Below, one piece after another: positions 1 through 64,000 of a DNA stretch of 64,000 bases. A model generated the notes under the pieces. That model did no database searches, was not told where the DNA came from, and saw nothing but the letters and a program-made list of their open reading frames with translations. Source of the stretch: Actinoplanes nipponensis (lineage in GTDB: Bacteria > Actinomycetota > Actinomycetes > Mycobacteriales > Micromonosporaceae); NCBI RefSeq assembly GCF_016862275.1, contig NZ_BOMQ01000070.1, forward strand, positions 1-64,000. Direction: 5' to 3'. Position numbers and translations under genes: made by a program. Numbering within the stretch: the stretch's first letter is position 1; each line of letters begins with the position of its first letter.

Positions 1-1943
1 AGGCGGCGGACCGCTCGCAGACGCCGACGCGGCCGGCGGACCGCTCCCAGGCGCCGACGCGGCCGGTGGACCGCTCCCAGATGCCGACGGAGCCGGCGTC
101 TACCAAGGCTGACCAGGCCGGGGGGCCGGCATCCGCAGCACCGTCGAGGGCGGCCACCAGCCCGGCGCACGCCGCCGGGAAGGACGCGGGTGCGACCAAG
201 GGCCGCCCGACCGGGGCGGCAGCCACCTCGCCGGCCGCCCCGAACCGGTCCGCCCAGACCCCGGAAGTGCGTCCCGCCCAACCCGCAGCGGCTCCCGGCC
301 GGCCGGCGGCGTCCGCCCAGCCGGCAGGCTCGGCTCCGGGCCGGACTGAGGCGGCGTCTGGCCAGGCCGCGGACCCGGCCGATCGCCAGGCGGGGACGTC
401 TTCTGGTCGGCCGGCGGCTTCGGCGTCCGGCCGGCCTGGGGCGGGGTCTGTTCAGCCCGCGGGCTCGGCTGCCGGCCAGGCGGGGGTGTCCTCTGCTCCG
501 GCCACGGTGTCCGCGTCCGGCCAGGCCTCAGCTGCCGGTCAGGCCGAGGCGTCCTCTGTTCCGGCCGTGGCGTCCGCGTCCGGCCAGGCTGCGGCCTCGG
601 CTCCCAGCCGGTCAGACTCGGCTGTCCCGGCGCGGCCCGCAACCGCGGCTGCCAACCCGACGACTGTGGGCGGGGGAACCGCAGCCCCGGCGCAGCCGAC
701 CGGCCCGGCCCGGGCGTCCACGTCCGCCACGTTCCAGCCGCACCACGTCGCCCCGGCCGCGCCCGGCGAGGCTGCCGGTCCGCGGGACGGGGGTGCGCAG
801 GTCCCCGCCGCCGCGGCCAAGGCTCAGCCGGCTCAGCGGGACCCCGCGCCGACCCCGACGCGGCCCGCGCCGACGGACCCGACCCAGGTTCCGCCGACCA
901 ACCCGACGACACCGCGTCCGTCGGTACCCGGCCCGTCCCGGCCCGCCGACCCGGACCGCGAGCCGGTCCCGGCCGGCTCGGGCACCACCTCGGTCCGGCC
1001 CTCGTCGGCACCCGTCACCCCGGCCGGAGCCGGAAGCCAGGCCGCTGAGCAGCAGCACCAGGCCACGGCCGGCCGCACCCCGTCGGCCTGGCCCGCGTCG
1101 AAGCCGGCCGGGACAACACAGGCCGGACCCGCCTCGAAGCCGACGGGGACAACGCAGGCCTGGCCCGCGTCGAAGCCGGCCGGTACAACGCAGGCCGGGT
1201 CCGCCTCGAAGCCGACCGGTACAACGCAGGCCGGGTCCGCCTCGAAGCCGGGCGGGACAACCGACGCCGGACCCGCGTCGAAGCCGGAGCCGCACATCGC
1301 CGAGCAGCGCCACCGCCCGGCCACCATCCAGGTGAGCCAGAGCGCGGACGTCGACCCGGCGAAGCCGGTTCCGGCACCCTCCGCCGAGGCCACTGCGGCC
1401 ACCGCCCTCTCCACGAGCGTGGGGGAGAAGGTGGCCGCCGCGGAGAAGGTGGAAGAGGCCGCGAGGGCTGCCGGCGCCGCGGAGAAGGTGGCCGCGGCGA
1501 AAAAGGTGGAGGAGGCCGCGAGGGCCGTCGGCGCCGCGGAGAAGGTGGACGCTGCCGACAGCAGTGGCAAGGCCGAGAAGGCCGCCAACGCTGAGAGGGC
1601 CGTCGTCGCCGCCGAGAAGGCAGACGCTGCCGAGAAGGCCGACAAGGCCGACAAGGCCGACAAGGTCGTGAAGGCTGACGAGGCCGAGGCGGCACAGAAT
1701 GCCGCGGACACGGCGGAGAAGGCCGAGCCGGACAACGCCAAGCGCAAGCCCGAAGGCTCCCTCTCGCGGCTGGCGGCGTACAAGGCGGAGGTGGCGGAGC
1801 TGCTCGGCGGCGACTCGGCGGCCCGGCGGCGGCGGAAGAACACCACCGCCTCGGGGCTGCCCGCGCCCGATCCCGCCACCCAGGATCCGCCCATCAAGCT
1901 GACCCGTCCGCCCCGCAAGGGTGGCCCGCGCTCGAAGGACTGA
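1..1943 (+). CDS. Ala/Pro/Lys-rich low-complexity protein (5' end outside window)
   Basis: The frame is open from the first bases, so the start lies upstream; the first start-like codon inside is a GTG at 66 in the middle of a repeat and is unlikely to be used. The visible 640 or so residues have no recognisable domain. In order they show decapeptide repeats (A-D-R-S-Q-x-P-T-R-P), a long Ala/Pro/Gly/Ser region, six 12-residue repeats of the ASKPxGTTQAGP type (1088-1290), an Ala/Lys/Glu-rich stretch of histone-H1-like composition (about 1430-1730), and a short basic C-terminus with an RRRRK cluster. Such sequence is usually disordered. A folded domain may lie upstream of base 1. The gene is closed by a strong terminator. 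Function unknown; coding is supported by codon bias and frame continuity across the repeats. Confidence 0.7.
   Translation, partial: AADRSQTPTRPADRSQAPTRPVDRSQMPTEPASTKADQAGGPASAAPSRAATSPAHAAGKDAGATKGRPTGAAATSPAAPNRSAQTPEVRPAQPAAAPGRPAASAQPAGSAPGRTEAASGQAADPADRQAGTSSGRPAASASGRPGAGSVQPAGSAAGQAGVSSAPATVSASGQASAAGQAEASSVPAVASASGQAAASAPSRSDSAVPARPATAAANPTTVGGGTAAPAQPTGPARASTSATFQPHHVAPAAPGEAAGPRDGGAQVPAAAAKAQPAQRDPAPTPTRPAPTDPTQVPPTNPTTPRPSVPGPSRPADPDREPVPAGSGTTSVRPSSAPVTPAGAGSQAAEQQHQATAGRTPSAWPASKPAGTTQAGPASKPTGTTQAWPASKPAGTTQAGSASKPTGTTQAGSASKPGGTTDAGPASKPEPHIAEQRHRPATIQVSQSADVDPAKPVPAPSAEATAATALSTSVGEKVAAAEKVEEAARAAGAAEKVAAAKKVEEAARAVGAAEKVDAADSSGKAEKAANAERAVVAAEKADAAEKADKADKADKVVKADEAEAAQNAADTAEKAEPDNAKRKPEGSLSRLAAYKAEVAELLGGDSAARRRRKNTTASGLPAPDPATQDPPIKLTRPPRKGGPRSKD
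3..92 (+). repeat. 30-bp tandem repeat encoding a decapeptide
   Basis: Three adjacent 30-bp units encode ADRSQTPTRP, ADRSQAPTRP and VDRSQMPTEP in one frame. The array is cut by the window start, so more copies probably lie upstream. It keeps the frame because the period is a multiple of three. Confidence 0.75.
1088..1290 (+). repeat. 36-bp tandem repeat (six copies) inside the low-complexity gene
   Basis: The string tcgaagcc recurs at 1098, 1134, 1170, 1206, 1242 and 1278, exactly 36 bp apart. Each unit encodes a 12-residue ASKPxGTTQAGP-type segment. Such arrays change copy number easily by slippage while keeping the frame. Confidence 0.85.
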
Positions 1944-2020
1944 CCAGGCGCAAGCCCGGGCGGCCGCGGCCCGTGAGCCGGTTGCGGCCGCCCAGTGCTT
2001 CCGACAACCCCGACATACCG

Positions 2021-2059
2021 AAAAGGGCCCTCCGCGCTGCCGACGCGGAGGGCCCTTTT
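2021..2059 (+). terminator. Strong intrinsic terminator
   Basis: A perfect 16-bp stem (AAAAGGGCCCTCCGCG paired with CGCGGAGGGCCCTTTT) encloses a 7-base loop. The 3' arm ends in TTTT, and the 5' arm in AAAA, so it can act in both directions. It sits 78 bp after the stop of the low-complexity gene. The remainder of the 312-bp gap before orn (1944-2255) shows nothing else I can support. Confidence 0.85.
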
Positions 2060-2255
2060 ACCGGGGGAAACGGAGTAACCGAAGGGGGGCTTCGTCCGTT
2101 AAGCACACTTTACCCCGTTGATGGGCGAACTGGGTAGTCCTCGGCCCAATGCGGGCAATCTAGGGTGAACGTGCCCAGTGCGGGTGTCGCGTCCCCGGCG
2201 GGTGGGTACGGCGGACGCGGCGACACGCCTCCGGCCCGGCGCGTAGGCTGAGCGC

Positions 2256-2846
2256 GTGGCGGATCTTCTGGTGTGGATCGACTGTGAGATGACGGGTCTC
2301 GACCTGGGCAAGGATGCCCTGATCGAGGTGGCCGCGTTGGTGACCGGTCCCGATCTCAACGTTCTCGGCGAGGGCGTCGACCTCGTCATCCATGCCGATG
2401 ACGCGGCGCTCGACGCGATGCCGGAGGTGGTGCGCGAGATGCACGCCAAGTCCGGCCTCACCGACGAGGTACGCCGTTCCACGGTCACCATGGCGGAAGC
2501 CGAGGAAGCCGTCCTGGCGTACATCAAGCAGTTTGTCCCGAATCCCCGCTCCGCGCCGCTCTGTGGCAATTCCATCGCCACCGACCGGGGTTTCCTGGCC
2601 CGCGACATGCCCGCGCTGGACGACTTCCTGCACTACCGGATGATCGATGTCTCCTCGATCAAGGAGCTGGCCCGCCGCTGGTACCCGCGGGTGTACTTCG
2701 GCCAGCCGCAGAAGGGCCTCGCGCACCGCGCCCTGGCCGACATCCGCGAGAGCATCCGCGAGCTGGAGTACTACCGCCGCACGGTGTTCGTGCCGCTGCC
2801 CGGCCCGGACGTCGACCAGGCCCGGGCGATCGCCGCGGAGCTGTAG
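2256..2846 (+). CDS. orn: Oligoribonuclease (3'-5' exoribonuclease)
   Basis: Orn degrades 2-5 nt RNA fragments, including pGpG from c-di-GMP breakdown, to mononucleotides in the cytoplasm. The 196-aa product has the usual length of the family. The DEDDh exonuclease signature is complete: [10 protein letters not shown] near the N-terminus (Asp9, Glu11), the NSIATDRGF segment with the third acidic residue, and the C-terminal [11 protein letters not shown] segment with the His and last Asp. Translation starts at GTG 2256 directly before the conserved [14 protein letters not shown]. tRNA-His follows, a common arrangement in actinobacteria. Identification is secure. Confidence 0.96.
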
Positions 2847-2947
2847 GCCGGCGCCGAGCCACGCCGAGCGGTAACCCGGTCGACGGTGGGCAGGGTGCTG
2901 CCGCTATGCTTGTCCGGCACGCGCCGCGGAGGGTTTGTCCGCGGCAG

Positions 2948-2979
2948 GGTTGTCGTAGCAATAAGGTTGTCGTAGCAAT
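2948..2979 (+). repeat. Tandem 15-bp direct repeat resembling the tRNA-His 5' end
   Basis: GGTTGTCGTAGCAAT occurs at 2948-2962 and again at 2965-2979, a 17-bp period. The mature tRNA-His begins with a related string (GGTGGTCGTAGCT, from 2986), so these look like two partial copies of the tRNA 5' end in its leader. Confidence 0.7.
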
Positions 2980-2986
2980 GCGGCAT

Positions 2987-3063
2987 GGTGGTCGTAGCTC
3001 AGCTGGTAGAGCACCGGGTTGTGGTCCCGGGGGTCGCGGGTTCAAGTCCCGTCGATCACCCCA
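2987..3063 (+). tRNA. tRNA-His (anticodon GTG)
   Basis: A full cloverleaf can be drawn. The acceptor stem is GTGGTCG (2988-2994) paired with CGATCAC (3053-3059). The D-arm contains AGCTCAGCTGGTAGAGC, the anticodon stem-loop is CCGGGTT-GTG-GTCCCGG, and the T-arm carries GGGTTCAAGTCCC. G-1 at 2987 can pair with C73, the hallmark of tRNA-His, and CCA is encoded at 3061-3063. A weak promoter (TATGCT near 2904) lies upstream and a terminator follows directly. Confidence 0.97.
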
Positions 3064-3075
3064 GAGCAGTGAGGC

Positions 3076-3111
3076 CGGAAGGGTCAGTCGCACACGCGAC
3101 TGACCCTTCCG
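3076..3111 (+). terminator. Intrinsic terminator after tRNA-His
   Basis: A perfect 16-bp stem (3076-3091 with 3096-3111) encloses the loop ACAC and starts 13 bp after the tRNA CCA. There is no clear U-tract, typical for high-GC actinobacteria. It also lies downstream of the convergent MHYT gene, so it may serve both. Confidence 0.75.
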
Positions 3112-3184
3112 CCGTTCGTGGCCCGCTCGGCCGGGGGAAAGCGACAGCCGGGTCTGGAGAGCCCGAGAAGCCCCCGGCGCAAGA

Positions 3185-4066
3185 TCACTGCCCCGCGCGG
3201 TCCCGGAACGTCCAGGAGGCCCCGCCCGTCGGCATCCGCCGCCCGTTCGGCCCCTGCTGCGCGACCGGCTCGTACAGGTCGTCGTCGTCCTCGCCGTCCA
3301 GCCGTCCGGCCAGGTACGCCGCGGCCGCCCGGTCCTCCTCGGTCGGCGCCGCCATCAGCGCGTACACCAGGCCGAGGATGCCGAAGATGACGGTGAGGCC
3401 GATCGGGATGAGCAGGCTGCTCGCCGTGGCCCCGGTCACCGAGGCGCCGGTCGCGCCGTCCTGCCGTACCGACATGGCGGACATGCCGACGAAGTGCATG
3501 CCGTTGACCGCGATGCCCATGACCAGGGCGGACGCGAGGATGGCGAGCGGCCGCTGCACGGTCATGGCCAGCCACAGTGCCACGGTGGCCGCGACGACAG
3601 CGATGATGACGGCGGCCACCACCCGGCTGGTGAGGTAGTTGATGGTGCCGTCGAGGTGCATGGCGAACATGCCGGTGAAGTGCATCGCGGCCACGCCGAG
3701 GCCGGCGAACAGGCCGCCGATGACGATCCGCGCGCCCTGGACCTTGGTGCCGCGGGCCGCGATGGACAGGCCGATGGCGACGGCGCCGATCGCGATGAGC
3801 GCGCTGAGGGCGGTCACCGGGACGTCGTACCGGATCGGCAGGCCGACCACGCTGAAGCCCAGCATCGCCACGAAGTGCATGGTCCAGATGCCGGTGCCGC
3901 CGATGGCGACCGCCGCCAGGGTGAGCCACCAGGCGCGCCAGCCGGCGCTGGGCGCCGTGCGCAGCCGGACCGCGCACACCAGCCCGAGCAGTGACCCGAG
4001 CACGGACAGCGTGTAGCTGAACGTCGGCGTCAGCCAGCCGTGTTCGAAGTGGTGGATCTGCGCCAT
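3185..4066 (-). CDS. MHYT-domain integral membrane sensor protein
   Basis: The 293-aa protein has about seven hydrophobic segments. It carries the repeated MHYT-type motifs MHFVAM (about residues 63-68), MHFTGMFAMHL (about 128-138) and MHFVGM (about 190-195), which in this family are thought to bind metal and sense a diatomic gas or copper. In many bacteria MHYT modules are fused to GGDEF/EAL c-di-GMP domains. Here the protein ends in a roughly 60-residue acidic, charged cytoplasmic tail with no enzymatic domain, so it would need a partner. ATG at 4066 is the natural start. The gene stands alone, with 156 bp of leader in front of it and tRNA-His convergent. The molecular role is inferred from family knowledge only. 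Confidence 0.85.
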   Translation of the reverse strand: MAQIHHFEHGWLTPTFSYTLSVLGSLLGLVCAVRLRTAPSAGWRAWWLTLAAVAIGGTGIWTMHFVAMLGFSVVGLPIRYDVPVTALSALIAIGAVAIGLSIAARGTKVQGARIVIGGLFAGLGVAAMHFTGMFAMHLDGTINYLTSRVVAAVIIAVVAATVALWLAMTVQRPLAILASALVMGIAVNGMHFVGMSAMSVRQDGATGASVTGATASSLLIPIGLTVIFGILGLVYALMAAPTEEDRAAAAYLAGRLDGEDDDDLYEPVAQQGPNGRRMPTGGASWTFRDRAGQ

Positions 4067-4222
4067 GCCTGGTCACTCCCTAGATCGGCCTACCGATGCA
4101 TCGTGCCTGCCTTACCCGCGATCGGCATCGCCATGTGCGGCGCCGGCCCATGTTTGCGACGTTGGGAGGGGGCTGTTTTGCCTGTTCGGTGGCGCGCGGC
4201 CGCCGTCGATCGGGGTGGATGA

Positions 4223-7200
4223 TCAGGACGGACGAGGGGCGGGTTGCGCCAGGTGATCGGCCACTGGACCGAGGGTGATCACGCCGCTGCCGGCCCCGGC
4301 GATCTCGCCGGCCGCCGGCCGCAGCTCGGCGCGCAGGCGCGCGAGCAGGGCTTGATCGTCCAGGGCGCGGGCCGCGCGGACGGCCAGGCACAGCCGCGCC
4401 TCACGCAGCAGGTCGTGCGGAGATTCCGGTACGGCCCGCAGCGCCGCCGCCGCCCCCACCCGATCGCCCCTGGCGAGCAGCACCAGCGGCCGGGCCCACG
4501 GCTCGTACGGGCCGAAGTCGCCGTCCGGGGCGCCGTCCCCAGCCAAGGTCAGCAGGGCCAGGGCCGGCAGCCCGTCCGCCATCCCCGGCATGCCGCTGCC
4601 GGCCAGCCTGACCTGCGCGGCCCGGTACGCGTCGGCCGCCTCCGCCGCCCGGCCGTCCAGGGCCAGGCGCAGCGCGGCGTACCACTGGGTCAGCACCGCC
4701 ACCAGCGGCAGCTCGTAGCGCTCGGCCAGCCGGTCCGCGGCCGCCGCGTGGGCGTCCGCGACAGCGGGCTCGCCCAGCGCGCTGTGGGCCTGCATGAGGA
4801 TCAGGTGGGCCAGCACCTCGAAGGTGACCAGCTCGTTCCCGGCGGCCAGCGTGAGCAGCTCGGCCCCGAGCGCGGCCCGCTCGGCGGCCAGCCCGGCGCG
4901 GCCGAACGTGTGCATGAACCGCGCGTTGAGGGCGAACGCCAGCAGCGCCGGATCCCCGGTCCGCCGGGCGATGGCCTCGGCCTCGCGGGCCGCCCGGTCC
5001 CCGCGGCCGGTGGTGGTGCCCCGCAGCTCCAGCGCGATGGTGCTCAGCAGCCGGCTGCGCTGCTCGGGCCGCAGCGCGCCGGGCCCGGCCAGGATCCGCT
5101 CGGCCTCCTCGACGACCTGCCGGGAGAGCTGGTCGTCGTCGTTGCGGGTCCAGACCGCCGGCACGGCGAAGGCGGCGAGCACGGTCGCCGCGAGATCCGG
5201 ATCGTCGAGGTGCCGGACGGCGGCGACCGCCTCGGCCCGCAACCGGCGTGCCGCGTCCAGGTGCCCGGTCACGGCCAAGGCCCGGCCGAGCCCCATCACC
5301 GCCGCCAGCCGACCCCGGGCCTCGGCCGGCGTCCCGCGGTCGTACGCGTCGATCGCCTGCCGCCACAGCCGGGCCGCCTCGTGCGGCCGCGAGCCCCGCT
5401 CGGCCCGGTCGGCGGCCGCCGCGGAGTAGCGGGCCGCGCGGGCCGCGGTGGCCGGGGTGGCGGCCCGGGCGAAGTGGTGGGCGAGGGCGGCGACGTCCCC
5501 GGGGCGCAGGCGTTCCAGCGCCTCCCCGGCGGCGGCATGCCAGTGGGCGCGGCGCAGCGCGGACAGGTCGCCGTAGATCGTGTCCCGGACCAGCAGGTGA
5601 CCGAACCGCGGCCGCCCGCCCGGACCCTCCTCGGTGAGCAGGCCCTCCGTCAGCGCCGCGTCCAGGCCGTCCAGCACGGCCGCCTCGTCGCCGGTCAGCA
5701 GGGTCAGCAGCTCCGGGTCGACGTCGCGGCCGAGCACGGCCGCCTGCCGCAGCACGGTCAGCGCCGGCTCCGGTAACCGCGCCAGCCGGTGCCGGATCAC
5801 GTCGCGGACGCCGGCCGGCACCCTGTCCAGGGCGGCGCCGCCCTCGGCGGCGAACAGCCGGGCAAGTTCGCGCACGAAGAACGGATTGCCGCCGCTGCGG
5901 CGATGGATCAGCCGCGCGGCGGACGCGTCCAGGCCGGCCCCGGCCACGGTACGGGCCAGCGCCCCGGCCGCCGCCTCACCCAGCCCGCCCAGATAAACCC
6001 GCACCGGCTCGGTACGCGCGAACCGGGCCAGCGCCGCGGTCAACTCCGGCGTGATCTCGGTGGCCCGGAAGGTCCCGACGACCAGCACCGGCACCGCCTC
6101 GACCACCAGCGCGGCGAGCAGCTCCAGCGTGCCCTCGTCGGCGCGGTGCAGATCGTCGGCGACCAGCAGCACGGGCCGTCCCCGGGCGGCGGGCGCGGTC
6201 AGGCGGGCCACCGCGGCTCGCCGCGCGCGGAACCGGGCCACAGCCGGATCCCCGGCGGCGGCCTCCGGCTCCTGCCCGCCGGGCCAGGTCACCGGCGCGC
6301 CGTCGTGGCCCGGGCCGTGCCCCCAGGTGGCCGTCCAGCCCCGCGCGGTCAGCCGGCGGCTCAGGGCCTCGGCCAGGGCGGTCTTGCCGGCGCCGGCGTC
6401 ACCGGAGACCAGCGCGAGCGCGGCCCGGCCCCGCGCGGCGACGGCGTCGGCCAGGCCCACCAGCCGGCCCAACTCCTCATCCCGCCCGAAAAGCCCATCG
6501 GCCGCCGACCCGGCCAGTCCCGGCCCGGCGGGATCCGGCCGGGGAGAGGCCGCTCCGCGTCCCGGCCCGGCTGGATCCGGCCCGGGAGAGGCCGCTCCGC
6601 GCCCCGGCCCGGCTGGATCCGGCCCGGGACAGGCCGCTCCGCGCCCCGGCCCGGCTGGATCCGGCCCGTGGCCCGGCCCGCGGAAGGCCGTGCTGAGATC
6701 CGGCCCGGCGCGAGGCGGCCCGGCGGGAGCCGATCCGGCGGAAGACGGCCCGGCGACGGCATCAAGCCCGGGGCGCACGGCCGCGTCCGGGCTCAGGTGC
6801 GGAGCCTGGGCCAGGATGTCGGCCGCCAACCGCTGCAGCCGGGGCCCCGGATCCACCCCCAGCTCATCCGCCAGCGCCGCCCGTACCTCGCGCAGCGCAG
6901 CCAGCGCCGCCCCCTGCCGCCCGGCCCGGTACAGCGCCAACGCCAGCAACCCCCAGGCGTCCTCCCGCAACGGCTGGGCCGCGGCGTGCTCGCGCAGGCC
7001 CGAGGCCGCCTCGGCAGCCCGGCCCAGCGTGAGCAGCGCCTCCCCCCGCCGCTCGAGCGCCAGCATCCGCAGCTCGTCCAGCCGGTCGATCTCGGCGCGG
7101 GCCCAGTGCTGGCCGGCGTACTCCGCGTAGGCGGGCCCGTGCCACAGGCCGAGCGCCGCCTCCAGCCCAGCCAGCGCCGGGCTCGCCGCGCCGGCGGCGA

Positions 7201-7561
7201 GCAGGTCGCCCGCCGCGGCCACCGCCGCCTCGAACCGCCAGGCGTCCACCGCGTCCGGCGCGGCCGGCAGCGCGTACCCGGGCGGCGCGGTGACCAGCAG
7301 CCGGGCCGGCTGCCGCGGCGCCCGGTCCGGTTCCAGCGCCCGGCGCAGGTCCGACACGAAGGTGCGCAGGGCCGGAACGGCCCCCTTGGGCGGCCGTTCC
7401 CACAGGTCGTCGACCAGCCGGTCGACCGGCACGACCCGGCCGCGGGCGATCAGCAGGCGGGCCAGCACGGCCCGGTGCCGGGGACCCTTCAGCGGTACGG
7501 GACCCAGCGCCGTGCCCGCCCGCACGGGCCCGAGCACGCTGAAGGTCACCACGTCACCCAT
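4223..7561 (-). CDS. SARP/AfsR-type transcriptional regulator with AAA ATPase (LuxR/MalT-like large form)
   Basis: The 1112-residue regulator has an N-terminal OmpR-type winged helix (about 1-95: FSVLGPVRAG, LARLLIARGRVV, LVDDLWERPPKGA). A bacterial transcriptional activation domain follows (about 96-245). Then comes a Pro/Gly-rich linker with 42-bp DNA repeats (about 260-350), an AAA/STAND NTPase with Walker A GDAGAGKT (about 385-392) and Walker B LLVADDLH (about 463-470), and a long alpha-helical TPR-like C-terminus. Large SARPs activate secondary-metabolite or stress genes and use ATP as a switch. No biosynthetic cluster is adjacent. Its start is only 53 bp from the divergent hydrolase at 7615, so that gene is a plausible target. 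Domain assignment is firm; the regulon is unknown. Confidence 0.9.
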   Translation of the reverse strand: MGDVVTFSVLGPVRAGTALGPVPLKGPRHRAVLARLLIARGRVVPVDRLVDDLWERPPKGAVPALRTFVSDLRRALEPDRAPRQPARLLVTAPPGYALPAAPDAVDAWRFEAAVAAAGDLLAAGAASPALAGLEAALGLWHGPAYAEYAGQHWARAEIDRLDELRMLALERRGEALLTLGRAAEAASGLREHAAAQPLREDAWGLLALALYRAGRQGAALAALREVRAALADELGVDPGPRLQRLAADILAQAPHLSPDAAVRPGLDAVAGPSSAGSAPAGPPRAGPDLSTAFRGPGHGPDPAGPGRGAACPGPDPAGPGRGAASPGPDPAGPGRGAASPRPDPAGPGLAGSAADGLFGRDEELGRLVGLADAVAARGRAALALVSGDAGAGKTALAEALSRRLTARGWTATWGHGPGHDGAPVTWPGGQEPEAAAGDPAVARFRARRAAVARLTAPAARGRPVLLVADDLHRADEGTLELLAALVVEAVPVLVVGTFRATEITPELTAALARFARTEPVRVYLGGLGEAAAGALARTVAGAGLDASAARLIHRRSGGNPFFVRELARLFAAEGGAALDRVPAGVRDVIRHRLARLPEPALTVLRQAAVLGRDVDPELLTLLTGDEAAVLDGLDAALTEGLLTEEGPGGRPRFGHLLVRDTIYGDLSALRRAHWHAAAGEALERLRPGDVAALAHHFARAATPATAARAARYSAAAADRAERGSRPHEAARLWRQAIDAYDRGTPAEARGRLAAVMGLGRALAVTGHLDAARRLRAEAVAAVRHLDDPDLAATVLAAFAVPAVWTRNDDDQLSRQVVEEAERILAGPGALRPEQRSRLLSTIALELRGTTTGRGDRAAREAEAIARRTGDPALLAFALNARFMHTFGRAGLAAERAALGAELLTLAAGNELVTFEVLAHLILMQAHSALGEPAVADAHAAAADRLAERYELPLVAVLTQWYAALRLALDGRAAEAADAYRAAQVRLAGSGMPGMADGLPALALLTLAGDGAPDGDFGPYEPWARPLVLLARGDRVGAAAALRAVPESPHDLLREARLCLAVRAARALDDQALLARLRAELRPAAGEIAGAGSGVITLGPVADHLAQPAPRPS
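6516..6674 (-). repeat. 42-bp tandem repeat in the SARP linker
   Basis: The unit beginning gccgctccgc recurs at 6549, 6591 and 6633, exactly 42 bp apart, with a degenerate copy on the left. It encodes 14-residue units rich in Pro and Gly (PDPAGPGRGAA type) between the activation domain and the ATPase domain, in frame. Confidence 0.8.
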
Positions 7562-7614
7562 CTAAGCAGCGCGCTGATCCGCCGTTGACCGGCTGCTGAT
7601 CCGTCCCGGGCACC

Positions 7615-8493
7615 GTGGCGGGCATGAACCCCACCATCACCGGATTCGACCACCGGCGCGTCACCGTCGCCGACGGCGTGGCCCTTCAGGTCGCGGTCGG
7701 CGGCTCGGGCAGCCCGATCGTGCTGCTGCACGGCTTCCCGCAGACCCACCTGATGTGGCGGCACGTCGCCGCCGACCTGGCCGCGGACCACACCGTCATC
7801 TGCCCCGACCTGCGCGGCTACGGCGCCAGCGACAAGCCCGCCGGGGACGCGTACGCCAAGCGGACCATGGCGGCCGACGTCGTGGCGCTGGCCCGGGCGC
7901 TGGGTCACGACCGGTTCGCCCTGGCCGGCCACGACCGCGGCGCCCTGGTCGCCATCCGCGCCGGCCTGGACCATCCGGCGGCCGTCACCCACCTCGCCTC
8001 GCTGGACGTGCTGCCGACCCTGGACATGTGGGAGGTCATGCACGGCGTCACCGCCGCGGTCGGCTTCCACCTGTACCTGATGGCGCAGCCGCCCGGCCTG
8101 CCCGAGAAGCTGATCGGGGCCGCCCCGGACGCCTTCTTCGGCCACTTCCTGGACGTCTGGACCCGGCAGCCGGACGCGATCCCGCCCGAGGTACGCGCCG
8201 CGTACCTGCGGGCCTGTCGCGAGGCGGTGCCGTCGATCGTCGCCGACTACCGGGCCTCGGCCGGCGTCGACGTGGAGCACGACCGCGCCGACCGGGAAGC
8301 GGGCCGACGGCTCCGGATGCCGGTGACGGTGCTGCAGCAGGACTGGGGCGCGGCGCTGGGCTTCGACGCGGCGGCCATCTGGCGGGCGTGGGCGCCGGAC
8401 CTGGAGCACCGAACCGTCTCGTGCGGTCACTTCATGGCGGAGGAGGCCCCGGCCGAGGTGGTCAAGGCTCTGCGCGAGCTGCTGAGCCGGTAG
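7615..8493 (+). CDS. Alpha/beta hydrolase, haloacetate-dehalogenase/epoxide-hydrolase type
   Basis: The 292-aa alpha/beta hydrolase has the HGFPQTHLMWRH oxyanion segment, CPDLRGYGASDKP, and the nucleophile elbow AGHDRGA in which the nucleophile is Asp, as in dehalogenases and epoxide hydrolases. A cap-domain segment (LMAQPPGLPEKLI) and the C-terminal SCGHFMAEE catalytic His follow. Fluoroacetate dehalogenases carry Asp-Arg-x-x-Arg at the elbow; here the second Arg is Leu (DRGAL), so true haloacetate activity is doubtful. The listed start is GTG 7615, but ATG 7624 (MNPTITGF) is equally likely. It is divergent from the SARP gene and overlaps the convergent NACHT gene by 32 bp at the 3' end. Substrate unknown. 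Confidence 0.85.
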   Translation: MAGMNPTITGFDHRRVTVADGVALQVAVGGSGSPIVLLHGFPQTHLMWRHVAADLAADHTVICPDLRGYGASDKPAGDAYAKRTMAADVVALARALGHDRFALAGHDRGALVAIRAGLDHPAAVTHLASLDVLPTLDMWEVMHGVTAAVGFHLYLMAQPPGLPEKLIGAAPDAFFGHFLDVWTRQPDAIPPEVRAAYLRACREAVPSIVADYRASAGVDVEHDRADREAGRRLRMPVTVLQQDWGAALGFDAAAIWRAWAPDLEHRTVSCGHFMAEEAPAEVVKALRELLSR

Positions 8494-10555
8494 GCGCCGG
8501 TGCGGCCAGGTGGTCCTGCAGCAGGTTGTGGCGGAACTGGTAGACGCCGCCCGCCTGCCGCAGCACGCCGCGGTCGTGCGCCTCGGCCAGGGAGCTCATC
8601 AGCCGCAGCGGCATCCTCCGGCAGGCGAACAGCACCAGGCGGGCGACGCAGAAGTGCCCCCAGGCGCCCAGGACGAGTGTCGCCACCGGGAGCAGGCCGA
8701 GGACGGCGGCGGAGTAGGCGATGGCGTCGAGGGACATGCCGGTCGGGACCCCGGGGGCGAAGGCGGCCGTGGCAATCGCGAACACGCTGGTGGCCGCGCC
8801 GACGACGGCGGAGTTCCGGTCCTCGATCAGCAGCGCGGCCGGGCTCAGGCCCCGCTGGGTGTCGCCGCCGGCCGGGGTTCCGCCGGCTACCAGCGTCAAG
8901 GCGGTTCCCGCGGCGAGCCCCGCCACCACGCCCGCCGCCGGTGCCTCCATGGAGGCGCCGAGCAGGGCGACCGGACAACCGATCACCAGCAACGACATGG
9001 GCAGCTGGGCGAACGAGACCCGTCGCGGGTACCACTGGCCGTCGAACAGCCGGCGGGCCAGCCCGACGGCGACTCCCAGCGCCGGGCCGACCGCCAGGCC
9101 GGTGCGCAACCAGCCGGAATGTCGGTGGAGCTCCGCCACGTCCTCGGCTGAGGCCACGCCGGCGACGGCCACGACCAGCGCGACGAGCAGGGCCGTGGCG
9201 CTCAGCAACACGGTCGTCAACTGGCCGGCCGGTCCGGGGGAGATCTCGTTCAGCCGCCACCAGGTGAGGTCGTAGGTGCGGTCGGCGCGCAGGTGCCGGG
9301 CCAGCGTGGTCAGCGTCCGCCGCGCCGTACGGGCCCCGGCCGAGGTGCGGCCCGGATGTCCGCCGACGGCCGCGGTGTAGGCCGCCGGGATCAGCTGCTG
9401 CAGGAGGTGCTTCTCGATGCCCGCCCGCGTCGTCGCCCACCGGGCGGTGAGCAGTTCGCCCGGGTCGCTGTCCCGGTGCTGGTAGACGACCCGGGCCAGC
9501 CAGATCATCAGCGGGGTGGACAGGGTCTGGGCCAGCGGTGTGCCGCCGCCGGCGGCGAGCTGGGCCAGCACGGGGCTCCACCGGGGAAGCGGATGGTCGG
9601 TGCCGTCGACCAGGTACCGGGCCGCGTCGTCGGGGGTCATCGGTTGCAGCTCGACGACCGGGGTCCGCGCCAGGGGTGACGAGACGTGGACGGCGCGCTC
9701 GTAGGCCTTCGTCCGGCTGGTCAGCACGAACCTCGCACCCGATCCGGCGGCCGCGGTGATCGCCGCGAGCGCGCGACTGTGGTGGATCGGGCTGATCTCG
9801 TCGAGCCCGTCCAGGATCGGCAGGATCATCCCGCGCGCCACCAGCTCGCGGGCCAGCGTCCGGCGACCCCCGCCCGGCGCCTCCACCGGCGTGGCCAGCA
9901 GCCGATGATCGGTGGCCAGCCGGGCGGCGACCCACTCGTCCAGCGGCTGAGCCGGGTCCCAGCCGGCCACCGGCAGCAGGACCGGCACCGGATCGTGCTC
10001 GCCGCGGCGCTGGAGCAGCTGCAGCGTCAGGCGCAGCACCAGCATGGATTTGCCGGCTCCCGGCTCGCCCAGCACGACGAGGCGGCCGGGGGAGTCCGGA
10101 TGGTCGAAGACGTCGGCGACCCGGTCGTAAGTGCCCTCGAGCGGGATCTCGTCGGCGTCCGGCGTGCCGCGGACCGCCGCCCAGCTGACCATCAGCTGCC
10201 GCGCGCGCCGGGTCACCTGCCAGCGCACCCGCAGCGGCCACGGGTCCTGGATCTGCCGGGCCACCTCCTCGGCCGTCCACTGCTCGATCTGGGCGCGGGC
10301 CAGCACGGCCTGCGCCGTGGTCAGCCGTTCGGGGGTCACCGTGCCGGCCTGGTCGCTGTCCTGGAGCCACAGCCACCGCAGGGCCGTCACCAGCACGGCC
10401 ACGGCGGCGGTGCCGCCGAAGATGATGCTCGACCACTGGTCGGCGTGCGCGCGGCCCTCGGCGGTGAGGAACCAGGACAGTGTCGCCGCGGCGGAAACGG
10501 CGAAGATCAATAGGACGAAGAACCACACCCGGGGACGTTTCCACCACATCGGCAC
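8462..10555 (-). CDS. Membrane-anchored NACHT-family NTPase
   Basis: The 697-aa protein begins with two transmembrane helices (about 9-30 and 45-62). A NACHT/STAND NTPase follows, with Walker A GEPGAGKS (about 161-168), Walker B LPILDGLDEIS (about 246-256) and the downstream SRTKAYERA sensor region. Helical segments come next, then a C-terminal half with several hydrophobic helices (about 430-640) and the terminal YQFRHNLLQDHLA motif often seen in actinobacterial NACHT proteins. Such proteins are signal-transduction NTPases; some bacterial NACHT proteins act in phage defence, but that role is not shown for this architecture. GTG 10555 is the listed start, ATG 10549 the alternative; neither has a strong Shine-Dalgarno. 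Monocistronic, convergent with the hydrolase. Confidence 0.82.
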   Translation of the reverse strand: MPMWWKRPRVWFFVLLIFAVSAAATLSWFLTAEGRAHADQWSSIIFGGTAAVAVLVTALRWLWLQDSDQAGTVTPERLTTAQAVLARAQIEQWTAEEVARQIQDPWPLRVRWQVTRRARQLMVSWAAVRGTPDADEIPLEGTYDRVADVFDHPDSPGRLVVLGEPGAGKSMLVLRLTLQLLQRRGEHDPVPVLLPVAGWDPAQPLDEWVAARLATDHRLLATPVEAPGGGRRTLARELVARGMILPILDGLDEISPIHHSRALAAITAAAGSGARFVLTSRTKAYERAVHVSSPLARTPVVELQPMTPDDAARYLVDGTDHPLPRWSPVLAQLAAGGGTPLAQTLSTPLMIWLARVVYQHRDSDPGELLTARWATTRAGIEKHLLQQLIPAAYTAAVGGHPGRTSAGARTARRTLTTLARHLRADRTYDLTWWRLNEISPGPAGQLTTVLLSATALLVALVVAVAGVASAEDVAELHRHSGWLRTGLAVGPALGVAVGLARRLFDGQWYPRRVSFAQLPMSLLVIGCPVALLGASMEAPAAGVVAGLAAGTALTLVAGGTPAGGDTQRGLSPAALLIEDRNSAVVGAATSVFAIATAAFAPGVPTGMSLDAIAYSAAVLGLLPVATLVLGAWGHFCVARLVLFACRRMPLRLMSSLAEAHDRGVLRQAGGVYQFRHNLLQDHLAAPAPTGSAARAEP

Positions 10556-10635
10556 CCGGACATGATGGCCGTGCGGGCGACCGGACCGTACCGTCCGTAC
10601 GGCCAGTCATCACTGTGGATCAATGGCGCCGGGTC

Positions 10636-12027
10636 CTAGGAGTCGAAGCCCAGGCCGACCTTGTCCAGCGTGCGCAGCCAGAGGTTGCGGCGGCCCTCGT
10701 GGGCGTCGGCGCGCGCGATCGACCAGCGGGTCAGTTCGATCACCCCGGAGCGCACCGGCTCCGGCGGGAACGGCAGGGGCTTGCGCCGCACCATCTTCAG
10801 CCGGGTCAGCTCGGTTGGTTCGCCGCCGAGCAGGTCCAGCATCACGTTCGCGCCGAAACGGGTGGCGCCCACGCCCAGGCCGGTGTAGCCGACCGCGTAG
10901 GCCAGCCGGCCGCCGTGCGCCGTACCGAAGAAGCCGCTGAACCGGCTGCACGTGTCGATCACGCCGCCCCACTTGTGCGTGAAACGCACGTCTTCGAGCT
11001 GCGGGAAGGTCCGCGCGAAGTGGTCGGCCAGCACCGCGAACGTGGCCTCGCGCTGGTCGCGTTCCGGGCTGATCCGCCCGCCCCGGTAGTAGATCGCGTC
11101 GTAGCCGCCCCACAGGATGCGGTTGTCCGCGGTGAGCCGGTAGTAGTGGAACTGGTTGCCGGCGTCTCCCACGCCCTGCCGGCGGCCCCAGCCGACGGCG
11201 GCCAGCTGCGCGGCGGTCAGCGGCTCGGTCATCAGCACGTAGTCGTAGATCGGGACCACGTAGTGGCGCAGCCGGCGCAGCAGGCCGCCGTGCGCGCCGG
11301 TGGCCAGCGCGACGTGCGCCGCGTCCAGCCGGCCCCGCCAGGTGTGCAGGCGCAGCCCGGCGCGGGTGGTGGTGATCCGCTCCACCCGGGAGTTCTCGTG
11401 GATCCGGACGCCCAGCTCGAGGCAGGCCCGGCGCAGGCCCCAGACCAGGCGGGCCGGGTCCACCATCGCGCAGCCGGTGCGGTCCCACACCCCGCCGAGA
11501 TAGGTGGGGGAGTTCACCTCCGCGCGGACCCGGTCGCGGTCCAGCAGCGCCACGTCCAGGCCGCGGGCGGCCGCCTCGTCGTGGTACGCGGTCAGCTCCC
11601 GCAGCTGCCACTCGGCGGTCGCCACGTTGAGCTCCCCGGTCCGGGCGAAGTCGCACGCGATCCCGTACCGCTGCACGGTCCGCTCGATGTCGTCCAGGTT
11701 CTGCCGGCCGAGCCGCTCCAGGGTGTCCATCTCGTCGGGGAACCGGCTCAGCCCGTTGTCGAAGCCGTGGGTGAGGCTGGCCGCGCAGAACCCGCCGTTG
11801 CGTCCGGAGGCCGCCCATCCCGCCGTACCGGCCTCGACGACCACGACGTCGCGGCCCGGGTCGCGTTCCTTGGCCAGCAGCGCCGTCCACAGCCCGCTGT
11901 AGCCGGCGCCGACGACCGCCAGGTCGGCGGACTCGACGCCGTCCAGCGGGTCGGCGGCCGGCGGCGCGCCCGCCTGGCCGAGCCAGTACGGCTCGGGGAT
12001 CGCGTCGGCGAGCGCGCGCGCCGTCAT
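10636..12027 (-). CDS. FAD-dependent amine oxidase (PuuB-like, D-amino acid oxidase fold)
   Basis: The 463-aa oxidoreductase carries the FAD-binding Rossmann motif LAVVGAGYSGLWTALLAKE (about 27-45), the VVEAGTAGWAASGRNGG motif of the DAO/glycine-oxidase family, and the C-terminal YAVGYTGLGVGATRFGANVM segment typical of gamma-glutamylputrescine oxidase homologues. It would oxidise a primary amine such as gamma-glutamylputrescine or putrescine to the aldehyde with H2O2 release. ATG 12027 overlaps the potC stop by 4 bp, making it the last gene of the putrescine operon. No glutamylputrescine synthetase lies in the window, so free putrescine or a substrate made elsewhere are both possible. Longer in-frame readings to the right are potC in another frame. 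Confidence 0.85.
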   Translation of the reverse strand: MTARALADAIPEPYWLGQAGAPPAADPLDGVESADLAVVGAGYSGLWTALLAKERDPGRDVVVVEAGTAGWAASGRNGGFCAASLTHGFDNGLSRFPDEMDTLERLGRQNLDDIERTVQRYGIACDFARTGELNVATAEWQLRELTAYHDEAAARGLDVALLDRDRVRAEVNSPTYLGGVWDRTGCAMVDPARLVWGLRRACLELGVRIHENSRVERITTTRAGLRLHTWRGRLDAAHVALATGAHGGLLRRLRHYVVPIYDYVLMTEPLTAAQLAAVGWGRRQGVGDAGNQFHYYRLTADNRILWGGYDAIYYRGGRISPERDQREATFAVLADHFARTFPQLEDVRFTHKWGGVIDTCSRFSGFFGTAHGGRLAYAVGYTGLGVGATRFGANVMLDLLGGEPTELTRLKMVRRKPLPFPPEPVRSGVIELTRWSIARADAHEGRRNLWLRTLDKVGLGFDS

Positions 12028-12866
12028 GCCGCCGGTCTCCGCGGTCGCGAGCGGATGCTGGTCACCACCGCGATCAGCACCCCGCCCAGGAAGATCAGCG
12101 TGCCCATCACGTTGACCTGGGGCGGCAGGCCGACCCGGGTGGCGCCCCAGATCCACAGCGGGAACGTGGTGGTGGTGCCCGCGGTGAAGTTGCTGACCAC
12201 GAAGTCGTCGATGGACAGCGCGAACGCCAGCAGCATCCCGGACATGACCGCCGGCATGATGATCGGGAAGGTGATCCGCCAGAACGTCGTCCACGCGTTG
12301 GCGCCCAGGTCCGCCGCGGCCTCCTCGACCGAGCGGTCCAGGGTCAGCACCCGGGCCCGCACCACGACGGCGACGAACGAGATCGAGAACATGATGTGCG
12401 CGATGGTGATCGTCACCGCGCCGAGCCCCACGCCCAGCGACACGAACAGCGTCAGCAGCGAGGCGCCCATCACCAGCTCGGGCGAGGACATGGTGGCGAA
12501 CATGATCAGGTTGACCGTGCCGGAGCCGCGGAACCGGTAGCGGCCCAGCGCGTAGCCGATGCCGGTGCCCAGCGCGCCCGCGACGACCGCGGTGGCCACC
12601 GCGACCAGCAGCGAGATCACCAGCGCCTTGGTGAGCTCGTCGAGCGCGAACACCTGGCCGTACCACTTGAGGGTGAAGCCCTCCCAGGTCTGGTTGTAGC
12701 GGCCCGGGGTGTCGTTGAAGCCGAACAGGATCATGACCAGCACCGGCAGCGTCAGCCACCCGATGACGATCCACGTGTAGATGTGCAGGGCCCGCCCGCC
12801 GGTGAGCCGGGACCGGCGGGGAGCGGCGACGACGGCCGTCTCCTCCTCCTCGAGCACCTGGGTCAT
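12024..12866 (-). CDS. potC: Spermidine/putrescine ABC transporter permease PotC
   Basis: The 280-aa permease has six transmembrane segments and the EAA loop (VEEAAADLGANAWTTFWRITFP, about residues 180-200) that docks to the ATPase. PotC-type features include the early motif FGFNDTPGRYNQTWEGFTLKWY. ATG 12866 is chosen because it overlaps the stop of the upstream permease by 4 bp (ATGA). It pairs with PotB to form the membrane channel of the importer. Gene order PotA-PotD-PotB-PotC and the oxidase downstream support polyamine as substrate. Confidence 0.9.
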   Translation of the reverse strand: MTQVLEEEETAVVAAPRRSRLTGGRALHIYTWIVIGWLTLPVLVMILFGFNDTPGRYNQTWEGFTLKWYGQVFALDELTKALVISLLVAVATAVVAGALGTGIGYALGRYRFRGSGTVNLIMFATMSSPELVMGASLLTLFVSLGVGLGAVTITIAHIMFSISFVAVVVRARVLTLDRSVEEAAADLGANAWTTFWRITFPIIMPAVMSGMLLAFALSIDDFVVSNFTAGTTTTFPLWIWGATRVGLPPQVNVMGTLIFLGGVLIAVVTSIRSRPRRPAA

Positions 12867-13726
12867 CGCGCCGCCACCTTCATGACGTCCTCCGTGCCCA
12901 GCGCCCGGGCGTAGGCGAAGACACCGATCAGCAGCACGGCCATCAGCGTGAACGACAGGGCCGACGCCGTCGGATAGTTGGAGCTGGTCAGGTACTGCGA
13001 CTGGATGACCTGCCCGATCATCGTGGTCGAGGAGCTGCCCAGCACCGCCGAGTTGACGTAGTCGGAGCTGGCCGGCACGAAGGTCATCAGCACGCCGGCG
13101 AACACCCCGGGCAGGGCCAGCGGCAGGATCACCTTGCGGAAGGCGGTGGGCGGGTCCGCGTACAGGTCCCGGGCGGCCTCGACGACGCGCGGGTCGATGC
13201 GTTCCAGCGCCACGTAGATCGGCAGCACCATGAACGGCAGGAAGTTGTAGACCAGCCCGGAGATCACGGCCACCGAGGTGCCGAGGATGTTGAAGCTCTC
13301 CGGCAGGATCCCGGCGCTCTTCAGCGGGCCCAGCAGCATGCCCTCGTCGGTGAGGATGTACCGCCACGAGATCGTCCGCAGCACGAACGACACGAAGAAC
13401 GGCAGCAGCAGCAGGAACAGGTAGGTCGGCTTGCGCCGGCCGCCGTAGAAGGCGATCCAGTACGCGACCGGGAACGCCACCACGATCAGCACGATCGTGG
13501 TGACCGCGCCGTAGATCAGCGACCGCACCAGCTGGGTGCGGTAGTTGACCACGGCGTCCACGTAGGTCTGCCAGTGGCCGGTGAAGGCGTACCCGGAGAC
13601 GATGTCGCCCTGCTGCAGCGACAGCGACAGCATCGTCACCATCGGGATCACGAAGAACAGCAGCAGCCACAGGCCACCGGGCAGGATCAGCAGGTAGGGC
13701 GCCAGCACGCGCCGGGAACGGCCCAC
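12863..13726 (-). CDS. potB: Spermidine/putrescine ABC transporter permease PotB
   Basis: The 287-aa inner-membrane permease has six predicted helices, beginning with LAPYLLILPGGLWLLLFFVIP. The EAA motif is VEAARDLYADPPTAFRKVILP (about residues 182-202). The central SWRYILTDEGMLLGPLKS segment is typical of PotB. It starts 4 bp downstream of the potD stop and overlaps potC by 4 bp, so it is cotranscribed and translationally coupled. Confidence 0.9.
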   Translation of the reverse strand: MGRSRRVLAPYLLILPGGLWLLLFFVIPMVTMLSLSLQQGDIVSGYAFTGHWQTYVDAVVNYRTQLVRSLIYGAVTTIVLIVVAFPVAYWIAFYGGRRKPTYLFLLLLPFFVSFVLRTISWRYILTDEGMLLGPLKSAGILPESFNILGTSVAVISGLVYNFLPFMVLPIYVALERIDPRVVEAARDLYADPPTAFRKVILPLALPGVFAGVLMTFVPASSDYVNSAVLGSSSTTMIGQVIQSQYLTSSNYPTASALSFTLMAVLLIGVFAYARALGTEDVMKVAAR

Positions 13727-13730
13727 GGCG

Positions 13731-14981
13731 TCAGGCCAGCACGATCGGTTCGAAGATGCTCTGGAACTGCTGCTGCTCGGCGACGGTCTTGAAGTCGACG
13801 TAGTAGTGCAGCTTGGCGTAGTCGCTCGGCGCGGGGAAGACGAGCGGGCTGCTGGCGATGGCTTCCATGGCCGCCTTGTCGTCGCCCGACAGCTTCGCCG
13901 CGTCCTTCTTGATCTGCTCCTGCGCGGCCGGCACCGGGCAGACGTAGCTGATGAACTCGGCCAGCGTGGCGGCGTTCTCCACCTCGTAGAAGAAGTCCAT
14001 CAGCTTGATCGCGTCGAGCGGGTTCTGCGCGGTGATCGGGATGGCGAAGTTGTCGGTCCAGATGGTGCCGCCCTCCTGCGGAATCACGAACTTGAAGTCC
14101 GTGCCGTCGGAGACGTTCTTCTGGAAGACGTCGCCGGACCAGGCCTGGGTGATCCAGACCTCGCCCTTGCCGAGCGCGTCGATGTAGCTCTGGTCGTAGT
14201 AGTTGCGGACCTGCCCGGCGTTCTTCTGCTCCTTGAGCTTCTCGGCGGCCTTCTTCCAGTCCTCGGCCGTGGACTCGTCCGGGTTGAGGCCGAGCGCCAT
14301 CAGGCCGAAGTTGGCCAGCTCCTGGGTGTCGGAGAACATGCCGACCTTGCCCTTGAACGCCGGGTCCCAGAGGTCGGTCAGCTTGGTGATGGGCCGGGTG
14401 ATCTTCTTCGGGTCGTACGCGATGCCGGTGATCCCGGAGGTCCACGGCACGGAGTAGACGTTGCCCTTGTCGTAGGCGGTGTTCGCGTACGACGGGTCGG
14501 CGTTGGCCTTGTAGTTGGGCAGCTTGGCGTGGTCCAGCGGGGCCAGGAAGCCGGAGCTGACGAACTGCTTGAACTGGATGCCGTTGGTGATGACCATCAG
14601 GTCGTAGCCGATCGACTGGCCGGCGGCGAGCTGCGGCTGCACCTTGGCGAACCAGGGGCCCATCTCCTGGATGACCTCCTGGTAGTTCACCTTGACGCCG
14701 GTGGCCGCGGTGAACTTCTTCAGCTCGGGATGCTTGGGGTCCATGTACAGCGGCCAGTTGGCGAAGTCCACCTTGCCGTTGCTGGTCTTGCCGGCCCAGT
14801 ACTTGGCCACCGCGTCCGGGGCGGGGGCGCTGGGCGCCGTCGAGCCGGTGCCCTTGACGCCGCAGGCGGCCAGCGCCATCGCGAACGCCGACAGGCCGGA
14901 CACCCGCAGCGCGTCGCGGCGGCCGAGCCGCCGCTGGGTCAGGCCGCGGATGAGGGAGGGGTCGGGAAGGTTCGACTGCAC
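13731..14981 (-). CDS. potD: Polyamine ABC transporter substrate-binding lipoprotein PotD
   Basis: The 416-aa extracytoplasmic binding protein has a twin-arginine-like N-terminus (TQRRLGRRDALRVSG) followed by a hydrophobic stretch and the lipobox LAAC (Cys about residue 40), so it is probably exported folded and lipid-anchored. The mature part shows the PotD/PotF fold signatures WPLYMDPKHPELKKFTAATGVKVNY and YSVPWTSGITGIAYD, and WSGDVF near the ligand cleft. It lies just downstream of potA (2-bp gap) and upstream of potB. Putrescine versus spermidine preference cannot be decided by eye. Confidence 0.9.
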   Translation of the reverse strand: MQSNLPDPSLIRGLTQRRLGRRDALRVSGLSAFAMALAACGVKGTGSTAPSAPAPDAVAKYWAGKTSNGKVDFANWPLYMDPKHPELKKFTAATGVKVNYQEVIQEMGPWFAKVQPQLAAGQSIGYDLMVITNGIQFKQFVSSGFLAPLDHAKLPNYKANADPSYANTAYDKGNVYSVPWTSGITGIAYDPKKITRPITKLTDLWDPAFKGKVGMFSDTQELANFGLMALGLNPDESTAEDWKKAAEKLKEQKNAGQVRNYYDQSYIDALGKGEVWITQAWSGDVFQKNVSDGTDFKFVIPQEGGTIWTDNFAIPITAQNPLDAIKLMDFFYEVENAATLAEFISYVCPVPAAQEQIKKDAAKLSGDDKAAMEAIASSPLVFPAPSDYAKLHYYVDFKTVAEQQQFQSIFEPIVLA

Positions 14982-14983
14982 GA

Positions 14984-16108
14984 TCAGACTCCGATCGGGT
15001 AAGAGTGCTGAGGGCTCCAGCTGAGGTACACGCGGTCGCCGGGACCGGCCAGGTCCTCGGCGGAGTAGGCGTTCTGGTCGAAGATCACCAGGTCGGGCCC
15101 GGCGGAGGTCTTGACCGTGTAGTTCGTCGACGTGCCGTGGTAGACCACCTCGGTCACCACCCCGGAGAGCACGCTGAGGCCGGCGCCGGTGGGCGCGTCC
15201 TGGGCCAGGTCGATCTTCTCGGGCCGGACCGAGACCTCCAGCGCGTCGCCGACCCCGGTGGCCGCGCTCACCGGCACCAGCACCCGCTCGCCCTCGCCGT
15301 AGCTGAGCACGGCCACGTCGCCGGACACGCTCTCGACCGTGCCGTCGAGCAGGTTCGAGGTGCCGATGAAGCCCGCCACGAAGCGGGTCGCCGGGCGCTC
15401 GTAGATCTCCCGGGGCGTGCCCAGCTGGTCGATGCGGCCGGCCTCCATGACGGCGATGCGGTCCGACATGGTCAGCGCCTCGCCCTGGTCGTGGGTCACG
15501 TAGACGAAGGTGATGCCGACCTCGCGCTGGATGCGCTTGAGCTCGACCTGCATCTGCTGGCGCAGCTTGAGGTCCAGCGCGCCCAGCGGCTCGTCGAGCA
15601 GCAGCGCCCGCGGCCGGTTGACCAGCGCCCGGGCCAGCGCCACCCGCTGCTGCTGGCCGCCGGACATCTCCCGCGGGGCCCGTTTCTCCATGCCGGTCAG
15701 CGAGACGATCTCCATGATCTCGCCGGCCCGCCGGCGGATCTCGGCCTTGTCGACCTTCTTGCGCTCCAGCCCGAACGCCACGTTCTGGTAGGCGGTCAGG
15801 TGCGGGAACAGCGCGTACGACTGGAAGACCATGTTCACGTCGCGCTTGTTCGGCGAGACGCGCGTGACGTCCCGGCCGTCCAGGAACACCGTGCCGCCGG
15901 TGGGCTCCTCGAAGCCCGCGATCATCCGCATCGTGGTGGTCTTGCCGCAGCCGGACGGGCCCAGCAGGGAGAAGAACTCGCCCTGGGCGATGCTCAGGTC
16001 CATACGGCGGACGGCCTGCACCGTCTCGCCGTGCGACAGGTAGTCCTTGTGCACGCCGGCGAGCTCGATCGCCGGGTGGCCGGGGTCCTGGTCAACACCA
16101 GTGGTCAT
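14984..16108 (-). CDS. potA: Polyamine ABC transporter ATPase PotA
   Basis: The 374-aa ATPase powers the PotBCD importer. Walker A is GPSGCGKTT (about residues 49-57), the Q-loop is VFQSYALFPHLT, the signature is MSGGQQQRVALARAL, Walker B is LLLDEPLGALD and the H-loop is VTHDQ. A C-terminal TOBE-type regulatory domain (about 260-374) completes the canonical PotA length. Start ATG 16108 follows the purine-rich GAGGTAAGC. A longer in-frame reading into the aldehyde dehydrogenase gene is spurious. It follows that gene by 38 bp in the same operon. Confidence 0.93.
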   Translation of the reverse strand: MTTGVDQDPGHPAIELAGVHKDYLSHGETVQAVRRMDLSIAQGEFFSLLGPSGCGKTTTMRMIAGFEEPTGGTVFLDGRDVTRVSPNKRDVNMVFQSYALFPHLTAYQNVAFGLERKKVDKAEIRRRAGEIMEIVSLTGMEKRAPREMSGGQQQRVALARALVNRPRALLLDEPLGALDLKLRQQMQVELKRIQREVGITFVYVTHDQGEALTMSDRIAVMEAGRIDQLGTPREIYERPATRFVAGFIGTSNLLDGTVESVSGDVAVLSYGEGERVLVPVSAATGVGDALEVSVRPEKIDLAQDAPTGAGLSVLSGVVTEVVYHGTSTNYTVKTSAGPDLVIFDQNAYSAEDLAGPGDRVYLSWSPQHSYPIGV

Positions 16109-16146
16109 GCTTACCTCTTCGCGCGCGGGGGGACGGGCGGGCCGGG

Positions 16147-17583
16147 TCAGCCCAGATGGCTCATCACGTGTTTGATCCGGGTGTACTCCTCGAACCCGTA
16201 CAGGGACAGGTCCTTGCCGTAGCCCGAGTGGCCGAAGCCGCCGTGCGGCATCTCCGACACGAAGGGCAGGTGGGTGTTGATCCACACCGCGCCGAAGTTC
16301 AGCCGGCGTGACATCCGCATCGCCCGGCCGTGGTCGCGGGTCCAGACGCTCGCGCTGAGGCCGAACCGCACGTCGTTGGCCCACCGGACGGCGGCGTCCT
16401 CGTCGTCGAAGGACTGCACGGTGATGACCGGCCCGAAGATCTCGTCCTGGATCATCTCGTCGCGCTGGCGCAGGCCGGCCACCACGGTCGGCGCCACGAA
16501 CCAGCCGCGCTCGCCGATGCGCCGGCCGCCGGTGACCACCCGGGCGTGCTCCGGCGTGCGGTCCAGGAAGCCCCGCACCCGGTTCAGCTGGGCCTCGTTG
16601 TTGACCGGCCCGAAGTACGCGTCCGGGTCGTCCGGGCCGCCGACCCGGGTGTTCTCGGCCGCGGCGGCCAGCGCGTCGGTGAAGTCGGCGGCGACCCGGG
16701 CGTGCACGAGCACCCGGGTGGCCGCGGTGCAGTCCTGCCCGGCGTTGAAGTAGCCCGCGCCGGCGACCGCGGCCGCGGTCGCCGCCAGGTCGACGTCGTC
16801 GAAGACGATCACCGGGGCCTTGCCGCCCAGCTCGAGGTGCACCTTCTTGAGGTCGGCGGCGGCCGCGGCGGCGACCTCCATGCCGGCCCGGGTGGAACCG
16901 GTGATCGAGACCAGCTGCGGGGTGGGGTGGACCACCAGGGCGCGGCCGGTGTCCCGGTCGCCGCAGACGACGTTGAGCACGCCCGGGGGCAGGAACTCGG
17001 CCGCGATCTCGGCGAGCAGCAGGGTGCTGACCGGGGTGGTGTCGGACGGCTTGAGCACCACGGCGTTGCCGGCCGCGATGGCCGGGGCGAACTTCCAAAC
17101 GGCCATGACCATCGGGTAGTTCCACGGGGTGACCTGGGCGCAGACCCCGAGCGGCTCGCGCCGGATCCAGGAGGTGTGGTCGCGCAGGTACTCGCCGGCG
17201 GACTTGCCCTCCAGCACCCGGGCCGCGCCGGCGAAGAAGCGCAACTCGTCCAGCAGCGGGGCCATCTCCTCCTGCCGGGTGGCCTCGACGGGCTTGCCGG
17301 TGTTGCGGCATTCCGCGGCGATGATCTCGTCGGCGCGGGCCTCGACGGCGTCGGCGATGCGCAGCAGGGCGCGCTGCCGCTCGGCCGGCGTGCTGTCGCG
17401 CCAGCGCTCGAAGCCCGCCTCGGCGGACTTCATCGCGGCGTCGACGTCACCGGCGGACGAGACCGGGGCGTACGCGTACGCCTCCCCGGTGCACGGGTCG
17501 ACGACCGCCGACGTGACACCGTCGGCGGGGTCGGCATAGGACCCACCGACGAAGTTGCGGAGGACCGGTAGGTCGGTGCTCAC
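16147..17583 (-). CDS. Gamma-aminobutyraldehyde dehydrogenase (ALDH superfamily)
   Basis: The 478-aa NAD-dependent aldehyde dehydrogenase carries the cofactor-binding [14 protein letters not shown], the catalytic-Glu motif [14 protein letters not shown], the catalytic-Cys segment [13 protein letters not shown] and the EIFGPV motif. Similarity to PatD/aminobutyraldehyde dehydrogenases, and its position as first gene of the putrescine operon, suggest oxidation of 4-aminobutanal (or the glutamylated form) to GABA. GTG 17583 is the best start: the [14 protein letters not shown]-terminus begins there and GGGAGG lies about 10 bp upstream. A longer reading to 17733 adds non-homologous residues. Substrate assignment rests on context. 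Confidence 0.88.
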
Positions 17584-17800
17584 GGAAATCGGGCCTCCCG
17601 CCTCGGGGCTGTGACAGCCCCCACACGAAGAGGTGGACCTTGACATAGCGGTAGACCTAAAGACAAGGGAATCCGAAGGAATTTGCAAGACCGAAACGGA
17701 ATCAGGAGCGCAGGGCCGCGCCCAACTACGCAATCCGGCGCGGGTCGGCCGGGATCGCCCGCTTTCCGCGGGCTGACCCCGGCCCGGCGGTACGCCCGCC

Positions 17801-20281
17801 TCAGTGCTCGCCGAAGACGTCGTGCGCCTCGAAGATGCCGGTCGGCGGCGTGACGGTGGTCCGGTTCGCGCCGCCCTCCCAGGTCACCGATCCGTCCGAA
17901 TTGCGCAGTACGTACTTGTAGGCCACCGCCGTGCCGGGCGGCAGGCCCGTGCCGCCCGACCAGACCGGGTAGCCGCTCGCGTCCAGGGCCAGGCCGCGCG
18001 CCGGGTCCCAGCCACCGAGCGCCGGCACGTCGCCGACCACGAGCACCTGCTGCCCCCAGGTCGTCTGCGCGGTGACGTGGAAGGTCGCCCGCACGACCCC
18101 GCCGGCCGGCGGACGGAACGCGACCCCGGCGCCCTCCCGGACGGCGCCGGCGGTGTCGCTGGCGAAGGTGAGCCCGTCGCGGCCGTCGGCGCTCTCGATC
18201 CCGATGGTCGCGCTGCGGCCGTCGGCCAGGTCTCCGGTCAGGCCCCGGTAGCCGTACGTGACGGAGCCGTCCGGGCGCAGCTCGGCCGAGAAGGACACCC
18301 GCTGGCCGCGGTCGGCGAAGAAGGCCAGGTTGCGCCACTCGACGACGAACGAGTCCGGGGCGGCGCTGGTGTAGACGCCGGCCTGGTCGTCGATGAACAG
18401 GTCGTCCCACAGGGCGTACAGGGCCGCGTTCGGGGCCGCGGGGTCCGGCGCCGGGCGGTTGGCGAAGCCCGTCTCCGGGCCGCCGAAGCTCAGCAGGCCG
18501 TTGCTGCTGACCCAGACCCGGGTGGCGCGTACGCCGTAATGGTCGAACGCGAACGGCAGGGTGAGCTCGGCGGTCGCGTCGTCGCCGCTCACCTCGACCC
18601 GCTCGGCGCCTGCCCGGTAGGCGGCGGCGACCGGCGCGCAGGTGTGGCCGGCGGCGTCCGTCCGCGGCGCCAGCGCGACATCGGCCCGGGTCTCGCCGCT
18701 GAGCTCCAGCCGGCGTTCCGCCGCCCCCAGGCACCCCTCGACCGGGACAACCCGCAGCACGTAGGCCCCCTGCGGCGCGGTCAGCCGGTAACGGCCGTCG
18801 GCGTCGGTCCGGGTGGCCGCGCCGGCGCCCCTGAGCACGACGCTCGCGCCGGCCACCGGCCCGTCCGGCCCGGTGACCGAGCCGCTCAGGGTGGCCCGCG
18901 GCGGCGGGTGCAGCGCCCGGGAGACCGCCGCGTACGCGTCCAGCCGGCCCTCGCCGTACACGTTGTTGTCCTCCGGGTCGCCGCCGCACGAGGAGTCGGC
19001 GGTGTCCACGGCCGTGGCGTCGAGGATCTGCCGGGTGGCCGCGACGTCGTGCCGCAGGGCGGGGACCTTGGACCACAGCAGGGCCACCGTGCCGGCGGTG
19101 TGCGGCGAGGCCATCGACGTCCCGCTGAGGACGGCGTAACCGCCGGGGACGCTGGAGCGCACGTCGACGCCCGGCGCCGCGACGTCCGGCTTGGTCTCGC
19201 CGTTCTCGCCGCCGCCCCGGCTGGAGAAGGCGGCGGCGGTGTCGTTGCGGTCGAGGGCGCCCGACGCGTACGACGCGGCGTAGACACCCGGGGTGCCGCC
19301 GGTCGCGCACGCCGGCCCGGTGTTGCCCGCCGAGAAGGCCGGGAAGATCCCCGCGGCCACCCACGCGGCCACGATCTGCTGGTACCAGGGGTCGAAGCCG
19401 GCGCCGCCCCAGGAGTTGTTGACGACGTCCGGGGCGAGGTCCGGGCGCGGGTTCCGCCCGGCGCTGTCGGTCGGCGCCAGGATCCACTGCCCGGCGGCGA
19501 GCAGGGCGGCCGCCGAGCAACTGGACGACTCGCAGCCCTTCGCGGCGATCCAGCGGGCGCCCGGCGCGACGCCGATGCCCGCCCCGTCCGCGCGGCCGAC
19601 CATGGTGCCCATGGTGTGCGTGCCGTGCCCGTCGGTGTCGCAGGGCCCCGCGCCGGGGCACAGGCCCGTCGGGTCGAACCAGTTGTAGTCGTGCGTGACG
19701 CTGCCGTCGGCCGCCCGGCCCCGGTAGCTCGCGGCCAGCGCCGGGTGGTCGGCCTGCACCCCGGTGTCGATGTTGGCCACGACGATGCCGGCGCCGTCGT
19801 CGGCGAGGTCGGACCAGACCCGCGGTGCGCCGATCCGGTCGATGTTCCACTCGGCGTCGCCGGTCGCGGCCACGGCCGTGCCCGGCGCGGGCCGCGGCGC
19901 CGGCACGCTCCGGTCGGGCAGCACCGCGCTGACGTCGGGCCGGGCGGCGATCGCGGCCGCCAACTCCGCGTTCCCGGTCACCCGGATCGTGTCGACGATC
20001 CAGAAAGGAGTGAAATCCGCCCGCTGTTTCCGCAGGTAGCGGCGGAGCCCGGCCTGGCTCTGCTCGGCCTGGGCGGTTCTGGCGCGGAAGACGTCGGTCC
20101 CTCGCGCCGGGTCGGGCGGCGCATCGAGGGTCACCCAGAAGGTGGCCGTGGCGCCGCCGGCGAGCTGGGCCCGTACCCGGGGATCGACCTTGCCGGGGTC
20201 GGCGTGCGCCGGCGGCGGCCCTCCGGTCACCCCGCCCAGCACCACCAGCAAGCCCAGTAGCGCGGTCCATCTGCTGCGCAT
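17801..20281 (-). CDS. Secreted subtilisin-like (S8) serine protease with C-terminal CBM20 starch-binding domain
   Basis: The 826-aa exoprotease starts at ATG 20281, with GGGAGG 7 bp upstream and a signal peptide [17 protein letters not shown]...AHA. An inhibitor_I9-like propeptide region follows (about 30-130), then the S8 catalytic domain with Asp in ANIDTGV (about 171), His in DTDGHGTHT (about 218) and Ser in SGTSMASPH (about 388). After it come a carboxypeptidase-regulatory-like beta domain (about 460-540) and a beta-sandwich region. The last 95 or so residues match the CBM20 fold ([58 protein letters not shown]), including the conserved aromatic residues. The enzyme would therefore be a protease that docks to starch or glycogen. 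A MalR-like operator candidate lies upstream. Confidence 0.92.
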
Positions 20282-20372
20282 GTTCGTCCTCCCGTTGTGT
20301 GCGACGGGAGCCATCTTGGACACCGATCGTTGCCTGTCGATGACGGAACGAAGTCCTTAGCAAGAGTTTTCG

Positions 20373-20397
20373 TTAACTTGCAGCAAGATGTTGCAGG
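20373..20397. promoter_or_regulatory. Candidate LacI/MalR-type operator upstream of the starch-binding protease
   Basis: The palindrome CTTGCAGCAAG (20377-20387) is followed by a second TTGCAGG half-site (20391-20397), about 95 bp upstream of the protease start and 120 bp upstream of the divergent adaptor gene. From memory it resembles the CTTGCAG boxes bound by the maltose regulator before Streptomyces amylase genes; I could not verify this. Confidence 0.35.
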
Positions 20398-20515
20398 CAC
20401 CGTTTTCCGGGCCGCCGGCGGCTTGCGACGCCGATGTACCGTCTGCGAGCGCCGTTCGGATCGAGGGTCATCTCCGGGCGGCCGAGGTGTCCAGACGAAC
20501 AGCTAAGGGGAACCG

Positions 20516-21520
20516 GTGGACGGACGCAGGCTGCTGCCGAGCGTGCTCGCGGGACTGTCCATCGTGGCGGCCCTGGCCGGCTGCTCGGACTCCTCCGACG
20601 AGGCGCAGACACCCGGGCTGGAGCCGCGCGGCACCGTGCTGACCACGGTCAAGCCGACCCGGCAGGACCTCACCAACCGGATCAGCCTCAACGGCAAGGT
20701 CGCGATCAACCCGGTCTACGGCATCGTCGCGCCGGTCGACGGCGAGCTGCGGTACGTGCAGCGCCAACCGTCGACCACGGCCAGCACCCAGGCGACCTGG
20801 GTGGCCACGGTCTGGGACCACGGCACGCCGCACAAGGTGCTCATGCCGAAGAACTCGATCCTCGCCGGCCGGCTGCTCGACGACCGGACCACGGTCACCG
20901 CCGGGATGCCGGTCATCTCGGCCAAGCGCGCGGGGTACGCGGTCGTCGCCGACATCGACAGCGCGCTGGCGTACCGGATCTCCGGCTCGGCCAAGTCCGT
21001 CCAGGGCCAGATCAAGAACGGCCCGGGCCCGTTCCCCTGCAAGCCGCTGGGCACCATCGCCGCCCTGCCGGCCGGGACCATTCCCGAGCCGCCGCCGGTC
21101 ACGCCGTCGCCGGGCGCCACCGGCGACCCCAAGACGGAGCCGGCGCCCGAGCCGCCGGCCGGCGGGGCCGAGGGCTCCGAGCCGACCGGCCTGCGGCTGG
21201 TCTGCACCGCCGCCAAGGGTGTCAAGCTCATCAACGGCGCCGCGGTGACCCTGGACATGGTCACCGACAAGGCCGACGACGTGCTGGTGCTGCCGGTCGA
21301 GGCGATCGCCGGCAGCCAGGGCCGGGGCAAGGTCGACGTGGTCGGGCCGGACCGGGTCCGCAAGACGGTCGACGTGGTGCTCGGGCTCACCGACGGCAAG
21401 GTCGTGGAGATCAAGAAGGGTCTGCAGGGCGACGAGACCGTGGCGATCCCCGGCCCCAACCTGCCGGCCGCGCCCGAGAACCCGAACCCCGGCGACCAGC
21501 CGTCCGGGGCCGTGGGATGA
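20516..21520 (+). CDS. Efflux adaptor-like lipoprotein (MacA/HlyD-type accessory subunit)
   Basis: The 334-aa predicted lipoprotein has the N-terminus RRLLPSVLAGLSIVAALAGC, a clear lipobox with Cys at about residue 23. It contains a beta-barrel/lipoyl-like region (KPTRQDLTNRISLNGKVAINPVYGIVAPVDGELR) and a C-terminal segment (VLVLPVEAIAGSQGRGKVDVVGPD) typical of periplasmic adaptor proteins in Gram-positive ABC systems. A Pro-rich insert lies in the middle (about residues 185-225). GTG 20516 is preceded by AAGGGGA. It overlaps the following ATPase gene by 4 bp, which supports a MacAB-like assembly. Cargo unknown. Confidence 0.82.
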   Translation: MDGRRLLPSVLAGLSIVAALAGCSDSSDEAQTPGLEPRGTVLTTVKPTRQDLTNRISLNGKVAINPVYGIVAPVDGELRYVQRQPSTTASTQATWVATVWDHGTPHKVLMPKNSILAGRLLDDRTTVTAGMPVISAKRAGYAVVADIDSALAYRISGSAKSVQGQIKNGPGPFPCKPLGTIAALPAGTIPEPPPVTPSPGATGDPKTEPAPEPPAGGAEGSEPTGLRLVCTAAKGVKLINGAAVTLDMVTDKADDVLVLPVEAIAGSQGRGKVDVVGPDRVRKTVDVVLGLTDGKVVEIKKGLQGDETVAIPGPNLPAAPENPNPGDQPSGAVG

Positions 21521-22206
21521 GCGCGCTGATCGAGCTGACCGGCATCACCAAGGTCCTCAAGGGTCAGCAGGAACCCCGCACCATCCTGGCCGGCGTGAAC
21601 CTGACCGTGCAGCCGGGCGAGAGCGTGGCGATCGTCGGGCGTTCCGGCTCCGGCAAGAGCACCCTGCTCAGCGTCCTGGGCCTGTTCGACCGCCCCGACG
21701 AGGGCAGCTACCTGCTCGCCGGCGAGGACATCAGCCGGCTGCCCGAGCGCAAGGCCGCGAAGCTGCGCAGCTCGCACTTCGGCTTCGTGTTCCAGCGCTT
21801 CTTCCTGCTCAAGCACCTGACCGCGGCCCAGAACGTGGCCATGGCGCTGGTCAACGGCCAGGGCTGGCTGCCCCGGCGGGAGCGCCGGGCCCGGGTGCTG
21901 CAGGCGCTCGACCAGGTCGGCATCGCGCACCTGGCGAAGAACCGGCCGGCCCGGATGTCCGGCGGCGAGCAGCAGCGGGTGGCGATCGCCCGGGCCCTGG
22001 TCCGCGAGCCCCGGGTGCTGCTCGCCGACGAACCGACCGGCGCGCTGGACACCGAGACCGGCACCGCCGTGATCGACGCCCTGCTGGGCGCGACCGAGCG
22101 CGGCTGCGGGCTGGTGCTGGTCACCCACGACCGGGACCACGCGGCCCGGATGGGCCGCACGCTCGACCTGGTCGACGGCGTCCTCACCGAGCGGGTGCCC
22201 GCGTGA
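21517..22206 (+). CDS. ABC transporter ATP-binding protein (MacB/LolD family)
   Basis: The 229-aa stand-alone nucleotide-binding protein has Walker A GRSGSGKST, Q-loop VFQRFFLLKHLT, signature MSGGEQQRVAIARAL, Walker B VLLADEPTGALD and H-loop VTHD. The GEQQRVAIARALV...LLADEPTGALD pattern is characteristic of MacB/LolD/FtsE-type exporters that work mechanically with FtsX-like permeases. ATG 21517 overlaps the adaptor stop; its own stop overlaps the permease start. A longer in-frame reading from 20434 is not coding. Confidence 0.93.
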   Translation: MSALIELTGITKVLKGQQEPRTILAGVNLTVQPGESVAIVGRSGSGKSTLLSVLGLFDRPDEGSYLLAGEDISRLPERKAAKLRSSHFGFVFQRFFLLKHLTAAQNVAMALVNGQGWLPRRERRARVLQALDQVGIAHLAKNRPARMSGGEQQRVAIARALVREPRVLLADEPTGALDTETGTAVIDALLGATERGCGLVLVTHDRDHAARMGRTLDLVDGVLTERVPA

Positions 22207-23483
22207 GGCGGCTGTCCGGCCGGCTCCGCTCGGCGCTGATCATCGGGCTCCAGGGCATCCGGGCCCGCAAGATGCGCACGCTGCTGTCGATGGTGAGCCT
22301 CTTCCTCGGCGTGCTGGCCGTGGTCGTCGTGCAGGCCGGCGCCAGCATCGCCGACAAGGCGCTGCTGTCGGACATCGAGCTCACCTCGGCCGTCGACGGC
22401 ACCACCATCATCAACCTGCAGATGCAGCCCAAGGCCACCGGGATCGTGCTCGACACGCTGCACGAGCGGTCCGACGCGGTGGCCATGCTCGGCGTCCAGG
22501 CGATCATCGGCGAGCCCAACGTGGCCCCGGTCAACCCGGGCGCCTCGCCGTTCGACGAGGACTGGGGCGGCGGCGTGGTCTGCTACGGCAACGGGCCGTG
22601 CCAGCCCGCCGACGCCCAGCCGAAGGGTCAGGCGGTCGAGGTCCGGCTGACCGCGATGACCGGCGACGTCCGCCCGTTCCGGCCGCTGCGGCCGCGTACC
22701 GGGCAGTGGCTCGACTTCACCACGGTGCCGGCGATGGCGCCGCGGATCGTGGTCAACCGCGAGGCCGCGAAGGGCTTCGAGCGGTACCAGGTGCCGGCCG
22801 AGATGCGCATCGGCGGCGCGGCGGCCAACGTCACCCCGCAGTTCGTCGGGGTGGTCGACGACGGCGACGCCCAGCCGCGCGCCTACGTACGGCTGGACGA
22901 GCTGACCACCTGGCTGCCCGAGACCGGCCTGGCCGACCCCAACTCCGGGGGCGAGATGCAGGTGCTGGTGTCCCCGGGCAGCCCGGTCGAGCAGGTGCTC
23001 ACCGCCAAGCTCAAGGGCATCGGCGCGGAGACCTGGACCGAGACCGTGGACGCCAAGAAGCAGATGGAGAGCCAGCTCAAGCTGCTGCGCCTGGTCTTCC
23101 TGGCGATGGCCGGCCTGGTCCTGCTCATCGGCGTGGCCGGCATCCTCAACGTCGGCCTGGCCACCGTGGGGGAGCGGGTCGAGGAGTTCGCGCTGCGCCG
23201 GGCCGTGGGCACCCCGAGGATGCTGCTGGCCGGCATCGTGCTCGCCGAGACGTTGCTCACCGGGCTGTTCACCGCCGCGGTGGCGATCGGGCTCAGCGCG
23301 GCCGGCCTGCGCGCCGTCTCCGTGCTGGTCGGCGACTCCGAGCCGTTCCTGCGGGACCTGCAGTTCCCGTGGGAGGCGGGGATCGCCGGCATCATCGCGG
23401 GCCTGGTCGCCGGCCTCCTCGGCGGCTTCATCCCGGCGCTGCGGGCGGCGGGGATCCCCATCGCCACGGTCATGCGTGCTTGA
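22203..23483 (+). CDS. FtsX/MacB-type ABC permease
   Basis: The 426-aa permease has one N-terminal transmembrane helix (TLLSMVSLFLGVLAVVVVQAG), a large extracytoplasmic MacB_PCD-like domain (about 50-290), and three C-terminal helices with the conserved FtsX motif (VGLATVGERVEEFALRRAVG). GTG 22203 overlaps the ATPase stop by 4 bp. Together with the adaptor and ATPase it forms a tripartite-like exporter or mechanotransmission complex. The extracytoplasmic part contains an isolated Cys pair (VCYGNGPCQ) that could form a disulfide. Confidence 0.9.
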   Translation: MRRLSGRLRSALIIGLQGIRARKMRTLLSMVSLFLGVLAVVVVQAGASIADKALLSDIELTSAVDGTTIINLQMQPKATGIVLDTLHERSDAVAMLGVQAIIGEPNVAPVNPGASPFDEDWGGGVVCYGNGPCQPADAQPKGQAVEVRLTAMTGDVRPFRPLRPRTGQWLDFTTVPAMAPRIVVNREAAKGFERYQVPAEMRIGGAAANVTPQFVGVVDDGDAQPRAYVRLDELTTWLPETGLADPNSGGEMQVLVSPGSPVEQVLTAKLKGIGAETWTETVDAKKQMESQLKLLRLVFLAMAGLVLLIGVAGILNVGLATVGERVEEFALRRAVGTPRMLLAGIVLAETLLTGLFTAAVAIGLSAAGLRAVSVLVGDSEPFLRDLQFPWEAGIAGIIAGLVAGLLGGFIPALRAAGIPIATVMRA

Positions 23484-23513
23484 CCGGGTGGTAGATCACC
23501 GGAGAATGCACGA

Positions 23514-24494
23514 GTGGACTACGTGAACCTCGGCTCGACCGGCCTGCGGGTCTCCCGCCTCTGCCTCGGCGCGATGAGCTACGGCGCCCCCGACCGCGGC
23601 CCGCACCCGTGGTCGCTGCCGGAGGAACAGGCCCGGCCGTTCATCCGGCAGGCGCTGGAGCTGGGCGTCACCTTCTTCGACACGGCCAACGTCTACTCCG
23701 ACGGCACCAGCGAGGAGATCCTCGGCCGCGCGCTGAAGGACTTCGCCGACCGCGAGGACGTGGTGATCGCGACCAAGGTGCACGGCCGGATGCGGCCCGG
23801 TCCCAACGGCGCCGGCCTGTCCCGCAAGCACATCATGACGGAGATCGACAACAGCCTGCGCCGGCTCGGCACCGACTACGTCGACCTCTACCAGATCCAC
23901 CGGCTGGACCCGGCCACCCCGATCGAGGAGACCCTCGAGGCGCTGCACGACCTGGTCAAGGCCGGCAAGGTGCGCTACCTCGGCGCCTCGTCGATGTGGG
24001 CCTGGCAGTTCGCCCAGGCGCTGTACCTGGCCGACCGCCATGGCTGGACCAGGTTCGTGTCCATGCAGAACCACTACAACCTGCTCTACCGCGAGGAGGA
24101 GCGGGAGATGCTGCCGCTCTGCGCCGACCAGGGCATCGCGGTGATCCCGTGGAGCCCGCTGGCCCGCGGCAAGCTGACCCGCGACTGGCAGCAGGACACC
24201 GCCCGCTCCGGCACGGACGAGTTCGGCAAGACCCTGTACGCGGGCGCCGAGGAGAACGACCGGCAGATCGTCGACGCGGTGGCCACGGTGGCGGAGCAGC
24301 GCGGTGTCCCGCGCGCGCAGATCGCGCTGGCCTGGGTGGCGGGCCACCCGGCCGTGACGGCCCCGATCGTCGGCGCGACCAAGCCGCACCACCTCGACGA
24401 CGCGGTCGCCGCGGTGGCGCTGACCCTCACCGACCAGGAGCGCAAGCTCCTCGAGCACGGCTACCGGCCCCGGCCCGTCGCCGGCTTCGGGTGA
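23514..24494 (+). CDS. Aldo/keto reductase
   Basis: The 326-aa NADPH-dependent oxidoreductase has a TIM-barrel fold. The catalytic tetrad is visible: Asp56 and Tyr61 in FFDTANVYS, Lys88 in ATKVHG and His129 in LYQIHRLD. The cofactor-binding C-terminus (APIVGATKPHHLDDAVAA) fits the AKR11/YajO-like subgroup. It starts at GTG 23514, 30 bp after the permease, and is followed 7 bp later by the ATP-grasp gene, so the two are probably cotranscribed. Physiological substrate unknown. Confidence 0.9.
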   Translation: MDYVNLGSTGLRVSRLCLGAMSYGAPDRGPHPWSLPEEQARPFIRQALELGVTFFDTANVYSDGTSEEILGRALKDFADREDVVIATKVHGRMRPGPNGAGLSRKHIMTEIDNSLRRLGTDYVDLYQIHRLDPATPIEETLEALHDLVKAGKVRYLGASSMWAWQFAQALYLADRHGWTRFVSMQNHYNLLYREEEREMLPLCADQGIAVIPWSPLARGKLTRDWQQDTARSGTDEFGKTLYAGAEENDRQIVDAVATVAEQRGVPRAQIALAWVAGHPAVTAPIVGATKPHHLDDAVAAVALTLTDQERKLLEHGYRPRPVAGFG

Positions 24495-24501
24495 GGCGCG
24501 G

Positions 24502-25413
24502 ATGACCACCACCGTCGGCCTGGTCACCACCGACACCGCGCTCGTGCGTGAGCACGACCCGGACACCGCCGTGCTGCTGCGGGCCCTCACCGAGGCCGGC
24601 TTCCGGGCCTCGGCCCCGGTCTGGCACGACCCGGCGGTCGACTGGGCGGCCTTCGACCTGCTGGTGATCCGGTCGCCGTGGGACTACCCCGAGCGGTACG
24701 CCGAGTTCACCGGCTGGCTGGCCCGCGTGGCCGGGAGCACCCGCATCCTCAACGCGCCCGAGCTGATCCACTGGAACATCGACAAGCGCTACCTCGACGA
24801 CTTCCGCGCCCTGGACGTGCCGTGCGTGCCGTACGCGTTCTGCACGACGCCCGCCGAGGCGCAGGCGGCGCTCGCCGCGCTGGCCCACGGCCGGGTGGTG
24901 GTGAAGCCGTCGGTGTCGGCCGGCGCCCGTGACACCGGGCTGTTCGAGCCGGACGACCCCCGGGCCGCGAAGCTGGCGGCGCACATCGTCGCCACGGGCC
25001 GGACGGCGATGGTCCAGCCGGCGGTGGAGGAGGTCGTCGCGCACGGCGAGAACGCCCTGTTCTTCCTCGACGGCGAGTACGCCTACGCCTGCCACAAGGG
25101 GCCCATCCTGGCGCCCGGCGGCGGTTACCTCGGCGGCGAGTACACCGAGGTCATCACCCGCGCCGAGCCGTCCGCCGCGGAGCTCGACCTGGGCCGCGCG
25201 ACCATCGCCGCCCTCGCCGGGATCGCGGCCCGCCGGGGCTTCGCCGCGGACGCCGGGCGGCCGCTCTACGCCCGGGTCGACATCGCGTCGCGGCAGGGCG
25301 GCGATCCGCAGCTCATCGAGGTGGAGGTGTTCGAGCCGTCCTACTTCGTCGACGTCGTGCCCGAGGCGGCCGGCCTGTTCGTACGGGCCGTGGAGCGGCG
25401 CTGCCGGCCGTGA
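24502..25413 (+). CDS. ATP-grasp domain protein (RimK-like ligase)
   Basis: The 303-aa protein shows ATP-grasp features: RSPWDYPERYAEF, NAPELIHWNIDKRYLDD, the nucleotide-binding strand GRVVVKPSVSAGARDTGLF, MVQPAVEEVV, and the metal-binding C-terminal segment LIEVEVFEPSYFVDVVPEAA. Members make amide or related bonds via acyl-phosphates. The acceptor is unknown; similar single-domain actinobacterial proteins are usually annotated only by fold. ATG 24502 lies 7 bp after the aldo-keto reductase stop. Confidence 0.85.
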   Translation: MTTTVGLVTTDTALVREHDPDTAVLLRALTEAGFRASAPVWHDPAVDWAAFDLLVIRSPWDYPERYAEFTGWLARVAGSTRILNAPELIHWNIDKRYLDDFRALDVPCVPYAFCTTPAEAQAALAALAHGRVVVKPSVSAGARDTGLFEPDDPRAAKLAAHIVATGRTAMVQPAVEEVVAHGENALFFLDGEYAYACHKGPILAPGGGYLGGEYTEVITRAEPSAAELDLGRATIAALAGIAARRGFAADAGRPLYARVDIASRQGGDPQLIEVEVFEPSYFVDVVPEAAGLFVRAVERRCRP

Positions 25414-25511
25414 AAACCCGCTCCGCCGCCGGCCGAAGCGGTGGTACGGTCCGTCGCGATGAATACCTCCTCGGTGCGATTGGGGGTCCCGTCCGGTCAA
25501 GGTGAGTGCTG

Positions 25512-26817
25512 ATGCGCTCCCCGAACGCCGACGGTGGATCCCGTCTCTGCCTCTGGCGGCGCGTGCGCGAGTTCGCCGTGCCGCTCCCGATGATCGAGTC
25601 CGCGACCGCCCACCGGGCCCGGGGTGACTGGGCGGCGGCGTGCGCCGCGGCCCGGGTCGACGTCGAGCTGAGTCCGCGGGCGCTGGCCCGTACCCATGGC
25701 GCGGAGCTCGCCGCCCGGATCCGTGCGGATCTCCGCCACCTCGCCCCCGACCTGCTGCGCTGGCACCTGCCCCGGATCGCGCCGGACGGGCTGCTGCGCC
25801 CCGGTCTGACCATCTCCCTGGCCCGGTACGGCCGCGGCGACCTGCACCTGGTCGCCCGCACGCCACCGGCCTGGGCGGACGCCGGCCAGCGGTTCAGCCT
25901 GGCGGTGTGGGACCGGGCCGATCCCGGCTCCCCGCGGCCGGACCGGCGGTTCCGGCTGGACCTGCACCGGCACCTGTGGGACGCGCGCCGCTCCCCGGAG
26001 CTGGCCGCGAGGTCCGCAGTGGACGATGAGGACGGCCGGCCGCCGGGCGTGCCACCGGGCTGCGCCGCCGGCCGCTGGGCCGCCGAGGCCGCCATCCTGC
26101 TCCGGGCCGAGGGCCAGCCGCCCGGCGCGGTGACGGTCCGGTTCGGTGGCCGGCGCGCGTCGATGCTGGAACTCACCGCGGCCGGAACGCTGCGGATCGG
26201 GCCGGGCCCCGTGCGGGGCTGGTTGGCCGCGCTGCCGGTTGCTGCCCCACGCGGCAACCTGGGAATCGCCCGACCTCGCGCTGCTGCGGGCCGGGCTCAT
26301 CTCCCCGGACCGGCTGCACCCGCTGGTCGCGGCGGCGCTCGCTCCCGGCCGCGCCGGGCCCGGCCCGGCTTGCGCGCCGCGTCCCGGAGCCGGTCCCCGC
26401 CGGGTGGAATGCCGGGGCGTGGTGCACCGGATCGGCCTGGTCGACGGGGTGCTGACCGCCCTGGACCACGGCCCGGACGAGATCCGCCGCGAGCAGCTGC
26501 TGGCCGCCCTGACCGGCACCCCGGTGGCCTGCCTGCGGGCGATCGACGAGGCCCACCGGGGCCCGGCGGAGCTGGACGACGTCCGCGCCCGGCTCGATCA
26601 CGGCGACGCGGCCGGGGCCCTGGCCGTCGTCGAGGCGCTGCTCGGGCCGGACGCGGCCCTGCGCGGCGGCCTGCGCGACGAGCTGGAGACCGCGGTGCTG
26701 CGGCAGCTCTCGTACGGGCTCTTCCGGGCCGGGCTGACCGGTCGCGGGCCGCTGCCGACCGACCGGGACCGGCGCAACCAGCACCGTGGCCACCCGCGGC
26801 ACGCCGCCACCCGCTGA
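25512..26817 (+). pseudogene. MoxR/VWA-associated protein, frameshifted
   Basis: An ATG at 25512 with AAGGTGAG upstream opens a reading frame (LCLWRRVREFAVPLPMIESATAHRARGDW onward) with good codon bias to about 26,240. The coding signal then jumps to the +1 frame, which continues as PHAATWESPDLALLRAGLISPDRLHP to a stop at 26817, 35 bp before the MoxR gene. The original frame goes on open but becomes Arg/Pro/Gly nonsense. A single-base insertion between about 26,235 and 26,265 (or a sequencing error) explains this. The intact protein would be about 435 aa with no known domain. I recall similar proteins next to MoxR and VWA genes in other actinobacteria, so it is probably the third component. 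Whether the gene is dead is not settled. Confidence 0.7.
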
Positions 26818-26852
26818 CCCCCTGCTCGCCCACTCTCCCCAAGGTGATCACC

Positions 26853-28070
26853 ATGCCCTCTGCTGTCCGCACCCCGCTCGACGTCGCCGCCGACCTGCTC
26901 GGCCGGCTCCGCGACACCACCACCGAACCCCGCGCCGACCTGCAGCTGGACGCGCTGACCCTGGCCGTGGCAGCGGACCTGCCCGTCCTGCTCTGGGGCG
27001 AGCCGGGCATCGGCAAGACCGCCGCGCTGCAGCAGCTCGCCGCCTCCCTCGGCCTGCCGCTGACCACCGTCATCGCCAGCGTGCACGAGCCGTCCGACTT
27101 CTCCGGCCTGCCCGTGGTCGGCGCCGACCCGGCCGTCCAGGGTGTCCCGATGGCGCCGCCGGACTGGGCCGTCCGGATCGTCCAACAGGGGCGCGGCCTG
27201 CTCTTTCTCGACGAGCTCTCCACCGCGCCGCCGGCCGTGCAGGCGGCGCTGCTGCGGCTGGTGCTGGAGCGCCGGGTCGGCGCGCTGCGGCTGCCGCCCG
27301 GGGTGCGCATCGTGGCCGCCGCGAATCCCCGCTCCTCGGCGGCCGACGGCTGGGAGCTGAGCCCGCCACTGGCCAACCGCTTCGTGCACCTGCAGTGGCG
27401 GCACGATCACGACGTCGTCGTCCGCGGGCTCGGCGGGACGTGGCCACGGCCCGCGCTGCCGGAGCTCGACCCGGCGCTGGCGGCCGGGGCCGTCGCGTAC
27501 GCCCGCCGGGCGGTGTGCGGGTTCCTCACCGGCCGGCCCGCGCTGGTGCATCAGCTGCCGGCCGGCGAACTCCGCCGGGGCGGCCCGTGGCCCTCGCCCC
27601 GCAGCTGGGAGATGGCGCTGTCGCTCACCGCGTTCGCCACCGCCGCGGGCGCCTCCCGCGAGGTGCTGTCCATGCTGGTCCGCGGCACGGTCGGCGACGG
27701 CCCGGGCCTCGAACTGCTGGCCTTCCTGGACCGGATGGACCTGCCCGATCCCGAGACGGTGTTGGCCGACCCGGCGGCGGCCGCGCTGCCCGAGCGCGGC
27801 GACCTGCGCGGGATGGTGCTCGACGGGGTGGTCGAGGCGGTGCGCAAGCGGCCGGAGCGAGGTCGTTGGGACGCGGCCTGGGCCGTGTTGGTGCGCGCGC
27901 TGGAGACGGGGCCGCCGGACCTCGTGGTGGCGCCCGCCGGCGCGCTCGCCGCCCTGCGCCGCGACGACTGGGACGTGCCGGCGGCGATCGACCGGCTCGC
28001 CGGTGCGGTGGCGGTCTCCCGGCGGGCGGACCGGGCCGGCGCCCGCGTCGCGGTCGCGAGCGGCCGATGA
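26853..28070 (+). CDS. MoxR-family AAA+ ATPase
   Basis: The 405-aa AAA+ chaperone-like ATPase has Walker A GEPGIGKT (49-56), Walker B GLLFLDELSTAP (about 117-128), sensor 1 IVAAANPRSS and a substrate-gating region with SPPLANRFVHL. The C-terminal lid (about 230-405) is extended. MoxR ATPases remodel or activate partner proteins with VWA domains. ATG 26853 has AAGG 9 bp upstream. The stop overlaps the VWA gene start by 4 bp, so the pair is translationally coupled. Confidence 0.92.
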   Translation: MPSAVRTPLDVAADLLGRLRDTTTEPRADLQLDALTLAVAADLPVLLWGEPGIGKTAALQQLAASLGLPLTTVIASVHEPSDFSGLPVVGADPAVQGVPMAPPDWAVRIVQQGRGLLFLDELSTAPPAVQAALLRLVLERRVGALRLPPGVRIVAAANPRSSAADGWELSPPLANRFVHLQWRHDHDVVVRGLGGTWPRPALPELDPALAAGAVAYARRAVCGFLTGRPALVHQLPAGELRRGGPWPSPRSWEMALSLTAFATAAGASREVLSMLVRGTVGDGPGLELLAFLDRMDLPDPETVLADPAAAALPERGDLRGMVLDGVVEAVRKRPERGRWDAAWAVLVRALETGPPDLVVAPAGALAALRRDDWDVPAAIDRLAGAVAVSRRADRAGARVAVASGR

Positions 28071-29290
28071 TCCTGGACCGGGACAAGCTGTACGCGGCCC
28101 GGCTGCAGGCCGTCCGGGCCCGGCCGTACCTGGCGACGGCGCTGTTCGCCCTGCGCGTGGTGGAGTCACGGGCCGTGCCCACGATGGCCGTCGACCGGTA
28201 CTGGCGGTGTTACGTCTCGCCGGCGTTCGTGGCCCGGACGCCGGTGGAGGAACTGGCCGGCGTGTGGGTTCACGAGGCCGCCCACCTGCTGCGCGACCAT
28301 CACGGCCGCAGCGACCGGTACGCCGCCGCGCACGGCCCCGCCGGGCCGGGGGAGCGGCTGCGGATGAACATCGCCGGCGACTTCGAGATCAACGACGACG
28401 TGTACGGCGACGGGCTGGCCCGGCCGGCCGGCGTGGTGCACCCGGCGATGCTGCGCCTGCCGGAGCACCAGCTGATGGAGGACTATCTGGGCCGGATCGG
28501 CCTGGGCTCGGGGCCGCGGGCCCTGGCCTGGCTCGACTGCGGCAGCGGCGCCGACGGGCTGGACCGGGAGTGGGACCTGGGGCCCGACGGCGCGGACGGT
28601 CTCAGCCAGCAGGAACAGGACGCGGTCCGGTTCCGGGTGGCGCAGGGCATCACCGGCCGGCCGGGTGACGCCTCCCGCGGCTGGCGGCGCTGGGCCGAGG
28701 ACGTGTGCCACCCGCCGCAGCCGTGGCGGGACCTGCTGGGCGCGGCGATCCGGTCGGCGGTCTCCGGCTCGGGGGCGGGCGACGACTACTCGTACGGCCG
28801 CCCGGCGCGCCGGTCCGCGGGCCTGCCCGGCGTCGTCCTGCCCGCCCTGCGCCGCCGCCCGCCCCGGGTCTCGGTGGTCGTCGACACGTCCGGCTCGGTG
28901 AGCGACGCCGAGCTCGGCAGCGCCCTGCTCGAGGTCGCCGCGATCGCCTCGGCCGTCGGCGGCCGCCGCGACCTGGTCACCGTGCTCCCGTGCGACGCGG
29001 CGCCCCGCATCGTGCACACGTTGTGCCGGGCCGAGGCGATCCCGCTGCTCGGCGGCGGGGGCACGGACATGCGGGCGGGTTTCGCCCGGGCGCTGCGCAC
29101 GACGCCGCGGCCGGACGTCGTGGTGATCCTGACCGACGGGCAGACGCCGTGGCCGGTGGCTCAGCCGGCCTGCCGGACGGTGGTGGGCCTGTTCTCCCGG
29201 GGCCGGCGGGAGGAGTCGTGGGACGAGGGCTCCCGGTACGTGCCGCGTCGCCCGCCGGAGTGGGCCCGGGTGGTCACCATTGCCTCGTGA
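28067..29290 (+). CDS. VWA-like domain protein with putative metallopeptidase domain (DUF2201 type)
   Basis: The 407-aa partner of the MoxR ATPase has an N-terminal zincin-like domain containing VHEAAHLLRDHH (HEAAH at 69-73), with further acidic residues (GDFEINDDVYGD) as candidate metal ligands. Its C-terminal half is a VWA-like domain with a complete MIDAS start DTSGSVS (about 271-277) and the downstream GGGGTDMRAGF and LTDGQTPWP segments. It is probably a metal-dependent protease or scaffold switched by the ATPase. Its 3' end overlaps the convergent transporter gene by 17 bp. Confidence 0.9.
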   Translation: MILDRDKLYAARLQAVRARPYLATALFALRVVESRAVPTMAVDRYWRCYVSPAFVARTPVEELAGVWVHEAAHLLRDHHGRSDRYAAAHGPAGPGERLRMNIAGDFEINDDVYGDGLARPAGVVHPAMLRLPEHQLMEDYLGRIGLGSGPRALAWLDCGSGADGLDREWDLGPDGADGLSQQEQDAVRFRVAQGITGRPGDASRGWRRWAEDVCHPPQPWRDLLGAAIRSAVSGSGAGDDYSYGRPARRSAGLPGVVLPALRRRPPRVSVVVDTSGSVSDAELGSALLEVAAIASAVGGRRDLVTVLPCDAAPRIVHTLCRAEAIPLLGGGGTDMRAGFARALRTTPRPDVVVILTDGQTPWPVAQPACRTVVGLFSRGRREESWDEGSRYVPRRPPEWARVVTIAS

Positions 29291-30410
29291 CCGGGGGCTC
29301 GGCCTCGGCCGGTTCCGTCACGTCGTACCACGGTCGTTGCCGGGGTGCGGCCGGCTCCGCGGCGCGGGCCGGCACCGCGTCCCGGTCGGGCCGGCGCGGC
29401 TGCGTCCAGATCGGCGCGACGCGCGGCGGCGGATACCAGCCCAGCTGGGCCATGGGCTCCGCTGCCGCCGCCCGCTGCGGCGGCTTCCAGATCGGCGGCG
29501 CGCCCCACCAGATGACCCGCTCGGCGTGCGGCTCGGGCGCGGGTTGCGCCGCGGCGGCGATCGCCAGGGGCGCGGGCGCCGCCTCGATGGCTTCCGGTCC
29601 GGTGGGCTGCTCCTGGGCCGAGGCGCCGGCCAGCAGCACAGCCATGCCGACGGTGACCAGGCCCGCAACCAGGGCCGGCAGCTCCCAGCCGGGACGTACG
29701 GCGTCGCCGAGCACCAGCAGCGCGACGGCGGACGGCGCGATGACCTCCGCGATCCACAGCACCGCGGTCACCGGCCCGACCGCGCCGTGCTGCAACGCGT
29801 GGGTGTAGAGCAGCATCCCGCCGACGGCGAACACGATCAGCGCCCAGAGCAGCGGCTCGGTCACCAGGGCGGCCGGATCCTGCATGGGCAGGGCGCGACC
29901 GGCCAGCGCCGCCCCGCCGAGCGACAGCCCGGCCAGGGCCGCGACGGCGCCGGGGGAGCCGCTGATCCGGGCCGTGGCCCAGCCGATCACCGCGAGGCCG
30001 GCGGCGGCCGAGCACAGGGCCAGCCGCAGCCCGGTCGAGGCGGCCACCTCCTCCTGCGGCCCGGCCGACATGGCCAGCACGGTCAGCGCGCCGACGGAGA
30101 CCACGACGGCGACCAGGTCCCGGGTGCGCAGCCGGGCCCTGAGGAAGATCCGGGCGGCCACCACGGTGATCGCGAGCGAGCTGGCCAGCACCGACTCGAC
30201 CAGGTACACCGCCAGCTCGCGGAGCGCGACCATCGACCCGACGAAGGAGAGGATGTCCAGGCCGACGCCGATCAGGTAGAGCGGATGGCCCAGGGCGCGC
30301 ACGGTGGTGGTGCTGCGCCGGGCCCCGACGGCCTGCAGGATCGAGCCGGCGGCGTAGCAGATCGCCCCGAACACGGCGATGCCCAGGGCGAACCACGCCG
30401 CGGTGGTCAC
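29274..30410 (-). CDS. DMT/EamA-superfamily transporter with cytoplasmic tail
   Basis: The 378-aa protein has about nine to ten transmembrane helices in the first 275 residues (for example AAWFALGIAVFGAICYAAGSI and LVAVVVSVGALTVLAMSA), matching the drug/metabolite transporter fold. A roughly 100-residue hydrophilic C-terminal tail rich in Pro and Trp follows (VIWWGAPPIWKPPQ), which is unusual for the family. GTG 30410 overlaps the upstream beta-propeller stop by 4 bp, so the two are one operon. Substrate unknown. Confidence 0.82.
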   Translation of the reverse strand: MTTAAWFALGIAVFGAICYAAGSILQAVGARRSTTTVRALGHPLYLIGVGLDILSFVGSMVALRELAVYLVESVLASSLAITVVAARIFLRARLRTRDLVAVVVSVGALTVLAMSAGPQEEVAASTGLRLALCSAAAGLAVIGWATARISGSPGAVAALAGLSLGGAALAGRALPMQDPAALVTEPLLWALIVFAVGGMLLYTHALQHGAVGPVTAVLWIAEVIAPSAVALLVLGDAVRPGWELPALVAGLVTVGMAVLLAGASAQEQPTGPEAIEAAPAPLAIAAAAQPAPEPHAERVIWWGAPPIWKPPQRAAAAEPMAQLGWYPPPRVAPIWTQPRRPDRDAVPARAAEPAAPRQRPWYDVTEPAEAEPPVTRQW

Positions 30411-32098
30411 GACGCGGTCCGCAGGACGGAGATGGTGTCGTCGGCGCCGTTGGAGACGTACGCCAGGCTGCCGTCGGGCGACACCGCGATGGTGCGCGGG
30501 CTGCCGCCCACCGGAACCGTCGCGGTCACCGCGCCGGTACGGCCGTCCAGCACGGACACCGAGTTGCCACCCTCGTTGACCACATACGCGTGCCGGCCGT
30601 CGGTGGCGAAGGCGACGCTCTGCGGCTGCTTGCCGACCGCGATGGGCCCGGTGCGCCGCAGGGTGGCCGCGTCCAGCAGGTCGGCCGTGTCGGCCTCGTA
30701 CCCCGCGACCAGGACGGTCCGGCCGTCCGGGGAGACCGCGACGCTGTGCGGCGCCTTGCTCACCGGCACGGACCTGAGCATCCGGTTGGTACGCGTGTCG
30801 ATGACGGCGACCGCGTTCGACTCGTGGTTCGGCGTGTAGGCCCGCTGGAGCGGCTCGGAGAAGGCGACCGCGTGCGGATTGGGCGGCACCAGGATCCGGC
30901 CGCGCGACCGGTAGCCGTCCGAGCCGTAGACCTCCAGCCGGCGCTCGCTGTGGATCGGCACCCAGACGCGGCCGTCCGGCCCGACCGCCAGCGTGTACGG
31001 CTGGACCCCGGTGTGCATGTACCGCAGCACCTTGCGGGTGGCGGCGTCCACCACGGCCACGCCGCTGCCGGACTTGTCCGGCTCGTACATGGAGACGAAG
31101 ACCAGCCGCCCGTCGCGTGAGGTGGCGACGAAGCGGGGGGTGTTGCGCAGCCGCACCTGGGCCACCCGCGCGCTGGCCACGTCCACGACGGACAGGATCC
31201 GGGAGCTCTGGTTGGCCACGTACACCGTGCGGCTGTCGGGGGAGACCGCGACGCCTTCCGGCTCGTCGCCGACCCGGATGGTGCCGACCACGGCCGGCTT
31301 GGGCAGGCTCGCGACGCTCAGGGCGAGGGGGACGCGGGCCACGGCGGTCGGGGCGGGCGCGGCGGTGGTGGCTGCCGTCGTACCGGTGGCGGCCGACGGG
31401 GCCGGCGCGAGCGCGGCCGCCGGTGGTGGGACCGGCTCGTCGCCCCTGGTCAGGGCGACGGCGACGCCCGCTCCGCCGAGCAGCACGCCGGCGGCCAGCG
31501 CGGCCAGCAGCAACGGCCCGCGGCGCTGCCCCGGCGCGGCCGGGGCCGGAAGCACAGTCATCCGTGTCGTGGTCTCCGCGCCCACGCCGGGCGGCTCCTC
31601 GCCGAAGGCGGGCACCGGCACGGGCTCGGCTACCTGCCCGGTGACGCGGACGTCGGCCCAGCCGGCCGGGCCGCGCACGGTGACGGTGCCGTCCAGCCAG
31701 TCGGACGCCGGCGTCCACGCGATCCGCAGCCGGCGGCCGGACAGCGCGGCCCGCAGGCCGGGCCCGGAGACGGTGACGGCGGCGGCGGTGGCCAGCGGCG
31801 GTCCCTCGACGAGCACGTCGGCGAGCAGCTGCGGGGTGCCGCGGGCCACCTCCCCGAAGTGCACCTGGTCCGGGTTGAGGCGCAGCGCGGTCCGTTCCAT
31901 CGCGGCGGCGGCCGCAGCGGCGACACTGCGACTGTCCTCCTGGGTCAGTCGCATCAGCGTGCGCCGGGCGGCAGCGGCAACGGCGAGATCGGCGCCGTTC
32001 GTGAGCCGCTCCAGCTCGCCCACACCCTTCAGGCGAGTCTCGCGCACCGAACTGTCGATCTCGGTCAGCACCTGCGTCGGCAGAACTTTTTCACTCAT
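30407..32098 (-). CDS. Membrane-anchored YVTN/NHL-type beta-propeller protein
   Basis: The 563-aa protein has an N-terminal helical, cytoplasmic part (about 1-75, Ala/Leu-rich, HEAT-like), a beta-rich region (about 75-170) and a transmembrane helix (GPLLLAALAAGVLLGGAGVAVAL, about 195-217). A Pro/Ala/Thr linker leads to an extracytoplasmic propeller (about 265-563) built of repeated VAVSPDGRTVYVAN-like blades. The first blade has DEPEGVAVSPDSRTVYVANQSS, the last AVSPDGSLAYVSNGADDTISVL. Such propellers mediate protein or ligand binding. It is cotranscribed with the DMT transporter. No enzymatic residues are evident. Confidence 0.8.
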   Translation of the reverse strand: MSEKVLPTQVLTEIDSSVRETRLKGVGELERLTNGADLAVAAAARRTLMRLTQEDSRSVAAAAAAAMERTALRLNPDQVHFGEVARGTPQLLADVLVEGPPLATAAAVTVSGPGLRAALSGRRLRIAWTPASDWLDGTVTVRGPAGWADVRVTGQVAEPVPVPAFGEEPPGVGAETTTRMTVLPAPAAPGQRRGPLLLAALAAGVLLGGAGVAVALTRGDEPVPPPAAALAPAPSAATGTTAATTAAPAPTAVARVPLALSVASLPKPAVVGTIRVGDEPEGVAVSPDSRTVYVANQSSRILSVVDVASARVAQVRLRNTPRFVATSRDGRLVFVSMYEPDKSGSGVAVVDAATRKVLRYMHTGVQPYTLAVGPDGRVWVPIHSERRLEVYGSDGYRSRGRILVPPNPHAVAFSEPLQRAYTPNHESNAVAVIDTRTNRMLRSVPVSKAPHSVAVSPDGRTVLVAGYEADTADLLDAATLRRTGPIAVGKQPQSVAFATDGRHAYVVNEGGNSVSVLDGRTGAVTATVPVGGSPRTIAVSPDGSLAYVSNGADDTISVLRTAS

Positions 32099-32250
32099 AG
32101 TGTCCCCGGAGTCATTCTGCGTGACGATCGGGATCGATGAAACCCCCCGGCCGAAATTGTCAGTGGGCGATCAATCGACTCGCGGGCCCGGCTCTGGCAC
32201 TATTGCGTAGAGCTTCACTCTATTGAATTCTTCGAACGGGACGTGCCGCT

Positions 32251-32655
32251 GTGACCTTCCTGCCCCGCGCCTCGGCGCTCGCCGCCGTCCTGATCCTCGG
32301 CGGCGCCGTCCTGTCCGGCTGCGCCGACGACGCCCCGGACCGGCCCTCCGGCGCCGATTTCCTGCCGGCCCCGACGACGACGGCCACCCCGGCCGACGAG
32401 GGCTGCGGCGACGTCGCCGCGGCGGTCACCAAGCATCTGAACAGCGACGACGTCGACAAGGTGACCGTGGAGGGGCAGTGCACGACGGTCGTGGTCGGCA
32501 CCGTGCTGGCCGATGAGGACACCGCCACCGGCCAGCAGCTGTGCGACGCGGCGGGCGAGGTCGCGTACACCGGGGACATCAACTCGGTACGGGTGCTCAG
32601 CAAGGCCGGCACCGAGCTGTCCAACGGCATCACCGGGATGAAGTGCCTGCCGTAG
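32251..32655 (+). CDS. Small predicted lipoprotein
   Basis: The 134-aa product has a signal peptide ending in the lipobox LSGC (RASALAAVLILGGAVLSGC; Cys about 25), then a short acidic/Pro linker and a compact domain with four Cys residues (CGD, GQC, LCD, KCLP) likely to form two disulfides. GTG 32251 is the only reasonable start. No family recognised. The gene is divergent from the propeller gene, and its 3' end overlaps the convergent MFS gene by 26 bp. Confidence 0.75.
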   Translation: MTFLPRASALAAVLILGGAVLSGCADDAPDRPSGADFLPAPTTTATPADEGCGDVAAAVTKHLNSDDVDKVTVEGQCTTVVVGTVLADEDTATGQQLCDAAGEVAYTGDINSVRVLSKAGTELSNGITGMKCLP

Positions 32656-33940
32656 CCCCGGCGCTCGAGCCCGCGGGCCCGGGTAGGTCGCGTCCCAGCC
32701 GGGCCAGCGGCGAGAACGCCATCAGCAGGGGCGACAGCATCATGCCGGCGGCCGTCACCAGCAGGGCGGCCCGCAGCCCCCAGCCCTGCGCGAGGACGCC
32801 GCCGAGCACTGAGCCGAACGGCATCAGCCCCATGCCCGCGAAGGTGATCGTGGCGGCCGCCCGGCCCTGCATCCCGGCCGGCGTGACCGCCTGCCGGATC
32901 ACCATGACGGTGACGTTGACCAGCTGACCGAAGGCCGCGAAGACGAAGTTGATCGCGACCAGCGCGGGCAGCGTCACCGCCGGGGAGCCGTGCAGCGCGG
33001 GCACGCACAGCAGCACGCCGTCGCCGATCGCGGCCGCGGCGACCAGCACCACGCCGTAGCCGAACCGGCCCGGCAGCCGGGCCGCGAGCAGCGAGCCGGC
33101 CAGCGCCCCGGGCCCGGTCGCGGCGAGCGCCAGCCCGACGGCGGCCCCCGACAGGTGCAGCTCCCGGGGAAGGAAGACCAGGTAGGCGGTCATCGTCGCG
33201 GCGAAGAAGAACTGGTACGCGGCCGAGGCGAGGCACACTACCCGCAGCGCCGGGTCGCCCGCGACGAAGCCCACTCCCGCGCGGATCTGCCGCCACGTCC
33301 GCGGGCGCCGGCCCGGATGCTCCGGCCTGGCCTCGCCGCGGATCCGCGCGATGGACACGAAGGACAGCACGAAGAACACCGCCCCGGAGGCGACGGCCGC
33401 CGGCGCGGCCAGCACGGACACCAGCGCCCCGCCGAGCGCGGGCCCGCCCAGCTGGGCCGCGGACCGGCTGCCCTCGATCAAGCTGTTGCCGCCGGGCAGC
33501 TGATCGCGCCGGAGCAGCCGGACGAGGGAGGCCTGATAGGCCACGTCGAAGAACACCGACAGCGCGCCGACCGCGAAGGCGACCACGAACAGCAGCGGCA
33601 GCCCCGCGCCGCCCAGCCCGACGGCCACCGCGGCCGCACCCAGCGCCAGGGCGCGCCCCAGGTCGGCCAGCGCCATCACGGTCCGGGTCCGCCACCGGTC
33701 CACCCACGCGCCGGCCAGCAGCGACAGCATCAGGACCGGCGCCTGACCCACCGCCCGCAGGACGCCCAGCTCGCCGGCGCCGGCGTGCAGGCCGAGAACG
33801 GCGATCAGCGGCAGCACCACCAGGCCGGCGTGCTCACCCAGCTGGGAGGCGGTCTGGCCGGACCAGAGCCGGCGGAAGTCGGCGTCGCGCCAGAGGGCCG
33901 GCGGACCGGGCCGGGGCGGACGGGAGGCAGCGAACGGCAT
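32630..33940 (-). CDS. MFS exporter (EntS-like)
   Basis: The 436-aa major-facilitator protein has about 12 transmembrane helices. The first half carries DADFRRLWSGQTASQLGEHAGLVVLPLIA and the loop 2-3 motif AGAWVDRWRTRTVMALADLGRAL, both typical of the enterobactin-exporter/macrolide-efflux branch. ATG 33940 is the start. Drug or siderophore export is possible but not demonstrable. Upstream, a perfect 10-bp palindrome CTGACGTCAG (34014-34023) could be a repressor site. Confidence 0.85.
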   Translation of the reverse strand: MPFAASRPPRPGPPALWRDADFRRLWSGQTASQLGEHAGLVVLPLIAVLGLHAGAGELGVLRAVGQAPVLMLSLLAGAWVDRWRTRTVMALADLGRALALGAAAVAVGLGGAGLPLLFVVAFAVGALSVFFDVAYQASLVRLLRRDQLPGGNSLIEGSRSAAQLGGPALGGALVSVLAAPAAVASGAVFFVLSFVSIARIRGEARPEHPGRRPRTWRQIRAGVGFVAGDPALRVVCLASAAYQFFFAATMTAYLVFLPRELHLSGAAVGLALAATGPGALAGSLLAARLPGRFGYGVVLVAAAAIGDGVLLCVPALHGSPAVTLPALVAINFVFAAFGQLVNVTVMVIRQAVTPAGMQGRAAATITFAGMGLMPFGSVLGGVLAQGWGLRAALLVTAAGMMLSPLLMAFSPLARLGRDLPGPAGSSAGATAGTSSR

Positions 33941-34163
33941 GGCGATCCCTCGGGTTGCCGCTGTGCCGCCCGCGCGGGAGGCAGCACGCGATGACAGGCC
34001 GCCGGTGGCGGCCTCTGACGTCAGCGCGTGCTCGGACGACCGGGCATGCCTCAGCTCCTCGAGGGTTCGGTACCGGCCGACCCTAGCCGCCCCGGCCGCG
34101 GCCCGACAGGGAATTCCGGGTCACCGTCACCGGCCCGCGATGCTCGCCCGCCCGCTGCGGCCG

Positions 34164-35039
34164 TCAAGCCGCGTCCAGCACCTCGCGCAGCTTCGCGGCG
34201 AACTCCTCCGGCTTGCCCGCGTAGCCGAACTGGCCGCCGAGGAAGCCGCCGTGGTGGCTCGGGAACACCGTGGCCTCCTGGCCGAGCAGCGCGGCCACTC
34301 CAAGGGCTGCGCGCCCGGTGTAGAGCTGCGCCGACTCCTCACCCACCGCGATGACGATCCGGGTCGGCGCCGCGGTCAGCGCGGCCACGTCGGGACGGTA
34401 GTCGGTGACCGCCCACGAGCTTTTCGACAGCAGCGGGTCGTCGCGTTTGCCGTCGTCGTCGGCCGGCATGCCGTACGCGGCCGGGTCGGGCGCGGGCTGG
34501 GCGAAGTAGGCGTCGGTGAACTCGCCCGTCCAGGACGTCATCGCGATGAACGCGGCCATGCCCGCGCCGAAGCCCCGCGCCTGGTACGCCTCGTGGAAGG
34601 CGGCCCGGGCCCGGTCGGCGCCGACCGCGTCGGGGAGCGCCGCGTTGATCGGCGGCTCGTGGGCCACCAGCGTGCGCACGTCGCCGGGGTGCGCGGCGAC
34701 CAGTTCGAGCGCGGTCACCGCACCGCCGCTGCTGGCGAACAGGTCGACCGGGCCGGCGCCCAGCTCCTCGATCAGCAGGTGCAGGTCGGCCGCCTGCTGC
34801 TGCGGGGTGTGGTCGGAGCGGCCGTCCCGGCGAACGCTGCGGCCCAGCCCCCGGGGGTCGTAGGTGACGACCGTGCGGTCCGTGAAGTGGCCGGCGAGGG
34901 CGGTGAAACCCTCCGCCGTCATCGGCTGACCGATCATGAGCAGCGGGGGAAGCCCAGCGGCCGGCGGCAGCGGACCGCGGACGTCATAGACCACGTCGGC
35001 GCCGGGCGCGGCGAGCGTGTGGGTCTGCGTCTTCGTCAT
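34164..35039 (-). CDS. Alpha/beta hydrolase
   Basis: The 291-aa alpha/beta hydrolase has LLMIGQPMTAEGFTAL (oxyanion loop), VTYDPRGLGRSVR, and the nucleophile elbow LFASSGGAV, in which Ala replaces the first Gly of GxSxG. The C-terminal His lies in FPSHHGGFLGG. ATG 35039 is chosen because the homologous N-terminus (MTKTQTHTL) starts there; the longer in-frame reading runs through the neighbouring hydrolase. It resembles proteins annotated as general alpha/beta hydrolases in Streptomyces. Substrate unknown. Confidence 0.85.
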   Translation of the reverse strand: MTKTQTHTLAAPGADVVYDVRGPLPPAAGLPPLLMIGQPMTAEGFTALAGHFTDRTVVTYDPRGLGRSVRRDGRSDHTPQQQAADLHLLIEELGAGPVDLFASSGGAVTALELVAAHPGDVRTLVAHEPPINAALPDAVGADRARAAFHEAYQARGFGAGMAAFIAMTSWTGEFTDAYFAQPAPDPAAYGMPADDDGKRDDPLLSKSSWAVTDYRPDVAALTAAPTRIVIAVGEESAQLYTGRAALGVAALLGQEATVFPSHHGGFLGGQFGYAGKPEEFAAKLREVLDAA

Positions 35040-35086
35040 GGCGGTGAGGATACGACCGGCCCGCCGCTCCGGGAGCGCGAACGCCG

Positions 35087-35914
35087 TCACCGGACACCCG
35101 CCGCGAGCTCGGCGACCGCATCGACGAGCTGCCGCCCGTCGAGCAGCGCCGCGTCGTTGTGATCGGCGCCGGCGACCGCGACCACCCGGACGGGCCCGGC
35201 GGCCCGCCCGGCCACGGCGAGGCTCTGGGCCGGCGGGACGACCGTGTCGGCCGTGCCGTAGACGACCAGGGTGGCCGCGGTGACCCGGGCGACGAGGTCG
35301 CCGACGGGGAACCGGTCGCGCAGGAGCAGCCGGACCGGCAGGAACGGGTAGTGCTCGCGGCCCGCCGCCGGCAGGTCGGTGAAGGGCGACCGCAGCACCA
35401 GCGCGGCCGGCGGATGCCGGACCGCGAGCGCGGTCGCCACCGCCGCGCCCAGGCTCTCGCCGAAGTAGACCAGCCGCTCGGCGGGGAAGCCGGCCCGGTC
35501 GATCAGGTACGCGCGGGCCGCGTCGGCGTCGCGGGCCAGGCCCCGCTCGCTCGGGTCGCCGGGGTTGCCGCCGTAGCCGCGATAGTCGGTGAGCAGCACG
35601 GTGAGACCCCGGCCGGCCAGCGCGGCGGCGAGCGGCAGCCGCCCCTGGCGGTTCCCCGCGTTGCCGTGCGCGACCAGCACCGCCACCCGCCGGTCGGGCG
35701 TGCCGGGCGGGGGCCTGACCAGCCAGGCGCCCAGGGTCAGCCCGTCCACGGTGGGCAGTGAGACCTCCTGGACGCCGGCGCCGAGGCGGGGCGCCGACCG
35801 GTCCGGGAAGTAGATCAGCCGTCGTTGCAGCAGCCACCCCGCCGCCACCAGCAGCGCCACGAGCAGCAGCACGACGAGCGCCGCCCGTACCGGAGCCGAC
35901 ACCTTGACCACCAC
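35087..35914 (-). CDS. Membrane-anchored alpha/beta hydrolase (BEM46/ABHD13-like)
   Basis: The protein is about 275 aa, with an N-terminal membrane anchor (AALVVLLLVALLVAAGWLLQ) and an alpha/beta hydrolase domain: LVAHGNAGNRQGR, LLTDYRGYGGNPG, nucleophile elbow YFGESLGAA, acid in YGTADTVVP and His in AGADHND. This fits the BEM46/ABHD13 group of peptidase- or thioesterase-like hydrolases. Start: GTG 35914 places the anchor at the N-terminus; an in-frame start at 35962 would add 16 residues overlapping the divergent promoter region. Divergent from the ABC exporter genes. Confidence 0.82.
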   Translation of the reverse strand: MVVKVSAPVRAALVVLLLVALLVAAGWLLQRRLIYFPDRSAPRLGAGVQEVSLPTVDGLTLGAWLVRPPPGTPDRRVAVLVAHGNAGNRQGRLPLAAALAGRGLTVLLTDYRGYGGNPGDPSERGLARDADAARAYLIDRAGFPAERLVYFGESLGAAVATALAVRHPPAALVLRSPFTDLPAAGREHYPFLPVRLLLRDRFPVGDLVARVTAATLVVYGTADTVVPPAQSLAVAGRAAGPVRVVAVAGADHNDAALLDGRQLVDAVAELAAGVR

Positions 35915-35977
35915 CTCACTGTCCGCCGGCCCGCAGCCGGATAATGCTTTGCGGCCCGCCACGGGGCATCAGGCAGC

Positions 35978-37642
35978 ATGGTGCGCGTGGACATACGGGG
36001 ACCCGCACGTTACCTCTGGTGGCTCGCCCGGCACCTGAAGGGCCGGGTGCTGCTCGGGGCCATGTTCGGCTCGCTGTGGTTCACCAGCCTGGCCTTCACG
36101 CCGTACCTGCTGTCCCAGGCCATCGACCGCGGCCTCGCGCCGCGCCGGCCGGGCGCGCTGCTGGCCTGGACCGCGGCGGTGTTGCTGGTCGGCTCGGCCA
36201 GCGCGGGGCTGGGCATCATGCGCCACCGGTCCATGACGAAGCTGCGGCTGGCCGCCGCGCTGCGCACCGCCGACGCGGTGATGACGCACGCCACCCGGCT
36301 CGGCGCCGCGCTGCCCCGGCGGGTCACCTCCGGCGAGGTGGTCACCATCGGCATCGCCGACGTGTGGACCATCGGGCGGGCGATGAACGTGGGCGGTGTC
36401 GGGGTGGCCAGCGTGCTCGCGTACGCGGTGGTGGCCGTGCTGCTGTTCCGCACCTCGCCGCTGCTGGCCGTCGTGGTCCTGGCCGGCGTGCCGGTCCTCG
36501 CCCTGGCGGTGGGCCCGTTGCTGGTCCGGGTGCAGGCGGCCGGCGCGCGGTACCGCAAGCGCCAGGGCGGCCTGGCCGCGCAGCTCGTCGACGTGATCGG
36601 CGGGCTGCGGATCCTCAACGGACTCGGCGGCAAGGACAGCCACCTGGCCCGGTACCGGCGGCACTCGGCCGAGCTGCGCGACCTGGGCTACCGGGTGGGC
36701 CGGGTGAGCAGCTGGGTCGGCGCGCTCGGCGAGGGCCTGCCGGGCATCTTCCTGGCGGTGGTGATCTGGCTGGCCGCGCGGCAGGCGGCCGCGGGCGAGC
36801 TGACCGCCGGCGAGCTGATCGGCGTGTACGGCTACACCGCCATGCTGGTCATCCCGGTCAACGTGATGATCTTCTGTGGCTTCGACATCACCCGCGGGCT
36901 GGTGGCCGCCCGGCACGTGGTCGCGTTCCTGAGCCTGCCGCCGGACGAGGCCCCGGGCGTGCCGGCCCCGGAGCGGCCGGCGGTGCTGCACGATCCGGTC
37001 TCCGGGGTGTCGGCCGAGCCGGGCCGGCTGACCGCGCTCGCCGGGGCCCGCCCGGCCGACACGCACGCCGTGCTCGAACGCCTGGGCCGGTACGGCCCGA
37101 CCGACGCGACCTGGGGCGGCGTGCGGCTGGACCGGATCACCCGGGAGGAGGTGCGGGCGCGGATCCTGGTCGCCGAGCACGAGGCCGACCTGTTCGCCGA
37201 CCCGCTGCGCGAGGTGGTCGCCGGCCGCAACTCCCCGCACGACGAGCGGTTCCACGCGGCGGTCGAGGCCGCGGCGGCGCACGACGTCGGCGCGCCGGAC
37301 CACCCGGTCGAATGGGGCGGCCGGAACCTCTCCGGCGGCCAGCGGCAACGGGTCCGGCTGGCCCGGGCGCTCTACCAGGAGCCGGAGATGCTGCTGGCCG
37401 CCGACCCCACCTCGGCGGTCGACGCGCACACCGAGGCGGCGATCGCCGGGCGGCTCGGCGCGGCCCGCGACGGCCGCGGCACGGTCGTGGCCACCACGTC
37501 GCCGGCCCTGCTCGACCGCGCCGACGTCGTGCACTACCTGGTCGACGGGCGGGTGGCGGCCAGCGGATCGCACCGGGAACTGCTCGCCGTGGTCCCGGGC
37601 TACCAGCGCCTGGTCGCCCGCGTGTTCGGCGAGGAGGCGTGA
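35978..37642 (+). CDS. ABC exporter half-transporter with degenerate ATPase site (heterodimer subunit 1)
   Basis: The 554-aa protein is a six-helix ABC transmembrane domain (about 20-310) fused to a nucleotide-binding domain. The NBD keeps the signature LSGGQRQRVRLARAL, but Walker A is destroyed (AGARPADTH in its place) and Walker B reads LLAADPTSAVD instead of LLLDEPTSALD, so both the Mg-coordinating Asp and the catalytic Glu are altered. It therefore cannot hydrolyse ATP with its own P-loop and must pair with the next gene product, whose start overlaps its stop by 4 bp. Cargo unknown; divergent from the membrane hydrolase. Confidence 0.9.
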   Translation: MVRVDIRGPARYLWWLARHLKGRVLLGAMFGSLWFTSLAFTPYLLSQAIDRGLAPRRPGALLAWTAAVLLVGSASAGLGIMRHRSMTKLRLAAALRTADAVMTHATRLGAALPRRVTSGEVVTIGIADVWTIGRAMNVGGVGVASVLAYAVVAVLLFRTSPLLAVVVLAGVPVLALAVGPLLVRVQAAGARYRKRQGGLAAQLVDVIGGLRILNGLGGKDSHLARYRRHSAELRDLGYRVGRVSSWVGALGEGLPGIFLAVVIWLAARQAAAGELTAGELIGVYGYTAMLVIPVNVMIFCGFDITRGLVAARHVVAFLSLPPDEAPGVPAPERPAVLHDPVSGVSAEPGRLTALAGARPADTHAVLERLGRYGPTDATWGGVRLDRITREEVRARILVAEHEADLFADPLREVVAGRNSPHDERFHAAVEAAAAHDVGAPDHPVEWGGRNLSGGQRQRVRLARALYQEPEMLLAADPTSAVDAHTEAAIAGRLGAARDGRGTVVATTSPALLDRADVVHYLVDGRVAASGSHRELLAVVPGYQRLVARVFGEEA

Positions 37643-39348
37643 GCGCCGTCCTGCCGGTCGCGGACCGGCGGCTGGTGTCCCGGGCCGCCCTGCGCCTGGT
37701 CGGCGCCGACCGCCGCGCCGTCGCGGTGCTGATCGTCCTCAACACCCTGGCCGCGCTGGCCGGCCTGGCCGGCCCGTGGCTGCTCGGCCGGATCATCGAC
37801 ACCGTCACCACCGGGCCGGGCGCGGGCCGGGTGGACCGGCTCGCCGTGGCGGTGCTGGCCTGCGCGGTCACGCAGCTGCTGCTGTCCCGGTACGCGCTGA
37901 CGGTCGGCTACCGCTTCGGCGAGCGCACCGCCGCCCGGATCCGCGAGGACTTCCTGCGCCGCTCGCTGAACCTGCCCGCCGCGGTGGTCGAGCGGGTGCC
38001 GGCCGGGGACCTGACCGCCCGCGGCACCACCGATGTGGACCTCGTCGCGACCACCCTGCGCGATGTCCTGCCGGAGATGTTCGTCTCCGTCGTGCAGATG
38101 CTGCTGATCGTCACCGCGGTCGTGGTGCTGAGCCCGCCGCTCGGGGCGGCCGGCCTGCTCGGCTTCACCGGCATCTGGTTCGTCACCCGGTGGTACCTGC
38201 GCCGGGCCCCGGACGCGTACCTGCGGGAGGGCGCGGCCAACTCGGTGATGGCCGACGAGCTGGCCGCGACGACCGCCGGCGCCCGCACCATCGAAGCCTT
38301 CGACCTGCGGGAACGCCGACTGGCCCGGGGCCACGCGGCGATCGCCGAGACCCGGCGGACCCGGCTGGCCACGCTGGGGCTGCGGTCGGTGTTCTTCCCG
38401 CTGGTGGAGATCTCGTACGTGCTGCCGGTGGTGCTGGTGCTGCTGATCGGCGGCCGGCTGTACTTCACCGGCGCCGTCACGCTCGGCACGGTCGCCGCGG
38501 CGCTGCTGTACCTGCGGCAGCTGGCCGGGCCACTCGACAACATCATGCTGTGGATCGAGCAGCTGCAGAGCAGCGGCGCCTCCTTCGCCCGGGTCGAGGG
38601 CCTGGCCGCGGTGCCGGCCGACGGCGTCCGGGCGACCCGGCCGCCCGACGGCGACCGGATCGAGGTGCGGGGCGTGCGCTACGCGTACGACTCTGGCCAG
38701 GACGTCCTGCACGACGTGGAGCTGACCGTACGGCCGGGAGAACGGCTGGCCATCGTCGGTCTGTCCGGGGCCGGCAAGTCGACCCTGGCCCGGTTGCTCG
38801 CCGGGGTGGACCGCCCGGACGCCGGATCGGTGACCGTGGGCGGCGTCCCCATCGCCGACCTGCCCCCGGACGAGCTGCGCCGGCAGGTGGTGCTGGTGAC
38901 GCAGGAGCACCACGTCTTCCGCGAGTCGCTGCGGGAGAACCTGATGGTGGCCGCCCCGGACGACGTGCTGCGGCGGGCCCTGCGGACGGTCGGCGCGGAC
39001 TGGGCCGACGACCTGGACCGCGACCTCGGCGAGCATCCGCCCGACGGCGGCCAGGCCCAGCAGCTCGCGCTGGCCCGGGTGGTGCTCGCCGACCCGCACA
39101 CCGTCATCCTCGACGAGGCCACCGCGCTGCTGGACCCCACGGCCGCCCGGGCCGCGGAACGCGCGCTGGCGGCGGTGCTGCACGACCGTACGGTCATCGC
39201 GATCGCGCACCGGCTGCAGACCTCGCACGACGCCGACCGGGTGGCGGTCATGGACGGCGGCCGGATCATCGAGCTGGGCGGCCACGACGAGCTGGTGCGG
39301 GCCGGCGGGCCGTACGCGTCCCTGTGGCGCTCCTGGCACGGCGCCTGA
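37639..39348 (+). CDS. ABC exporter half-transporter (heterodimer subunit 2, catalytic P-loop)
   Basis: The 569-aa ABC exporter half has a transmembrane domain (about 25-320) followed by an NBD with canonical Walker A GLSGAGKST, Q-loop VTQEHHVF, Walker B VILDEATALLD and H-loop IAHRL. The signature is degenerate (PPDGGQAQQLALARV instead of LSGGQ). With the preceding subunit, one composite site is fully canonical (this P-loop plus the partner LSGGQ) and the other fully degenerate. GTG 37639 gives the 4-bp overlap with the first subunit. Confidence 0.92.
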   Translation: MSAVLPVADRRLVSRAALRLVGADRRAVAVLIVLNTLAALAGLAGPWLLGRIIDTVTTGPGAGRVDRLAVAVLACAVTQLLLSRYALTVGYRFGERTAARIREDFLRRSLNLPAAVVERVPAGDLTARGTTDVDLVATTLRDVLPEMFVSVVQMLLIVTAVVVLSPPLGAAGLLGFTGIWFVTRWYLRRAPDAYLREGAANSVMADELAATTAGARTIEAFDLRERRLARGHAAIAETRRTRLATLGLRSVFFPLVEISYVLPVVLVLLIGGRLYFTGAVTLGTVAAALLYLRQLAGPLDNIMLWIEQLQSSGASFARVEGLAAVPADGVRATRPPDGDRIEVRGVRYAYDSGQDVLHDVELTVRPGERLAIVGLSGAGKSTLARLLAGVDRPDAGSVTVGGVPIADLPPDELRRQVVLVTQEHHVFRESLRENLMVAAPDDVLRRALRTVGADWADDLDRDLGEHPPDGGQAQQLALARVVLADPHTVILDEATALLDPTAARAAERALAAVLHDRTVIAIAHRLQTSHDADRVAVMDGGRIIELGGHDELVRAGGPYASLWRSWHGA

Positions 39349-39363
39349 CCGGCGCGGCCCGGC

Positions 39364-40734
39364 TCAGGATCCGGGTGCGGTGACGCGGTACACGGCGCCG
39401 GCGAGGTCGTCGCTGACGTACAGGGCGCGGTCGGGGCCCTGCACCGCCATGACCGGCCGGCCCCACCGAGAGCCGTTGGCCTGCTGGAACCCGGTCAGCA
39501 GGGTCTGCTGGGCGCCCAGGGCGCCGTCGCGCCAGGCGAAGAACGACACCTCCGGAGCCCGCGGCGGCCTGCGGTTCCAGGAGCCGTGGACGCCGACGAG
39601 GGCGCCCGGACCGTAGCCGCCGGCCAGGCCCGGCGAGGTGGCGAAGCTCAGGCCGAGCGGCGCCGAGTGCGCGCCCATGCCCTGCTCGACCGGGGGCAGC
39701 GCCGCGCAGTCGAGCTTGCGCCCGTCCGGGTTGGTCTGCACGTCCCGCACGAACGGCCGGCGGGTGTAGCTCAGCGGCGAGTCCGGCCGGCCCGGGTTCA
39801 CGTCCGGGTCCGGGTTGCAGTACGGCCAGCCCAGGTCGCGCCCGCGGGTCAGCCGGGCCAGCGGCTCCAGCGGGTGGTCGTTCACGTACCCCTGCCGGAC
39901 CTCGCCCTGCTCATCGCCCTCGTACGGGTAGGCGATGTTGTCCCGGTTGTTGACGGCGGTCCACACCGCGCCGTCGGGATCGACGGCGAGCCCCGTGCCG
40001 TTGCGCACTCCGCGCGCGAAGACCGTGGGCTTCCCGCCGCCGGGCGCCGCCCGCAGGATCGCGGCGCGCTGCGGGTCCGCGTCCCGGTCCTCCGCGGACA
40101 CGTTGCCGGTCGAGCCGACCGAGACGTAGAGCGCGCCGTCCGCGCCGACCGCCACGCTCTTCAGCGCGTGCGCGTACGCGCCGCCCAGCTCCGGGCTCTT
40201 CGCGTCGGGCAGCCCGTCGATCACGACCCGCCGCCCCGACACCGCGCCGGCCCGGTAGGTGAAGGCGTCCACCCGGTCGCTCTCGGCCACGTAGAGCGTG
40301 TCACCGGCGAAGGCCAGCCCGTGCGGCTGGTTCAGCCCGCTGAGCAGCGTCTGCTGCGCCGGCGCGGCATCGTCGCCGCCCGGGAGCAGCGCGATGACAT
40401 CGCCGGACTTGGGCCGCGATACCAGCAGCTGCCCGTCCGGGGCCCAGGCCAGCAGCCGGGCGCCGGGCAGCCGCGCCCACACGGTGACCGTCCAGCCGGG
40501 CGGGGCCTGCAACCGCCGGGCCTCGTCGAACGGCGCCGCGGCCGTGCCGCCGAGCGGCCGGACGGTCGTGCTGGCCAGCGCCGGCACCGTCGCGCCGGCC
40601 GCGGCCGAGGACGGCGGCGCGGCGCTGCCCAGCGGCGTGGCGGCGGGCGCCGGGGTTCCCGGCTCGCCGGCCGAGCAGGCGGCCAGGGCGAGCGCCAGAC
40701 TTCCGGCCGTCACCGCGCGCGCGATCGTGTTCAC
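39364..40734 (-). CDS. Secreted lipoprotein, sugar/sorbosone dehydrogenase-like beta-propeller
   Basis: The 456-aa lipoprotein has the signal AVTAGSLALALAAC with its lipobox Cys at about residue 18, a Pro/Ala linker to about 70, and a six-bladed propeller of the glucose/sorbosone dehydrogenase (GSDH) family. Landmarks are LNQPHGLAFAGDTLYVAESDR, the calcium/PQQ-region segment FARGVRNGTGLAVDPDGAVWTAVNNRD, DLGWPYCNPD and GVHGSWNR. The family oxidises sugars with PQQ; whether this protein has cofactor and activity is unproven. GTG 40734 is used because the signal peptide starts there; a longer in-frame reading to 40950 runs over the AraC relic. Confidence 0.85.
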   Translation of the reverse strand: MNTIARAVTAGSLALALAACSAGEPGTPAPAATPLGSAAPPSSAAAGATVPALASTTVRPLGGTAAAPFDEARRLQAPPGWTVTVWARLPGARLLAWAPDGQLLVSRPKSGDVIALLPGGDDAAPAQQTLLSGLNQPHGLAFAGDTLYVAESDRVDAFTYRAGAVSGRRVVIDGLPDAKSPELGGAYAHALKSVAVGADGALYVSVGSTGNVSAEDRDADPQRAAILRAAPGGGKPTVFARGVRNGTGLAVDPDGAVWTAVNNRDNIAYPYEGDEQGEVRQGYVNDHPLEPLARLTRGRDLGWPYCNPDPDVNPGRPDSPLSYTRRPFVRDVQTNPDGRKLDCAALPPVEQGMGAHSAPLGLSFATSPGLAGGYGPGALVGVHGSWNRRPPRAPEVSFFAWRDGALGAQQTLLTGFQQANGSRWGRPVMAVQGPDRALYVSDDLAGAVYRVTAPGS

Positions 40735-40774
40735 CCTGCATCTGTACCCACCCGCCCGCCGGGCCGCAACCCGG

Positions 40775-41045
40775 GCCGGGTCCGCGTGCTGCCGCGACTT
40801 CCAGGCGGTCACGGCGACGAGCCCGATCCGGTTCCACAAGCAGACCCGGCTGCGGCAGACCCGGCTGCCCCCGGCCACCAACCCGGCGACGTCACCGCGA
40901 TCAGCCAGCGGTTCGGCCACGACGGCCCGGCCCGGTTCAGCCGCGAGCACCGACGGCAGTTCGGAGCGCCCCTGAGCCCGGACGCCGGCGCTCTCCCGGC
41001 CCCGGCGCCGGCGCGCTTCAGCTCGGACGCCGCGGGAACTGCACG
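40775..41045 (+). pseudogene. Relic of an AraC-family regulator (C-terminal HTH only)
   Basis: Read in two frames, this segment spells the C-terminal DNA-binding part of an AraC regulator: CRDFQAVTATSPIRFHKQ then TRLRQTRLPPATNP in one frame, and after a one-base deletion near 40,885 GDVTAISQRFGHDGPARFSR then EHRRQFGAPLSPDA in the next. The order and spacing match the two helix-turn-helix units of the family. The N-terminal sensor domain and any start codon are missing, so this is a decayed remnant. The rest of the 750-bp gap (to 41,484) shows nothing else I can support except the leader of the next gene. Confidence 0.65.
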
Positions 41046-41484
41046 CCGGTCAGCGTGAACATGGGGGCCTCCGGCCATCGACCAAGTTCGCTTCCTCAGT
41101 CATGCGCCGGTGGGGGTGAGCGGTCCAGCGCCCGAAGGCAGTGGCGGGAAGCGGACAGGCCGTACAGCTCGGAAGCTGGACGCCCTGGTGATGCCGGCGC
41201 GTGGAATCGCGGGTCGCGTCTTGGTTGTTCCGTTCTTGCGCCGGTTACGTGTCCACCGTGGTGGGTTCCGCACCGCGTACGCCGCCGAACAGGCCGGCCA
41301 GGCACCGGAACCTCGGATGACCACTTTCTGCGCCGCCCGGCCGGCGCGGGAGAACCGGCCGGTGCCGGCCACCGAGGCTGGCACGAAGGTGGGATGGAGC
41401 AGCTGCACCACGCCCCTAGGGTTGCCGTATCCGGCGGAGCGGCCGGTCCTCCCGCTAATCTCTTTCGGACACGAGGTTGCTCTG

Positions 41485-42168
41485 ATGAACTGGCGCCCCC
41501 TGCTCGCAGTCCCCATTCTGTGCACCGCTGCGGCGCTGTCGCTGACCGGCTGCACGGCCAATGCCTCCGTGACCGCCGGCCCGGCCGACGCTGCGAGCGC
41601 GCCGGACACCGGCGGCTCCACCCGGACCGGCGCCGGAACGCCGGCGGTCCGGAACTCCGCGGCCCCGAAGGCCGGGTCGCCGAAGACCAAGGCCCCCAAG
41701 ACCAAGGCGCCGGCCGGCGACCCGGGCGACCCGCAGGCGCCCGACTGCGCGACCGCCCACCTCACGATCACGGTCGATGACGCCCAGGGCGCCGCCGGGC
41801 ACAGCGTCGCCGCCATCCACTTCCGCAACACCGGCGCCCGGTGCTGGATCAAGGGCTACCCGACCGTCGTCGGGGAGACAGCCTCCGGCGCCCGGGTGGC
41901 CGTCGAGAAGACGTTGCACGGCTACGGCGGCGGGCTCGGCGCCGGGGACAACGAGATCTCGCCGTACCTGTTGGAGAAGGGCGACACCGCGTCCGCCGTG
42001 ATCGATGCGCTGAACGCCGACCCGGACGGCACGGCCTGCAAGCCCGTGACGACCCTCGAGGTCAGCCCGCCGAAGCGGTCGGAGTCGGTGCGGGTCGCCT
42101 GGAGCGGGGGCTGCGCCGGATTCGAGGTGCATCCGCTCCTGCGCGGGATGACGGGCCAGGCCATCTGA
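41485..42168 (+). CDS. DUF4232-type secreted lipoprotein
   Basis: The 227-aa product has the signal peptide RPLLAVPILCTAAALSLTGC (lipobox LTGC, Cys about 22), a Thr/Ala/Lys-rich linker containing KTKAPKTKAP (to about 80), and a C-terminal domain beginning CATAHLTITVDDAQGAAGHS, with the VAAIHFRNTGARCWIKGYPTV motif characteristic of DUF4232. The domain is common in actinobacterial surface lipoproteins; its function is not established. ATG 41485 has GAGG about 10 bp upstream. A longer in-frame reading from 41110 lacks a credible ribosome site. Confidence 0.85.
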   Translation: MNWRPLLAVPILCTAAALSLTGCTANASVTAGPADAASAPDTGGSTRTGAGTPAVRNSAAPKAGSPKTKAPKTKAPAGDPGDPQAPDCATAHLTITVDDAQGAAGHSVAAIHFRNTGARCWIKGYPTVVGETASGARVAVEKTLHGYGGGLGAGDNEISPYLLEKGDTASAVIDALNADPDGTACKPVTTLEVSPPKRSESVRVAWSGGCAGFEVHPLLRGMTGQAI

Positions 42169-42184
42169 CGTCTCGTCGAGGAGG

Positions 42185-42460
42185 TCAAGAATGCCCTGGG
42201 CCATAGCGGCCCGGTTCGCGAAGAGTGGACGCAGATCCGGCTGCCCTTCGGCGGCCCGGTGCTCGTAGGGAATCGATGGGATGGCGTGGAAGATCGTCAT
42301 GGCGATGGCGTGTAACGACTCCGGCATGCCCACCCGCCGATGCCACCAACACGATCACGGCTGCGGCCAGATCGTCGTGTGCTTCGCTGAGTTGCCCGGT
42401 CAGGTCGGTGATGAGGGCCTGCGCCCGGGCGAGGTCGCTTCGGAGCCGCTGGTGCAGCAC
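42185..42460 (-). pseudogene. Possible remnant of a coiled-coil, integrase-associated protein
   Basis: About 30 residues (VLHQRLRSDLARAQALITDL then TGQLSEAHDDLAA) form a well-biased amphipathic helix like the C-terminal coiled coils of small proteins encoded beside site-specific recombinases (DUF6262-like). A stop lies just upstream (about 42,490), and the sequence after DDLAA loses coding character. It lies 190 bp from the tRNA-Lys fragment, which suggests debris from an integration event. Low confidence. Confidence 0.3.
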
Positions 42461-42648
42461 AGTGGGTTCATCGACGCGAGTGGGTCACCCCACCGGCACC
42501 CTCGCCCCGGCCGGCCAAAGAAGCCGCCGAAATGATCCCGCGGAGGGCCAGCCGACGGCAGTTCGGTGTCGGGGGTTCCCCCGATGTCTCCCGAACCTCA
42601 GACGAATCTGGGCACCCTCCGAAAATCGGAGAATGCCCAGTTCAACCA

Positions 42649-42703
42649 TGGTGCGCCGCGTAGGACTTGAACCTACAACCCGCGGATTAAGAGTCCGCTG
42701 CTC
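42649..42703 (-). other. tRNA-Lys(CTT) 3' fragment: attachment-site scar of an integrated element
   Basis: On the minus strand bases 42703 to 42649 read as the 3' half of tRNA-Lys: the anticodon arm GCGGA-CTCTTAA-TCCGC with anticodon CTT, a variable loop, the T-arm GTAGGTTCAAGTCCTAC, the 3' acceptor strand GCGGCGC, discriminator A and CCA. The D-arm and 5' acceptor strand are missing; the sequence upstream does not pair. A 3'-end fragment of this length is the typical duplicated attachment core left when an integrase inserts an element into a tRNA gene. The intact copy should lie at the other end of the element, to the right of the window. Confidence 0.75.
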
Positions 42704-42908
42704 CCGGTGTCAACCAATGCTAAGCTGTGCCGCTTCGAACCGGCTTCTACCGCTTTGCGGCGTCATCGGGCCAGGACTTCTGTCGGCTAATGCCAGGCAG
42801 GGGTGATCCACGCCAGGACCGTCGATCACGCATGGATCACGTCAGCCCCGTGGCACGGCGGGCATACCGTCTGCGGGGCCTGGTGGCGCGACTTGTCGAC
42901 GTGGGTTG

Positions 42909-45900
42909 TCAGTAGTGCTCGGAGATGTAAGCGTGGGCGTGATCGAACAGGTCACCGCTGGCTGGCAGGTGATATTTCTGCAGAACCTTGCGGATGGCGA
43001 TCCGGACGAGGCGATCGCCGTTTTTTGTGTGTGACCAGCCGTCGTAGCGCACTTCCTTGACGATGGCGTCGATGTCGACCACGACTCGGCCGATGATGAC
43101 CGGGGTGTTCTTGGGTGCGTACTCGTTGAAGATCTGGGTCAGTGCACCGACGTGCGGGTCCGGGAGTAGGTCGAGGCCATCCCTACCATCTGTGTCTTCG
43201 GCCTGCTCGGCGCTGGTGACGTCTTTGGCCAGGGTGAACAGCTCCCGCAGGTACTCGATCGAGTCACGGGCCTGGGTGAGCACGCGTTCGCGAAGCCTGT
43301 CGAGGCGTTCAGACAAGGTCCGGTAGACCTCGTGGTCGCCGTTGGGGCCAGCGAGCCGGCGGCGGATCCGTTCGGCGATGCTATCGATGACCTCCTCTGC
43401 GGTTTTCGTCGTGACTTTGGTGTCATCAGCTGGGATCAGGCCCTCGTCGATGAGGGTCCGGATGGTGTCGGCGTCGGCGATGACGGCCTGCCGGTCGCTG
43501 CCCCTGACGGTGACCTCCCCGATGTGGGAATGGACCAGGTCGAGGGTTTTCGCGCCGAGCCGGTGCCACAGCAGTTCGTTGGCGGAGTTGGTCGGCATGA
43601 CCGAGGCGTAGACCTGAGACAGGAACCGGTAGTCGGATCGGTGCTCGTCAAGGCGCGCGTCTGGGTAGCACATCTCCCAGATGCCCTGCAACATCTGGAA
43701 GCGGGCGGCGAACCGGTCCCGAGAAGCCGCGTCGGGGATGCGTTGGTGGGCGTCCTGGAGCGTCTGCGAGCCGACGGTAGCGCGGTCGATGCCGGCGAAG
43801 CGGTCGAGGACTTCGGCGATCTCGAAGGTGAACTGGTCAATCAGCCCGTCGAGTTCGATCTTGCGACGGGCTGCCAGCGGGTTGGCCGGGGCCATCGCTC
43901 GGGCGAACCCGTCACCGAGGCCGATGTAGTCGCAGATCAACCCGTAGCGTTTCTCCTGCCCGGTCTGCGGGTTCTTCCAGGGCCGGTTCGCGCGAGTGAT
44001 GGTCTGGAACAGGGTGTGCAGCTTCATCGGCTTGTCGAGGTACATCACCCCCTCGATCGGCGCGTTGAACCCGGTGCCGAGTTTGGAGGTGACGATCAGG
44101 AACTTTAACGGGTCACCGAACGCGCGGAATCTGTCGAGAAGCTTCTCCTCTTCGACCTCCGACAGCGCATGCCTTCTCCATTCCTCGTCGTCCTTGGACT
44201 GCACACTCATCACCACCGCGCACTCGTCCAGCGGGTGCCCGGCATCGTAGCGGCGGGCTAGCAGGCGGTTGATCTCGGCCGCGTACTTCACGCACAGGTC
44301 CCGGTCGACTACCACGATCTGCGCCTTCATACCGAGCGGGTCGATCGTGGCGTAGAAGTGCTCTACGAGGTCAGCACATACCTTCTGGATCCGTTCCTTG
44401 TTTAAAAAGAACGTCGACGTTCTTGACACCTTCTTCGTCAGGAATTCTGCCTCGTCTTCGGCGAGGCCCTCCGCCGCGGCCAGCTCCGCGAACGCCTCGT
44501 CCAAGCGTTCCTTGTCGAGCTGGAACTCGACAAGGCGCGGATTGACATGGATCGGCACCGTCATGCCATCGGCGATGGACCGGTCCGAGTCGTAGGTGTG
44601 CAGCACCTGGCCCGGGTCGTCAGGGTCGCCGTAGAGCGCGAATGTGTTGCGGTCCAGGTCAGCGATCGGGGTGCCGGTGAACCCGAAGAAGCGGGCGTTC
44701 GGCAGCGCCTTGCGCATGTGGTCGCCGAGCTGCTTCTCCTGGGAACGGTGCGCCTCATCGATCAAGACGATGATGTTGTCTCGGTCGTTGAGCACGCCGG
44801 CGTTGGCGAACTTGTGCACCGTGGTGAAGATCAGGCCCCGCTTGTCCCGGTGCCCGAGCAGGTTACGCAGGCCCGCGGCCGTGGTGGGCGTCTCGAGCCT
44901 CGGCATGGACGTGGTGCGGAACTGGTCGTAGGTCTGCCGCACCAGCTGGATCCGGTCGGCGATCAGGATGATCGTAGGGTTCGTTAGCTTGGGGTCAGTG
45001 AGCATCTTCGCAGCGGCGAACACCATCGCCAGGGTCTTGCCGGACCCCTGGGTGTGGTGCACTAGCCCGCGCCGCTTTACACCGTCGCGGGCCCGCTCGG
45101 CGATCAGGTTCACCGACTCATACTGCGGATACCGGGCAACGATCTTCACCAAGTGCGGCTCACCCACCGGATCGGCAGAGGTCTCGTACACAGTGAAGTC
45201 ATGCAGCAGGTCTAGCACCGTCCGCGGCGTCAGCAGCGTCTCCACACACCGCTGCACTCGCTTCCACCCTGACACGGTTGGAGCATCAACAGTCGAGCCC
45301 CACGTCTCCCAGTGATCGATCGAAGCTCCGACCGGGCCGTAGAAGAACTCCCGACCCTCCGAGGCGAACGACAACACATTCGGGACGAAGAACTGCGGCT
45401 GCCGGACCTCATAAACCTCGCTGATCTCCTTCGCGCCCTTGATCCACGAGATCCGCTGGTCGACCGGCGTCTTCACCTCGCCCACCACGAGCGGGAACCC
45501 GTTGACCCACAACACAATGTCGAACCGAGCTCGATTGCCTGGCACCCCGACCGTCACCTCGTCCGATACAACCAGCGTGTTGTTCTTCGGAGTCACGAAG
45601 TCGATCAGCCGGATCGGCACATCGTGGGCGGTGCCGGTGAACTGGTGCGACTGGCGGCCCTTCAGCCATTCCATAAACCCCCGGTTCGCCGCCACCAACC
45701 CATCCTCGGCGGCCGTCAGCGTTAGCATCCGCAGCCGCGCCAGGACCTCGTCAGCCCGCGACGGATCCTCGGCCACTGCCGGGTTCAACCGGACCAACGC
45801 CGACAATACCTCCGACTCGATCAGTGGCTGCTCCTCGGCCCGGTTCAACTGGTCCCCGGGTACGTACGTCCAACTGCCCGCCCGCAACAAGTCCAGGATA

Positions 45901-45941
45901 GGGGCCTGAACACTGTTTGCTTCGTTGAACCCGGCCACCAC
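42909..45941 (-). CDS. hsdR: Type I restriction endonuclease R subunit
   Basis: The 1010-aa motor/nuclease subunit has an N-terminal PD-(D/E)xK nuclease (Asp141, Glu155, Lys157 in RFDIVLWVNGFPLVVGEVK). An SF2 translocase follows with Walker A HTQGSGKT (about 296-303), the DEAH-box in IVLIDEAHRSQ and the later motif ITRANRPW, then a helical C-terminal domain that docks to the methylase. It cuts DNA far from unmethylated HsdS sites after ATP-driven translocation. GTG 45941 follows the hsdS stop directly (TAAGTG), so hsdS and hsdR are coupled. All motifs are intact, so the system is likely active. Confidence 0.95.
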   Translation of the reverse strand: MVAGFNEANSVQAPILDLLRAGSWTYVPGDQLNRAEEQPLIESEVLSALVRLNPAVAEDPSRADEVLARLRMLTLTAAEDGLVAANRGFMEWLKGRQSHQFTGTAHDVPIRLIDFVTPKNNTLVVSDEVTVGVPGNRARFDIVLWVNGFPLVVGEVKTPVDQRISWIKGAKEISEVYEVRQPQFFVPNVLSFASEGREFFYGPVGASIDHWETWGSTVDAPTVSGWKRVQRCVETLLTPRTVLDLLHDFTVYETSADPVGEPHLVKIVARYPQYESVNLIAERARDGVKRRGLVHHTQGSGKTLAMVFAAAKMLTDPKLTNPTIILIADRIQLVRQTYDQFRTTSMPRLETPTTAAGLRNLLGHRDKRGLIFTTVHKFANAGVLNDRDNIIVLIDEAHRSQEKQLGDHMRKALPNARFFGFTGTPIADLDRNTFALYGDPDDPGQVLHTYDSDRSIADGMTVPIHVNPRLVEFQLDKERLDEAFAELAAAEGLAEDEAEFLTKKVSRTSTFFLNKERIQKVCADLVEHFYATIDPLGMKAQIVVVDRDLCVKYAAEINRLLARRYDAGHPLDECAVVMSVQSKDDEEWRRHALSEVEEEKLLDRFRAFGDPLKFLIVTSKLGTGFNAPIEGVMYLDKPMKLHTLFQTITRANRPWKNPQTGQEKRYGLICDYIGLGDGFARAMAPANPLAARRKIELDGLIDQFTFEIAEVLDRFAGIDRATVGSQTLQDAHQRIPDAASRDRFAARFQMLQGIWEMCYPDARLDEHRSDYRFLSQVYASVMPTNSANELLWHRLGAKTLDLVHSHIGEVTVRGSDRQAVIADADTIRTLIDEGLIPADDTKVTTKTAEEVIDSIAERIRRRLAGPNGDHEVYRTLSERLDRLRERVLTQARDSIEYLRELFTLAKDVTSAEQAEDTDGRDGLDLLPDPHVGALTQIFNEYAPKNTPVIIGRVVVDIDAIVKEVRYDGWSHTKNGDRLVRIAIRKVLQKYHLPASGDLFDHAHAYISEHY

Positions 45942-47129
45942 TTACGCCCCTAACAGATCGTCGTAGGACTCCGGAATCTCATGTGTACCCGAAAGAAGAG
46001 CGGCAGCCACTTCAGAGCGTAGGGATTGCAGCTTGCCCATCTGGGCCGTCATAGCCATTGCGTGAAAACGAATTGCCCTAAACGCTTCGCCCAAGGCTTC
46101 CTGTCGTTCGCCTTTGATCCAAGGTAACCGGATCGAGCGAACTATTCCCATATTGATCGATGGTACCGCCCCTGCCTGCGCCAGGTCGCTCAATCTGACG
46201 CCTTCAATTGCACCTAGCAGGAACTCTGGATCCACCCCTTCTTGCGGCTCAATCACAAGATGGTTTTCGTCAACTGCCGCTTCAACATCCAGAATTCGCT
46301 TATTATTGGTGAGGATCGAGCCGCCAACACGTGGGAATACGACCGTGCCCACGGAATGAACTCGCCCGCCTCTGGATTCTATTTCTTTCGCAGTCATCTG
46401 AGTGCTTGCCAGGTGGTAGCCAAATAGGTTTACGATCGAACTCATGTCCGCGATCTTGAACCAGGAGATATCGCCCGTCCGCACGCCCTGACATTCCCGC
46501 GGGAGGCCCCGCCCCTGACTTACTGTAGCAATTTCGTTCAATACGGCCGTTTTGCCGTCCCCTTGAACCGATTTTACGATTTGGCCCCGCAGGGCTGCAA
46601 GGCGATCAATGGCCAACGCGACTTGTCTGATCACCGAATCAGCCGTGTCAATGAGGTCGACGATGCGCCGCTGTTCCTCGACTGACGGAAGAGGAATTCT
46701 GATCGCCTGGAAACCTTTGATCGAAAGCGTCCGATTTCGATCCGCGGATCCTGGCGATGCTTCTCCGATCGCCGACAGTCCAGGTTCGCTCAAGAAGTAG
46801 TGACGAAGGTACCGAACATCAACTCTACGCTCATCTGTTGGAACGTAGAAGAGAAATCTATTCGACGCTACGGCAGCCGCATCAGCTTCAGAAGTCACTC
46901 CAATGGCACCTTCCCATGCCTTAATGTTGCTGAGTGCCAACGCGCCGGCCGGGAAGTGGAAATAGCGCAACTTGCTAAGCTCGGCCCCCGGCGTGGGCGG
47001 ATAGTGAAAGATGCCCTTGCCAAACGACTTCATGCCGATGGCGACATAGTTTGCGGCGGGTTCGATGCCGACGGACCGTCTTGCTGGCTGAAGAATGTCG
47101 CCAATCGTGACCGCTTCACTGTTTCTCAT
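45942..47129 (-). CDS. hsdS: Type I restriction-modification specificity subunit
   Basis: The 395-aa DNA-recognition subunit has two target-recognition domains (about 1-150 and 195-345), each followed by a conserved helical spacer: LPSVEEQRRIVDLIDTADSV then IRQVALAIDRLAALRGQIV, and the C-terminal AFRAIRFHAMAMTAQMGKLQ helix. Each TRD reads one half of a bipartite site; the actual site cannot be deduced. Base composition is clearly AT-richer than the chromosomal half of the window, with many A/T third positions, which points to recent transfer. It lies 76 bp after hsdM. Confidence 0.92.
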   Translation of the reverse strand: MRNSEAVTIGDILQPARRSVGIEPAANYVAIGMKSFGKGIFHYPPTPGAELSKLRYFHFPAGALALSNIKAWEGAIGVTSEADAAAVASNRFLFYVPTDERRVDVRYLRHYFLSEPGLSAIGEASPGSADRNRTLSIKGFQAIRIPLPSVEEQRRIVDLIDTADSVIRQVALAIDRLAALRGQIVKSVQGDGKTAVLNEIATVSQGRGLPRECQGVRTGDISWFKIADMSSIVNLFGYHLASTQMTAKEIESRGGRVHSVGTVVFPRVGGSILTNNKRILDVEAAVDENHLVIEPQEGVDPEFLLGAIEGVRLSDLAQAGAVPSINMGIVRSIRLPWIKGERQEALGEAFRAIRFHAMAMTAQMGKLQSLRSEVAAALLSGTHEIPESYDDLLGA

Positions 47130-47205
47130 CTACGCACCCACCTGGTGTGGCGCTGACACGTGGCGCATGAAATGAGTGTCCGTTGATCGTGGCGCCCGGC
47201 TAGCT

Positions 47206-48720
47206 TCACGCATCGAATCCGGCTGCCTTCAACTTTGTTTCCAATGTCATATCCATGGCGGTTAGCTGGTGCCGTGCTTCACGGTAGGCCGCAATGGCAG
47301 CCTCGACATTCGCTTCGGCTCCGGATTCGGTCTTGATGTACCTGCCGACGCTCAGGTCGTAGCCGTTGGCTTGAACTTCAGTGACATCCACGAGGCGCAC
47401 GCTCAGCCCTGCTGCCCCATCGGTGTCCACGCCTTTCTTGTAGGCGGCGTCAATCACCTCAACATCGTGTTCGGACATCGTGTTCTGGTTTCTGCTGGCC
47501 TGATACCTGGCGGAGGCATCAATGAATAGAACTTTGCCTTTGCGATCTTGGGATTTCGCGTTTCGGAAGATGAGTAGGCACACCGGGATTGCCGTGGAGT
47601 AGAACAGGTTACCGGGCAATCCGATCACGGCCTCGAGAAGGTCCTTAGAGATCAGGCATTCGCGGATTGCGGCCTCTTTGCCACCTCGAAAGAGCACCCC
47701 ATGTGACATGACGACGCCGACCCGTCCAGTCTGACCTGCCATGGTGGCGACCATGTGCTGGATCCACGCGTAGTCGCCATTCTTCGCCGGAGGAACACCA
47801 CAGATCACTCGGCTATAGGGGTCTTTCGTCCAGGCCTCCGCTCCCCAATTCTGCAGCGAGAACGGGGGATTTGCGATCACGACGTCGAACTTCCGCAGCG
47901 CGGCGCCATCCAGCAGTTTCGGCTCCCGGAAGGTGTCGCCGCGGACGATCTTGAAGTCGTCCAATCCGTGTAGGTAGAGGTTCATCTTGGCGATGGCCGC
48001 GGTCGTCAGATTTACCTCCTGTCCGTGAAGGCGCAGGGTGCGCGGGTCGCCACCGGCATTACGGACAGCATTAACAGTCTCAACAAGCATCCCGCCAGAG
48101 CCACAAGCTGGGTCCGCTATGGACTCTCCGGGCTGCGGGTCAAGGATCCTGACGAGTAGGTGTACGACGTGACGCGGCGTAAAGAACTCACCGGCCTTTT
48201 TCCCCGATGCCTCGGCGAATTCTCGGAGCAGGTACTCGTAGGCTGCACCGAGCATGTCGCCGCTCACACTGTCGGGATCGAGCCTGACGCTATGAAACGT
48301 GTCGAGCAGGGCAACGAGTGCGGACTCGGGGAGACGGTCTTTGTTCGCCCAGTTCACGTCGCCGAACACGCCAGCGAGTTCCGGGTTGGCCTGCTGGATG
48401 CGCTGCAGGCATGTGGCCAGCTTCGCGCCTACGTTGATGGAAGTCTCGTGGACGTCGTGCCAATGGCAGGCGTCGGGGATCACGAAGGGGTGATAGTCGG
48501 CCTCGATCTCCTCGGTCAGATTCTCGCCGAATTCCTTGACGGCCTGGGCGTGTTGGTAGTCCCAGTTGTCGCTGATCCACTTGAAGAACATGACCGGAAA
48601 CACGTATGCCTTGTAGTCGCCCGGGTCGACGGGACCCCGCAAGGCGTTGGCCGCAGACCAGAGGGCCGACTCCAGCTGACGCTGGGTCATTTGCCCAGAT
48701 CCGGTTAGATGTAGCGCCAT
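47206..48720 (-). CDS. hsdM: Type I restriction-modification DNA methyltransferase subunit
   Basis: The 504-aa N6-adenine methyltransferase has an N-terminal helical HsdM_N domain (RQLESALWSAANALRGPVDP), the SAM-binding motif ADPACGSGGMLVETV and the catalytic NPPF motif (FDVVIANPPFSLQNWG). With HsdS it protects host DNA; with HsdR it forms the restriction complex. ATG 48720 has GAGGGGA 7 bp upstream, so it is preferred over the internal ATG ten codons in. It is the first gene of the hsdMSR operon. Confidence 0.95.
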   Translation of the reverse strand: MALHLTGSGQMTQRQLESALWSAANALRGPVDPGDYKAYVFPVMFFKWISDNWDYQHAQAVKEFGENLTEEIEADYHPFVIPDACHWHDVHETSINVGAKLATCLQRIQQANPELAGVFGDVNWANKDRLPESALVALLDTFHSVRLDPDSVSGDMLGAAYEYLLREFAEASGKKAGEFFTPRHVVHLLVRILDPQPGESIADPACGSGGMLVETVNAVRNAGGDPRTLRLHGQEVNLTTAAIAKMNLYLHGLDDFKIVRGDTFREPKLLDGAALRKFDVVIANPPFSLQNWGAEAWTKDPYSRVICGVPPAKNGDYAWIQHMVATMAGQTGRVGVVMSHGVLFRGGKEAAIRECLISKDLLEAVIGLPGNLFYSTAIPVCLLIFRNAKSQDRKGKVLFIDASARYQASRNQNTMSEHDVEVIDAAYKKGVDTDGAAGLSVRLVDVTEVQANGYDLSVGRYIKTESGAEANVEAAIAAYREARHQLTAMDMTLETKLKAAGFDA

Positions 48721-48916
48721 GCGCCGATCCCCTCGCTCGAACTTACCTTCAAGGAGGATATCGGCCGATCGCCGTGAGTACTCTCCCGCGCTCAGGCGTC
48801 ACGGCGGGGCTAGGGTATACGGGGGCCTTCCGGGCTAGCGTCGACATGGACTGCCAGACATGGGGGTACCCCTGTCAGGGGCAGGAACCAGCTTGGTGCT
48901 GGACGGCATCGCTAAA

Positions 48917-49069
48917 CTAGCAGTGCTTTGTCAGGTTCGGCGAGATGGTTTGCCCCAGTGAAGCGGATCAAGGCCGTGACCTGCGAAAGCAGATTCGAAC
49001 GATCCCTGGGGCGCGATGCTGGCCAGGCACATTTCCCCAGGTCACGGCGATCTGACAAAGCACTGCTAG
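48917..49069. mobile_element. MITE-like element (153 bp) with perfect terminal inverted repeats
   Basis: CTAGCAGTGCTTTGTCAG (48917-48934) is repeated exactly in inverted orientation at 49052-49069. If the outer CTAG on each side is a 4-bp target duplication, the inverted repeat itself is the 14-bp CAGTGCTTTGTCAG. A second inverted pair lies inside (CCGTGACCTG near 48,972; CAGGTCACGG near 49,039). The interior is too short to encode a transposase, so it would be mobilised in trans. It fills most of the 360-bp gap between hsdM and the cupin gene; the rest holds the hsdM leader. Confidence 0.7.
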
Positions 49070-49080
49070 CTGCTTTATTC

Positions 49081-49986
49081 CTAGACGAGATCGAGATCTA
49101 CCTCCACGTCGGCCACGCCTCGTAAGACGTGGGCGAGCTCGTGGGCGTCGAGCGCGCTGAGATGTTGGATGAGCATTTCGCGGGTTTGCTCAACGCGGTT
49201 GGCCAGGGCCTCCGGCGTGAGATCGCTCGGGGGTATGGCATGGCGGAATGCCGGGTCGTTGATGACGGTGGCTGTCAGGTGTTCGGCGATCCAGAGCGGG
49301 GTGCGCTCCTTGATGACGAACGTGAGGTGGACGCTCTCTGTGGCGTCCTTGTTGTAGGGGTTGTGTACCCATCCGCGTGGCAGCACGAGGACGTGGTGAG
49401 GGCTGAGGTGGAACGACATGTCCGGGCCGCTGGCGTTCCACTCTTCTATCCATTGGTCCTGCCACAGCTCAACCGTCGTCAGATGGGCTCGGGTTGGCTG
49501 GGCGATCTTCGGCTTCCAGAGGTCCCAGGTCTTGGTGCCCGCGAGTTGGACGACGATGCTGAGGTATTGGTCCCAGTGGTGTTCGAGCCCTTGTTGGCCT
49601 GCCGGCGTGACGAAGGCGGATACGTAGTTGGTGCAGCCGGTTTGGCGCTGGATTGATTTGGTGACGGTCGCCATGGCGGGAAGCCATCGTTCGAGGTGCC
49701 GCATCTGGACGGTGTGGTCGCGGTCGCGCCACTGCCTCAGTTTGACCGGGTCGAGCCGGTCGGCTGAGGTGAACAGGCGGGGGTGACGCGCGGTGTCGTT
49801 CTTGACGACGTTGACGTCGGTCGGTGGGAAGCAGCCGCTGTCGAGGATGTCGATGACGGTGTTGGCGCTGATCACGCGGGTCAGCGCTCGGCCGTTTGCG
49901 GGAAGCTTCAGCAGTTGAGGCGTGTGTGGCCACGTGTGCATGAACTCTTCGGCGGTCTGCGAGTCGAGCAGTAGTTCGAGCGGCAT
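49081..49986 (-). CDS. JmjC/cupin-4-like Fe(II)/2-oxoglutarate oxygenase, RiPP tailoring candidate
   Basis: The 301-aa cupin-superfamily protein resembles ribosomal-oxygenase-type hydroxylases. The iron facial triad is visible: His137 and Asp139 in LEHHWDQYLSIVVQLAG and His208 in VLPRGWVHNPYN. The GTKTWDLWKP strand after the HxD motif is typical of the fold. A C-terminal helical part (about 235-301) follows. As the last gene of the lanthipeptide cluster, it is a candidate for hydroxylating a side chain of the precursor; that role is inference. It starts at ATG 49986, 77 bp after the helical-repeat gene. Confidence 0.8.
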   Translation of the reverse strand: MPLELLLDSQTAEEFMHTWPHTPQLLKLPANGRALTRVISANTVIDILDSGCFPPTDVNVVKNDTARHPRLFTSADRLDPVKLRQWRDRDHTVQMRHLERWLPAMATVTKSIQRQTGCTNYVSAFVTPAGQQGLEHHWDQYLSIVVQLAGTKTWDLWKPKIAQPTRAHLTTVELWQDQWIEEWNASGPDMSFHLSPHHVLVLPRGWVHNPYNKDATESVHLTFVIKERTPLWIAEHLTATVINDPAFRHAIPPSDLTPEALANRVEQTREMLIQHLSALDAHELAHVLRGVADVEVDLDLV

Positions 49987-50062
49987 CGTTCGTCTCCCGG
50001 GGAAGCTGCCGTACGCGGGTGGGTTGAACTAGCGTCGGAAGGCCGAAACCTGGGATGGCGGT

Positions 50063-51148
50063 TTACACCGGTAGGTGCGCCCGCCTGCGCTTCTGGCACG
50101 CGATGACCGATTCGGCGGTATCGAGGGCGCCGCTGAGGGTGGCGAGGTGAGCCGGGGACATGGTGCCGAGGGCGAGACCGCAGTTGGTGACCAGGTCGGT
50201 GAGTTGGTCGATCTGTCGGCTGGTGGCGATGCCGAGCCGTCCGGGGTGTGCCAGGAGATCGCGGGCGGCGTAGCCGTCGTTCGCGGCGTAGCGGATCAGA
50301 TTCGCGGCGATCTGCTCCCTGGCGGGGTGCTCGCTGTCGAGGGCGTCAATGAGGGTGAGGCTGAGTCGGATGTGGAAGACGGCGAGCCCGGACTCGGCGG
50401 GGCCGAGTGCGCGGTAGGCGGCCAGCGCGGTGGTCACCAGGTCGGCTGGGTCGTCGGTGGGTACGTGAAGGGATAGGCAGGCGGTGACGGCGTTTTCCCA
50501 TGGTTCGCCGGGTTGGGTTGCGCCGAGCATCGCGCGTGCTTGCTGGTGGCGGCCTGCCATGGCGTGAGCAATGACGGTGACTTGGCGGCCGTCGAGCATG
50601 CGCGCGCCGACTCCCTTGTATTCGCGGAGGCGGTGGCTCGCTTCGTCCCATCGGCCGGCGGTGGCGAGTGCGTGGGCACCGGTGCCGAGCAGCACGGTCC
50701 AGAGCCACGTCCGCGCTTTGAGGTGGGCCTCGGGTGTATCAGTGAGGAGGATCGCGGAGACGGTGAGGCCGTCGATCGTGATATCGGTGCGGGTGTCGAT
50801 GGCCTGAAAAAGCTTCTCCAGCAGGGTCCATGCGGCAGGGCCGTCGCCTGCTCGAACGTGGAGGCGCGCGAGGTTGACGATGGGTTCGAGCGCGTGCTGG
50901 GGGTCGCTGTCGTGGGCGAGAGCGACGGCGGCGAGCCGGTGACACCAGGCTCGGGCCAGGTCGGGCAGGCCGCAGTCGGATGCCAGGAGGGCGGCGAGGT
51001 TGAACACGGCGGTCGCTGCCGCCACGTCGCGGCGCTCGTGGGCGAGGTTCGCGCGTCCTTGCAGGTCGGATACGCGCTGGGCGAGGGGCGTGCAGGCAGG
51101 TCGGGGCCGGGCGATCAGCGGGAACCTGCGGGCAACGGTCGGGTTCAT
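50063..51148 (-). CDS. Helical-repeat (TPR-like) protein of the lanthipeptide cluster
   Basis: The 361-aa Ala/Leu-rich protein is predicted almost entirely alpha-helical, with TPR-like pairs (for example RANLAHERRDVAAATAVFNL and IVNLARLHVRAGDGPAAWTL). No catalytic motif is visible. ATG 51148 overlaps the stop of the SpaB_C gene by 4 bp, so the protein is made with the RiPP enzymes. The in-frame reading extending right overlaps that gene and is not used. Similar proteins occur in other actinobacterial RiPP loci; a scaffold or regulatory role is possible. Confidence 0.7.
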   Translation of the reverse strand: MNPTVARRFPLIARPRPACTPLAQRVSDLQGRANLAHERRDVAAATAVFNLAALLASDCGLPDLARAWCHRLAAVALAHDSDPQHALEPIVNLARLHVRAGDGPAAWTLLEKLFQAIDTRTDITIDGLTVSAILLTDTPEAHLKARTWLWTVLLGTGAHALATAGRWDEASHRLREYKGVGARMLDGRQVTVIAHAMAGRHQQARAMLGATQPGEPWENAVTACLSLHVPTDDPADLVTTALAAYRALGPAESGLAVFHIRLSLTLIDALDSEHPAREQIAANLIRYAANDGYAARDLLAHPGRLGIATSRQIDQLTDLVTNCGLALGTMSPAHLATLSGALDTAESVIACQKRRRAHLPV

Positions 51149-51963
51149 GAGGCACCGCCTGGTATGAGTGCGCCGAGCGTGGGGTCGGGGCCGAAGACGA
51201 CGGTCTTGGCAGCAGCGGCGAGGGCCGCCTGCTGTAATCCGGGAATGCTGCGTCGGTTCCACGCGAAGATCACATGGTGGGCGAGCGTGGCTCGTAGGCC
51301 GCGGTGCAACTGGCCGGTCTGGTTGAGGTGCCGGAGCGTGTCACCGGCGGACGTGTAAGCGTCGATCAAGGTCTGGTAGCCGGCCAGCGGCGCTTGCTGG
51401 CGAGTGAGATCGTCCATGTCGACGGTGAGGAGCCTTCTCGCCGCGTTCAGCAGAGCAGCGACAGAGCCGGGCTGCGGCGGGTCTCGGTGGTCGGCGACGC
51501 GTGCCCACACGTCGCCTTGCTCATACCAGTCGAGGGCCGCTGCGCGCATCATCACCGCAGCGAGCATGATCGACGTCTCGCGGTGGCGGGCGGGCTCGCG
51601 GTCGCTGCTGCCGGTCAGGAGGTGCTGGCTGTCGGCATGCCACAGCTGGTGGGCGGCGTCCATGGCTGCGGGGCCGCCGAAGGCACAGGTCTCGGGCTCG
51701 TAGATGCCGGGGACGGCCCCGCAGATGCTGCGGTCGTGGATGAGCCGTTCCAGTTCGCCGGTCAGGTAGCGGTCGGCGTCGATCGTGGCAGCGGGGAGGT
51801 AGCGCAACCGCCAGTCGCCTTTGCGTACGTAGAACCAGGTGGTGATGAGCTGGCGGGCTTGGGCTTCGGCCAGGATCGGCGCGAGATGGGTGCTGGCTGC
51901 CTGCTCTGCGGTGTGGGGGTCAGGGAAGGCGATCGTGACCTGTCGCCATTCGGGTGCCGTCAT
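51145..51963 (-). CDS. Stand-alone SpaB_C / thiopeptide-type bacteriocin biosynthesis protein
   Basis: The 272-aa protein is homologous to the C-terminal elimination domain of LanB dehydratases. It has the N-terminal strand WRQVTIAFPDPHTAEQAA, TWFYVRKGDWRLRYLPA (equivalent to the LanB FLRHADPEPHLRLRI segment) and the IYEPETCAFGGPAAMDAAHQLWHADS motif typical of this family. In split dehydratases such a protein eliminates glutamate from glutamylated Ser/Thr. Here the main LanB already carries its own copy, so this is an additional, possibly divergent, enzyme. It begins 16 bp after the lanC stop. Confidence 0.85.
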   Translation of the reverse strand: MTAPEWRQVTIAFPDPHTAEQAASTHLAPILAEAQARQLITTWFYVRKGDWRLRYLPAATIDADRYLTGELERLIHDRSICGAVPGIYEPETCAFGGPAAMDAAHQLWHADSQHLLTGSSDREPARHRETSIMLAAVMMRAAALDWYEQGDVWARVADHRDPPQPGSVAALLNAARRLLTVDMDDLTRQQAPLAGYQTLIDAYTSAGDTLRHLNQTGQLHRGLRATLAHHVIFAWNRRSIPGLQQAALAAAAKTVVFGPDPTLGALIPGGAS

Positions 51964-51979
51964 CAGCGTGTTCCCCGGC

Positions 51980-53203
51980 TCAGCTGAGGGCGAGGAAGGT
52001 GTCCCAGCCGGTGGCTGAGGTGCCGGTGGCGGCGGTGTGCAGGGCGAGCGCGGCTCCAGCCGTGCCGTCCATCAACTCGGGGTTGTGGAAGGCGTCGGCG
52101 GAGAGCTGATGGGTGAGGTCGGCGGTCAGGGCAGGCAGTTGAGCGGTGAGCTGGGCCGAGCGGTGCGGGTCGGTGCTGGTGGTGGCCATGCGGCAGGCGG
52201 CCTGGAGGAGCCCGGCTTTGCCGTGGCAGAGGCCGATCTCGGGGAGTCGGTCGCGTTGGGTGGTGTCTTGGAGTACGGCGAGCATCGCGTTCTCCGCGTG
52301 CTGCTGGCGGGTGGTGTCGCGTTGGGCGAGTCCGGCGAGTTGCTGGGCGCGGGCGATGCCGGGGGTGCCGTAGCACCAGGAGGGCCGGTGGCGTTTCGGG
52401 TCGGTGCCGGGGGTGACGTATCCCGGCCACCAGATTCCGGTGGGGTCGTCGTAGCGGTGGAGGTCGGTCCAGCGGCACAGTTCGGCGAGGGCGTTGCGGG
52501 CTGTGGGGGTGTCGTGGCCGTGGAGGATGGCGTGGGCCAGCAGGGCGATGACGGCGCTGATGCCGTGGGCGGCGCCGATGTTGCCGTGACCGTGCGGAAA
52601 GTCGGGGTCGGGTGTACCGGCGAGCCCGGAGGGCAGCCACCACGGCGGTCTGCTGATGCTGCCGTTGAGGGGTTCGGTGATACGAGCGAGGTAGCCGACC
52701 AGGTCGTGGCTGATGGGATGGTCGGGTTGAGCGTGCAGGTGGTAGAGGCCGAGACCGGTGAGGCCGTGGACGAGGTCGAACTCGTACATGGTCAGTGGTT
52801 CGCGGCGGTCGATGCGGGCGTGGGCGGCGGCGAGGCGTTGGCGGGTGAGGGTGATCGTGGCGGTGTTGAGGCTGGCGTAGGCGCGGCGGTAGCCGCCGAG
52901 CGGGTGGGCGATGTGCAGCATGAACGCCAGGGCGGGGGCGCCGTGGAACGGGTCGGAGTTGGCTCCGATACTGACCGGCTCGCTGGCGGCGGCGCGGATC
53001 CAGCGGTGGGCGGTGCCTTCGTCGCCGTGTCCGGAGACGGCCCGTTCGATGTGCAGCAGGGCGATGCCGACCGCGCCACCGGCCAGCGATTGCGGCCGGG
53101 TTCGGCCGTCGGGTGACGGGCCGACGGTGGCGGGGTCGGCGAGCCTGACAGAGGCCGCGGTGAGCACGTCGAGGGGGTTGGCGGCGGTCGTTGTGGTTCT
53201 CAT
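51980..53203 (-). CDS. Lanthionine synthetase C-family cyclase
   Basis: The 407-aa LanC catalyses Michael addition of Cys thiols to dehydroalanine/dehydrobutyrine to close (methyl)lanthionine rings. Zinc ligands are present: Cys277 in SWCYGTPG and Cys326-His327 in GLCHGKAG. The catalytic His is probably His213 in GAAHGISAVIALL, and Asp143 lies in EFDLVHGLTGLG. The fold is the alpha/alpha-toroid with Gly-rich repeats. ATG 53203 overlaps the lanB stop by 4 bp. All key residues are intact. Confidence 0.93.
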   Translation of the reverse strand: MRTTTTAANPLDVLTAASVRLADPATVGPSPDGRTRPQSLAGGAVGIALLHIERAVSGHGDEGTAHRWIRAAASEPVSIGANSDPFHGAPALAFMLHIAHPLGGYRRAYASLNTATITLTRQRLAAAHARIDRREPLTMYEFDLVHGLTGLGLYHLHAQPDHPISHDLVGYLARITEPLNGSISRPPWWLPSGLAGTPDPDFPHGHGNIGAAHGISAVIALLAHAILHGHDTPTARNALAELCRWTDLHRYDDPTGIWWPGYVTPGTDPKRHRPSWCYGTPGIARAQQLAGLAQRDTTRQQHAENAMLAVLQDTTQRDRLPEIGLCHGKAGLLQAACRMATTSTDPHRSAQLTAQLPALTADLTHQLSADAFHNPELMDGTAGAALALHTAATGTSATGWDTFLALS

Positions 53204-56200
53204 GGGGTGCTCCTTGTCGTCCAGCTCAGCGCGGCGGCGCGGGCGAGGTGGAGGCAGGCTCGTTCGCTGTCGAGGTCGAGTCCGGCGACGCGGACGTGGT
53301 GCAGGTGGAGCAGATCGGGCAGCAGCTCGACCGGCGGGACAGCGCTAACGGCGGGTAGGTGGTCGCGCCAGGCGGTCAGGGTGCGGTGGCGCTCGGCCCA
53401 GCGGTCCATCAGGTTCTCGCCTCCGGGTAGGGACGCCACGGCGGAGCGGTCGTGCGGGTTGGCCAGGCGGATCGCCTGGTCGTAGACGGACCGTGGGGGT
53501 GCGGGCCGGTGCGCGCGGGTCCGGGCGATCAGCCATCGCAGGGCATCGGTCGGGTCGCCAATGGCCGCCGTGACGATGTCGACCATGCTCGCGGCGGTCA
53601 ACGCCTGCCAGCCGGAGGCGGGACGTCGCCCGGTGACGGCCAACTGCGCGAGGACGGCTGCGGAGTCCGCCTCGAACACGGCTGTGGTCGCCTGATAGGC
53701 GGCCGGGCTGCCGAAGCGGCCGGGCTCACCGAAGTCGGTGTCCCATTGGACTCGGCGGGTCAGGTCGGCCTCGGCCAGCTCTCGCGTCCAGCCGGTGACG
53801 GCTTCTGTGGGTAGGCCGCTGATCCGTAGCCGCAGGTGCGGTTCGGGGTCGGCGTGGCGCAGGAACCACCACCTGCCCGCGCCCGGGTAGCCGGCCAGGA
53901 GCCGGGGTAGGTGGGTGTTCAGGATGGTGGTCTGGTCCTCGGGTCGGGCGTAGATCTTCAGGTAGTGGTGGTCGCTGCCGGGCAGGACGCCATGGGCGCG
54001 GACACTCACCGGAGGGCTGACGAGCCGGGGTGCTGGTGGTCGCGGGGTGGTGGCGATCAACGGGATGACGATCTCGTGCCGGTGCCCGCCGATCCAGGCG
54101 TCGCCGTCGGGGATGACGCGCAGCAGGGCGGTGGGGCTGCGGGTCAGGTGGTCGCGCAGCAGTGCCCGGTGGGCGGGTTCGTGGAGGTCAAGGCCGATGG
54201 TCTGATCGCCGACTCCGAGCGCGACGGTGGCGGGGCAGCCGGCCGCGTCGAGCCAGGCGGTGAGGGCGATGTCCCATCGCTGCCAGGCGGCGGTCCGGTC
54301 GGGCAGGTCGGCGGCGGTCAGGAGCCACCGTGCCGGGCTCAGGAGGGTCCGGCCGTACCGCAGCGCGGGCAGGAACGGCAAAGTTTTGGCTGCTGGTCCC
54401 CACTCCACCGGCGAGCAACGGGTAGCCAGGGCTACGGGTGCCTCGGCGAGGAAGCGGGTGAGCGGGTGGGCGTGACGTACCGGCTCGACCGTGTTGACCG
54501 CGACCGGTTGAAGTGCCCGCTGGCGGGAGATCGACACCAGGTACAGGCGGTGCCCGTCGGCGGTCACCGCAATGTCGTCCACGCCGATCGTGTCCGGTGA
54601 CGGGGCGTGGTACTCGCCGACCGGGATCAGATACGGCAGGACTCGGGCAGCGCGGTTGACATCCAGGGTGATGGTGTAGCGGGTGACCGCAGACAGTTGA
54701 GCCAGCAACGCTCCGGCGCTGGCTGGTGGGCTGTCGGTCGTGCGGGTGGCCACTTGGTGCCGGGTGGTGTCGCCGAGCATGTCCAGGAACCTGCCCGTGG
54801 TCGAGAACGCTTGCTGCGATGCCCGCACGATCGACAGGTGGAAGTCGCCATTGGTGATGGCCTGGAGCGAGTCGGCGTGGACGCGCACGGTGAGTTCGGC
54901 GGTCGGCAGGATCTCGGTCGGTGCCGCGCCGGCCAGGTCCTCCAAGAGGGCGTCGTCGAGGATCACCTCGTGTTCATGGCGCAGGGCGGCGCGTTGCGCC
55001 AGGGCGAGCAACCGCTGGTCCCGATCGGTGAGGGCGGACGCCGTATCGGTGGGTTCGCCGGTGAAGCCGTGCGGGTAGCCGAGACCCACCTGGGCATCGA
55101 TCACGTCCAGGACCGGGACGAGGGCGTGCAAGCCGTACCGGTCCAAGAACCGTGCATGCCAGTCGCGCCACCCGGCCGACGTCGACCGGGCGAGGCGGGT
55201 CAGTGCGGCGGCGGCTCGGCTCGCCTCCGCCGTCACCGTCGTCGGTACCACGAGGTCACAGTCCAGCCGCAGGTCGATCCCGACCGCGTGGCCGGGGCGC
55301 ATCAGGGCGACGGCCTCGCGAAGGTCCCGTAGGTGCGCGCCGGCCGTTGCCTCGTCCGGTGCACGATGGTGTCCCATCTTGAGATCACGAACTTGACGTA
55401 GCTGATCAAGTAGATCGGCAACGTCGCCGCCGTCGGCTGCGGCGGCCTCCACCTGGTCCACGACGTGCGTCAGGGGGTCGGTCTCGGTCGAGGGTGGGCG
55501 CAGGCTGGTCAAGAGCAGACGCTGCGCCACCATCTGGCCGATCAACCGCTCGACGCCCTCTCGCGGCGCCGTGCCGTCGGCGGTCAGCTTGCCGATCAGA
55601 TCGGCCCACCGGATCGGTGCAGCCGCCGCCGCCAGAGCAGCACGGATCACGTCGTTGGCCTTGATCCGCAGATGGGTCGGCGCGCCCTGGGGGTCGCTCG
55701 TGGCAGCGCGGTACTCCAGCACCACCTTGCCTGCTCGTTGCACCAGGAGGTTGTTCGCGCACACCGTCAGATGCGGGCGGAGCCGGACGTCGGACTCCAG
55801 AGCGTCGAGGATCGCGGCAAGCCAGGATGCCTGCAGGCGCGCGACAGGCCGGTGCGCGGCGCCCCACCGGACCCGGCCGCGACGGCTCGCCGTGGCAGGG
55901 GCGACACCCGCGAACAAGCCGTACGGGGTGGCCCGGGTGGTGGCGCGCAGCAGGTAGCGCATGACCGCGAGCACCACTCGCCGAGCATCAGTGTGTGACA
56001 AGGTGCCGCTGATGGCGGCGGTGGCCCGCTCGGCAAGGTCCGGGGAGGCATGGGCCAAGGCCGCCGCGAATCCGGGAATCCCCAACGTCTCGGTCAGCCA
56101 CGACCGCCAACCGGCCGTCGGGTCGCTGCCGGTCAGGTCGGGCCATCCGCCGAGCTGGTCGGGGCGCAGTACGGCTGCTCTGAGCATTAAGGCGTCGTTG

Positions 56201-56214
56201 ACGCTGCGATACAT
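53200..56214 (-). CDS. Class I lanthipeptide dehydratase (LanB)
   Basis: The 1004-aa enzyme has an N-terminal glutamylation domain (about 1-690; MRYLLRATTRATPYGLFAGV, LLVQRAGKVVLEYR, RYTITLDVNRAARVLPYL). A C-terminal SpaB_C elimination domain follows (about 715-1000; HGVLPGSDHHYLKIYA, RWWFLRHADPEPHLRLRISG). Using glutamyl-tRNA it activates and dehydrates Ser/Thr of the precursor. ATG 56214 is chosen because GGGGAGG lies 6 bp upstream; the longer in-frame reading to 56295 lies in the intergenic stem-loop. It follows the precursor gene by 170 bp and overlaps lanC by 4 bp. Confidence 0.93.
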   Translation of the reverse strand: MYRSVNDALMLRAAVLRPDQLGGWPDLTGSDPTAGWRSWLTETLGIPGFAAALAHASPDLAERATAAISGTLSHTDARRVVLAVMRYLLRATTRATPYGLFAGVAPATASRRGRVRWGAAHRPVARLQASWLAAILDALESDVRLRPHLTVCANNLLVQRAGKVVLEYRAATSDPQGAPTHLRIKANDVIRAALAAAAAPIRWADLIGKLTADGTAPREGVERLIGQMVAQRLLLTSLRPPSTETDPLTHVVDQVEAAAADGGDVADLLDQLRQVRDLKMGHHRAPDEATAGAHLRDLREAVALMRPGHAVGIDLRLDCDLVVPTTVTAEASRAAAALTRLARSTSAGWRDWHARFLDRYGLHALVPVLDVIDAQVGLGYPHGFTGEPTDTASALTDRDQRLLALAQRAALRHEHEVILDDALLEDLAGAAPTEILPTAELTVRVHADSLQAITNGDFHLSIVRASQQAFSTTGRFLDMLGDTTRHQVATRTTDSPPASAGALLAQLSAVTRYTITLDVNRAARVLPYLIPVGEYHAPSPDTIGVDDIAVTADGHRLYLVSISRQRALQPVAVNTVEPVRHAHPLTRFLAEAPVALATRCSPVEWGPAAKTLPFLPALRYGRTLLSPARWLLTAADLPDRTAAWQRWDIALTAWLDAAGCPATVALGVGDQTIGLDLHEPAHRALLRDHLTRSPTALLRVIPDGDAWIGGHRHEIVIPLIATTPRPPAPRLVSPPVSVRAHGVLPGSDHHYLKIYARPEDQTTILNTHLPRLLAGYPGAGRWWFLRHADPEPHLRLRISGLPTEAVTGWTRELAEADLTRRVQWDTDFGEPGRFGSPAAYQATTAVFEADSAAVLAQLAVTGRRPASGWQALTAASMVDIVTAAIGDPTDALRWLIARTRAHRPAPPRSVYDQAIRLANPHDRSAVASLPGGENLMDRWAERHRTLTAWRDHLPAVSAVPPVELLPDLLHLHHVRVAGLDLDSERACLHLARAAALSWTTRSTP

Positions 56215-56258
56215 GGCGACCTCCCCAGGACGTGATCCGCTGGCAGCGGGTGGGGAAC

Positions 56259-56293
56259 GCCCGGCCCCGCGAGAATCTCTCCCGGGGCCGGGC
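56259..56293 (-). terminator. Stem-loop between precursor and lanB (partial terminator/attenuator)
   Basis: GCCCGGCCCCG (56259-56269) pairs perfectly with CGGGGCCGGGC (56283-56293). An inner GAGA/TCTC pair extends the stem and there is no U-tract. Its place between precursor and dehydratase matches hairpins that lower enzyme expression relative to the precursor, or stabilise the precursor message, in many lantibiotic operons. Confidence 0.6.
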
Positions 56294-56384
56294 ACTCCTG
56301 ACTCTGATGTCGATGGCTCGCTCTACGACCTGGCCTTGTGGACCGGGCTGGCCAACTGAGCGGGCCATCGACGGATGTGACAGG

Positions 56385-56537
56385 TCAGCAACTGGTGCAG
56401 GCCGACGCGCAGGTGCTGCCGCAGTTGTCCTCGGTCATCTTGATGATGTGCTCGACGGTGCCGCCGGCCTCGATGAACTCGATGTCGAGGTCGAAGTCGT
56501 CGGCGGTGTCGGGCAGGGCTGTGGCGAGTTGGGACAT
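56385..56537 (-). CDS. FxLD-family lanthipeptide precursor peptide
   Basis: The 50-aa precursor has an acidic leader containing the family-defining FDLD motif (residues 15-18, in TADDFDLDIEFIEAGGTVEH). It is followed by IIKMTEDN and the Cys/Ser/Thr-rich end CGSTCASACTSC. Cys39, 43, 47 and 50, together with Ser41, Thr42, Ser45, Thr48 and Ser49 (and Thr35), allow up to four (methyl)lanthionine rings. ATG 56537 has GGAGG 6 bp upstream; the in-frame ATG at 56588 lacks one. It sits between the FxLD methyltransferase and lanB. The leader cleavage site and ring pattern cannot be read from sequence. Confidence 0.9.
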   Translation of the reverse strand: MSQLATALPDTADDFDLDIEFIEAGGTVEHIIKMTEDNCGSTCASACTSC

Positions 56538-56615
56538 GACAACCTCCCTGGTAGGGGTGATGCAGACTTCCCCGGCGCTGCTCGGCATGGGCCGCTGAGG
56601 TGAGCGCCGAAGCTT

Positions 56616-57824
56616 CTAGGACCAGGCGACGGCGAGGACGCCGTGTCGCTTGGTGGTGTGCCACCCGGTCAGGCTGCTGGAGTCGGCGGTGTTCGGGCGG
56701 TACGCGATGTCGGCCGCGTTGCGCCGGTAGTAGCCGCCCGCCCACGCGCGGATCATGGCCAGTAGCTCGCCGCCGACCTGCTCGGCTTCCGGCCCGTGCG
56801 CGACGACGCCTGTTTCGTAGCCGCTGACGGTGTCCGGATTCTCGCGCTTGATGCGGTAGGCGATGGTGCCACCGCGCACCAGAGCCGGGGTGCCGTTACG
56901 CACCGTCCTGTCGACCACGCCCTGATCGACGGCGGCCTGCGCGGCGTGCACCATCGGCAGTTCCGGACCGTTGGTCAGCAGGTACAGCTCCAACTCGTCG
57001 GGCATGTCGAACGGCGTTCCCGACCAGCTCTCCACCGGTTTGGTGTTGAGCGCCTTCCGCAACGCCGGCACGTCGAAGGTGAGGGTGCTGTTCTGATCGA
57101 CACGCAGCCCGACATCGGGGGTGACGGCGATCAGCTTCTCGGTGGCCGCGCCGTCGCCCTGCATCGGTACGAACGAGCCGAGCCGATAGTTGCTGGCCGT
57201 CAGGGTCGGACTGCCAGCGATCCGGTCGAACGCGATGAGCCGGGTGATCGCGGCGAAGCGCAGCGGCACGACGATCCGGCCGTCCGGGGTGAGCTGATCG
57301 AGCCAGGCGGGCGGGATGTCCCACGCCCCGACAGTGACGATGATCCGGTCGTACGGCGCGTGTTGCGCCACGCCGTTGTCCGCGTCGGCGAGCACGACGT
57401 TGACGTGCTCGTACCCGGCCCTGGCCAGACCCGCGCGGGCACGGTCGACGACGTCGGCATCGATGTCCACCGTCGTCACCGAGCCAGTACGCCCGACGAT
57501 CTCCGAGATCAGTGCGGCGTTATATCCGCCGGACCCGATCTCCAGCACGTTCATCCCCGGCCGCACGTCGGCCTGTTCGAGCTGAATGGCCTGGATGTGA
57601 GAGGCCGAGACCACACTGGTCTGCCGCCCTTCGGCATCGATCTTAGGCACCAGCGTGGTGTTGGTTTGATACACCTTCTCCAGTGGCTCGCCAGGGGCGA
57701 AGTCATGCCGGGGCACCGCGTTCATCGCCGCAGCGACGATGTCGGTGGTGATGAGACCCTCGTCGCGCAGGGCGGTCACCATCGCCTCACGCAAGGTCGC
57801 GGCGTCGTCAACCTGTGATGTCAT
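56616..57824 (-). CDS. FxLD-system protein-L-isoaspartate O-methyltransferase-like enzyme
   Basis: The 402-aa SAM-dependent methyltransferase has an N-terminal PCMT-like domain. Pre-motif residues are SQTSVVSASHIQAIQLEQ-like (about 68-84), motif I is VLEIGSGGYNAAL (94-106), and VTTVDIDADVVDRA and the YDRIIVTVGAWDIP segment follow. About 180 residues of extra C-terminal domain come after it. PCMT homologues in lanthipeptide clusters (OlvSA type) methylate an Asp carboxylate so that it cyclises to succinimide and rearranges to isoaspartate. The extended version is the 'FxLD system' form and is diagnostic for the neighbouring precursor family. ATG 57824 follows AGAGGGA; a longer reading to 57995 lacks similarity. 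Confidence 0.88.
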   Translation of the reverse strand: MTSQVDDAATLREAMVTALRDEGLITTDIVAAAMNAVPRHDFAPGEPLEKVYQTNTTLVPKIDAEGRQTSVVSASHIQAIQLEQADVRPGMNVLEIGSGGYNAALISEIVGRTGSVTTVDIDADVVDRARAGLARAGYEHVNVVLADADNGVAQHAPYDRIIVTVGAWDIPPAWLDQLTPDGRIVVPLRFAAITRLIAFDRIAGSPTLTASNYRLGSFVPMQGDGAATEKLIAVTPDVGLRVDQNSTLTFDVPALRKALNTKPVESWSGTPFDMPDELELYLLTNGPELPMVHAAQAAVDQGVVDRTVRNGTPALVRGGTIAYRIKRENPDTVSGYETGVVAHGPEAEQVGGELLAMIRAWAGGYYRRNAADIAYRPNTADSSSLTGWHTTKRHGVLAVAWS

Positions 57825-58074
57825 CAAGAAAATCCCTCTTGTCGAAAAGCTGCCGGATTCATATCTGGTTCGCCGAATGAACTGTCTAACGTCCCAGGTG
57901 GGTCGCGTTTCAGCCAGGCATCCGATCACCGCCTGGTCCTCGTTGGGTTTGCCGCCTGGAGTGGCGCCACCGGCGACATAGCGGACGGGGTCCACCGATC
58001 ACCGGCGAGACGACTCGGTTCGGTCCTCAACCGCCGCCGGCTGCGGCTGCGGCTCACGATCGGGTCTGAGGACT

Positions 58075-59061
58075 TCAGGTGAGTTGATGTTGGCGATGGT
58101 GGTCGAGGAAGAGTTGGTAGTCCTCTACTGCCGGGAACGGTCCGGTGAGCTTCCCGGGGTTGCGCAAGGTCACCAGTTCGTAGGCCAAGGGCTCTCCTGT
58201 CGCGGGGTCAAGGATGAGTAGGTCCCTGCTGACGCCGTTGTCGCTGTCGAAGCTGACCGCGACCCCGGCCCGGCCGACGCGGTCGACGGCGGTGCCGCGC
58301 CAGATCAGCTCGGAGTCGCGCAGCACGGCGAGGATCGTCGCGCGCTGGTCCCGGTTGGGGGTGTGCCAGCCGTAGATCTCCGCCGTGGCGCGGATACCGG
58401 CCTGGTCACCGTTCTCCCAGGGCTGGATGTCGTTGATCTGGGAGGAGAGGAGGCCCGGGTCGGTGTTCACCGGCGCGCTCAGCGCGCCGGGCAGCCCGCC
58501 GGCAGGGAAGTCCTCGGTCGTGGTGGCCGGGTCGGCGGCGGGCTCGTCGCGCATGGTGATGACGCGTCCGGAGCCGTCGTCCGCCCGCCAGCGGCGGTAG
58601 TCGAACTCGATTGTCTGGGTGGTGCCCAACCCGTCCGGTCCGATCGTGGTGTCGGCGGCCCACTGCCGCACGTGCAGGTAGGCGTACCGGCCACAATCGG
58701 GCGGGTCGCTCGGCGCGGCGCTCACCTGTTCGATCAACGCCCGCAGGTGTGGGCGGGCGGGCTCGGTGCCGTGGGGAAACTGCACGACGGTGGGACCGGT
58801 GGGCGGCCGGGTAGGCGCGGGCGCTGCGGGGGTCCGATCGGCGGTGGCGGTCGGGCACCCCGTAGACGGGTTCGAGACCGCCGAGGACGCAGCGGCTGAG
58901 GTCGCGGGTGCCACCGTGCTGGTGGTGGACGACCGGGTGATGGCAATGCCGCCAGCGACGCCGAGGACAACCACACCGGTCAGGGCGGCTGCGGTCACGC
59001 TGGCCCACCGACGTCGTGGTGCCGACGATCGCGTGGTCTGCGGATTGGCGGGGGCAGTCAC
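58075..59061 (-). CDS. Membrane-anchored CU044_5270-like protein
   Basis: The 328-aa protein has a basic N-terminus, one transmembrane helix (ASVTAAALTGVVVLGVAGGIAI, about 20-41), a Ser/Thr/Pro-rich linker (about 45-95) and an extracytoplasmic domain. The C-terminal part (ILAVLRDSELIWRGTAVDRV, GVAVSFDSDNG, LLILDPATGEPLAYELVTL) resembles CU044_5270-family proteins, often found next to sigma factors. No sigma factor is adjacent. GTG 59061 has GGAGG 8 bp upstream and overlaps the small upstream ORF by 4 bp. Role unknown; the gap of 250 bp before the FxLD methyltransferase may hold the cluster promoter. Confidence 0.7.
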   Translation of the reverse strand: MTAPANPQTTRSSAPRRRWASVTAAALTGVVVLGVAGGIAITRSSTTSTVAPATSAAASSAVSNPSTGCPTATADRTPAAPAPTRPPTGPTVVQFPHGTEPARPHLRALIEQVSAAPSDPPDCGRYAYLHVRQWAADTTIGPDGLGTTQTIEFDYRRWRADDGSGRVITMRDEPAADPATTTEDFPAGGLPGALSAPVNTDPGLLSSQINDIQPWENGDQAGIRATAEIYGWHTPNRDQRATILAVLRDSELIWRGTAVDRVGRAGVAVSFDSDNGVSRDLLILDPATGEPLAYELVTLRNPGKLTGPFPAVEDYQLFLDHHRQHQLT

Positions 59062-59180
59062 TTGACCGCCTCCTGACCGTCACCGGCCAGCGGCGCCCAG
59101 GCGCTGAAGGTGGCACCGATACGGCCGGTGTCGGTCTGTGGGACGGCGCGCAACGCGACGGCCCGGTGGGTCGAGGTCAT
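59058..59180 (-). CDS. Small hypothetical protein (40 aa)
   Basis: ATG 59180 opens a 40-codon frame beginning MTSTHRAVALRAVPQTDTGR. AAGGAG lies upstream at slightly long spacing. The stop overlaps the GTG of the next gene in the GTGA arrangement, which is how most neighbours are joined; this is the main argument that it is translated. No Cys and no leader-like motif, so it is not an obvious RiPP precursor. Confidence 0.45.
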   Translation of the reverse strand: MTSTHRAVALRAVPQTDTGRIGATFSAWAPLAGDGQEAVK

Positions 59181-59243
59181 CAGGTACGGGGCTCCTTGCC
59201 TAGTGTTCGTGGTGTGGTCCGGCGGGCACGTGGCCCGCCGGGC

Positions 59244-59561
59244 TCATTGGTTGGTGTCGGGCTCGCCGAGTGGCGAGGGCCGGGGCACCTTGGCGAGCTG
59301 CACGATCGCGACGGCGGCCAGGAGCATCGTGGCCGGGCGGTCCTGCTGTTGGCGCAGGCTGCGCCACACGTCGGCGACCGCTTCGAAGTCGGTGAAACCG
59401 GTGTCGAGCTGGGAACGCACCGCGCTGGTCGTTTCGACCAGTCGGCCGAGCATCGTGCGGTAGTCGTGCTGGGCTGCTTCGACCAGAGCACGAGGCGGCG
59501 GTTCCCGTTTCGCGTCGTCACCGCGTGGGGCGGAGGGGGCGCTCGACGTGGCGTCAGGCAT
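59244..59561 (-). CDS. Hypothetical protein (105 aa)
   Basis: The 105-aa protein has a disordered N-terminus, a helical middle (PRALVEAAQHDYRTMLGRLV and FTDFEAVADVWRSLRQQ) and a hydrophobic segment ATMLLAAVAIVQLAKV that could be a membrane helix. ATG 59561 overlaps the end of the upstream methyltransferase by 8 bp, supporting cotranscription. No family recognised. A longer in-frame reading to the right is antisense to the methyltransferase frame and is not used. Confidence 0.6.
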   Translation of the reverse strand: MPDATSSAPSAPRGDDAKREPPPRALVEAAQHDYRTMLGRLVETTSAVRSQLDTGFTDFEAVADVWRSLRQQQDRPATMLLAAVAIVQLAKVPRPSPLGEPDTNQ

Positions 59562-60459
59562 GGTGGCTCTCTTCTCGATGGCAAGGCTCGGAATCGTGGA
59601 AATGACTCGTGGGCACTGCTGTTCGGCCCGTGGCCGGTACTCGGGCGGTGATGCCGAGAAGTTCCGGGCAGGTTGGAGAGTCCGGTGGCGTGTCGTCGGG
59701 GTCCGGCCACCACCACTCGGCCGGGCAGATCGGGGCGGCCAGCTCGGACACCGCGCTGAACCAGTCGCGCAGTTCGTCCGCCGGGCGGGGGTACAGGCCG
59801 ACGCCGAGGGTCTTCCACAGCGTGCAGAGCAGGTCCTGCGCGTTCCGGTCCTCGCCGTTGCGAGGTGGGGTGAGGTGGGTAGCGACCATCCAGCTATCCG
59901 GTGCGAGGCTCGCGGCGATCTGGGCGACGACCCACCACGGCGCGGCCGGATCGTCCATGAGGTCGAGCACGCCGGGCAGCACGGCGCACGGTTCGGCGAG
60001 GTCGAGGAACTGGGCCGCTTCCCCGTCCAGGATGGTGCCGGGGTCGCTCGGGTCACCGTGGATCATGATGGCGGTCGGTTCGCTGCGGAGCTTCCGCTCG
60101 CCGTACAGCACGGCGGCCCGGTCGTCGGCGGCGTACACCACCCGCGCCTGAGGTGCCAGCGTGTGAGTGGGCCACATGGTGGGCAGCCAACTGCCGATCT
60201 CGACGAACTGCCGCACGCCGAGTCCGGTGAGGTGGTCGACCGCGCGGACCCGGAACGCCACCGTCTCCCGGACGATGGTTTCGATCATCGGATAGGCGTC
60301 GGTGAACACCTGCCAATGGATGCGGTCGGTCTCCAACGAGTGCATCCCGCCGAGGGCGTGATCACGGACCCGGTACAGCGCCGGCTGGTCCATGTCCTCA
60401 GCGCCGGGCCGAGCATCGCCAGCCCAGCCTGCTCGCCAGTTACCGAGGTAATCCCTCAT
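59554..60459 (-). CDS. SAM-dependent methyltransferase, DUF574/Methyltransf_19 type
   Basis: The 301-aa protein belongs to the actinobacterial S-adenosyl methyltransferase group (PF04672 as I recall it). Landmarks are the early MDQPALYRVRDHALGGMHS, the SAM-site segment LGVRQFVEIGSWLPTMWPTH, ARVVYAADDRAAVLYG and the later EPCAVLPGVLDLMDDPAAPW. In this copy the acidic residue after ARVVY is shifted relative to the VYVDNDP of its paralogue at 60997, so it may be divergent. ATG 60459 has GGAGG upstream. Targets of the family are unknown. Confidence 0.8.
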   Translation of the reverse strand: MRDYLGNWRAGWAGDARPGAEDMDQPALYRVRDHALGGMHSLETDRIHWQVFTDAYPMIETIVRETVAFRVRAVDHLTGLGVRQFVEIGSWLPTMWPTHTLAPQARVVYAADDRAAVLYGERKLRSEPTAIMIHGDPSDPGTILDGEAAQFLDLAEPCAVLPGVLDLMDDPAAPWWVVAQIAASLAPDSWMVATHLTPPRNGEDRNAQDLLCTLWKTLGVGLYPRPADELRDWFSAVSELAAPICPAEWWWPDPDDTPPDSPTCPELLGITARVPATGRTAVPTSHFHDSEPCHREESHHA

Positions 60460-60643
60460 GGTGTTCTCCCTCCTCACAAGAGCCGGTGCGGCGGTGCGGC
60501 CACCACACGAGGTCACCCGCCGTTGGGGTTCAGGCCATCGCCGTCCCGGCGCGATCACCGCCACACGCGTCGGGCACCCTGATGACCTCGGGCAGGACGC
60601 CCCCGGGGGATCGTGTCGTGGACATGTCATCTCCATCGCTGGG

Positions 60644-61000
60644 TCAGGCCCCTGGGTCGGTGGCGAGGGTGCTGGTCACGGGATGTGGTGGCATGGTCAG
60701 CGTGTGGACGCCGAGGTGTTGGCCAGCGCAGTCGTGAATCTGTGTCAACATCCCGGCGTCGGCGAGCCTGGTCACCGCTTGCCGGAGCTCGGCTGGGTCC
60801 AGTCCGACGGCCAGGAGCAATCGGTGCACCGTGTACGGGTCGAGTTCGGCGGTCACGGTGCCGGGTCGCCGGGCCGAGGTTGCGAGATAATCGGCCACCT
60901 GGCGGAGCTGGCTGTCGGGGAAGCGCTGATGCACACGCGCCCGCCAGATCGCGGCGAAGGCATCGCCCTCGCCCCCAGCCCCGCCAGCGGTGTCGATCAT
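60644..61000 (-). CDS. Hypothetical protein (118 aa), possibly winged-helix
   Basis: The 118-aa product has a helical core (FAAIWRARVHQRFPDSQLRQ, PYTVHRLLLAVGLDPAELRQ and AVTRLADAGMLTQIHD). The helix pattern with a final beta-hairpin-like end is reminiscent of a small winged-helix domain, but I do not recognise a family. ATG 61000 overlaps the stop of the upstream methyltransferase by 4 bp. Downstream is a 184-bp gap with no gene that I can support. Confidence 0.6.
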   Translation of the reverse strand: MIDTAGGAGGEGDAFAAIWRARVHQRFPDSQLRQVADYLATSARRPGTVTAELDPYTVHRLLLAVGLDPAELRQAVTRLADAGMLTQIHDCAGQHLGVHTLTMPPHPVTSTLATDPGA

Positions 61001-61815
61001 GGTTTCTTCGCCACCCCGCAGAACACATCCACCACGGCCGGGACACCAGCTACAGGGTCCGGGTCCGGTCGCCACAGGCTGCTGGAGACCACGCCGGGCT
61101 CGACGAGGTCCAGGCCCTGGAAGAAGCCGGCTATCTCGTCGGGATGGCGGGCGATGTACGGGGTGCCCGCCGCGATCGAGACGCGGGTGGCCTCGTTGCG
61201 GGCCTCAGGGCTGATGACGTTGGTACCGTCGTTGATCACGACATAGCTGCCCGACGGTAGGGCGGACACGAGTCGGTTGAGAATCGACTTGGCCTCGTTG
61301 TAGTCCTCGACGTTGCCCAGGATCCCGAGCATCATCAGCCCAATCGGCTCGCCGAAGTCGAGGATCCTCTCTGCCTTGCGCAAGATGGTGTCCGGGTCGT
61401 GGACGTCGGCGTGGAGGTAGTCGGTGACGCCCTCCGGTGAGCTGGTCAGCAACGCCCGTGCGTGCGCCAACACCAACGGATCGTTGTCGACATAGACGAT
61501 CCGCGCGTGCGGGTTGATCCGCTGGGCGACCTGGTGGGTGTTGTCAGCGGTCGGCAGGCCCGTACCGATGTCCAGAAACTGCTTGATCCCCACCTCGCCC
61601 GCCAGGTACCGCACGGCGCGGGTGAGGAACCCTCGCGACTGCCGAGCAATATCGACGATGTCGGGGAAGAACTGCACGATCTGGTCGCCGAGTGCCCGGT
61701 CGGCGGGGAAGTTGTCCTTGCCGCCGAGCCAGTAGTTCCACACCCGAGCCGAATGCGGCACCGACGTATTGAGCGACGCAGAAGGCCACTCGCCGCCCGG
61801 AGGGTAGCCAGTCAT
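60997..61815 (-). CDS. SAM-dependent methyltransferase, DUF574/Methyltransf_19 type
   Basis: The 272-aa canonical member of the family has the N-terminal signature SARVWNYWLGGKDNFPADRALG, motif I VGIKQFLDIGTGLPTADNTH, the ribose-binding RIVYVDNDPLVLAHARALL, and FGEPIGLMMLGILGNVED. Family members are numerous in Streptomyces and relatives, sometimes next to regulators or natural-product genes; substrates are unknown. It is linked by 4-bp overlaps to the small gene upstream and the 118-aa gene downstream. Confidence 0.88.
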   Translation of the reverse strand: MTGYPPGGEWPSASLNTSVPHSARVWNYWLGGKDNFPADRALGDQIVQFFPDIVDIARQSRGFLTRAVRYLAGEVGIKQFLDIGTGLPTADNTHQVAQRINPHARIVYVDNDPLVLAHARALLTSSPEGVTDYLHADVHDPDTILRKAERILDFGEPIGLMMLGILGNVEDYNEAKSILNRLVSALPSGSYVVINDGTNVISPEARNEATRVSIAAGTPYIARHPDEIAGFFQGLDLVEPGVVSSSLWRPDPDPVAGVPAVVDVFCGVAKKP

Positions 61816-62018
61816 GACGCGCGCCCTTGCGGCCTGAGCGTCGTGGGGGTGTGCCGCCGCAGTACGGGGGACTGAGACAGCGGCACACCCCCGGACGCCA
61901 CCGCGACCGCCGGTGTGTCAGGTGCGCGGTCGGGTGGTGCTGGTTGCACGCCCCGGCGGTGCCAGGCCGGGGTGCAACCGGGTGGGGCTGTGGCGGGTCG
62001 GTGCTGGTCGGTGGTCAT
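61812..62018 (-). CDS. Small hypothetical protein (68 aa)
   Basis: The 68-aa frame (MTTDQHRPATAPPGCTPAWH onward) is Pro/Ala/Arg-rich with one Cys. Its ATG overlaps the stop of the GOLPH3-like gene and its stop overlaps the ATG of the methyltransferase, each by 4 bp. That fits perfect translational coupling, though composition alone would not prove coding. No family recognised. Confidence 0.5.
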   Translation of the reverse strand: MTTDQHRPATAPPGCTPAWHRRGVQPAPPDRAPDTPAVAVASGGVPLSQSPVLRRHTPTTLRPQGRAS

Positions 62019-62806
62019 CCCATTGCCGCTACGGCCAGGTCACCGCGACCGGCGTCCACCGCCTGCACCACGGCGGTGATGGTCGAGTGCTCGTGCTTCA
62101 TGGCGACGTGCCACAGCCATTCGGTCAGGTCATGGGTGGAGAGGTTGCCGTCGTAGAGGAATTCCGCCAGCTCGAGCGCGGCGATCAGACCGCACAGGGC
62201 CGCGCACTCGTCGTCGGGTGCCGTCCGTCGGACCCGGCCTTGCTGTGTGTAATACAGGACCGCGTCACGGATGCGGCCTCGGGCGCGGACGGCGTAGCCG
62301 TAGTGCACGGCCAGGTGAGTCTCGGTCCTGATCAATCCGCCCAGCCGGCGGCGCTCGGTGCGCTTCAACAGCCCCACGGCCACCAGCCCACCGCGGACCC
62401 GCTCGTACAGGTCGGGGACGGCGAACGCGCGTAACCACGCCCGAAGCTGGTCTCCGCTGCGGTGCTCGCGCACGATGCGCTCAACGGCGTCCATCGCGGC
62501 GTCCAGCGGCGCGCTACCGGCAGGGCCAGACTGCATCACCGTCAGCCGTCCCGGTTCTTCCCGCCATTCCAGGCGGAATTGGTCCCAGGTGTAGCCGACC
62601 GCGACGTACCCCTTGAGCGACAGCTCCAGCAGCAGCGCCCCGGCCAGGCCGATCGCGAGGGCCTGCGGGTTGGTCAGGAGGGCGCCGGTGTCGTCGTCGT
62701 GGGCGAGGAGGTACAGCTCGGCGTGCAGCGGCAGGACCGCTTTCGGGTCGAGGCGGTTCGGTGTGGGCACGGCGCTGGCCTTGTCAGCAGTCAGGAACAC
62801 GGTCAT
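62015..62806 (-). CDS. GOLPH3/VPS74-like (GPP34 family) protein
   Basis: The 263-aa helical protein begins with LPLHAELYLLAHDDDTGALL and NPQALAIGLAGALLLELSLK, the hallmark start of GPP34 proteins. YERVRGGLVAVGLLKRTERR and LCGLIAALELAEFLYD follow later. Eukaryotic relatives bind phosphatidylinositol-4-phosphate at the Golgi; bacterial members are common in actinobacteria and their role is unclear, probably at the membrane surface. ATG 62806 overlaps the amidase stop by 4 bp; the longer in-frame reading is rejected for that reason. Confidence 0.85.
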   Translation of the reverse strand: MTVFLTADKASAVPTPNRLDPKAVLPLHAELYLLAHDDDTGALLTNPQALAIGLAGALLLELSLKGYVAVGYTWDQFRLEWREEPGRLTVMQSGPAGSAPLDAAMDAVERIVREHRSGDQLRAWLRAFAVPDLYERVRGGLVAVGLLKRTERRRLGGLIRTETHLAVHYGYAVRARGRIRDAVLYYTQQGRVRRTAPDDECAALCGLIAALELAEFLYDGNLSTHDLTEWLWHVAMKHEHSTITAVVQAVDAGRGDLAVAAMG

Positions 62807-63825
62807 GGTGCGCCGGTCCCGATGGACAAGGCGTGAGGTGTGGCGCGCAGCCGTTCGTGGGCGCCGCCGTAGGCGGCGACGCCGTGCAGGAGTCGCTTGG
62901 GCAGGGCAGCGAGCATGGTGTAGTTCGGATCCACGACGTTGCCGACCGGCGCGGTGCCGGCCTGCGCGACGAGTTGGTAGGCGTCGAGGTCGTCCAGGCC
63001 GGTCAGCTCGCCGGTCCAGCCGACCAGGTCGTGCTGGCTGATCCGGAACGCGTCCTCCAGCGGCCGGGCACACCCGATACTCATGATCGCGGTATCGGAC
63101 TCGATCCGGGGCCACAGGGTCGGCAGGCCCTTGATGACCTCGACGGCGATGGTGGTGTGCATGGCGACTTCGACCGCGACCCCGCTCGCCTCGCCTTGGC
63201 CCTGGCGGGCGTGGCCGTCGCCGAGGCCGAGCATCGCGCCGTGCACGTTGACCCCGAGGTACAGCGTGGTGCCGGCCCGCAGCTCCGGGGTGTCCATGTT
63301 CCCGCCGTAGGAGTCGCAGGTGATGCTGCTGCGGGCTTCGAACCCGGCCGGGGCGACACCGACGGTGCCGTGCATCGGGTCCAGGGGCAGCTCCGCGGTG
63401 TAGTCGGAGTTACGGGCGCGGTAGCGCACCACACCGGCCTTGACGTCGATGTCGTACAGCCAGACCCGCTCCTCCAACGGCGGCTGCAAGCTCGCCGTGC
63501 GGGAGGTCGAGGTCAGCGCCCCGAAGTGCAGGAACGTGCTGGACACGCCAATGGTGCGGGCCGGGACGATGGACAGGAAGTGCACCGCGAGGGTGTCGCC
63601 GGGCTCGGCGTCGTCGATGAAGAACGGCCCGGTGACCGGGTTCAGGTACGGCATGGTGCACACCTGCGACGGCAGATCGTCTACGGTTTTGACCGCGCCG
63701 CCGAAGCAGTCCTCGGTGTAGGTGGACAGCACGTCACCGGAGCGCAGGTGCGCCAACGGCATCTTGCCGCCGAACGTGTAGCCGTAGTCCTTCTCGGTCG
63801 GCATGAACGTGTGCTGCTCGCCCAT
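62803..63825 (-). CDS. Acetamidase/formamidase family amidohydrolase
   Basis: The 340-aa protein has family landmarks including FFIDDAEPGDTLAVHFLSI, PLDPMHGTVGVAP, SYGGNMDTPELRAGTTLYLG and VNVHGAMLGLGDGHARQGQGE. The GNMD and GDGHA segments are conserved around the metal/active site. It would release ammonia and acid from a small amide. The permease gene directly upstream (3-bp gap) suggests uptake of the substrate or a related amino compound. ATG 63825. Confidence 0.88.
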   Translation of the reverse strand: MGEQHTFMPTEKDYGYTFGGKMPLAHLRSGDVLSTYTEDCFGGAVKTVDDLPSQVCTMPYLNPVTGPFFIDDAEPGDTLAVHFLSIVPARTIGVSSTFLHFGALTSTSRTASLQPPLEERVWLYDIDVKAGVVRYRARNSDYTAELPLDPMHGTVGVAPAGFEARSSITCDSYGGNMDTPELRAGTTLYLGVNVHGAMLGLGDGHARQGQGEASGVAVEVAMHTTIAVEVIKGLPTLWPRIESDTAIMSIGCARPLEDAFRISQHDLVGWTGELTGLDDLDAYQLVAQAGTAPVGNVVDPNYTMLAALPKRLLHGVAAYGGAHERLRATPHALSIGTGAP

Positions 63826-63828
63826 GGC

Positions 63829-64000
63829 TCAGACCCCCTCGCGCACGGGAGTGCCGGTGTGCTGCGCGGGCGTGAGCCCGGACAGCTCCGGTCGCCGGCC
63901 CGCGACGTACAGGCCGATCAGCACCAGAAGGCCCAGCCCGATCCACACGAAGCCGAGCCGTTGCGCGGCGACGTTGGCGTTCCACACCACGAACCCGAGG
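63829..64000 (-). CDS. APC-superfamily amino acid permease, C-terminal end (gene cut by window)
   Basis: The open frame runs from the window end to a TGA at 63829. The 56 visible residues include a transmembrane helix (RLGFVWIGLGLLVLIGLYVA) and the short polar tail GRRPELSGLTPAQ, which is the usual C-terminus of amino acid/polyamine/organocation permeases. The start lies beyond base 64,000. It is cotranscribed with the amidase. Confidence 0.7.
   Translation of the reverse strand, partial: LGFVVWNANVAAQRLGFVWIGLGLLVLIGLYVAGRRPELSGLTPAQHTGTPVREGV

What the first reader, a model, noticed from the sequence alone, without database searches (positions are those of the whole stretch)
49081..57824. 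FxLD-type class I lanthipeptide cluster with unusual tailoring set
The precursor with an FDLD leader and the extended PCMT-like methyltransferase identify the FxLD family. Around them are full LanB, LanC, a second SpaB_C protein, a helical-repeat protein and a JmjC-like cupin. A product combining lanthionine rings with isoaspartate formation and possibly hydroxylation would be structurally new for this strain. No exporter, protease or regulator is present, so the product may stay intracellular or use outside genes.
Basis: partly seen in the sequence, partly recalled or inferred. Interest (0 to 1): 0.8.

Follow-up and report, generated by a model that had tools for sequence, protein, structure and literature searches.

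The report
Lanthipeptide cluster with borrowed oxygenase
This stretch of an Actinoplanes-type genome holds a standard, well-known kind of gene set for making a ring-shaped modified peptide, plus one rare extra gene for an oxygen-adding enzyme that seems to have been taken over from an unrelated two-gene system and probably decorates the peptide.

Summary
The minus strand of 49081-57824 encodes an FxLD methyltransferase, a 50-residue FDLD precursor, full LanB, LanC, a standalone SpaB_C-type protein, a TPR-fold protein and a JmjC oxygenase; both curated FxLD models score well above cut-off. Most of the 'unusual tailoring set' is ordinary: among 42 other FxLD loci fetched, SpaB_C is in 39 and the TPR protein in 28. 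LanB glutamylation residues are intact, and isoaspartate formation is published for this family.

The rare part is JmjC: intact in 1 of those 42 loci, truncated in another. It keeps its iron triad and folds like ribosomal-protein hydroxylases. Its clade's relatives mostly sit beside an 'HWHG' protein, for which the three FxLD-JmjC genomes gave no match. Over five linked pairs its divergence tracks that of the TPR protein (r = 0.92). I infer that it hydroxylates the peptide; the target residue is unknown. The standalone SpaB_C lacks two elimination-site residues in 21 of 21 copies compared, so it is probably not a second lyase. Novelty: new variant of a known kind.

The parts
56616..57824 (-). 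FxLD-system methyltransferase (LanSA/PIMT type with C-terminal extension), 402 aa; presumed to modify the core Asp
   Evidence: TIGR04364 467 bits (cut-off 320), PF01135; nearest solved structures are protein-isoaspartate methyltransferases, best 1DL5; Ser73 conserved in 24 of 25 rows
56385..56537 (-). FxLD precursor peptide, 50 aa; leader motif FDLD (15-18), H30, core T35-E-D37-N38-C39, Cys 39/43/47/50
   Evidence: TIGR04363 55 bits (cut-off 30); GGAGG before the ATG at 56537
56215..56384 (-). precursor-LanB gap with a strong GC hairpin, possible attenuator or processing site
   Evidence: -91.7 kcal/mol against a mean of -69.8 for shuffles, z -5.6
53200..56214 (-). full-length LanB dehydratase (glutamylation and elimination domains), 1004 aa
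   Evidence: PF04738 and PF14028; R12, R90, R94, D314, R475 (NisB R14, R83, R87, D299, R464 by alignment) in 23 of 23 rows; elimination site: R833 and R975 in 22 of 23 (1 gap), H970 in 20 of 23, E830 in only 14 of 23
51980..53203 (-). LanC cyclase, 407 aa
   Evidence: PF05147; C277, C326, H327 in 22 of 22 rows; ATGA overlap with LanB
51145..51963 (-). standalone SpaB_C / thiopeptide-type protein with a divergent active site
   Evidence: TIGR03891 161 bits; R826-equivalent is Ala in 21 of 21 distinct copies and H961-equivalent Ile/Leu in 21 of 21, while 27 positions of its own are invariant
50063..51148 (-). TPR-fold solenoid protein, 361 aa, frequent FxLD-cluster member
   Evidence: ATGA overlap with the SpaB_C gene; 46 invariant positions in 47 sequences; AlphaFold2 pLDDT 92.4; best PDB rows include TPR proteins such as LGN, NprR and Rap
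49081..49986 (-). JmjC Fe(II)/2-oxoglutarate oxygenase, 301 aa, the rare accessory gene
60997..61815 (-). PF04672 SAM methyltransferase, recurrent upstream neighbour, role in the pathway unproven
   Evidence: same-strand neighbour in the window and 8 genus loci; PF04672 345 bits

Best explanation
This is a class I FxLD lanthipeptide operon carrying an additional, recruited JmjC hydroxylase. LanB binds the FDLD leader and dehydrates core Ser/Thr; LanC closes thioether rings on the four Cys, probably including a T35-C39 ring that contains D37. The PIMT-type methyltransferase then methylates D37, giving an aspartimide and mostly isoaspartate. The standalone SpaB_C protein has a different, strictly conserved active site and is more likely a separate enzyme or substrate-handling subunit than a second elimination domain; the TPR protein probably binds peptide or holds enzymes together. 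The JmjC protein adds a hydroxyl to one side chain (candidates H30, D37, N38). Shown here: gene content, intact catalytic residues, predicted folds, matched divergence of JmjC and the cluster, and the tree pattern behind recruitment. Inferred: every reaction, their order, the direction of recruitment, and the hydroxylation target.
For: FxLD models above cut-off. LanB and LanC catalytic residues conserved. Same core gene order in nearly all other FxLD loci examined. JmjC: Fe triad 75 of 75, high-confidence model closest to protein-side-chain hydroxylases, codon-position divergence from A. couchii 23/13/41% like LanB's 22/15/40%, one 12-row clade with 100/99 support. Three further sources appear to carry both proteins on one contig (same source and same longest-contig length: P0004/P0149, P0005/P0134, P0013/P0180). 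JmjC and TPR identities correlate over five linked pairs, r = 0.92, reached only by the true pairing among 120 label orders. No HWHG match in G000, G065 or G084, while the 3 other genomes of the same search gave one. Precedents: OlvSA makes isoAsp (PMC13001092, section read); JmjC BipG hydroxylates a RiPP precursor (PMC12707348, section read).
Against: No chemistry can be shown here. No core residue tracks JmjC presence: JmjC-less L178 and L176 have almost the same core. JmjC is truncated in G084 although the rest of the operon is 88.5% identical at DNA level, so it is dispensable. In the TPR tree JmjC-linked rows are interspersed with JmjC-less ones. JmjC is separated by 76 nt and not translationally coupled. 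Linkage in three of the five pairs rests on equal contig lengths.
Confidence: 0.68

Rival explanations
1. Ordinary FxLD cluster; the JmjC gene is only a neighbour or passenger and the product is the usual lanthionine plus isoAsp peptide.
For: Absent from 40 of 42 other FxLD loci and truncated in 1; JmjC-less clusters with nearly the same core exist (L176, L178); 76-nt gap before the gene.
Against: Same position and strand in A. couchii; five linked pairs with matched divergence; codon-position pattern of a constrained gene.
Confidence: 0.2
2. JmjC belongs to the strain's biology but acts on a host protein (ribosomal protein or an HWHG-like partner), not on the lanthipeptide.
For: Closest folds are ribosomal-protein hydroxylases; relatives have an HWHG protein close upstream in 51 of 64 loci.
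Against: No HWHG match in the three genomes concerned; 17 positions fixed in the 12-row clade and rare in HWHG-linked copies (10 of the 12 rows have no directly seen context); matched divergence with the TPR protein of the operon.
Confidence: 0.1
3. The standalone SpaB_C protein is a working second glutamate-elimination or [4+2] domain that defines an unusual product.
For: TIGR03891/PF14028 match; PMC7268733 raises a different modification as a possibility; Glu (E91) and Arg (R237) of the site are kept in 21 of 21.
Against: R826- and H961-equivalents lost in 21 of 21 distinct copies while the LanB beside it keeps its own elimination domain. Its [4+2] residues were not tested.
Confidence: 0.15

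Closest known systems
FxLD / LanSA class I lanthipeptides (OlvA-OlvSA of Streptomyces olivaceus; families I 1-4 of PMC7268733; 'lanthimiditides')
   Same: FxLD leader, LanB, LanC, PIMT-type methyltransferase with C-terminal extension, conserved core Asp in TxDxC; a standalone elimination-like domain is reported in other class I clusters
   Different: D-N instead of the commoner D-G (15 of 43 best precursor hits here have N, 28 have G); extra JmjC gene
FxLD cluster of Actinoplanes couchii (L031/L125)
   Same: same seven genes in the same order; precursor identical from FIEAGG to the C-terminus
   Different: 66-81% protein identity gene by gene
BipG/BpmG/PbsQ JmjC-type or cupin-like hydroxylases of biphenomycin-like RiPPs (PMC12707348, PMC12257519)
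   Same: JmjC-type protein in a RiPP cluster; +16 Da on the precursor is reported there
   Different: BipG acts on Orn in a non-lanthionine peptide; no Arg in the present core; sequence kinship not tested
RRE-JmjC proteins and their bacterial homologues in RiPP-like contexts (PMC12710340, passages seen)
   Same: PF08007 domain linked to RiPPs
   Different: no RRE domain looked for in the present protein; those homologues were not compared
HWHG-JmjC two-gene cassettes of actinomycetes (seen here)
   Same: JmjC of the same family, 36-54% identity to the window protein
   Different: no LanB match within the fetched flanks; partner is a ~150-aa HWHGYGPWxG protein
NO66 / MINA53 / YxbC / YcfD hydroxylases
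   Different: 12-21% identity; different genomic setting; the annotated substrates are ribosomal proteins, for YxbC none is given

Membership tests
FxLD family lanthipeptide (TIGR04363/TIGR04364) | precursor above curated cut-off | tested here: met
   55.4 bits, cut-off 30
FxLD family lanthipeptide (TIGR04363/TIGR04364) | FxLD-system methyltransferase above curated cut-off | tested here: met
   467 bits, cut-off 320
Class I lanthipeptide | full LanB with glutamylation residues (which residues matter is recalled) | tested here: met
   five positions conserved in 23 of 23; D121-equivalent is Gln here and variable
Class I lanthipeptide | LanC with zinc ligands | tested here: met
   C277, C326, H327 in 22 of 22
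Class I lanthipeptide | thioether rings in the product | not testable with these tools
   needs mass spectrometry or NMR
Lanthimiditide / isoAsp lanthipeptide | PIMT homologue plus conserved core Asp | tested here: met
Lanthimiditide / isoAsp lanthipeptide | aspartimide or isoAsp formed | not testable with these tools
   biochemistry
JmjC 2-oxoglutarate oxygenase | HxD...H iron triad and JmjC fold | tested here: met
   75 of 75 rows
JmjC 2-oxoglutarate oxygenase | hydroxylase activity | not testable with these tools
   biochemistry
LanB elimination domain (standalone SpaB_C) | R826 and H961 of the elimination site (key residues recalled) | tested here: not met
   Ala in 21 of 21 and Ile/Leu in 21 of 21 distinct copies
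Thiopeptide [4+2] enzyme | pyridine-forming activity and its residues | not tested
   only the broad TIGR03891 match
TPR protein | TPR-type helical solenoid | tested here: met

The most novel reading that the evidence does not exclude
A JmjC oxygenase of a family otherwise mostly paired with HWHG proteins was captured by an FxLD lanthipeptide lineage, works there without that partner, and now hydroxylates the lanthipeptide (for example His30, in keeping with the His-hydroxylase-like fold, or the D37-N38 aspartimide site), making a class I lanthipeptide with thioether rings, an isoaspartate and a JmjC-installed hydroxyl group.
Probability: 0.5. Interest if true: 0.6.

Novelty: new variant of a known kind. 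Interest (0 to 1): 0.45.

Why it matters
PIMT-type methyltransferases are reported as the commonest auxiliary enzymes of class I lanthipeptide clusters (PMC13001092), yet PMC7268733 states that the mature product of the studied member is unknown. A naturally hydroxylated variant with a nearly unchanged core would give a clean with-and-without comparison of what the added group does. The conserved, non-canonical active site of the standalone SpaB_C protein turns the open question of its role into a testable one. The JmjC lineage suggests how a protein hydroxylase can move between unrelated gene settings.

Tried and rejected
JmjC as a general mark of FxLD clusters: rejected (intact in 1 of 42 other loci; in L139 the contig ends about 1 kb after the TPR gene, so a JmjC gene there could have been missed). 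JmjC target linked to the D-N core: rejected, D-N cores occur without JmjC (L129, L130, L140, L144, L165-L170, L175, L178, L180). The helical protein as an oddity: rejected (28 of 42 loci). G299 JmjC near FxLD: about 15 kb apart and on the other strand, judged unrelated. The 153-bp nested inverted repeat as a MITE: not supported, single copy. Consensus promoter and terminator scan: 0 promoters, 2 terminator-like sites, no more than in shuffles; the TPR-JmjC gap has no special fold. No PDB relative of the TPR or SpaB_C protein by sequence. No BipG sequence was compared.

Rows left out: the JmjC tree drops 4 of 64 loci (L090, L092, L093, L094; scores under 190) and uses 14 of the 120 listed protein hits; alignment A1 holds 52 of 126 homologues plus the window, A2 holds 46 of the 120 listed (1266 found). 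L141 (overlaps L140) and L164 (cut by the region edge) are left out of the 42; the SpaB_C count was first 22 rows with L141 as a partial duplicate of L140 and was redone without it.

Literature: ten searches (open-access PMC only, supplements not readable) showed me no paper on a JmjC gene in a class I lanthipeptide cluster. That is not proof of absence. The only papers with both words were PMC12710340 (JmjC homologues in RiPP-like contexts) and PMC12707348. One 2015 survey is not held, and the JACS 2019 (OlvSA) and JACS 2025 (2-oxoglutarate macrocyclisation) papers were seen only as references or described in other papers.
Full report
What is there. The minus strand of 49081-57824 holds seven genes: methyltransferase, precursor, LanB, LanC, standalone SpaB_C protein, TPR-fold protein, JmjC protein. 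Curated models agree: TIGR04364 467 bits (cut-off 320), TIGR04363 55 bits (cut-off 30), TIGR03891 161 bits for the standalone protein, PF04738/PF14028 for LanB, PF05147 for LanC, PF08007 for JmjC. The precursor, from the start with the best ribosome-binding site, is 50 residues: FDLD at 15-18, H30, T35-E36-D37-N38-C39, and Cys at 39, 43, 47 and 50. LanB/LanC and SpaB_C/TPR overlap by ATGA; JmjC starts 76 nt after the TPR gene. A very stable hairpin lies between precursor and LanB (z -5.6).

Catalytic residues. Against NisB (printed alignment; which NisB residues matter is recalled), the glutamylation positions R14, R83, R87, D299 and R464 are conserved in 23 of 23 aligned LanB rows (window plus 22 genus loci); D121 is not (Gln here, variable in the set). 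In the elimination domain, R826 and R966 are kept in 22 of 23 (one row has a gap there), H961 in 20 of 23, but E823 in only 14, R784 in 15 and R786 in 14 of 23. LanC zinc ligands are kept in 22 of 22.

The standalone SpaB_C protein. I aligned it with the LanB C-terminal domains of the same genus loci (22 LanB rows; 21 distinct SpaB_C copies after removing one partial duplicate). It has Ala in place of R826 in 21 of 21 and Ile/Leu in place of H961 in 21 of 21. Its own set of 27 positions is invariant in 21 of 21, among them R47, K48, W51, R54, Y88, E91, A94, G96-G97, H105, D111-S112, R128-E129, E148, R160, R221, R224, F233, N236 and R237. So it is constrained, but not as an elimination domain. 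Loci of other genera were not included in this comparison. PMC7268733 (one section and passages read) reports full LanB plus such a protein in other class I clusters and suggests another modification.

How common the set is. TIGR04363 precursors occur above cut-off in 21 of 67 genus genomes, the window's own included, and in 124 of 354 family genomes. I fetched 23 other genus loci and 19 loci from other genera of the family. With models built here from the genus loci, genus counts are methyltransferase 23, LanB 22, LanC 21, SpaB_C 20, TPR 18 and intact JmjC 1 of 23; for the others 19, 19, 19, 19, 10 and 0 of 19. The 19 were picked for high precursor scores and spread over genera, so they are not a random sample. 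An amino-acid-permease gene (PF13520; two examples scanned) recurs upstream in 10 of 22 LanB-anchored genus loci, a PF04672 methyltransferase in 8 of them and the window, an acetamidase in 4 and the window. PF04672 is generally abundant in actinomycetes (recalled), so that neighbour is weak evidence.

The JmjC gene. There are 126 homologues at E <= 1e-3. A scan of 84,980 species genomes for two exact peptide patterns gave 66 loci. Among these, only L031 (Actinoplanes couchii) has LanB, LanC and the other operon genes next to it (L050, L085 and L092 have only weak methyltransferase matches, and some flanks are short). In 51 of 64 loci examined (L031-L094) an HWHG protein lies within about 2.6 kb upstream, mostly directly upstream. 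In G084, whose operon is 88.5% identical at DNA level, JmjC is cut after about 60 matching codons, with a tRNA-Lys and a phage-type integrase following.

Is JmjC part of the pathway? For: the two FxLD-linked copies with seen context fall in one clade of 12 rows (100/99); it lies in a 34-row group (100/99) with HWHG-linked and other copies, but the fork that joins it to its nearest HWHG-linked kin is weak (80/95) and the root is only the midpoint, so the direction of recruitment is inferred. Ten of the 12 rows come without context; shared source and longest-contig length link three of them to TPR homologues. Over the five JmjC-TPR pairs identities correlate, r = 0.92, and none of the other 119 label orders reaches it. 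Codon-position divergence equals that of LanB. No HWHG match came from the three FxLD-JmjC genomes, while the three other genomes of the same call gave one (one of them is the query's own source). Against: in the TPR tree all five linked rows and the truncated one lie in a 68-row subclade (99/92), but two JmjC-less clusters (L176, L178) lie inside it too and 60 rows there have no known context; the tree forces five changes for the linked rows. So the gene has been lost, or gained, more than once, and the core hardly changes with it.

Known or new. The isoAsp/aspartimide chemistry and the cluster type are known (PMC13001092 section 7 and passages; PMC7268733; PMC10787088 passages). JmjC-type hydroxylation in RiPPs is known from biphenomycin-like peptides (PMC12707348 section 9 and passages; PMC12257519 passages), and JmjC homologues in RiPP-like contexts are mentioned in PMC12710340 (passages). 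I found no paper on the combination in a class I lanthipeptide in the searches listed under Tried and rejected. I file it as a new variant of a known kind.

Noticed in passing
L032:8001-8453 and 50 further loci among L031-L094, upstream of JmjC: Two-gene cassette: a ~137-177-aa protein with N-terminal HWHGYGPWxG and C-terminal CCPN..HP..PCPLPP motifs followed by a JmjC oxygenase. No Pfam or NCBIfam match for the two examples scanned. Possibly a protein hydroxylase with its substrate.
   Followed up: partly
genome G000, contig C60 about 32600-45000 (L140, L141): Second FxLD cluster in the same genome (precursor ending FTLDVTLVDAGPAASGFSTNTDDNCGSGNTGSNACTTKNN, methyltransferase, LanB, LanC, SpaB_C), followed by ABC and MFS transporter genes and further methyltransferases.
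   Followed up: partly
L124:16447-18929 (G084): JmjC gene truncated, followed by tRNA-Lys and a phage-type integrase on the other strand.
   Followed up: partly
window 48917-49069: Nested perfect and near-perfect inverted repeats (18 and 16 nt arms) just downstream of JmjC; single copy in the genome.
   Followed up: partly
window 47206-48720; L031:12169-17488: Type I restriction-modification HsdM-type gene (PF02384 333 bits) downstream of JmjC in the window; in A. couchii genes that look HsdM/HsdR-like by eye also follow JmjC (not scanned).
   Followed up: no
L139, L145, L181: SpaB_C and methyltransferase matches lie on one open frame, in agreement with fusions reported in PMC7268733.
   Followed up: no
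L178, L137: Two tandem FxLD-type methyltransferase frames beside the precursor or a LanB match.
   Followed up: no
L060, L061, L069, L071, L072, L075, L077, L079, L080, L091: A JmjC subclade of Micromonosporaceae in which the HWHG motif scan found nothing; 11 JmjC loci share a kinase-like gene about 1.5 kb downstream (identity by eye only).
   Followed up: no
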